From a virus, in the IMG/VR virus record IMGVR_UViG_3300043446_003773, positions 1 to 29,264 of that record: DNA of 29,264 bases; one strand, 5' to 3'. Below are positions 1 to 29,264 of the stretch, piece after piece (the stretch's first letter is position 1; each line of letters begins with the position of its first letter). The notes beneath the pieces were generated by a model. That model had not been told where the DNA came from and did no database searches. It saw only the letters and a list, made by a program, of their open reading frames with translations. The position numbers and the translations under genes are program-made.

Positions 1-3000
1 ATACTGATTGTAGTCTGTATCAAATTTATACAAGTCTCTATCAGCAAAAAGCGCAAAGAATTTTGCTGGACGAGTAACTGCCAACACATGCATGACTGAG
101 AATGGATATGCACTGCTGTTCCACCAACTGGCTTCTACTGGACCTCCGTCACCAATGGCCCAACTTTTTTGATATCTAGTACTGATATTTTGGTTGAACG
201 GTACTCCACCTACCACGCTGTCTTGCGGGCTCAACAATTCACCTTCGCTGCCAGTGGGAATCACTGAAGTCAGTCCAGGTCTAGCGTACTTGGGTTTGTA
301 GTAAGGTGCAACGGGATCGGCCACAAGACCAGCAGCCAAATCATCCCACAGCACCAAGTTGTCTGCTGTGTAGGGTGCGGGGCCATATCTATCTTGCCAC
401 CAGGTGGGTTCTATTTCAAGGCCCAACATTTCCCAGGGACTGTAACTAGGCTGTTGAGTGTCATAGAAGTAGCGATAGATACCGCGCCAAGCGCCAAGTA
501 AATTTGTGTTGTCCAATCGATTGGTAGTGCCGCTGTAGTTCCATGTAAATTCATTGGTTGCACCAAACGTTTGAGTTTTGTAATCTAGTTTATTCCAGCC
601 GCAGTAACTCAACAAGTCTCCGGCAAATATGTTGTTAATTTCTGTAAAAGTATATCCTGTATCACGGAACTGACCAGGCAGTACGTTTTCTATAGTCAAT
701 GGCACTGGATTGCCATCTTGTTTAATATTGTTGTAGATTCTTGTTTCAAATTCCAATAGGACTTGATCGCGAATGTCTCCAAATACTGGAGTCTCGCTGC
801 CATCGTGTCCAATTATAAACTGACCTGTGCCGTTGCTGGTTACCAGTGTGGTAATTTCCGGCTGCCATTTGGGATACAAGCCCATCTTGCTGGGAGTATT
901 GGGTAAAAAACTTCCATATGTTGCAGAATATTCATTGATAGTAACTGTGTCGCCAACTGAGAGATTTGCTGTGATTGTGATTCTTGGTCCATTGGTAGCA
1001 ACAACATAATCTCGATCACGAGTCAAAATGTCATTGTTCAAGTAAACACAAAGTCCAAGATAATTTGCCGAAGTGTAATTGTAATATTGTACAGTGTCAA
1101 AAGTATCACCGGTGGTCATGCCAACAGTGTAGGTATTGCTGTAAGAAGTAACACCTTGAGGAATCATGTCACTCCAGTAGAACGGTTGAGTTTCAACTTT
1201 TCCTAATGTGATATCTTGAATGGCTTGATCCAGAATATCGGCTGTGGTACGGAATGCAATGTTGTTTTGAGTCAACACAGCATCCAGCATCTGTGCTTTA
1301 AACTTGATGTATTCGCGACTGTTGTACTGCAAACTTGCAAATATATTGTAACTGGGACTGCGCATGAAGTAACCAGCAAGAGTCAGCGGGCTACTTTGTT
1401 GCAAAATTTCCAGTCCATAAGGCACAATATTACCAAGGTCACGACTGTTGTTTGAACCATTGATAGGGCCGGTCAAGTCCAATAGGTTTTCACAAATACT
1501 TTCATAGTGAGTGCGCATGGTACCCAGCGTGAAAGAAGGGCTGTTGGCATTCAATGGATTATTTTGTAAATTGTTGGGTACCTGATAAAATCCCACTTTG
1601 CTGGTTTGATCACTGAGAGCCAGCACTTCAATTATGTCTGTGGGCAAATAAGTGTTATTCAATACTATGGTTGTGCTGTCTGTGCCAACACTGTAGGTAT
1701 ACATACTGGGTTCAATAAACACACTACCAACATACACTTTGATCACAGGTACTGCGATTGACGTTTGTGGGTTGACTGCAATGTCAAGTTTGAGCGGTTG
1801 CCCTGAGTAACTGAATTTGAATTGTTGATAAATTTGCTGTTCAACCACAGCAGTTTGCCAGCCAATCAATTTATGGTAGGTAGTGCGGTCTGTGTATTCT
1901 CTTGCGGCACCAGAACTAATGGGAGTGGTTGTACTGACATTGTCTATTGTGTATGTAAAGGTGTCAACGTACAAATTGTTGTCAAACACAATGTCACCAA
2001 CGTTGTTGATGTTTAGATATTGCAATGGAAACTGCAACACTGGATCAAGAATTGAAGTGTCGCCCACAGCATAACTAAACAGTTTTGATCCAGCAAAATC
2101 ACTGGATTGATATTTTGTTCTATTACCAAAACTCACACCATCCACGTCGTAGACATTAAACAACGGTGCTTGTTGAACTGCTGTTTTTTGCTGTGCTTCA
2201 ATCCAGGTAGTGCCATCAAACCAAAATGTTTTGCCAGCGGTGGTGTTGCCATCAAGACACACTGTGCATTCATCAAGTTGAACTGCGCCATCAGTGGCTT
2301 CAGTCAGTACAATAATGGGCTGTGCTATCAATGGTGGCACTGTGTCAGGAGTTACAAAACTAACTACATAAATTTTGTCGCGGACGTCTAAATCTTCATC
2401 GGCAGCAAATATCACTCGCGACCCTTCAACCAATGTGTATCCATTGGTAGTATAACCAGTTGAACCTTCTACATTTGAAAGAGCATCAGTTTCAGTGAAG
2501 TCAATGATATCTACAGGTGCTTTGCCTTTGGTGCCCATGTTCCACAAACGAATACCCGGGCGGAATTGTATAATTGGACGCTTGGCACGAAAGGCGTTGT
2601 CAAGATTCAAGGGAGTATTGTTATATACAGCCGTGTCGTTGAGCACGCTGACGTGAAACCAACGATTGCTTCTTGACCATGCATTCAAATCTTTGCTGGC
2701 ACGACTGATTGTTAGATAATCTAAATCTGTTGGTTCTATAGCAATGGTGCTGTCATTGTAATCAACTGCATAGGTTTCAGGTATTACAAAATTTTCAACA
2801 GGCAGCAGTTCAATTGCTGATCCCACGCCACTCACATAGTATTCGTGATTGCTGATGGCAATTGAATTCATGTAGCCTGTGCCATTTTGTAACTGTACAA
2901 CTGAACCATTGGGCACTGTGCTCACTGTAAATTTCACACCATTGGCTGCAATTGATCTCACATAATAGGTTGTGCCTGCTACCAGTCCTCCCAGTGTGGG

Positions 3001-4512
3001 TGTTAGGAATACCACTGCTTGGCCTACATACAAATGAGTGGCGTTGTAATAAGTGATGTAGTTTGTGCCGGCTTCTGTGGCTGTACATTGGAAACTGCTG
3101 GTGCCTGACCCATAACTAGCCGGTACAACATCACCAGTGAAACGAACTTTGAGTCCGTTGGTGAATGTCACTCCATTGGGGCTGATATATGTTTTTTGAC
3201 CAAGAATACTGTCAACATCAAGAGTACTGCTGTTGCCCGGTTCAACCAAAACGATGCGTCCGAAAATTTCTGAATTGGTACCAGATTGATAATACAACAC
3301 ATCTTGTACCGCAGTCAAACCAGGAATCTGTTTGAACATACCTGTGGCATCTTTGTACCATTGCGTACTGCTGTACTGGGTTCCGTAGATAATGGTAAAT
3401 TTGTCAAGGTCAGCAATGGTGCCGGTCTTGACCAAGTTGATATACTCAGTTCCGGCTATGTTGACATATTGAATGGTCCAGATTTGATATCTGTCAGCCA
3501 AGGGGATGTCGGTGGTTTCACTATAGGTTGTGGTATCAAAACTTCCTATCAAACCATTGTTGGCCGGGCTCTGCACCAAAGGATCAAAGAAAGTGGTGCG
3601 TTGCCATCCACCGGCCTCGGCATCTGCTATGGGGTTAGTAAATATCAAGGTACGATTGTTTAGATTGGTAATACCATCTATGCCGCCGTGAGCCAAGATA
3701 AAGTCTACAACCGGTTGGTTATTGATCTGATCAAAATGCAAATCAGTCACTAGATCAACTGTGCCAATGCTGGTCAAAGTTTCGTAGTAAAAACTTTGTG
3801 CAGTTTTGAGTGGTGCATTGAATACCACTGTGCCTGAACTGATGCCATTGTCTGCTACACCGTACACATCTCTACTGCTGATGTTTGGTGTGGCAGGTAT
3901 GGTTCCTGAAATACCAGGTGCTGATTGAATCCAAAATTGATCAGTGACTTGAAAAGTATAACTGCCACCACGCACTAGTTCGATTACAGGATTGTTGCCG
4001 TTGACGCCAGAAAAATTGTAAGCACCGTTGTTGGTGGTGACTACAAAATTACCAGTGGTAGCAATGCCTGCGGATGCCACATTCACTGCATCAGGACCAC
4101 CCGGTATCCAATAATACTGACTGAAATTTATAAAAGCATCAAAATCAATGAATGGATCCAAAGTATAGTATTCACTTGAATACAATCTGTCTGGACGGCC
4201 ACTATTGCCACCTTGAAAACCCACAGCGTCATTTAGGCCTGGATAGGTTATGGCATTCTTAATGGTGTTGGTGTCAGGCACCAGGCTGACCACACCTGGT
4301 TCAAGTTGATAATTGGCTCGTGTGGCTGTGGGTTCAACCACATACTTGTCGTTGGGGTTTACACCTGATCCCACTGTGCGACCAATAAAGCCCTGTGTTT
4401 TTTTGAAATTTGGTTCTTGAATCAGTTGATCAAGTGTGGCCGCCAAAAATTGTTTGTTGGCATCTGTCTGAAAAATCTCAGGAAGAAAATTTACGCTACG
4501 TGTGTTGGCCAT
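1..4512 (-). CDS. Giant virion structural protein, gp7 position (3' end outside window)
   Basis: The reading frame is open from ATG at 4512 to the left edge, giving at least 1504 residues with no stop seen. The N-terminus begins MANTRSVNFLPEIFQTDANK and continues with an RTVGPGVNPNDKYVVE segment. The rest is rich in Asn, Thr, Tyr, Val and Gly with many short beta-prone stretches, as expected of a large phage baseplate or tail protein. I see no catalytic motif. Its ATG overlaps the gp6 stop by one base (TGATG), so translation is probably coupled to gp6. In T4 the gene after gp6 is gp7, also a large baseplate wedge protein, and position is my main reason for suggesting a wedge or peripheral baseplate role. 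It could instead be a fiber-like or other tail component. That it is a structural protein is fairly sure; gp7 identity is inference. Confidence 0.75.
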   Translation of the reverse strand, partial: MANTRSVNFLPEIFQTDANKQFLAATLDQLIQEPNFKKTQGFIGRTVGSGVNPNDKYVVEPTATRANYQLEPGVVSLVPDTNTIKNAITYPGLNDAVGFQGGNSGRPDRLYSSEYYTLDPFIDFDAFINFSQYYWIPGGPDAVNVASAGIATTGNFVVTTNNGAYNFSGVNGNNPVIELVRGGSYTFQVTDQFWIQSAPGISGTIPATPNISSRDVYGVADNGISSGTVVFNAPLKTAQSFYYETLTSIGTVDLVTDLHFDQINNQPVVDFILAHGGIDGITNLNNRTLIFTNPIADAEAGGWQRTTFFDPLVQSPANNGLIGSFDTTTYSETTDIPLADRYQIWTIQYVNIAGTEYINLVKTGTIADLDKFTIIYGTQYSSTQWYKDATGMFKQIPGLTAVQDVLYYQSGTNSEIFGRIVLVEPGNSSTLDVDSILGQKTYISPNGVTFTNGLKVRFTGDVVPASYGSGTSSFQCTATEAGTNYITYYNATHLYVGQAVVFLTPTLGGLVAGTTYYVRSIAANGVKFTVSTVPNGSVVQLQNGTGYMNSIAISNHEYYVSGVGSAIELLPVENFVIPETYAVDYNDSTIAIEPTDLDYLTISRASKDLNAWSRSNRWFHVSVLNDTAVYNNTPLNLDNAFRAKRPIIQFRPGIRLWNMGTKGKAPVDIIDFTETDALSNVEGSTGYTTNGYTLVEGSRVIFAADEDLDVRDKIYVVSFVTPDTVPPLIAQPIIVLTEATDGAVQLDECTVCLDGNTTAGKTFWFDGTTWIEAQQKTAVQQAPLFNVYDVDGVSFGNRTKYQSSDFAGSKLFSYAVGDTSILDPVLQFPLQYLNINNVGDIVFDNNLYVDTFTYTIDNVSTTTPISSGAAREYTDRTTYHKLIGWQTAVVEQQIYQQFKFSYSGQPLKLDIAVNPQTSIAVPVIKVYVGSVFIEPSMYTYSVGTDSTTIVLNNTYLPTDIIEVLALSDQTSKVGFYQVPNNLQNNPLNANSPSFTLGTMRTHYESICENLLDLTGPINGSNNSRDLGNIVPYGLEILQQSSPLTLAGYFMRSPSYNIFASLQYNSREYIKFKAQMLDAVLTQNNIAFRTTADILDQAIQDITLGKVETQPFYWSDMIPQGVTSYSNTYTVGMTTGDTFDTVQYYNYTSANYLGLCVYLNNDILTRDRDYVVATNGPRITITANLSVGDTVTINEYSATYGSFLPNTPSKMGLYPKWQPEITTLVTSNGTGQFIIGHDGSETPVFGDIRDQVLLEFETRIYNNIKQDGNPVPLTIENVLPGQFRDTGYTFTEINNIFAGDLLSYCGWNKLDYKTQTFGATNEFTWNYSGTTNRLDNTNLLGAWRGIYRYFYDTQQPSYSPWEMLGLEIEPTWWQDRYGPAPYTADNLVLWDDLAAGLVADPVAPYYKPKYARPGLTSVIPTGSEGELLSPQDSVVGGVPFNQNISTRYQKSWAIGDGGPVEASWWNSSAYPFSVMHVLAVTRPAKFFALFADRDLYKFDTDYNQY

Positions 4513-7500
4513 CAAATAACTCCGCTGCCAGGTGCGGTACGCAAGTTGGTACTGGTCAATGCTTCAATCACTTCTATATTGTTGATTGTTGCACCATTTA
4601 CAAATATTTCATTTGGAGCCGAACGTATTTCATACAAATCTCCAAAGTACTTTTGACTGTTCAGTGGTACCAAGACCACCGAACTGATTATAGTTCCCAG
4701 TTCTCTATGCAGGTAAGCGGCAAGTTCTGAGAAGTAGAATGTGTCACCAAAATTCCATTTGTCAATTGAAAAATAGGAATTCATTGCGGCTACTACGCTA
4801 CTCTTGATTTCACTGGTGCTGGCCGTGGATCCTTGAGCACGAATCACTTTGATTGTGGCACGCAATTCTTGTGCGGCTTTTTCTCCAAACAAGGGTTTGA
4901 ATACCACAGAATTTAAAATAATGTTGTCGCTCAGCATCTTGTAGTTTTGTAACCCTTGATACTCAGTCGACAATTCATTTATGGTTGGCATTTCAGGTTC
5001 AACCACGGTGCCTGTGGTATCACGAATCCAATTTTGATAAGCAGTATAGTAACTCAATGTAACCACGTATAAATCAATGATATTGGTTGTGCCAGGATCA
5101 ATGCGTGTGGTCAACGGAGCATTGTGTCGATATTGATAATACAGTGCCTGGCGTCCAGTTCTTGCTATCCACTCATTGCTGACATCAATCAGTGTTCGGG
5201 TTCCTGTAACGCTCACAGACAACTGATAAAAAGCCGCTTGTTCATAGGCGTAAAAAACCTGTCCAGGTGACCAAGCAGTTTTTTGCATTTCAATTTCGTC
5301 ATATGTGCCATAGTCGCTGACAACCACATTGGGCTCTACCAAGAGATAGCGTTGTAGGTTGTCAAAGTCTACTGTTTTTTGCAGGTACACATACTTTTGT
5401 GTGGGGTTGGTGCTAGGTGCTACAATTTCACTGAAAAAATCAGGATTGTCTGGCACGCCATCGTTGTCACTGTCTCGATATCCCACCAACACTTGAAAAT
5501 CATCCACGTAGCCATCACTTTCAACAGGTTGTCCAATAATGGTCATGTAGATATCGCCGGGCAAGTGATCTGTTGAATCTGGCTTGGTATTCACTGCTAA
5601 AACATTGATAAAGTCTTTGATCACTGTGCCTGTGCGGCTGTCGTAAATTTGTCCACCATCATAGTAGAAAAACCGTGTTTGCAGTACTGAACCAAAGTAG
5701 TAGGCCAGTCCACGGAAAGTGGTTGTGTAATTTTGATTTTGTACTGTGAATTGTATCAACCATGATGAGTCCAGATTGGTGCCTGACGTGTTGCCAGCAT
5801 ATTGCTGGCTCCATGTGGCATCCTGTGCTAGGTTGGTACTGGTAATAAGATACCATGAGTAAGGTGTGCCTGTGATGTCACCGTTGTTGTCATAGCCCAG
5901 ACCAAAGTTACGATTTAAAATAATCTGTTCAGCAATGCTTTGCTCTATGGATACTGGCAAGTCTGTCACAAACAATGGAATGATTGTGTCAACCAAAGCA
6001 CCGGTTGGTACAAAATTATTCAGTGTTACTGGACCTACTCCTGTGGGCAAATTGCCAAGACCGTTGTTGTAGCCCGAGCCTATGATATTGGTAGGACTGG
6101 CCCAGATTTCCAATCGTTGATCTGCTGAAGTCGGAGTTCCTGGTTGTAGTTTGTTGTTCTTGTCAAAGTAGTAACCAGTGGGCGCCACAAATTTAATCAA
6201 ACTGCCCACACTCACATACTTGAAGGCGGTGGTTGTGGTCAACCCCACTGGAATTGGTGATCCAGTGGGCCAGGTTGTTGAATACACAGCGTTTTTAAAA
6301 TAGCCAGTTGTTTCGTTGGCCAAGGTGGTACTTTGAGTCCAACTTGCGCCGGTTACCCATGTGGTGCCACCATATGTGGGCAGTGTGTTTGCAGTGACTC
6401 TAGGAAAATTTTCATAGTAAAACTGCCGCATGGTAGTTGCACCAATGGCAGGTTGCACTTGGTTGGTCACAAAGTCAGCCAGTTCATTGCGATTGGTATA
6501 AGACAGCAAGATAGTAGGTAAAATATTTTGTTCCCACAAACCTCCGTCACTGCCAAAAGTATTGGTGCTTGAATATTTGCCAGTGTTGTCCACAAGGTCA
6601 AGATAACGACTTGTGCCAATTGATGCACGATTCAAGGCCTTTGACTTCACAATTGAGTTGTATTGAGTGTAAGGAAACAGATTATAGTCTTCACCGTTGA
6701 CCATGCGATCCTGTGTGTAGTATCTGGCAGGAGCACGTTGTTTGATTGCGTCGATAGGTTCTCTTGCTTGACTGTTTGAAACTGGCTGTGTGATACCACA
6801 AGTGAAGGTAAGAGTTTCTAGGTTACCTGAGCGGCTGATATAACTGATTGGTATTTGCACTGCCTGCATTTCCGCAGGATTGATAATGTATTGCAAGCCG
6901 TTAGAAGCACGCACATAGGCTCTGAATGTGCCTACTGGAATTTCAGAAAACACACCATCGCCAAACACCATGGTTATCTGATCATTGGTTCTTGAAGTCA
7001 CAGTGTATATGGGACGCAGGTCTGTGCCTATTTGTTCAGCGCCTGCAGAATATATGTTTTGTGTATAGGTCCATTCACGACTGATGTTGCCCACATTGTC
7101 CAGTTGAAACAGCCAACGGTCTTCGTTGTTGACACCTTCGATGTTGATATTGACTGTGCGATTGCTGACTTTTTCTGCTAGATTGAAATCCTGACTTTGC
7201 AGGATGCCTTGTTTGAACATGAAGAAATAGCCAGTGTTGGCTGATTGAAAACCAAGACTGTCATTGCGGAACAAGATATTGAATGGTTGATCTGCTCGAG
7301 GAGGAGGCTCGTACAGATAGTTTTCACCCACCGATGTGCTTGTCATTGCTTCAAAAGGCATGTTAATGCCATCCACTGTGGCAGTGTAAGGCACCACTGG
7401 CAAGAATCCTGGCACTAGATTGATGGCATACTCACTGGTGACCACACCCAATATAGTTTGTTTGTTGCCTGGACGGCCAATTTTTTGTGTGTCCACCAGA

Positions 7501-7988
7501 CTGGCGTTGATAATGGCCGAGAATTGTTCTTGCCAATCAGGATTGGTTTGATCCGCCCAGTTCACAGTGTAATTGGCTAGATTTACACCTTGGTAATCAA
7601 TCACATTTTCTGTGGTGGTCACAGAAAATACCTTGAGCAAGCCTTGTGCCGCAATGTTGCGTTTGGCTGTGTAACTGACCAAATTGGCCAGGCGAACCAC
7701 CGAGTCACGTCGCTCGGCTGTGTCCATGTAGTTTTCTCTGGTGTTTAGATCGGTACGGAAAGCCAGTGCCTGGCCCATGAACGCAATAACGTCCAACAGC
7801 GCAATGTATTCTGACGATTCAATGTAGTCATTGAATGTTTCAGGGTAGTACAAACGCAGATAGTCAACAAAACTCTTGCGCAAGGTTTCAAAATCATAAC
7901 TTTGAAAATCGGCCTCACGATAAGTTTGATAGATTTGTTTCCAGTCCTGTACTCCAAATATCGCTGTTTGTCTAGTTGTTTTTGCCAT
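4512..7988 (-). CDS. 6: Baseplate wedge protein gp6
   Basis: This 1158-aa protein matches the gp6/baseplate-J family in its N-terminal 130 residues: the DWKQIYQTYREADFQSYDFE segment, then SFVDYLRLYYPETFNDYIES, then EYIALLDVIAFMGQALAFRTDLNTREN, a well conserved stretch in T4-like phages. In T4, gp6 forms the dimeric inner ring that links the wedges of the contractile-tail baseplate. At 1158 aa it is much longer than T4 gp6 (about 660 aa), with the extra length in a Thr/Asn/Gly-rich middle. The C-terminus (DTFYFSELAAYLHRELGTII onward) looks like the family's conserved end domain. The ATG at 7988 follows an AAAGG ribosome-binding site by about ten bases and a TAAATA late-promoter-like box. gp25 lies immediately upstream, as in many T4-like genomes. 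Confidence 0.9.
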   Translation of the reverse strand: MAKTTRQTAIFGVQDWKQIYQTYREADFQSYDFETLRKSFVDYLRLYYPETFNDYIESSEYIALLDVIAFMGQALAFRTDLNTRENYMDTAERRDSVVRLANLVSYTAKRNIAAQGLLKVFSVTTTENVIDYQGVNLANYTVNWADQTNPDWQEQFSAIINASLVDTQKIGRPGNKQTILGVVTSEYAINLVPGFLPVVPYTATVDGINMPFEAMTSTSVGENYLYEPPPRADQPFNILFRNDSLGFQSANTGYFFMFKQGILQSQDFNLAEKVSNRTVNINIEGVNNEDRWLFQLDNVGNISREWTYTQNIYSAGAEQIGTDLRPIYTVTSRTNDQITMVFGDGVFSEIPVGTFRAYVRASNGLQYIINPAEMQAVQIPISYISRSGNLETLTFTCGITQPVSNSQAREPIDAIKQRAPARYYTQDRMVNGEDYNLFPYTQYNSIVKSKALNRASIGTSRYLDLVDNTGKYSSTNTFGSDGGLWEQNILPTILLSYTNRNELADFVTNQVQPAIGATTMRQFYYENFPRVTANTLPTYGGTTWVTGASWTQSTTLANETTGYFKNAVYSTTWPTGSPIPVGLTTTTAFKYVSVGSLIKFVAPTGYYFDKNNKLQPGTPTSADQRLEIWASPTNIIGSGYNNGLGNLPTGVGPVTLNNFVPTGALVDTIIPLFVTDLPVSIEQSIAEQIILNRNFGLGYDNNGDITGTPYSWYLITSTNLAQDATWSQQYAGNTSGTNLDSSWLIQFTVQNQNYTTTFRGLAYYFGSVLQTRFFYYDGGQIYDSRTGTVIKDFINVLAVNTKPDSTDHLPGDIYMTIIGQPVESDGYVDDFQVLVGYRDSDNDGVPDNPDFFSEIVAPSTNPTQKYVYLQKTVDFDNLQRYLLVEPNVVVSDYGTYDEIEMQKTAWSPGQVFYAYEQAAFYQLSVSVTGTRTLIDVSNEWIARTGRQALYYQYRHNAPLTTRIDPGTTNIIDLYVVTLSYYTAYQNWIRDTTGTVVEPEMPTINELSTEYQGLQNYKMLSDNIILNSVVFKPLFGEKAAQELRATIKVIRAQGSTASTSEIKSSVVAAMNSYFSIDKWNFGDTFYFSELAAYLHRELGTIISSVVLVPLNSQKYFGDLYEIRSAPNEIFVNGATINNIEVIEALTSTNLRTAPGSGVI

Positions 7989-8007
7989 TATACCAAGCCT
8001 TTAATTT

Positions 8008-8013
8008 TATTTA
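8008..8013 (-). promoter_or_regulatory. Late-promoter-like box TAAATA upstream of gp6
   Basis: The minus strand reads AATCAATAAATAAAATT in the 47-bp gap between gp25 and gp6. It contains TAAATA, the core of the T4 late promoter TATAAATA that gp55 recognises. It ends about 20 bases before the gp6 ATG, leaving room for a start site and the AAAGG ribosome-binding site. AT-rich phage DNA can produce this by chance, but the same core recurs before gp25 and before the first gene of the operon. Confidence 0.45.
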
Positions 8014-8035
8014 TTGATTTTTTTAACGGCTCAGT

Positions 8036-8413
8036 TTATACATACGAGGCCGAACGCTGTTGCAAGTCAAAGAAAATACTCAGTCTTTCGGCATTGGTGC
8101 TGGGCACCACAGCCAGTTCGATTTCAAGCAGTATGCCATTCTGTTGTGGATATACCTGCGTATCTGAAATGTAGATTCTTGGATCGCCTCCGGCCACACG
8201 CTGTACTTCTGCCACTATGTTGGCTTGTAAATCTTCCAATTGGTTCTCAAACAAAAAGTCCCACAGGGTAGTCCCATATGCAGGACGTCCAGGCAGTTGT
8301 CCTTGACGTATGTTAAATGCGTTCAACAGGTCGCGTTTGATCAAAGCAAAGTCTGTGAGCGTGAACTTTTTGTATTGACCTTGTGTGTTAAATCCAATAA
8401 ATGTTTGTGCCAT
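8036..8413 (-). CDS. 25: Baseplate wedge protein gp25
   Basis: The 125-aa protein has the length and motifs of the gp25/GPW family of contractile tails and type VI secretion. Residues 24-30 (LIKRDLL) precede the conserved NIRQGQLPGRPAYGTTLWDFLFEN block (about 34-57), and a GDPRI segment at 76-80 sits where the family has its EPR-type motif. In T4, gp25 joins gp6 and gp53 in the inner wedge core that triggers sheath contraction. It lies just before gp6 in transcription order. The ATG at 8413 has no good Shine-Dalgarno sequence within 15 bases; instead a CATAAATA box ends 4 bases upstream, so the transcript could be nearly leaderless. Confidence 0.92.
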   Translation of the reverse strand: MAQTFIGFNTQGQYKKFTLTDFALIKRDLLNAFNIRQGQLPGRPAYGTTLWDFLFENQLEDLQANIVAEVQRVAGGDPRIYISDTQVYPQQNGILLEIELAVVPSTNAERLSIFFDLQQRSASYV

Positions 8414-8417
8414 ATGG

Positions 8418-8425
8418 TATTTATG
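8418..8425 (-). promoter_or_regulatory. Late-promoter-like box CATAAATA upstream of gp25
   Basis: The minus strand reads CATAAATA, one mismatch from the T4 late consensus TATAAATA. It lies in the 25-bp gap between the 649-aa gene and gp25. Only four bases separate it from the gp25 ATG, which would place a normal start site at or inside the start codon. It is either a leaderless late promoter or a chance match. Confidence 0.35.
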
Positions 8426-8438
8426 GGTGCATTTTCAC

Positions 8439-10388
8439 CTAGACTTTTGCACCTTCAATTTTTGTTTTTAATGCGTCAATTTTTTGTTTCAATTCTGCAG
8501 CCAAATTAAATGCGTAATCAAATTTGTTGATTAGTGATCCTGTTAAATCGTACCGCGATCCGCTTCCTGAAATTATTGTATTTCTCAAACGAGTTGTTAA
8601 ACTATCCCACAACGTAGCCAACTCTTTAAGTTTTGGCAACACTTCCTCATTTTTAAAAGTTTTGATACTTTCACGTTCAGAATCAACTGCGTCCCACTCT
8701 GCCTGTGTGATGGTTTGTTGATTTTGCAATGCTGTGACTTTTGACTCCAATTCGCTAAGTCTTCTATAGTAAACGTTCAAATATTGATTGATCCAAGGTG
8801 TTGCCTTGTTGATATATTCTATAGCCCGGTCATTAGCAGGAGTGCCTCCGTAATCCGGCACAGGAACTTTGGGATCTCCTACCACCCGCGTGCTGGCCGC
8901 ATCCAGGGTTTCACGATTGACTGTGTCTGATTTGGGCACAGGAATATCTTGTTGTTTGAATTCTGTGGGTACTTTTGTGTTGACTAAATTCACAGCAAAG
9001 GCACCATCTCGCACTGCGCTGTTGAATGAGGCCTGCACTGATCCTGTGGCGTCTCCAGGTATGGGCAAACCTTTGACAAATGCTTCAGCACTGGGCAAAT
9101 CTTTTGCGGCATTTAACGACATACCAGCAATGCCTTGACTTGAAAGATTCTGCACAGGAATGCCCACAGCGCCAAGACCTGCCACACCTTTGGTCATGAG
9201 ATCTTGCTGTATTTGACTTTGCTTGCCAGGATTGGCCAAAAGGTCTGTGGCATTTTTTACACCATCTTTGCCGGTCCATATCGCAGGACTTTTTATTGTA
9301 TTACTAAACTGTGAAAAATCTGCATCAAACTTGGCCTTGGTTCCGGGTTTGACATAGCCCGCAGTTTCCAACTGACCTATGCTCAAACCAAACGCACCTA
9401 GACCTTTACTGTTGCTAATGTCGGAGAATAATTGGTTTGTCAAATTTTTTGCTTGTGCTAACACACCGTTTACTTCCGGCTTGCTCATTGGACCAATGCC
9501 ACTGACAGCACCTGCACCGGTTATGCTACTGCTGACTTTTGTAAAGTCAGCGGTGTTGATAGGATTGGTCACAGGAAAATTTGTGATAGCATTGTTAATG
9601 GTTTGTATGGAAGTGGCTGCGGTACTGCCTGGCACTATTGCGGCGCTTGACAAAGGTTTGCCTGGACCAACACCCGGTAGCGCAGACAGTGAACCAGATG
9701 CAGATGACACTGCTGGACCCACTGCGGCAGTCAGACCCGGAGTGATACCTGCCAATGATCCATTCAGTGCGCCACCAGCATCGCCCAGGCCTGGTGCGAT
9801 ACTGCCCACAACATTGGTCAAAGCACTGGTGCCTGCAGACAGGCCACCACTGGCAAATGCCGCGTCTACAGATGCTATGCGACCAGTGGCAAGATCAACT
9901 CCTGCTCCTGACAGTGCAGATGTAAATGAACCTAAACTGCCAGATACACCGCCTTGAGCCTGTTGCAATGCGGCCTGAGCACTGGCAAGACCGTCGGCTG
10001 CTTGCGACGCCGCTGACAAACTGTCTCCAGGTTTGAATCCCACAAGACTGCCTGTGTCTGCTTGTTTTTTAAAGATTGCAAAGGCCTGTTCTGCTGTGAG
10101 TCCAGGAGGTCCTTTTACTTTAAAAGTCGATGACGTACCCTGAGGATTTGGCACAGTTGAGCCTTCAGGAACAGGTCCTGCAGGAGCGTCTTGAGGCGGT
10201 CTTGGATATCCAATGCTGGTGAGACTGGGCAATCCACGACGTAGTCGTTCAGCATTGGTTCTATCCCAGGCGATGTAATCATCGCCCTTGTAGATAAGGT
10301 CTGCGTCTTTGACATTGGCAAATAGGCTGGACTCAAATTTGGCCGCCTGGGCTTTGAGGCTGTCAAGGTTAAATGTAAACTCAGCCAT
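8439..10388 (-). CDS. Ala/Gly/Ser-rich virion-associated protein of unknown function
   Basis: I do not recognise this 649-aa protein. The N-terminal 70 residues (MAEFTFNLDSLKAQAAKFES, then KGDDYIAWDRTNAERLRRGLPSL) look folded. Residues of roughly 110-430 are low complexity, dominated by Ala, Gly, Ser and Pro with repeated GAGVD/GLGDAGGAL-type segments. The C-terminal 120 residues are charged and predicted helical, with coiled-coil-like spacing (RRLSELESKVTALQNQ and LAAELKQKIDALKTKIEGAK). The gene sits between the gp5-like spike and gp25, one base after the spike stop (TAACATG), so it is probably a late structural or assembly protein of the hub region. A tape-measure role is unlikely, since that protein is usually longer and more helical. 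No signal peptide or membrane helix is evident. Confidence 0.8.
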   Translation of the reverse strand: MAEFTFNLDSLKAQAAKFESSLFANVKDADLIYKGDDYIAWDRTNAERLRRGLPSLTSIGYPRPPQDAPAGPVPEGSTVPNPQGTSSTFKVKGPPGLTAEQAFAIFKKQADTGSLVGFKPGDSLSAASQAADGLASAQAALQQAQGGVSGSLGSFTSALSGAGVDLATGRIASVDAAFASGGLSAGTSALTNVVGSIAPGLGDAGGALNGSLAGITPGLTAAVGPAVSSASGSLSALPGVGPGKPLSSAAIVPGSTAATSIQTINNAITNFPVTNPINTADFTKVSSSITGAGAVSGIGPMSKPEVNGVLAQAKNLTNQLFSDISNSKGLGAFGLSIGQLETAGYVKPGTKAKFDADFSQFSNTIKSPAIWTGKDGVKNATDLLANPGKQSQIQQDLMTKGVAGLGAVGIPVQNLSSQGIAGMSLNAAKDLPSAEAFVKGLPIPGDATGSVQASFNSAVRDGAFAVNLVNTKVPTEFKQQDIPVPKSDTVNRETLDAASTRVVGDPKVPVPDYGGTPANDRAIEYINKATPWINQYLNVYYRRLSELESKVTALQNQQTITQAEWDAVDSERESIKTFKNEEVLPKLKELATLWDSLTTRLRNTIISGSGSRYDLTGSLINKFDYAFNLAAELKQKIDALKTKIEGAKV

Positions 10389-10389
10389 G

Positions 10390-11913
10390 TTATTCTGCCT
10401 GTATTTCTATGCCTGGAGGCACAGGTTCTGCGCCCGGCGGCGGCGAAGGTTTGCCATCTTCGAACTCAACCTCCACGTCTACGCCTAGGTTATGATAGGG
10501 ATAGGGTTCGTGAGTTGGCGCACGATTTACTATGCTTTCTAGGCCGTCATATCTTACCACCCAACCAAGACTGGTGTCCCATTCAGTGTCATCCAACACA
10601 GTTGTGGTCAATGGTTGAGGATTGGTCACTGTGCCGGCTGCTGGACCATTGAGATCAATGCCTCCTGCTTGCAAGGCCAATGCTGATCCTGCGCCCCAAG
10701 ATCCACTGGCACTGTTCAGTGTCAGTGTACCATCTGATTTGACTCCTATGGTGTTTTTGCTGTACAAAGTTATGTCTTCTTGTGCTTGCACACTCATGAA
10801 AGTGTCAGTTTCCAACTGCATGTCTTCTTGACTTTTGATTTTCATATACCTTCCGGCAAACATGTTGATATCACGGTCTGCATGCAGGTTGATGTCGCCT
10901 TTGGTGCGTACATTGACAGAATTGGTAGCATACACATCCACAGTACCTTCTACCCCAAGTTCAATCCAGGTTTGGCCATTGGCATGGATAATGTAAAAAA
11001 AGTTTCCAGTGTCACTCATGGTGATTTGATGACCTTTTGATGTGCGCAATCTCAACAGAGCATTGTTGCCTTCAAGGTCGCCGTCGTCCATCACAAGACT
11101 ATGACCGCCCACACGGCCAATTACTTTGGCGTCTCCAGGCTTGATTTCTCCGGCATTGAGTTTGGCATTGATATCATTGGGTTTCATGCCGCCTTGATAA
11201 ATGGCTGTGCCTGGAGTACTGATTCCAAACACAGCACTGGGCGTTTCACGTTGACTGCTGGAATTGATAGGGCCGCGCTCGTTGTCTGTGATCAGACCTT
11301 GTTGAAGCATGGACTGTGCTACCACACTTTGTACTGGTTTTGTGCCTTCATAAAATCGCGGATCATTGAACAGTTCATTGTTGTTGAGGTTGATCTCAGT
11401 CACAGGTAAACGTGTGGCATCTGTAAAATATGCCTGTTGATTTTTATTCTGCACTTTGGCTTGCGATTTGGTCACTGCGCCAAGACCTGGTACCATGCGA
11501 CCTGTGCCTTGTTCAGGCACCACGCCAATGTAGTAACCTTGTGAACGGTCGCCGTTGACAAAAATACAAATCACAGTGACGCCTACATCAGGTGGCGTGA
11601 ACCACATGCCATAACTGGTTGGATTGCCAGGATAACTGCCTACATCAAGTGTGGCTCCGTTGGTTGTGGTTTTTGGTGTATTGCCATAAAACGGTGGCAT
11701 ATAACTCACTGTGGTCCATTTGGAGTCGTTTTCCATACCACCTTCGCCGCCATCAGCAAATGCTTCAATGTACACACGCAAACGGCCACTACGAGTAGGA
11801 TCCACGGTGCTCATGACCACACCAGTAAACGGTCCAAATTCTGAAGGCACTCCGCCGCGGTCTAGTTTGTAATTGCCCGGGCGTCCTCTACTGCGTTGTA
11901 CGTTGTCTACCAT
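10390..11913 (-). CDS. 5: gp5-like baseplate spike protein (OB-fold plus beta-helix, no lysozyme domain)
   Basis: The 507-aa protein opens with an OB-fold typical of gp5/VgrG/gpV proteins: FGPFTGVVMSTVDPTRSGRL at about 26-45, then RVYIEAF, and MWFTPPDVGVTVICIFVNGD near 103-122. The C-terminal part has GHSLVMDDGD, SKGHQITMSDTGN and then short alternating segments (DINLHADRDINMFAGRYMKI, EDITLYSKNTIGVKSDGTLT) that fit a triple-stranded beta-helix spike. The protein should trimerise at the centre of the baseplate and puncture the outer membrane. The region between OB-fold and helix (about 150-270) shows no T4-lysozyme-like sequence, unlike T4 gp5. The start is preceded by AAGGAACACACATG, a good ribosome-binding site about seven bases from the ATG. 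Confidence 0.85.
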   Translation of the reverse strand: MVDNVQRSRGRPGNYKLDRGGVPSEFGPFTGVVMSTVDPTRSGRLRVYIEAFADGGEGGMENDSKWTTVSYMPPFYGNTPKTTTNGATLDVGSYPGNPTSYGMWFTPPDVGVTVICIFVNGDRSQGYYIGVVPEQGTGRMVPGLGAVTKSQAKVQNKNQQAYFTDATRLPVTEINLNNNELFNDPRFYEGTKPVQSVVAQSMLQQGLITDNERGPINSSSQRETPSAVFGISTPGTAIYQGGMKPNDINAKLNAGEIKPGDAKVIGRVGGHSLVMDDGDLEGNNALLRLRTSKGHQITMSDTGNFFYIIHANGQTWIELGVEGTVDVYATNSVNVRTKGDINLHADRDINMFAGRYMKIKSQEDMQLETDTFMSVQAQEDITLYSKNTIGVKSDGTLTLNSASGSWGAGSALALQAGGIDLNGPAAGTVTNPQPLTTTVLDDTEWDTSLGWVVRYDGLESIVNRAPTHEPYPYHNLGVDVEVEFEDGKPSPPPGAEPVPPGIEIQAE

Positions 11914-11922
11914 GTGTGTTCC

Positions 11923-14900
11923 TTAATAGTCTACTGCTATGATTTGATTGCCAGGATTTGTTACGCTGTCAGGATTGTTGGCATTGGCCGCACCATTTGG
12001 TAATCTATTGGCAGGAGCCCCTGTTCTTGTGGCCACTGCTTGCCCATTGCTGGTAACTGGACTGCCGCCTGCGTTGGCTGCAAAACTGTCTCTGGCTGCT
12101 TGCAATGCGGCATCAGGTGTGGCACCACTTCTTCTGGCAGCAATATAGGCCTGACTGCCTGTCAATTGTGTCAAGGTTGGTTCGCCTATTACCTTGGGAG
12201 GATTGAGTATTTGTTGCACTCCTTGGGCCAAAGATGACGTTGGGGCAGGGTCAGTGACCGACGAACGAGGTGGAATGAACCGGTCTACCCTACGCGGATC
12301 ATTCTCTGCAAATTTTGCACTTCTTCCTGGCGAACCAGTGCCAGTGCCAGTGCCAGTGCCTGTTCTGGCCTTGTCGGGATTTTCATCAACCGGCGCCTTA
12401 GTGGAATTCGTACCAGAAGGCAAGGGAAATAGATACAAACTGCCGTCTAAAGTTTGTTCAAATGAGCCGCCTTTGAATTCACTGGTGACCTTGGTAGCAA
12501 TGTACACTCGACTCTGCAAGGGCTTTTTGTCTGGGCCTTTTTGTTTGACATAAGGATCCGCCACACCAGTGGCAAGATCATAATCTTCTGGGCGTTGCCA
12601 CAGCATTTCAAACAAGATATCTTGACTGTCAAAACTGATTGAACCGTCGGCTTCAAATCCTGTTCTGGCTGCTGGATACACAGTGGAGGCATCAACTGGT
12701 TTGAACTGACTACCTTGCATGATCCAGGCCGGGTCGCCGATGATTCGTACCTTGGCAGCGGCCAGGTCGCTGGGATTGTAGAGTATTTCGGCAGCATTGG
12801 CATTGCCTTCAAGTTCTTTGCCTTCGGCACCGAAGTTGCTGGCATCACTGCGAGGACTGTAGTTGTATTTCACAAGGTCAGCCATGCTACTGGTATATCT
12901 TTTGGATATTTTGTTGGTGATACTGGTACCAGGTCCGTTGCCACTTAGTGTGGACACAAACATGGTGTTAAGTGTTTCTTGGTAGTCTTTGACTGCGGTG
13001 TTTTGACCTGTAAACCAAAAAGGATAACTTTTGTGTACCCCACTGAATTTTGTAATGGGAAAATACTGGCTGTTCAAATTCTTCACAAGGTAAGGACTCA
13101 CAGTGTATTTGATTTTGTAAGCATAATCATTGCGATTGCTGTCAAAATCCTTGCGCTCGCAACTCATGCTGATGGTAAACCAAGTTACGTTTTTGGTTGT
13201 TTGCTGATTGAGTTCTTGATTGCCGTCTGCATCTTCTATCACAAGTTTCTGTTTGCTGATATAACTGGAATTGCGTATTACCATTTCGATCACTTGCAAA
13301 ATCTGTTGACCAGCAGTGATACTAAAACTTCTGTTTAGATAATCAACTTTTGTAGTGGCTGGGTTAAGGCCACTGGGATCTTTGGTCACAGGAAGTGCAT
13401 TGGGGGACTGTTTTTTGTCTACTTTCTTGTTGGGCAACTGTATCTTGGCATCACTGATGTCGGCAGCACTGGCCAGGCCGGGTATGCCCACAAACTCAAT
13501 TGAGTATTCATCAGCCACAAGATAGGTGCCTCTTTTGACCAATTCCTGTTGATAATCATTCATGGCTCCCATGAGACCTTGTGTGATAACTTTCTTGGGA
13601 CTAGGTGCTGCCGCTGTAGTAGGAGGAGCCTTACTTGAAGATTCGCCGCCTGATGTTGGTTGTGCATCAGTTCGTCTTGAATCATTGGCATTGCCGCGGC
13701 CTGCTCCGGCTGTAGTTGCTTGACCTGGGTTGGCACTGGGTGCTGTGCCTGTTGAATACTTGGCGTCGCCGCCCAGCAAACCAGCCACAGTACTGTCCAC
13801 CAACTGCACATCATAGGGAATGGTGCCGCGACTTGATCCGCCGCCGATATTTTGACCCACAGGAGCACCTTCAAAATCATAACTCACAGTTTTGGTGCCA
13901 ATACTCCAGTTGACCTTGCTGATGATAAAAGGTATGAATTTTTCCACCACAGCCGCTGGATCGCTGGTGTTCACTGGCGAGTCAAGTCCGCCCTTGACTG
14001 GGTAAACAATGTTGCCACTTTCATCATAGCCGTAAAATCTCAACACCATGAGATAGGTGGCAGCAGTGTAGTTGACTTTGCCATCAGCACCGCGGGGTTC
14101 AAAGTTGGCCACTGCTTCATACATTCTGTCCAGCAGGGTTATACCTTGAGGTTCAACCACAGTGAATTTGAGATTTGTGGCCAGGTGCGCGGCACCGGTG
14201 CCTTTGCCCGCACATTGTGTTTCTACAATCACAGAATCTATGTAAAAGTCATTGGGCATGAAAGGACTGCGATTGGCCGGAGCATAATTGGTAGTGGCAG
14301 TTCTGGCAGCATTGGGATCAAACACACTTTCTTCACCGGCGCCGCCGCTGCCGCCATTGATAACTGGAGGTCTAATAACGCCATCACTAACGCCTGCACC
14401 GCCTGATTGAAACAACAAATAATAACCGTCAATTTTTTTGTCTTTGGAGTTCAACAATTTGTTGTATTGAGCCTGGGTCATTAGATATACCGAGGCTGAC
14501 CAAGCATAGTTATTGTAGCGATCCAAAATGTTAGGCTGTGGTGTTACTGTTATGGGATTGGCGTCCGCGGCATTTACAGTAGTGGTGGTTGTGGTTCGAC
14601 TGGGTTTGGCTGCATCATCTCTGGTGGGTGTACCAGGATTGGTGGTCAAATTTACACCGCCAGGAACACCAGTGGCCACTGGATTGGTGGATTGAGCATA
14701 GCCATTGGTGGCCTGCGTTTGTTCAGTGGTGCGTGTGGTGTCGTCCAGCCCTTGATCACCTCCGTTGTCGGAAGTCACAGGAGGTTCTGCATTGCTTGGT
14801 GTGGCAGTGTCTGGAGGTGGCACCACGCGACCGCGATCGTCAACTTGGGCCGCAGCAGGTGCATTGGGACCTTGTGGTGCATCATCTTTTGCAGCCTGGC

Positions 14901-15189
14901 TGGCCGTGGCAGGTGGTGGTGGCTGTACTTGTGTGGCCTGTTGATTCTGCGCTTGCAGGCGATCAATTTCTGAAACAATTTCGCCCAGTCGAATTTGCAC
15001 CTGCCCTATTTGATCATCAATTTTTTCAACTTCGGCTCGTAATGCCTTGGCACCTTCTTTGTCGCCACCTTGATACTGTGTTCGGGCCTTGGCTCTGAGA
15101 GCGTCACTTTCATTGCGAAGGCGTTCTTGCTCTACCAGTAATGCCTGGCGTTCACTTTGCAGTTTATCAATTTGTTCTTGGTTGGCCAT
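11923..15189 (-). CDS. Large baseplate hub-like structural protein with N-terminal coiled coil
   Basis: The 1088-aa protein starts with a strongly charged coiled coil (residues about 3-85: QEQIDKLQSERQALLVEQER onward), then a Pro/Thr/Ala/Gln-rich linker to about 215, then folded regions from about 225 (YNNYAWSASVYLMTQAQYNK). The C-terminal folded part contains KVRIIGDPAWIMQGSQF and ILFEMLWQRPEDYDL, then TSEFKGGSFEQTLDGSLYLF. These resemble, in my recollection, hub or spike-adapter proteins of long-tailed phages. A Thr/Gly-rich tail follows. The neighbour downstream is the gp5-like spike, so a gp27-like hub role is a reasonable inference but not proven. One ESVFDPNAA motif (residues 287-295) matches the repeats of the 1210-aa protein two genes upstream in the operon. 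It starts three bases after the gp53 stop. Confidence 0.8.
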   Translation of the reverse strand: MANQEQIDKLQSERQALLVEQERLRNESDALRAKARTQYQGGDKEGAKALRAEVEKIDDQIGQVQIRLGEIVSEIDRLQAQNQQATQVQPPPPATASQAAKDDAPQGPNAPAAAQVDDRGRVVPPPDTATPSNAEPPVTSDNGGDQGLDDTTRTTEQTQATNGYAQSTNPVATGVPGGVNLTTNPGTPTRDDAAKPSRTTTTTTVNAADANPITVTPQPNILDRYNNYAWSASVYLMTQAQYNKLLNSKDKKIDGYYLLFQSGGAGVSDGVIRPPVINGGSGGAGEESVFDPNAARTATTNYAPANRSPFMPNDFYIDSVIVETQCAGKGTGAAHLATNLKFTVVEPQGITLLDRMYEAVANFEPRGADGKVNYTAATYLMVLRFYGYDESGNIVYPVKGGLDSPVNTSDPAAVVEKFIPFIISKVNWSIGTKTVSYDFEGAPVGQNIGGGSSRGTIPYDVQLVDSTVAGLLGGDAKYSTGTAPSANPGQATTAGAGRGNANDSRRTDAQPTSGGESSSKAPPTTAAAPSPKKVITQGLMGAMNDYQQELVKRGTYLVADEYSIEFVGIPGLASAADISDAKIQLPNKKVDKKQSPNALPVTKDPSGLNPATTKVDYLNRSFSITAGQQILQVIEMVIRNSSYISKQKLVIEDADGNQELNQQTTKNVTWFTISMSCERKDFDSNRNDYAYKIKYTVSPYLVKNLNSQYFPITKFSGVHKSYPFWFTGQNTAVKDYQETLNTMFVSTLSGNGPGTSITNKISKRYTSSMADLVKYNYSPRSDASNFGAEGKELEGNANAAEILYNPSDLAAAKVRIIGDPAWIMQGSQFKPVDASTVYPAARTGFEADGSISFDSQDILFEMLWQRPEDYDLATGVADPYVKQKGPDKKPLQSRVYIATKVTSEFKGGSFEQTLDGSLYLFPLPSGTNSTKAPVDENPDKARTGTGTGTGTGSPGRSAKFAENDPRRVDRFIPPRSSVTDPAPTSSLAQGVQQILNPPKVIGEPTLTQLTGSQAYIAARRSGATPDAALQAARDSFAANAGGSPVTSNGQAVATRTGAPANRLPNGAANANNPDSVTNPGNQIIAVDY
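12335..12358 (-). repeat. Hexanucleotide tandem repeat (CCAGTG)x4
   Basis: Four perfect copies of CCAGTG on the plus strand encode an alternating Gly-Thr tract (GTGTGTGTG) in the C-terminal linker of the 1088-aa hub-like protein. Loss or gain of a unit changes linker length by two residues and keeps the frame. Confidence 0.9.
14314..14331 (-). repeat. Single ESVFDP motif within the hub-like protein
   Basis: These 18 bases encode ESVFDP at residues 287-292, followed by NAA. The same motif is repeated in the 1210-aa protein at 15492-19124, where one copy also reads VFDPNAA. The sharing suggests a common binding partner or a common origin of the linker. Confidence 0.8.
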
Positions 15190-15192
15190 GGT

Positions 15193-15492
15193 TTAGAATC
15201 CCAACGCTGTTTTGAGTGTGGTCATTTTGGGCAAATATATCAAGGTGCCTACTGCAAAATCCATGGGCGGTGCTTGCAGAGTATTGGGGTTGCGTTGATA
15301 GAATACCCACCATAGGCTAGGATCTCCATAAAGGTCAAATGCCAACAGGTCTGGGCGATATTGATAAGTGGTGTTGATGGTAAAACTGATGTCGTCAGTT
15401 TCTTTTGGTATGGGTCTGTTGACCATAACGTCAAGAAAAAACTGACTATAGCCTGTTTCAAAGTAAGGACTTGTTGACGTGTAGTTGGCCAT
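15193..15492 (-). CDS. 53: Baseplate wedge protein gp53
   Basis: The 99-aa protein matches the gp53 family: an N-terminal TSPYFETGYSQFFLDVMVNR segment, a TTYQYRPDLLAFDLYGDPSL core, and WWVFYQRNPNTLQAPPMDFA followed by GTLIYLP. The last part corresponds to the LysM-like domain by which gp53 clips neighbouring wedges together. T4 gp53 is about twice as long, so this looks like a minimal version with the conserved core only. A GGAGG ribosome-binding site lies 11 bases upstream inside the end of the preceding gene, and the ATG overlaps its TAA by one base (TAATG), implying coupled translation. Confidence 0.88.
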   Translation of the reverse strand: MANYTSTSPYFETGYSQFFLDVMVNRPIPKETDDISFTINTTYQYRPDLLAFDLYGDPSLWWVFYQRNPNTLQAPPMDFAVGTLIYLPKMTTLKTALGF

Positions 15493-18400
15493 TACCAGAA
15501 TCCTCCTTTGAGTAGGTCACCATTGGCAAAGCCTTGGAGGCTGAATTGCTTGCTGATTTGAGCACGAGTTTGTGCAGGTATAAGTGTAATATCAATTTCC
15601 ATTTTTGTAGGCACATAACTGGCCGGTGTGTTGTTGGTCACACTGCCCACAACAGTATTTGGTGCCGGCGTCTGTGGCTGAGCACCTTTGGGCAACAGCG
15701 CATTGATCAATCTATTCAATCCGGCAAGGTTACCGCCTGCGGGCAAACTGGCTCCTGATGGGTTGTAACGATTGGCCAAATTTAAACCAAAGTTGTTGGG
15801 ATTGGTTGTTCTTATGTAGTCTACATCGTTGGGCAAGGTGTAATTAAACGAACTAATTACCACAGGATGATCTGAGAATTGGAATTCGCCAAAACCGTTC
15901 AGCAAACACACAGGCGGAGGAGTGCCGCGCTGTGGATCTTGTCCGTAAAACATTTTGGTGGCTGATCTAAAGAAATGTATCACAGCCAAGAGATAATTGG
16001 CTTCTGTGGTATTTTGCGCTGTAAATGTGCCACGAATCTGAATGTCGCCCACTCTAGAGTTTTTGTAAAACAAACCACGATAGTTTGAATGCACCAAATC
16101 ATACTGTTCATAATTGGCTGTGTACTGTGTGGAGATAGTTGGTGTGTAAGGAAATATCACACCATCTGTGCCCGAGCCGGCTCTCAAAGGCGCCAGTATT
16201 CCTGGATTTTCAGCGTTGTACAAATACTTGGCTCCGGGTGCTAGACTCAGTCTCACACGCCAGTCAGTGTTGCCCGGCTGTTTGTAGCGTGCCTGAATTG
16301 TGGCTTGCTTCTGAGCCAGTGCTTTGGTAGCGGCTTCCTGCGATCCTTTTTCCTGTGCCGCAAAGGCAGCATCGGTTCCAAATTCCGATCCCTGGGCGGT
16401 TGTGCCACCACCGCCCACACCAGCGTCTTCATCAGGATTTAAGGCATAGGGTTCTTCTTGTGGAGGACCATCCGGTTCAGCGCCGGGGGGTAGTTCTAGT
16501 CCGCCTTGATTGGCATCAACTGCATCGGGGTTGAATACTGACTCTTCTCCGGCGTTGAAGGTTTGGCCAGGATCAAATACATTTTCTCCAGGATCCACGC
16601 CTGGTTCAACATCAGTGGCTTGTTCGGCCAGTACACGTCGTTCTTCGGCCTGGCGCTCTTCGGCCTGAGCCACTTCTTCATCAGACAGCACAGGCACATC
16701 TTCGGCTGTAAGTTCGGCTGGTTGTTCGTTGTCCAGTGCCTGTTGTGCTTCAAATCTTGCTTGCTCAAATGGATCAGAGTTGGGGTCAACATTGGCCGGA
16801 TCGAACACACTTTCTTCGTTGGCGTTGAATGTTTGTCCTGGATCGAATACATTTTCACCCACATCTTGTGTTGGATCAAACACTGACTCTTCGGTAGCAG
16901 GACCGTTGTAGGTTTGCCCTGGATCAAATACATTTTCTCCCACATCTTGAGTAGGATCAAACACACTTTCCATTTGCGGCTGACCAACCCCAGGATCAAA
17001 TACATTTTCTTGTATGCCTGGATCAGTCAAAGCACTGACTTCAGTGGGTGACTGTCCGTCGCCTTCGTTGCCACCGCCTGCCGCATACACATTGGCATTT
17101 TGTTCAATGATGTTTTGTTGAATTGCCGAATTTTCTGTGGCTGTTTGAATATAATCTTGTTGTTGCGCATTGTTGTCCAACAACTCGGCTCGTCTAGCAT
17201 CTGAAATATTGGGATCAGCCAGTTCAGCATTGTTTGCTTCTATAATTTTTTCAGCATTGGCAATGCCTGCGTTGTTTTGCTCAATGGCCGCATAGCCTTT
17301 GTCAATGTTCAACAATGCTTGATTTTGCGTTCCTGGATAAAGTTTGGCAGCGTCTGCAGCCAATTCTCGATCCTGTTGTTGTACCTGTGCAGTGGTGGGC
17401 CCTCCAACATCAACTGCCGCGGGATCAAACACGCTTTCACCATTGGCATTAAAAGTTTGTCCTGGATTGAAAACATTTTCGCCCGCGTCTTGACGTGGGT
17501 CAAACACAGATTCACCAGTGGCAGGTCCATTGTAGGTTTGACCTGGATCAAACACATGTTCGCCGGGGTCTTGACGTGGATCAAACACTGACTCTTGTGC
17601 ATTATTTGCATTGCCATCATATCCTGCATAGTATGGTTGGCCAGTTTCTTCGTTGATCTTGAAACCCGACTGTAGATTTCCCTCATCATCGTAGGCGGGA
17701 AACTGACTGGGATCGCTGGCAGGATTGACCGCTGTGTCTTTTGTTGCTGGTCCTACACCTTTGTAATAGGTTTGACCAGTTTCTTCATTGATAGCAAATC
17801 CTGGTTGTAGATTTCCCTCATCATCATAGGCAGGAAACTGACTGGGATCGCTGGCAGGATTCACAGCAGGTTGAGTGGCCCCAGGTCCAGTTGGGGCAAC
17901 AGCGGCAGCCGAAGCAGCCACACTTGACCCTGTGGTGGCAGCCACAGGCGAGGCAGTGGGCTTGCCGCCAAACAAGCCGCCCACTGTGGAAGAAAAATTT
18001 GTAAACAATGAACTCAGGCCCGAACCACCTCCAGTGCCTCCGCCCAGGAAATTGCCAAACAAACTTTGTATTGTGCCCAGGGCATTGTCAATGCTGGGAA
18101 AACCTGTGTTGAGTTTGCCGAACCCACTGAGAATATTGCTGAACGATCCTGGCAATTGTGGTAAACCCAGTGCAGACTGTGGCCCATTGAATAGTGCTGC
18201 CGTTGCTACATCGGGATTAGGTGTTGCGGCATTGGGATCAAAAACATTTTCTCCTACGTCTTGGCGTGGATCAAACACAGATTCATTTTGTGGTGGCCCT
18301 ACTTCTTCCCTGCCATAGGGACTATAAACTGATTCTTGAACTGTTGTGTTTGTTGCATCAGTTTGAGACACCACTCGTGTTTGGCCGCTCAGTTGTATTT

Positions 18401-19124
18401 CTGTATTTTGATTGAGTTCTTGGTCGTAGTCAGCATTTACTGGTGTAATACTAGACGACGATTGCACAGACACTGTTTGCGTTGTGGTTGTGGTATTGGG
18501 TTCCTTGATCTCTTGCGATGGACTGGGAAGTTCGGCCGCACTTTGTTGGTCTGCCAATTGATTACGTTCTCTTTGCAATTTACCCAATGATGCTAATCTA
18601 GCATCATTTTCTTCTGCAGTCAGTGGAGGCAAGCCTTGTTGCTGGCGAATTCTATTGCTGGGGTTGTCTATGTACCATTGTTTGATTTCAGCATCTTTGG
18701 CTGACACTTGTTCACCAATTTTTTGACTTTGTTCAGTGGGAATTGGCCGCCCCAATACCACTGTAGTTGAGCCACCGCCACTCACAGTTTCTGTGCTGGT
18801 GGTGGTATAACTTGACTTAACAACAGTACCAGGTGTGGACTTGGGAGTTTGAGCATAGTCTACCTGTTCAAAATTAGAAGAACTGGTGAGTCCTGCGGTG
18901 AATCTAGCACTTTCGGCTTCATCAGCGGCTGTGTATTTTTGATAGTCAACACCTGCTACCTTGCCACTGCCTGCAACAATAGGGCCCATTTGGCCGTTGT
19001 CGCCTATAGCGTAGTTGCCAAAATCAGCATTGGTGATGCCAGCCTGTGCGGCAGCCTGGTCTTCTGTTAGTCCTTGTTGGCGAAGTTTGTTAAACTCAGC
19101 GGCCTTGTTTGCATCGTATGCCAT
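15492..19124 (-). CDS. Repeat-rich giant tail/baseplate protein with ESVFDP repeats
   Basis: This 1210-aa protein is the first gene of the structural operon. Most of residues 1-930 look disordered, rich in Gln, Asn, Glu, Pro, Thr and Gly. They contain fifteen E(S/N/H)VF(D/N)P motifs (residues 281-297 and 511-866), a tandem 45-residue repeat (from residue 422), and Gln/Glu-rich helices. The C-terminal 250 residues look folded: LAPGAKYLYNAENPGILAPL, then DGVIFPYTPTISTQYTANYE, FFRSATKMFYGQDPQ, and VISSFNYTLPNDVDYIRT. This block resembles virion proteins of aquatic T4-like phages, and I suspect a tail-tube or tube-cap type fold (the gp48/gp54 niche), but cannot confirm it. The gene precedes gp53 and the hub. 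ATG is at 19124 with an AGGA ribosome-binding site nine bases upstream and a TAAATA box further up. Confidence 0.85.
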   Translation of the reverse strand: MAYDANKAAEFNKLRQQGLTEDQAAAQAGITNADFGNYAIGDNGQMGPIVAGSGKVAGVDYQKYTAADEAESARFTAGLTSSSNFEQVDYAQTPKSTPGTVVKSSYTTTSTETVSGGGSTTVVLGRPIPTEQSQKIGEQVSAKDAEIKQWYIDNPSNRIRQQQGLPPLTAEENDARLASLGKLQRERNQLADQQSAAELPSPSQEIKEPNTTTTTQTVSVQSSSSITPVNADYDQELNQNTEIQLSGQTRVVSQTDATNTTVQESVYSPYGREEVGPPQNESVFDPRQDVGENVFDPNAATPNPDVATAALFNGPQSALGLPQLPGSFSNILSGFGKLNTGFPSIDNALGTIQSLFGNFLGGGTGGGSGLSSLFTNFSSTVGGLFGGKPTASPVAATTGSSVAASAAAVAPTGPGATQPAVNPASDPSQFPAYDDEGNLQPGFAINEETGQTYYKGVGPATKDTAVNPASDPSQFPAYDDEGNLQSGFKINEETGQPYYAGYDGNANNAQESVFDPRQDPGEHVFDPGQTYNGPATGESVFDPRQDAGENVFNPGQTFNANGESVFDPAAVDVGGPTTAQVQQQDRELAADAAKLYPGTQNQALLNIDKGYAAIEQNNAGIANAEKIIEANNAELADPNISDARRAELLDNNAQQQDYIQTATENSAIQQNIIEQNANVYAAGGGNEGDGQSPTEVSALTDPGIQENVFDPGVGQPQMESVFDPTQDVGENVFDPGQTYNGPATEESVFDPTQDVGENVFDPGQTFNANEESVFDPANVDPNSDPFEQARFEAQQALDNEQPAELTAEDVPVLSDEEVAQAEERQAEERRVLAEQATDVEPGVDPGENVFDPGQTFNAGEESVFNPDAVDANQGGLELPPGAEPDGPPQEEPYALNPDEDAGVGGGGTTAQGSEFGTDAAFAAQEKGSQEAATKALAQKQATIQARYKQPGNTDWRVRLSLAPGAKYLYNAENPGILAPLRAGSGTDGVIFPYTPTISTQYTANYEQYDLVHSNYRGLFYKNSRVGDIQIRGTFTAQNTTEANYLLAVIHFFRSATKMFYGQDPQRGTPPPVCLLNGFGEFQFSDHPVVISSFNYTLPNDVDYIRTTNPNNFGLNLANRYNPSGASLPAGGNLAGLNRLINALLPKGAQPQTPAPNTVVGSVTNNTPASYVPTKMEIDITLIPAQTRAQISKQFSLQGFANGDLLKGGFW
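16527..17595 (-). repeat. ESVFDP/ENVFDP repeat tract A
   Basis: Within the 1210-aa protein, residues 511-866 carry thirteen copies of E(S/N/H)VF(D/N)P. Typical units are ESVFDPRQDAGENVFNPGQT followed by FNAN or YNGPAT and the next ESVFDP, so ESVFDP and ENVFDP units often alternate at about 12- and 18-residue spacing. The array is split by a Gln/Asn-rich segment (about 630-710) and a Glu/Ala-rich helix (about 795-840). Nucleotide similarity between copies is high, indicating recent duplication. Confidence 0.9.
17616..17861 (-). repeat. Tandem 45-residue repeat (NPASDPSQFPAYDDEGNLQ unit)
   Basis: Two adjacent copies start at residues 422 and 467 of the 1210-aa protein with a period of 135 bp. 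Each reads NPASDPSQFPAYDDEGNLQ, then GF(A/K)INEETGQ(T/P)YY. The second copy is slightly shorter (about 37 residues) and runs into the ESVFDP array. The two copies are nearly identical at the DNA level around the PSQFPAYDDEGN coding stretch. Confidence 0.9.
18234..18284 (-). repeat. ESVFDP/ENVFDP repeat tract B
   Basis: An isolated pair, ESVFDPRQDVGENVFDP, at residues 281-297 of the 1210-aa protein, about 210 residues before the main array. It is followed by NAA, as in the single copy found in the hub-like protein. Confidence 0.88.
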
Positions 19125-19142
19125 GATTGTGTTCCTATCACT

Positions 19143-19148
19143 TATTTA
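19143..19148 (-). promoter_or_regulatory. Late-promoter-like box TAAATA at head of structural operon
   Basis: The minus strand reads GGGTAAATAAGTG about 18 bases before the ATG at 19124, with GATAGGAACACAATCATG supplying the ribosome-binding site. TAAATA is the core of T4-type late promoters. The gp55 sigma gene lies directly on the other side of this control region. No good sigma70 -35 element accompanies it on this strand. Confidence 0.45.
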
Positions 19149-19181
19149 CCCATTTTTAAAACGGCGTATTTTTGAAAGAGG

Positions 19182-19209
19182 TTGACAACTGTGGTAAATC
19201 TGCTACAAT
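19182..19209 (+). promoter_or_regulatory. Strong sigma70-type promoter for the gp55 operon
   Basis: TTGACA at 19182-19187 and TACAAT at 19204-19209 are separated by 16 bases, giving a perfect -35 and a 5/6 -10. A start near 19216 would leave a leader of about 20 bases with an AGGAGA ribosome-binding site at 19221-19226, 11 bases before the gp55 ATG. This implies that host RNA polymerase transcribes the plus-strand operon before gp55 is made. Confidence 0.75.
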
Positions 19210-19237
19210 AAATACATATTAGGAGACCCAGTCACTC

Positions 19238-20134
19238 ATGACTTTACTACCCAAAGCGGCACCGCGTGTCAACTACCTCAACAACAAAGACATCTTAAAA
19301 GAAATTCACCTCAGCAAAAACAACTACTGCTGGTTCCGGGACAGAGCAAACGATCATCAATTTGATATAATTTTGCCGTCAATAGACCGTATCAATCAAC
19401 GCACCATTGCTGAAGCAAGGCGCAACCGTGCAGATAAACTCAAACGTGAAGGCATCATTGTAGATCCTAAAAAGATACCCAACACCGACATTGTGTTTCG
19501 CATCACCTGCTGGGATCACATACCCCGAGCACCCAAAAAAATCACCAAAGCCGAGGCCAAGCGTCGTAAACTAGAAGACATCCTGGATCTAGATGATGCC
19601 ACGGAAGATGATCCACTAGCGGATCTTGTGGATGTGCCAGTGCTGGATCTCAATCATGTGCGTGTGAACTTTCCGCCGTTTGAACACTATAGAATAGACG
19701 AAGAAAAGAAACCTTACATTGTAGGGCGTAGCCACTGGAAAGGTGATTTGGAAACAGGAGAATTTTCCAAAGATCATGGCGAAATGACTCGTAAGTTGGC
19801 CATGATGTTTATGAAACTGTGCGAGCGTTATGCCACAAGAAGCAACTGGCGTGGTTATACTTACAACGAGGAAATGCGTGGACAAGCCCTGCTACAACTG
19901 TCTCAAATTGGTCTTCAATTTGACGAGTCCAAAAGCCAAAATCCCTTTGCCTATTACACTGCCGCTATCACCAACAGTTTCACTCGCATCTTGAACATTG
20001 AGAAGAAAAATCAAAACATACGCGATGACATACTGGAAATGAACGGACTCAATCCGTCATGGACTCGACAGAACTCGGGCAAGTATTCAATGGAAGCCTT
20101 GTCCGGACCGGTTGTGTCTAGCCTTGATGAGTAG
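19238..20134 (+). CDS. 55: Late-transcription sigma factor gp55, with large internal insertion
   Basis: The 298-aa protein matches T4 gp55 in two blocks. Residues 11-22 (VNYLNNKDILKE) align with the T4 N-terminal YNYVNNKELLQA. Residues about 178-256 carry LAMMFMKLCERYATRSNWRG, GYTYNEEMRGQALLQL, and FDESKSQNPFAYYTAAITNS followed by FTRILNIEKK, the sigma region 2-like core that binds the polymerase clamp and reads the late -10 box. T4 gp55 is about 185 aa. Here about 145 residues, including an acidic stretch (LEDILDLDDATEDDPLADL), separate the two blocks. The C-terminus ends SSLDE and I see no full counterpart of the T4 SLDFLYE clamp-binding tail. It is the first gene of the plus-strand operon, behind a sigma70-type promoter and an AGGAGA ribosome-binding site, and divergent from the late operon it probably controls. 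Confidence 0.9.
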   Translation: MTLLPKAAPRVNYLNNKDILKEIHLSKNNYCWFRDRANDHQFDIILPSIDRINQRTIAEARRNRADKLKREGIIVDPKKIPNTDIVFRITCWDHIPRAPKKITKAEAKRRKLEDILDLDDATEDDPLADLVDVPVLDLNHVRVNFPPFEHYRIDEEKKPYIVGRSHWKGDLETGEFSKDHGEMTRKLAMMFMKLCERYATRSNWRGYTYNEEMRGQALLQLSQIGLQFDESKSQNPFAYYTAAITNSFTRILNIEKKNQNIRDDILEMNGLNPSWTRQNSGKYSMEALSGPVVSSLDE

Positions 20135-20140
20135 TATACT
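20112..20140 (+). promoter_or_regulatory. Possible internal promoter before gp47
   Basis: TTGTGT at 20112-20117 and TATACT at 20135-20140 are 17 bases apart and straddle the end of gp55. The -10 box ends only six bases before the gp47 ATG, so any transcript would be leaderless or nearly so. gp47 has no clear Shine-Dalgarno sequence. Plausible but unproven. Confidence 0.35.
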
Positions 20141-20146
20141 ATCAAG

Positions 20147-21163
20147 ATGACTAATCTATTCCGGAAGGCTGCGGTCTTCACAGATATCCACTTTGGCTTG
20201 AAAAGCAACAGCACTCAACACAACGAAGACTGTTTGGCATTTGTAAAATGGGCTACCAACAAAGCCCGGGAGGAAGGGTGTGAAACCTGTTTGTTCTTGG
20301 GCGATTGGCACAACAACCGTGCTAATCTCAACATTGTGACCCTGAACTACAGCCTGCGGGCCCTAGAGCACCTAAATGCTAATTTCGACCGTGTGTATTT
20401 TATTCCTGGTAATCACGACCTTTATTATCGTGACAAACGCGATATACAGTCAGTGGAGTGGGCGCGACACCTCCCCAATGTTGAAATATGCAATGACTGG
20501 TTTTCTAGTGGCGACGTTGTTATCGCCCCTTGGTTGTGCGGAGATGATCATAAGAGGATACCTAAACTAACAGGCCGGTACATGTTTGGACATTTTGAAC
20601 TGCCGGGATATCTAATGAATGCCATGGTAGAGATGCCGGATCACGGAGAAGTTCGCAGAGAAGATTTTGCTAACTTTGAACATGTGTTTACCGGACACTT
20701 TCACAAACGTCAGACCAAGAAAAACATTACCTACATTGGCAACGCCTTTCCGCACAACTATGCCGACGCTGGCGATGATGAACGTGGACTGACTATCATT
20801 GAGTGGGGTCAAGCGCCTGTGTATCATGCCTGGCCAGATCAACCACGCTATCGTGTGCTGGGACTGGCCAATATTATCGACAATGCACCAACTTTGCTGG
20901 CGCCAGGCATGCATGTACGTGTACAGTTAGACATTGAGATTTCATACGAAGAAGCCAACTTTATCAAAGAAACATACATCCGTGACTACGGCTTGCGAGA
21001 GATGGCATTGATACCCAACAAGAATGTATCTGTAGACACCGACATGTCTCCAGGTGAAGTCAAATTTGAATCTGTAGATCAAATTGTTACAGATCAGATT
21101 ACCAACATAGAATCAGAATTCTACGATAATAAATTACTGCTAAAGATATATCAAACTTTATGA
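20147..21163 (+). CDS. 47: Recombination nuclease subunit gp47 (Mre11/SbcD-like)
   Basis: The 338-aa protein has the metallophosphoesterase motifs of Mre11/SbcD in order: FTDIHFG (11-17, metal ligands D13 and H15), GDWHNN (52-57), GNHDLYY (88-94), a histidine in FGHFE (149), and TGHFHKRQ (182-189, ligands H184 and H186). With gp46 it forms the T4-type Mre11-Rad50 complex that resects DNA ends for recombination-dependent replication and host DNA breakdown. Its length agrees with T4 gp47 (about 339 aa). It starts 12 bases after gp55 with no strong ribosome-binding site. Its TGA overlaps the ATG of the next gene (ATGA). An unrelated gene separates it from gp46. Confidence 0.93.
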   Translation: MTNLFRKAAVFTDIHFGLKSNSTQHNEDCLAFVKWATNKAREEGCETCLFLGDWHNNRANLNIVTLNYSLRALEHLNANFDRVYFIPGNHDLYYRDKRDIQSVEWARHLPNVEICNDWFSSGDVVIAPWLCGDDHKRIPKLTGRYMFGHFELPGYLMNAMVEMPDHGEVRREDFANFEHVFTGHFHKRQTKKNITYIGNAFPHNYADAGDDERGLTIIEWGQAPVYHAWPDQPRYRVLGLANIIDNAPTLLAPGMHVRVQLDIEISYEEANFIKETYIRDYGLREMALIPNKNVSVDTDMSPGEVKFESVDQIVTDQITNIESEFYDNKLLLKIYQTL

Positions 21164-21978
21164 TCTACTGTGTGTGGTATCCCAGTGGAGGATTTGGGCA
21201 CTTTATCAATGCTGTTTTAACCTTACACGGAGAAGGTTTTGTTAGACCAAACAGCAAACTTGAATTTTCCAAAACTGGCGACAGTCACAATCTAGACTTG
21301 GTTGTGCCAAAGTATTTTCACAACCATTGGCCGGGCGGTATTGAATTTATAGATACAAAAAACTATTCAGTGCTGATTGACAACGGTATCAACAACGAAA
21401 GCGATAATTTTAAATCTACCTTCCCTGACTCAACTGTTGTTAAAATTTGTTACACAGATCATAGTTGGCCTGTGATTGCTCGAACCATGATTGCAAAGGC
21501 CATGCACAGCACTATGGAGGAGCAATTGCCCATTGATAATTGGCACAGCAACGAATCCTGGGCATTGAGAGAAAAATATTTTTTGTACCTACGTGATCAC
21601 AATCTCAGACATGCCTGGCGGGCCACTGACACCGATTCAATAGAGATAGACCAATTGTATGAGAACTACGATAAGTTTTTCGACACAATAAACTCTATTG
21701 TAAAGATACAACAATGCGAAGATCTATGGATAAACTGGCATCAAGCCAATGCCACTTACATCGTGCCAGTCAAGACTGCAACAGGTATACTAAATGACAT
21801 TGCCGATAAACGGTCATCGGATTTGACACATATCACTGACGTATGGACTCATGCTGTGGTATATTATTACATTTGGTTGAAGTTTGGAATAGAAGTTCCC
21901 CATAATGACTACGCAGACTGGTTTACAAATACCAATGATATTGTTACAATGCTAGTTAATCACGGAGTAGAAGTTTGA
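21160..21978 (+). CDS. Unknown protein with P-loop/sulfotransferase-like N-terminus between gp47 and gp46
   Basis: The 272-aa protein is not one I can name. Its N-terminus, MIYCVWYPSGGFGHFINAVL, puts a beta strand, a Gly-rich turn and a helix together in a way that recalls the phosphate-binding loop of sulfotransferase-like P-loop proteins, but no full Walker A is present. The rest is rich in Trp, His and Tyr (NHWPGGIEF, YTDHSWPVIARTM, DLWINWHQANATYI, WTHAVVYYYIWLKFG), with a helical C-terminal half. No signal peptide or membrane helix is apparent. It overlaps gp47 by four bases (ATGA) and gp46 by four bases (TTGA), so it is co-translated with both recombination subunits. It may act with them or simply be a passenger. 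A nucleotide- or PAPS-binding function is speculative. Confidence 0.8.
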   Translation: MIYCVWYPSGGFGHFINAVLTLHGEGFVRPNSKLEFSKTGDSHNLDLVVPKYFHNHWPGGIEFIDTKNYSVLIDNGINNESDNFKSTFPDSTVVKICYTDHSWPVIARTMIAKAMHSTMEEQLPIDNWHSNESWALREKYFLYLRDHNLRHAWRATDTDSIEIDQLYENYDKFFDTINSIVKIQQCEDLWINWHQANATYIVPVKTATGILNDIADKRSSDLTHITDVWTHAVVYYYIWLKFGIEVPHNDYADWFTNTNDIVTMLVNHGVEV

Positions 21979-23738
21979 TTCAAATCAAAAATTTAACTGT
22001 TCGCAACTTCATGAGCGTGGGTGCGGCCACCCAGGGCATTGACTTTGATCGCAGTGATCTCACTTTGGTCCTGGGCGAAAACCTGGATCTGGGCGGCGAT
22101 GGCAGTCGCAATGGCACAGGCAAAACCACGATCATCAATGCACTGAGTTATGCTTTGTACGGACAAGCACTTTCAAACATCCGCAAAGATAATTTGGTAA
22201 ACAAGACCAATGGCAAAAACATGCTGGTCAGTTTGGACTTTTCGGTCAATGGACAAGAGTACAGAATCGAACGAGGACGCAAACCCAACGTCTTAAAGTT
22301 TTACATCAACAACGAAGCACAAACTGCCACAGACGAAGCACAAGGTGACAGTCGTGAAACACAGGATGCCATTGAGCGTGTGATGAACATGAGTCACGAC
22401 ATGTTCAAACATGTACTGGCCTTGAACACTTATACAGAACCGTTTTTGAGTTTGAAAGCCAATGATCAACGCACTATCATTGAGCAGTTGTTGGGCATTA
22501 CCTTGTTGAGTGAACGTGCTGACGCTATCAAAGAACTCAACCGGCAGACCAAAGATGCTATACAAACGGAAGAATTCCGCATACGTGCTGTTCAAGAAGC
22601 CAACAAACGCATTGAAGAACAGATTGAAAGTCTGCGTAAACGTCAGCGACTATGGACGGCCAAACGTGACGAGGACGTGGCTAAATTAGAGCAGGCCATT
22701 CAAGACCTTGAACACATCGACATCGATGCCGAAGTTCAAGCACATAGAGATCTAGAAGCATTTCATGACAAGAAAAAAGCCATCGATGATGCCAACCGGT
22801 ATATCCGACAGATTGCCGCAGATGATGCTCGACTACAAAAAATACTAGACAAACTCAAAAAAGAAATCGAAGCCTTGGACGATCACAAGTGTCACTCATG
22901 CGGTCAGGACTTGCACGATGACAAGCAAGACGAGTTGAAGAGAGACAAACAGTCTTTGGTGCAAGAAACTGCGCTACAACTCTTGTCCAACGACACACAA
23001 CGCCAAGGACACCTGGACACTATTGCTGAGATTGGCGACTTAGGTACGGCACCCACTGTGTTTTATGACACACTAGAACAGGCCTTGAATCATCGCAACA
23101 CAGTAGAAACCTTGCGAAAAGATCTAACTGCACGTCAGGCAGATGTGGATCCTTATGAAGAACAGATTTCAGACATGCAAGGACAGGCTCTGCAAGTTGT
23201 AACATACGACACGCTAAATGAACTTACTAGAGTACAAGATCATCAGGACTTCTTGCTCAAATTGTTAACATCCAAAGACAGTTTTGTTCGCAAGAAAATC
23301 ATTGATCAGAATCTAAGTTATCTAAATGCTCGTCTCACACACTACCTAGATCGTATTGGATTGCCGCACACAGTGAAGTTCCAAAACGACTTGACTGTGA
23401 GCATCGAAGAACTGGGTCGCGAACTGGACTTTGACAATTTAAGTCGCGGTGAGCGCAACAGATTGATCTTGAGCATGAGTTGGGCGTTCCGTGATGTTTG
23501 GGAAAGTTTGTACTCGCCCATCAACTTGTTGTTTATTGACGAGTTGATTGACAACGGCCTAGACACACAAGGTGTGGAAAATGCTCTGGCCCTGCTGAAG
23601 AAGATGAGCCGCGAACGTCACAAATCAATTTGGCTGGTAAGTCACAGAGATGAACTGGCCGGACGTGTGGAGAACATACTCAAAGTGATCAAAGAGAATG
23701 GCTTTACCAGTTACAACACGGATGTTGAAGTTGCATAA
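21975..23738 (+). CDS. 46: Recombination ATPase subunit gp46 (Rad50/SbcC-like), TTG start
   Basis: The 587-aa protein is an SMC-type ATPase. The N-terminal strand IQIKNLTVRNFMSVG precedes an expanded Walker A (GENLDLGGDGSRNGTGKTT, residues 34-52). Coiled-coil arms surround a zinc-hook CHSC at 306-309. The C-terminal lobe has the LSRGERNRL signature (about 489), the Walker B LLFIDELID (about 518-526) and the H-loop SHRDE (about 556). With gp47 it forms the end-processing nuclease. The start must be TTG at 21975: the next in-frame ATG (residue 13) would remove the first conserved strand. The TTG overlaps the upstream TGA (TTGA), so initiation probably depends on translational coupling. Length is close to T4 gp46 (about 560 aa). 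Confidence 0.93.
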   Translation: MIQIKNLTVRNFMSVGAATQGIDFDRSDLTLVLGENLDLGGDGSRNGTGKTTIINALSYALYGQALSNIRKDNLVNKTNGKNMLVSLDFSVNGQEYRIERGRKPNVLKFYINNEAQTATDEAQGDSRETQDAIERVMNMSHDMFKHVLALNTYTEPFLSLKANDQRTIIEQLLGITLLSERADAIKELNRQTKDAIQTEEFRIRAVQEANKRIEEQIESLRKRQRLWTAKRDEDVAKLEQAIQDLEHIDIDAEVQAHRDLEAFHDKKKAIDDANRYIRQIAADDARLQKILDKLKKEIEALDDHKCHSCGQDLHDDKQDELKRDKQSLVQETALQLLSNDTQRQGHLDTIAEIGDLGTAPTVFYDTLEQALNHRNTVETLRKDLTARQADVDPYEEQISDMQGQALQVVTYDTLNELTRVQDHQDFLLKLLTSKDSFVRKKIIDQNLSYLNARLTHYLDRIGLPHTVKFQNDLTVSIEELGRELDFDNLSRGERNRLILSMSWAFRDVWESLYSPINLLFIDELIDNGLDTQGVENALALLKKMSRERHKSIWLVSHRDELAGRVENILKVIKENGFTSYNTDVEVA

Positions 23739-24753
23739 CATACGCAAACTTGCTTATTTGATTGCTGTCAAACACACCACTAACTTCTTTGATGCAAGAT
23801 CAACAGCCAACAATATATTTCAAGGATCTCGTGCGGTCAATGACTCATTGGTCAACAGTTTTTTGCAGGATGTTTTCAAAGATGACTTGCTGGCCAAAGG
23901 ACTCAATGACCGGAATAATTTAACCAACTTCAAAACATCGTTTACCAACTGGATACAAGCACACAAATCAAACACAGTACAGGGTCTTGATCAATATCAA
24001 ATTGATTACAGTGCTGGCACCACACAGTGTTTTGATAGTTTTTATTTTAGACACAGACATCGACGATTCAGATGCTATACTGGCGAATATTTTTACCATT
24101 TGAAAACATGGATCAGTAATCAAGTCAACTGGAGTTTCATCACTGACAGTGATCCAGTTGGCAAAGACGATGCTGTGATCATCAGCATGCCATTTTGTGA
24201 TACTGGAAGTTTGCATCCCGACTATGACAGTTTGATCAACTGCTGTGAGCAACTGGGAGTACCAGTTTTGGTTGATTGTTGTTACTATCCCATCAGCGGT
24301 GGTCTAGACATTGACGTATCATCAACATGTATAGATACTGTGGCATTTAGTTTGAGTAAAGCATTTCCTATTGCCAATCTGCGCATAGGAGTTCGATACA
24401 CCAGAAACATATTTGACGGACAAAAACTACATGACAGTATAAATTACAACAACACTCTGTCTGCTTACGTAGGGTTACAATTGATCCGTAGATTTTCCAG
24501 TGACTACATATATCAAACTTACCAACACAAACAGAAAACTGTGTGCGACTACTTTGAATTAACTCCTGGCAATGCAGTGATGTTTGCAGTGGGCGATTCA
24601 AACTGGAATCAGTACAGTAGACGTAATTTGCTCAATGCCTATCAACTGAATTTGGCTCCTGAAAATTTCAACAACAGAGTCAGCCTAGTGAGCATGTTTG
24701 AAAATTGGGATTGTTTTTTACAAATACAAAATGAAACTGAAGTTGACATTTAA
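23722..24753 (+). CDS. PLP-dependent aminotransferase-fold protein, copy 1
   Basis: The 343-aa protein carries fold-type I aminotransferase motifs in order. DYSAGTTQCFDSF (95-107) resembles the phosphate-cup motif. VPVLVDCCYYP (180-190) supplies the Asp (D185) that contacts the pyridine nitrogen, with Tyr close behind. FSLSKAFPIANLRIGVRY (209-226) has the Schiff-base lysine K213 and the downstream Arg R221, as in class I/II enzymes such as histidinol-phosphate aminotransferase. It is shorter than typical enzymes (about 350-400 aa) and its C-terminal domain is hard to recognise. I place the start at ATG 23722, overlapping gp46 by 17 bases; an in-frame ATG at 23698 is the alternative. It is a diverged paralogue of 25177-26241. 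Substrate unknown. Confidence 0.78.
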   Translation: MLKLHNIRKLAYLIAVKHTTNFFDARSTANNIFQGSRAVNDSLVNSFLQDVFKDDLLAKGLNDRNNLTNFKTSFTNWIQAHKSNTVQGLDQYQIDYSAGTTQCFDSFYFRHRHRRFRCYTGEYFYHLKTWISNQVNWSFITDSDPVGKDDAVIISMPFCDTGSLHPDYDSLINCCEQLGVPVLVDCCYYPISGGLDIDVSSTCIDTVAFSLSKAFPIANLRIGVRYTRNIFDGQKLHDSINYNNTLSAYVGLQLIRRFSSDYIYQTYQHKQKTVCDYFELTPGNAVMFAVGDSNWNQYSRRNLLNAYQLNLAPENFNNRVSLVSMFENWDCFLQIQNETEVDI

Positions 24754-25201
24754 AAACATTGTAGACGCTCCAAAGTGTAAAATTTTGTTGAGTGGTACAG
24801 AATTGTATTCAGGTCCAGTGCTGGACGACTTTGAGTATGACATCGACTTGTTGTCAGGCGATTGCTGTCTTGTGATAGAACACTGGGACAAACAGCCTGC
24901 TGACACCATTGTTCAGGATGGCAAGATTGTTAGAGATAGAAGTTTTGAACTAGACAAAATTGTCGTCGACGACTATGATCTAGAAGAACTGATTTGGCAA
25001 AGTGAATTTCAAGCACAGGACGGTAATGTGTATCCCAGTTGCTTGTTCTTTGGACCCAATGGAAAGTTTGTGTTAAATTTTCACAATCCTGTACTGCGTT
25101 GGATACTCAAGACCAGACACGAAAAGCACAACAATGATCCCATGTGGGAACAGGATTACAATCTTTATCAACAGGCATGCAAGATACTAACACAGATATA
25201 A
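24731..25201 (+). CDS. Small unknown protein paired with aminotransferase-like copy 1
   Basis: This 156-aa protein (from ATG 24731; an in-frame ATG at 24698 would add 11 residues deeper inside the upstream gene) has no family I can name. Its first 90 residues are strand-rich (MKLKLTFKNIVDAPKCKILL, then DDFEYDIDLLSGDCCLVIEH), suggesting a small beta-sandwich. The segment DTIVQDGKIVRDRSFELDKI, then DDYDLEELIWQ, matches DTVIEHGCIVADTEFRISDM in the protein at 26241-26780, so the two are paralogues. Each follows an aminotransferase-like gene, with overlaps of 23 and 1 bases. A partner or carrier/binding role for the neighbouring enzyme is an inference from this pairing. Confidence 0.75.
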   Translation: MKLKLTFKNIVDAPKCKILLSGTELYSGPVLDDFEYDIDLLSGDCCLVIEHWDKQPADTIVQDGKIVRDRSFELDKIVVDDYDLEELIWQSEFQAQDGNVYPSCLFFGPNGKFVLNFHNPVLRWILKTRHEKHNNDPMWEQDYNLYQQACKILTQI

Positions 25202-26241
25202 ATCAAATTCGCACCATTGCGTGGACACTGGCCAAGGCCAGTGCTGATGGTGTGCTAGATGTTCCAGGCGAGTATGTCTGGGCGTTTCCCAACGACAGCA
25301 AATTTGAATCTGTCAGAGCCAGATCTCGAAGTATCTTCAGCAGTGGCAATAGTATCAAAGACGTTGATGTTATTGCGTATGTACAAGGATTAAACTTGTC
25401 AAGGCATCTGTTGAATCCTTGGATAGTTCAGCAATTTGAAGAACAGTTTCCTGATTGGGTCATGCAAGGCACCAAATTCAAACTACACAACTTTGATCAG
25501 TTTCGATACGTGGGATTCAGTGCTGGCACTCAGGAAAGTTTTATAAATTTTTATTTGTTCAATAGAAACAAAAGATTCAGAGTGTTTCGTGGTGACTACT
25601 GGTGGCACATGGACATATGGCAAAAAATCAATGCTGACTGGGCCTATATCGAAGATGGCGACCTTGAGTCCAACGACATTTGTATTTGCAGTTATCCTTT
25701 TGCCTTGACCGGCGATAAGCACGAAAATTTTGACTGGCTGGTAGATCAATGCAATCACAAAGGCATTGACTTACTGGTTGATTTTATCTATCTACCCAAT
25801 AGCATCAATGCAGTTGACATCGATCTCAGTGCCGACTGTATCAAACAAATCACTTTTAGTTTTAGCAAGACATTCCCTGTACAATGTGCCAAAATCGCAG
25901 TGCGTATGTGCAAAACCAAGCCCAATGATCCTATGCAGATGAGCAACGACGAAAACATTTGCAATCGACTCAGTGCTGGACTGGCATTGGATATTATAAA
26001 TCGGTTTCCCATTGACTACAATGTAGACAAATACTATAATGCACAAACTCATTGGTGTAAAAAACTGGGACTGAAACCCACCAAAGTGGTGCACTTTGGG
26101 CTGGGCGCAGACTACACTGATTTTGGAAAATCGGGCTCTACAGCGTGGTGTTCTCCGTTCAACGAGCAACACAACCGCTACAATCTAGGCATGCTGTATG
26201 AGAATCAAAATCTATTGAAAAAACTCAACCTATACAACTGA
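25177..26241 (+). CDS. PLP-dependent aminotransferase-fold protein, copy 2
   Basis: The 354-aa protein (from ATG 25177, overlapping the previous gene by 25 bases; GTG 25144 is an alternative) is a paralogue of the protein at 23722-24753. Shared blocks are FSAGTQESFINFYLFNRNKR (114-133), RVFRGDYWWHMDIWQ, IDLLVDFIYLPNS (197-209, with D202 and Y205) and ITFSFSKTFPVQCAKIAVRM (225-244, Schiff-base K231). In place of copy 1's LRIGVR it has AKIAVR, so the Arg four residues earlier in that loop is missing; cofactor or substrate binding may differ. It could be a second enzyme of different specificity or the other half of a heterodimer. The C-terminal part (about 300-354) shows no motif I recognise. 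Confidence 0.78.
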   Translation: MQDTNTDINQIRTIAWTLAKASADGVLDVPGEYVWAFPNDSKFESVRARSRSIFSSGNSIKDVDVIAYVQGLNLSRHLLNPWIVQQFEEQFPDWVMQGTKFKLHNFDQFRYVGFSAGTQESFINFYLFNRNKRFRVFRGDYWWHMDIWQKINADWAYIEDGDLESNDICICSYPFALTGDKHENFDWLVDQCNHKGIDLLVDFIYLPNSINAVDIDLSADCIKQITFSFSKTFPVQCAKIAVRMCKTKPNDPMQMSNDENICNRLSAGLALDIINRFPIDYNVDKYYNAQTHWCKKLGLKPTKVVHFGLGADYTDFGKSGSTAWCSPFNEQHNRYNLGMLYENQNLLKKLNLYN

Positions 26242-26780
26242 TGCTGACTTTTACATTACAAACACAATCTCAACACGGACGCACCGGTCCAAGGATTCGT
26301 GTTGGCAGCACAGATACTTTGTTGCCGGCTGGGCAGTCCACTGTGGATTTTGTGATGGAAGATTTGAATTCTTTAGTGGTGGATTTTTACAGCAAAACTG
26401 AACAAGACACTGTGATTGAACATGGTTGCATTGTTGCCGACACTGAGTTTAGAATTTCAGACATGTGGTGTGATGGTATCAAATTGGAACCTTGGTTTCG
26501 AAACAGTGCTGTTTATCGACCTAGATATTTTGATGGGTTTTTACAGCATCAACCCAATGCACCAACAGAAATTATTGCTCCGTATCAATTTAACTTTCCA
26601 GGTACAATTACTTGGTCCTGGACTGATCAATTCTGGGAGTGGTATTTTGCACAAAAAAATCAACTTGAAGTGATAAATTTCCTGGACAAAGATCCTGATA
26701 GAGTGTGGAAGTTCCGCGGCAGTCTTGACCCTTGCGACGACTTAGTGACAAATATAAAACAGGCGTTAGACAAACTATGA
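26241..26780 (+). CDS. Small unknown protein paired with aminotransferase-like copy 2
   Basis: The 179-aa protein is a diverged paralogue of the product of 24731-25201. The best match is DTVIEHGCIVADTEFRISDM, then WCDGIKLEPWF; weaker similarity covers the strand-rich N-terminus (RIRVGSTDTLLPAGQSTVDF) and the aromatic C-terminal part (TITWSWTDQFWEWYF). No catalytic motif is visible. Its ATG overlaps the stop of the aminotransferase-like gene by one base (TGATG), and its TGA overlaps the ATG of the radical SAM gene (ATGA). Its position between a PLP-type and a radical SAM enzyme suggests a binding or carrier partner, which is inference only. Confidence 0.75.
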   Translation: MLTFTLQTQSQHGRTGPRIRVGSTDTLLPAGQSTVDFVMEDLNSLVVDFYSKTEQDTVIEHGCIVADTEFRISDMWCDGIKLEPWFRNSAVYRPRYFDGFLQHQPNAPTEIIAPYQFNFPGTITWSWTDQFWEWYFAQKNQLEVINFLDKDPDRVWKFRGSLDPCDDLVTNIKQALDKL

Positions 26781-28345
26781 ACAGATTTGCTTTTATCAAT
26801 CTTCCCAGCCAAGAACTTGAAAGACCACCGGCTGCTGCCGCGGCCTTGAGTGCTTGTGTGAGGTCAGTTGGATGGCATTGTCAAGTGTTTGACTTTAATT
26901 TGTTTCTAAACAAGAATGTCAGTGCCGAAACATGGATCACGTTGGAGCAATACTGGCGTTGTAAAACTTTGACCATAGACCAAGACACCAGAACAGAATT
27001 ACAAAGAGTGTTTGATCTGTTTATGGATGATATCAAAACATACAATCCAGATATGTTGGGGCTCAGTGTGTTTACTCGTATGAGTGTGGTTCCAGCGTTG
27101 GAATTGCTACAATACACTAGACCCAGACTTGGTTGTAAAATTGTCATCGGCGGCAATGGTGCTTATTCTTGGTTTAACGGTGTGGCATCCAGTGACAAAA
27201 ATACCACTGCAAAAAGTTTTAGCGAATTTTGCAAATCTCAAGACCTTATTGATTTTTACATACAAGGCGACGGCGAAGTTGCTATTATGGAACTGTTGAA
27301 AGGCAACCTAGAATATCCAGGTATCAATGGCACCAAGCCTCAGCAGATACAAGATTTGTCTGTTGTGCCTTATCCTGACTATCAAGGAATAGAACCAAAA
27401 AGTTACTTTTACACTCACGAGCCGGGCATATACATCACTGCCAGTAGAGGTTGTGTGAGAAACTGTACATTTTGCAGTGTACCACAGTTGTGGCCAAAGT
27501 TTCAATCCCGCACAGCCGACGATGTTGTGGGCGAAATCATTAGAGGCAAGAAAAATTTTGACACAAACATATTTCACTTCACTGACAGTCTGCTGAATGG
27601 CAATATGAAAACCTGGAGAGAGATCAATAGAAAACTGATTGCTGCCAAACAGGCTGATCCCAGTCTTGAGCCCATACGATATCTTGGACAATTTATTTGT
27701 AGAACAAGACTGGATCAAACCGAACGTGATTGGGAGTTGATGGCTCAAGCAGGTGCAGATTTGTTGGTCACAGGTTTTGAAAGTTACAGTCCCAATGTAA
27801 GAAAACACATGGGCAAACACTACAGCAATGCTGACATTGATTTTCATTTTGCTCAAAGTGCCAAATACGGAATCAAGAATGTATGTTTGATGTTCGTGGG
27901 CTACCCAACCGAAACTCTAGAGGACCATGAGTACAACATTGAGTTCTTGCATCGTTATCGCAAATATGCTCGTGCAGGAGTGATACACATGGTGCGCTGG
28001 GGCTATACTGGAATGTTTACCAATGCCAACAAATTGGAGTTGGACGATCAGGTCAAAATGGCCACTGACGTGACTTTTGCCAATAGGTTACGAAATTTAC
28101 CAAATGGTATCAAAGGCATTGCGCTTGGGTTTGGATGGATCAATGAAATGAACCCCAGTTTGACACTGAAAGAACGTATTCGTAGACGTTTAGAACTACA
28201 CGAACTCAGTGTGCAATTAGGGTGGCCCCAAACTCGTAGCCGTGAAGAACTGCAAATTTTATACAACATATTATCAAACCTAAACAACAATTCAATACAG
28301 GCACAGGACTTTGAAACACTGGAAACTCTTCTGGATTTTCATTGA
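26777..28345 (+). CDS. Radical SAM protein with cobalamin-binding-like N-terminal domain
   Basis: The 522-aa protein has the radical SAM cluster motif CVRNCTFC (CxxxCxxC; C226, C230, C233) within TASRGCVRNCTFCSVPQLWP, as in B12-binding-type radical SAM enzymes. The N-terminal 200 residues look like a Rossmann-type cobalamin-binding domain (RFAFINLPSQELERPPAAAA, DMLGLSVFTRMSVVPALELL, KIVIGGNGAYSWF and YIQGDGE), but no DxHxxG motif is present, so lower-ligand His coordination is not expected. Downstream elements include TNIFHFTDSLLNGN, GADLLVTGFESYSPNVRKHM and MLFVGYPTET, typical of the family's barrel. Such enzymes do methylations, ring contractions or other radical reactions; substrate unknown. 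I chose ATG 26777 (ATGA overlap with the upstream stop) because the family starts at this FAFINLP strand. Confidence 0.87.
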   Translation: MNRFAFINLPSQELERPPAAAAALSACVRSVGWHCQVFDFNLFLNKNVSAETWITLEQYWRCKTLTIDQDTRTELQRVFDLFMDDIKTYNPDMLGLSVFTRMSVVPALELLQYTRPRLGCKIVIGGNGAYSWFNGVASSDKNTTAKSFSEFCKSQDLIDFYIQGDGEVAIMELLKGNLEYPGINGTKPQQIQDLSVVPYPDYQGIEPKSYFYTHEPGIYITASRGCVRNCTFCSVPQLWPKFQSRTADDVVGEIIRGKKNFDTNIFHFTDSLLNGNMKTWREINRKLIAAKQADPSLEPIRYLGQFICRTRLDQTERDWELMAQAGADLLVTGFESYSPNVRKHMGKHYSNADIDFHFAQSAKYGIKNVCLMFVGYPTETLEDHEYNIEFLHRYRKYARAGVIHMVRWGYTGMFTNANKLELDDQVKMATDVTFANRLRNLPNGIKGIALGFGWINEMNPSLTLKERIRRRLELHELSVQLGWPQTRSREELQILYNILSNLNNNSIQAQDFETLETLLDFH

Positions 28346-28365
28346 AATTTACAAATAGGCAGCAA
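28345..28365 (+). repeat. Imperfect direct repeat, left copy flanking the GIY-YIG gene
   Basis: This site begins at the last base of the radical SAM stop codon and shares AAATTTA, then CA, then AGGCAGCAA with the copy at 28827-28844 that overlaps the stop of the GIY-YIG gene. The left copy has three extra bases in the middle. Confidence 0.55.
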
Positions 28366-28405
28366 CGGAGATAACTATACTGCAAGGACTAATCGTATAC
28401 AACAC

Positions 28406-28834
28406 ATGACATGGCTATATCAAGACACCCCAGTTGAGACATTGCCCGAACACTGTGTTGGATTTGTTTACTTGATCACAAACAATCTCACTGGACGCAA
28501 GTACATAGGCAAAAAATTAGCAAAATTTTCGAAAACAACATACAAGACAGTCAAACAACGAAACGGCACAAAAAAGCGGAAAAAGATACGATCAAAGATC
28601 GACTCAGATTGGAGAGAGTACTATGGGTCAAGCCCAGAATTGACCGCAGATGTAAACACACTAGGCACCGAAAACTTCACCAGAGAAATACTTTACTATT
28701 GCAACTCCAAGTCAGAATGCTCATACATTGAGGCTAGAGAACAATTTGCAAGGCGAGTATTGGAATCACGAGATTACTACAATGGCCACATCCAGGTTAG
28801 GGTGCATGGCTCACACATACTAGACAAAATTTAA
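28406..28834 (+). CDS. GIY-YIG nuclease-like protein
   Basis: The 142-aa protein has a GIY-YIG domain: GFVYLITNN (19-27) in place of GIY, then GRKYIGKK (30-37) for the YIG half, a basic insert (KRKKIRSK), SDWREYYGSS (67-76), and YIEAREQF (107-114), where E109 fits the metal-binding glutamate. The family cuts DNA in homing and repair enzymes. Free-standing proteins of this size are common in T4-like phages. The gene begins 60 bases after the radical SAM stop, is flanked by short imperfect direct repeats, and lies next to a structured non-coding region, so a homing-type mobile gene is possible. The C-terminus (YYNGHIQVRVHGSHILDKI) shows no extra DNA-binding domain. Its only plausible ribosome-binding site, AAGGA, is 17 bases upstream. 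Confidence 0.82.
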   Translation: MTWLYQDTPVETLPEHCVGFVYLITNNLTGRKYIGKKLAKFSKTTYKTVKQRNGTKKRKKIRSKIDSDWREYYGSSPELTADVNTLGTENFTREILYYCNSKSECSYIEAREQFARRVLESRDYYNGHIQVRVHGSHILDKI

Positions 28835-28844
28835 CAGGCAGCAA
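28827..28844 (+). repeat. Imperfect direct repeat, right copy flanking the GIY-YIG gene
   Basis: AAATTTAACA followed by GGCAGCAA overlaps the TAA stop of the GIY-YIG gene and matches the copy at 28345-28365 apart from a small internal gap. The longest perfect shared word is nine bases (AGGCAGCAA). Confidence 0.55.
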
Positions 28845-28856
28845 ACAAGACACAGT

Positions 28857-28876
28857 GGTAGGTGATATGGCCTACC
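28857..28876 (+). other. Hairpin GGTAGG/CCTACC
   Basis: Six perfect base pairs (28857-28862 with 28871-28876) enclose an eight-base loop that can add one T-G pair. The 3' arm overlaps the TACCCCC segment that can instead pair with GGGGGTA at 29044-29050, so the two structures compete. Confidence 0.55.
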
Positions 28877-29067
28877 CCCATTGAGGAACGGTGAGATACC
28901 CGGTCTGGACTTGGGCGTCAAAGGCAATTGCTAACTTAAGGCAACAAATGGTTAGGGCTCTGTGAAACAGATACAACCCTTGCTCATAGGATTTGGGTCT
29001 ATTCCGGATCACTAGGGTTCCGTTGATATGTGAAGCTTGAGTAGGGGGTACCGGTCAACCGCCTCCG

Positions 29068-29081
29068 TGTAGGAAACTACA
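29068..29081 (+). other. GNRA-capped hairpin TGTAG-GAAA-CTACA
   Basis: A perfect five-pair stem is closed by a GAAA tetraloop, a hallmark of folded RNAs, where such loops dock into helical receptors. It lies centrally in the non-coding 3' region. Confidence 0.65.
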
Positions 29082-29126
29082 ATCTCATTAGAATAGATGA
29101 CTGTGCTACTCGGATGATGCGCTTTC

Positions 29127-29150
29127 AATTCACCGTGCATACGGTGAATT
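29127..29150 (+). other. Ten-pair perfect hairpin with GCAT loop
   Basis: AATTCACCGT (29127-29136) pairs fully with ACGGTGAATT (29141-29150) around a four-base GCAT loop. No run of T follows (next bases ATGACC), so it is not a standard intrinsic terminator. It is the most stable-looking element of the region. Confidence 0.7.
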
Positions 29151-29212
29151 ATGACCAATTAATCTGGATGATACTTAGAAGACCAACAGTTGATGAACGA
29201 AGTGAAATCAAC

Positions 29213-29235
29213 AGATCTCGTTAGAGATCTCTAAC
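29213..29235 (+). other. Alternative hairpins sharing GAGATCT
   Basis: AGATCTC (29213-29219) pairs with GAGATCT (29224-29230) around a GTTA loop. Alternatively GTTAGA (29220-29225) pairs with TCTAAC (29230-29235) around GATC; positions 29220-29235 form a 16-base perfect palindrome. Both cannot form at once. Confidence 0.6.
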
Positions 29236-29264
29236 AATGCTAGGTTGTCTTGTGCTGTTATCAA

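Follow-up and report, generated by a model that had tools for sequence, protein, structure and literature searches.

Large T4-like phages encode numerous tailoring enzymes, radical-SAM proteins among them, that have no assigned target. DNA modification is frequent in T4-related phages, and the known routes of thymidine hypermodification include PLP and radical-SAM steps. Sugar aminotransferases known so far belong mostly to the DegT family, and fold-type-I enzymes have active sites that sit at dimer interfaces. In pelagimyophages, radical-SAM cassettes and glycosyltransferases lie in variable islands, and the glycosyltransferases have been read as host-surface modification (PMC7029224).

Here we describe two gene families, A and B, in a window of 29,264 nucleotides from a large uncultured T4-like phage (the whole stretch analyzed; IMG/VR record IMGVR_UViG_3300043446_003773, positions 1 to 29,264). 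The pelagimyophage islands likewise belong to T4-related phages and place swappable radical-SAM cassettes and glycosyltransferases by backbone genes, but those cassettes sit at a tail-fibre island, whereas the A/B site lies beside gp46/gp47, and the passages of that paper on the cassettes do not describe the A and B families or their pairing (PMC7029224).

The A and B genes are cargo at a site beside gp46

The four genes form a chain, A1-B1-A2-B2, which spans 23722-26780 on the + strand. A1 (23722..24753, 343 aa) likely starts at ATG 23722 in a frame open from 23698; B1 (24731..25201, 156 aa) at ATG 24731 in a frame open from 24698; and A2 (25177..26241, 354 aa) at ATG 25177 in a frame open from 25144. 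B2 (26241..26780, 179 aa), a divergent member of the B family, is followed by a radical-SAM gene (26777..28345, +; likely start ATG 26777, frame open from 26732). Each neighboring pair overlaps by 1-25 bases, from the gp46-like recombination nuclease subunit upstream (21975..23738, +; stop 23738) to the radical-SAM gene. The initial annotation had described two successive pairs, each of an ~350-aa and a 156-179-aa protein, and these are present as four overlapping genes carrying the motifs it quoted (SAGT, VLVD/LLVD, SLSK/SFSK, and DT(I/V)..G.IV.D..F). Homology was detected within both size classes, between A1 and A2 (31% identity over 289 aa, E 4e-47) and, weakly, between B1 and B2 (30% over 73 aa, E 7e-6). 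We regard the four genes as real because all four families were found again in many independent viral contigs; chance ORFs are ruled out by recurrence in dozens of contigs. No RNA families or tRNAs were found in the window.

The chain is surrounded by genes for a T4-type late sigma factor and the gp47/gp46 recombination nuclease subunits. Pseudomonas phage Paride (Arenbergviridae), whose SbcC-like gp46 is among the closest from isolates (52% identity), has the same order of baseplate genes, late sigma factor, gp47, gp46, hub, and portal, but its site after gp46 is empty of A, B, and radical-SAM cargo. Paride keeps the backbone without them, which marks A and B as cargo of a hotspot next to gp46/gp47 and not as members of a phage recombination operon, as had been suggested. 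The downstream border of the site in most relatives is a SegE-like GIY-YIG gene (here 28406..28834, +; PF19835, 115 bits), which lies outside the pathway proposed below; both borders, gp46 upstream and segE downstream, were present in 73 of 80 gp46 loci.

Neighboring cargo includes an SDR gene adjoining a radical-SAM gene, as well as epimerase-, 2OG-oxygenase-, amidinotransferase-, and AMP-ligase-like genes, some with Pfam backing, a set that fits tailoring chemistry. Solo copies of A are accompanied by GTP cyclohydrolase, PTPS, DegT, and radical-SAM genes. Several neighbors called by eye as glycosyltransferase- and sulfotransferase-like had no Pfam or NCBIfam match. By eye, the cargo of one relative also includes Rieske-type and TctC-like genes.

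A1 and A2 are predicted fold-type-I PLP proteins

The AlphaFold model of A1 (pLDDT 95.2) resembles the aminotransferase I/II fold over its whole chain. Its best Foldseek match was HisC (1uu1; E 8.9e-11, prob 1.00), and comparison by VIA gave Z 22.2 over 294 residues against aminotransferase folds, with values of about 21-22 over ~300 residues for a range that takes in HisC, the threonine-phosphate decarboxylase CobD, Pad-1, cystathionine beta-lyases, and the O2/PLP oxidases RohP and Plu4. Sequence identity to these proteins is only 8-16%, but the Asp-x-x-Tyr and Ser-x-Ser-Lys active-site motifs and a C-terminal Arg are shared. In A1 (numbering from 23698), the DCCY motif (24274..24285, +) holds Tyr196 and Asp193, the latter expected to pair with the PLP ring nitrogen, while the SLSK motif (24349..24360, +) holds the Schiff-base Lys221; the Schiff-base lysine of A2 lies in SFSK (25858..25869, +). 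Asp193, Lys221, and Arg327 are invariant in 44 relatives, A2 included, as is the Ser220-Lys221 pair, and position 196 is Tyr or Phe. The usual NPTG motif has lost its Asn and reads PFCDTG or PFALTG.

Judged from the model, the A family appears to consist of genuine fold-type-I PLP proteins (aminotransferase I/II-like), with the full catalytic set in both copies, which agrees with the earlier reading of the large proteins as PLP-type. Intact catalytic residues in A1 and A2 rule out a pseudogene or a noncatalytic copy. Since the fold also covers decarboxylases, C-S lyases, and O2-dependent oxidases, transamination is not a given. Profile matches were weak: A1 scored 14.3 bits against Pfam PF00155 (gathering score 19.7), A2 was not among the listed matches, and 24 of the 44 relatives matched (best E 3.2e-6); a PDB sequence search with the A profile returned weak aminotransferase matches (best 7n79, E 0.0014). 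A has no sequence resemblance to the DegT family, which counts against the sugar-tailoring role proposed below.

The A family is viral only so far and forms three clades of its own. Scans of bacterial and archaeal genome contigs, each of which used few peptide patterns and could overlook distant relatives, found no cellular relatives of A or of the radical-SAM protein. When isolate phages were searched by tblastn, neither A2, B1, and B2 nor the radical-SAM protein and one distant B gave a match, and the sole match to A1 was a putative aminotransferase of Pelagibacter phage Mosig EXVC030M (26.6% over 124 aa; profile E 8e-23). This distant homologue keeps the conserved Asp, SLSK, and C-terminal Arg and lies in a gene cluster with hydroxylase, desaturase, and MoaA-like genes, but it is shorter than A (262 aa) and sits on a very long branch; no B was detected in the Mosig genome. 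PHROGs and PADLOC yielded no family for A or B, and at E 0.01 PADLOC gave no anti-phage defence match for A1, B1, A2, B2, or the radical-SAM protein.

B1 is predicted to adopt a CBM60-like fold

The B1 model (pLDDT 92.6) is a compact globular domain through to the C terminus. VIA placed it with the Ca-dependent modules of CBM60/CBM36 (2xfd, Z 9.9, rmsd 2.6, 97 residues; 2xhh, Z 9.8; 97-104 residues in all), the next unrelated fold scoring 5.7, and Foldseek gave the same families at prob 0.99-1.00 and E about 0.09. B1 is thus modeled as a stand-alone beta-sandwich protein with clear resemblance only to this fold. Unlike CBM60/CBM36, it is a separate phage protein with C-terminal helices, unattached to a glycoside hydrolase, and is instead the partner of radical-SAM and PLP genes. 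B did not reach the cut-off of Pfam PF16841 (CBM60); 2 of 29 relatives matched weakly (best E 0.0076), and there was no match among 10 distant B proteins or in 15 viral records.

The sugar-binding Ca2+ of one CBM36 is held by two Asp ligands, D367 and D372 (PMC9165906). In B, Asp66, which is >90% conserved and lies in a D-R-S/N-like stretch, is the sole conserved Asp that could match known Ca ligands; no second conserved Asp was found, and an invariant Lys51 lies near the place expected for this other, first Ca ligand. With a lone conserved Asp66 and a lysine by the other ligand place, sugar or Ca binding by B may have been lost.

B2 scores 145 bits against the B profile, of which it is itself a row. 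Three unnamed uncultured-phage proteins in BFVD are B relatives, and PDB sequence searches with B profiles returned nothing meaningful. B is an unnamed protein family, in line with the earlier description of the small partners as unknown.

B genes track radical-SAM and PLP genes in two recurring units

The radical-SAM protein matches PF04055 (71.7 bits, cut-off 29.5) and carries its CX3CX2C motif at 27452-27475; its N-terminal B12-binding-like region is weak (PF02310, 17.7 bits, below the cut-off of 32.1). Each of the four B2 relatives that were retrieved has this same radical-SAM gene as its neighbor, and none adjoins A. In a sample of 80 gp46 loci drawn independently of A, 12 of 12 B genes adjoin a radical-SAM or A gene, where random placement of the 12 predicts 4.4 adjacencies (0 of 10,000 placements as good). 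Distant B copies also adjoin B12-type or SPASM/twitch radical-SAM genes, and one such partner passes NCBIfam NF033640. This repeated placement of B relatives beside radical-SAM enzymes suggests a swappable phage toolkit for decorating a sugar-containing molecule.

The initial annotation had seen a two-gene cassette duplicated in tandem, which the trees do not bear out: A1, A2, and solo A form old, separate clades (support for the A2 clade 97/97), and B2 falls outside the B1 clade, the fork uniting all B1 rows being weakly supported (82/20). Nor is A2-B2 a unit, as its order is kept only in the contig of locus L006 (also L014/L038) among A-bearing T4-like contigs, the remainder of which end at A1-B1-A2. 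The distances of A1, B1, and A2 correlate at 0.90, 0.78, and 0.79, versus 0.38-0.53 with gp46, and partial correlations are 0.73-0.88 (0 of 2,000 permutations as high). The recurring units are A1-B1-A2, inherited together, and B plus radical-SAM; B2 belongs with the downstream radical-SAM gene and not with A2.

Proposed role and alternative explanations

We propose, with a probability of roughly 0.4, that these are exchangeable modules for tailoring glycans or sugars, in which every enzyme is paired with a lectin-fold protein of its own. The gp46-segE site of large T4-related phages would be a hotspot accepting interchangeable enzyme modules, two of them here: A1-B1-A2, with two PLP-dependent enzymes and one CBM60-fold protein, and B2 with the radical-SAM enzyme and its B12-binding-like domain. 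A1 and A2 would most likely be transaminases, with either two steps or two substrates divided between them. The B proteins would be dedicated partners in physical contact with their enzymes, and B, judged by its fold, would probably bind a sugar, or an acceptor that bears one, and keep it in place for the enzyme. A would add an amine, and the radical-SAM enzyme possibly a methyl group, to a glycan or nucleotide sugar, and the outcome would be an altered host surface, virion, or DNA decoration. The earlier suggestion of an undescribed modification pathway is plausible on this evidence, the PLP fold and the unnamed partner both having found support. More tentatively, B may represent a new class of accessory protein in phages. 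It would be an adaptor with a lectin fold, which radical-SAM and PLP enzymes each require as a specific partner (or which they modify as a carrier), and T4-like phages would swap enzyme and adaptor modules and so diversify the chemistry on one carrier molecule. A partner of sugar-binding fold that tracks such enzymes across genomes is a concrete handle on their target, and if B does bind a glycan it names the acceptor; A1-B1-A2 is compact, well conserved, and expressible, which makes the question directly testable.

It is unlikely that the B proteins are instead substrates, a scaffold or precursor modified by the radical-SAM and PLP enzymes in a RiPP-like or protein-maturation system. A single B lies next to each enzyme module, the radical-SAM protein comes closest in NCBIfam to a subfamily of RiPP C-methyltransferases (at 68 bits, far under the cut-off of 282), the SPASM/twitch partners resemble peptide maturases, and one Lys and one Gly are invariant across B; however, the predicted fold is compact, B has neither a variable core region nor a conserved Cys/Ser, and one B1 is common to two different A enzymes, with none of its neighbors recognized as a gene for cleavage or export.

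Similarly improbable is an ordinary auxiliary metabolic set for an amino acid or cofactor, with B structural or regulatory and unrelated to sugar. HisC- and C-S-lyase-type folds score equal to any, and the Rieske-type and TctC-like genes in one relative's cargo would suit it, but no NCBIfam equivalog was matched above cut-off, and a metabolic shunt leaves unexplained why B accompanies several kinds of radical-SAM gene.

We consider it quite improbable that the genes build a hypermodified DNA base, like the modified thymidines that other phages make with PLP and radical-SAM enzymes. Besides those shared steps and the frequency of DNA modification in T4-related phages, solo A lies in gene clusters with GTP cyclohydrolase, PTPS (QueD-like), and QueE-like genes, which fits 7-deazaguanine chemistry; yet within the T4-like group no 7-deazaguanine genes were seen adjoining A1-B1-A2, only 2 of 14 relatives (many of these records are incomplete) had the gene of the thymidylate-synthase family that a hydroxymethyl-uracil route would call for, and to our knowledge no known route has a partner of sugar-binding fold.

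The least probable reading takes up the heterodimer suggested in the initial annotation: A1 and A2 would form it obligately, and B1 would belong to it as a subunit. The location of fold-type-I active sites at dimer interfaces, a shared overlapping gene chain, and co-divergence of A1 and A2 (r 0.78, partial 0.73) would agree with it, but co-divergence is also expected from linkage, each copy keeps a full catalytic set, and ~10 loci with A2 and B but no adjacent A1, together with the solo A clade, indicate that such pairing is not obligatory in the family.

Four overlapping genes that are not a tandem duplication

The initial annotation placed two consecutive pairs of genes, each encoding a PLP-type protein (A) and a small partner (B), at 23722-26780. 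These four genes proved genuine, at the positions given: A1 (23722-24753), B1 (24731-25201), A2 (25177-26241) and B2 (26241-26780), each most likely starting with ATG. The end of each gene overlaps the start of the next, and the chain runs from within the end of gp46 (21975-23738) into the beginning of a radical-SAM gene at 26777. The window, a virus record of 29,264 bases, has a T4-type backbone with a late sigma factor and the nuclease subunits gp47/gp46; among isolates, these subunits are closest to those of Pseudomonas phages of the Paride/PA5oct kind.

The assignment of A as PLP-type was borne out. An AlphaFold model of A1, built from an alignment of 44 relatives (mean pLDDT 95.2), matched hundreds of fold-type-I PLP enzymes; HisC was best in Foldseek (E 8.9e-11), and VIA placed Pad-1, C-S lyases and aminotransferases level at Z 22.2. 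Asp193, Ser220-Lys221 and Arg327 are invariant in 44/44 relatives and residue 196 is Tyr or Phe, a pattern common to A1 and A2. A1 itself scored under the Pfam cut-off, and PF00155 matched 24 of the 44 relatives (best E 3.2e-6). Similar scores were obtained for transaminases, decarboxylases, lyases and O2-dependent oxidases, so we can only infer the reaction of A.

The same annotation read the four genes as a pair duplicated in tandem. A1 and A2 share 31% identity (E 4e-47), and B1 and B2 a short common region (E 7e-6). In the A tree, A1, A2 and solo A (without B) form three old clades; in the B tree, whose deep forks are weakly supported, B2 sits on a long branch outside the B1 clade. Relatives found by searching with A repeatedly show the order A1-B1-A2 between gp46 and segE, a SegE-like GIY-YIG gene; B2 follows only in the window and one other contig, and several relatives carry an extra B beside a radical-SAM gene upstream of A1 (radical-SAM, B, A1, B1, A2). 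Searching with B2 retrieved four more contigs; in all of them radical-SAM genes flank B2 on one or both sides, and A is absent. The tandem-duplication reading is wrong.

B has a predicted lectin-like fold and adjoins enzyme genes

B is the more interesting element. It has no named family in Pfam, PHROG or PADLOC. The B1 model (pLDDT 92.6) had one clear structural match, the CBM60/CBM36 calcium-dependent carbohydrate-binding fold: 2xfd and 2xhh gave Z 9.9 and 9.8 in VIA (next unrelated fold, 5.7) and were both in the Foldseek top three (probability 0.99-1.00, E about 0.09). By sequence, B is not a CBM60 member. In a CBM36 structure, two Asp side chains hold the sugar-binding Ca2+ (PMC9165906). 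Asp66 of B is kept in >90% of 38 relatives, and Lys51, invariant among them, lies near the expected place of the second Ca-holding Asp, a correspondence drawn by eye.

To avoid the bias of A-based searching, we sampled 80 loci via gp46; both borders, gp46 and segE, were visible in 73. Cargo lay between them in 53 loci, and A was present in 4. All 12 B genes in this sample adjoin an enzyme gene, either radical-SAM (9) or A; with B placed at random in those loci, 4.4 did so on average, and 12 was never reached in 10,000 trials. In Paride the backbone is the same, but the site following gp46 lacks such cargo. The more distant copies of B, which come from large contigs, again lie mostly beside B12- or SPASM/twitch-type radical-SAM genes (one such partner passes NCBIfam NF033640) or near nucleotidyltransferase-like and glycosyltransferase-like genes.

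A proposed swappable tailoring module

Across 29 loci, A1, B1 and A2 distances correlated with one another at 0.78-0.90, against 0.38-0.53 with gp46; with gp46 controlled for, the partial correlations were 0.73-0.88 (0 of 2,000 permutations). The A1-B1-A2 cassette therefore moves as a single block and is more or less independent of the backbone.

Cargo near the cassette includes a short-chain dehydrogenase (SDR) gene adjoining radical-SAM, as well as epimerase-, oxygenase-, amidinotransferase- and AMP-ligase-like genes, several assigned by eye with no family match, and fits sugar or cyclitol tailoring. Aminoglycoside pathways combine radical-SAM, dehydrogenase and PLP steps on one sugar, and tailoring here may proceed in that manner. 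At the gp46-segE site, these phages would exchange tailoring modules that each comprise an enzyme and a dedicated lectin-fold partner. A1 and A2 would most likely carry out either the transamination of two keto intermediates or two consecutive reactions, and B1 would most likely hold a sugar-bearing substrate. We give this whole reading, in which activity, substrate and A-B contact are all predicted, a probability of about 0.4. Swappable enzyme cargo is a known habit of T4-like phages; new here are two families of proteins not described before and the rule by which they pair. Radical-SAM cassettes in pelagimyophage variable islands occur with glycosyltransferases, the latter read as host-surface modification (PMC7029224).

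Other observations

At the gp46-segE site, contigs L159, L185, L212, L224 and others carry a second repeating cargo pair without A, in which the gene for a short-chain dehydrogenase overlaps one for a SPASM-like radical-SAM protein. The window's segE (28406-28834, plus strand) is a SegE GIY-YIG protein in Pfam; its best PHROG, 447, is described as NAD synthetase, which looks like a misannotation.

Between gp47 and gp46 the window carries a 272-aa gene (21160-21978, plus strand) that has no match in Pfam, NCBIfam or PADLOC and whose glycine-rich start looks, by eye, like that of a sulfotransferase; it recurs as cargo there in relatives. In contig L006 the corresponding interval (3559-7803) has genes that, judged by eye, encode an AMP-ligase-like protein, a TctC-like receptor and the two subunits of a Rieske-type dioxygenase.

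Solo A in contigs L073, L079 and L092-L104 clusters with GTP cyclohydrolase I, PTPS/QueD-like, QueE-like radical-SAM, PP-loop and DegT aminotransferase genes, which suggests 7-deazaguanine chemistry.

An ExVF(D/N)P motif (e.g., ESVFDPRQDVGENVFDPGQT) recurs about 15 times, at scattered positions, in a predicted virion protein of 1,210 aa (15492-19124, minus strand); it is a repeat at the protein level and not a DNA tandem array.
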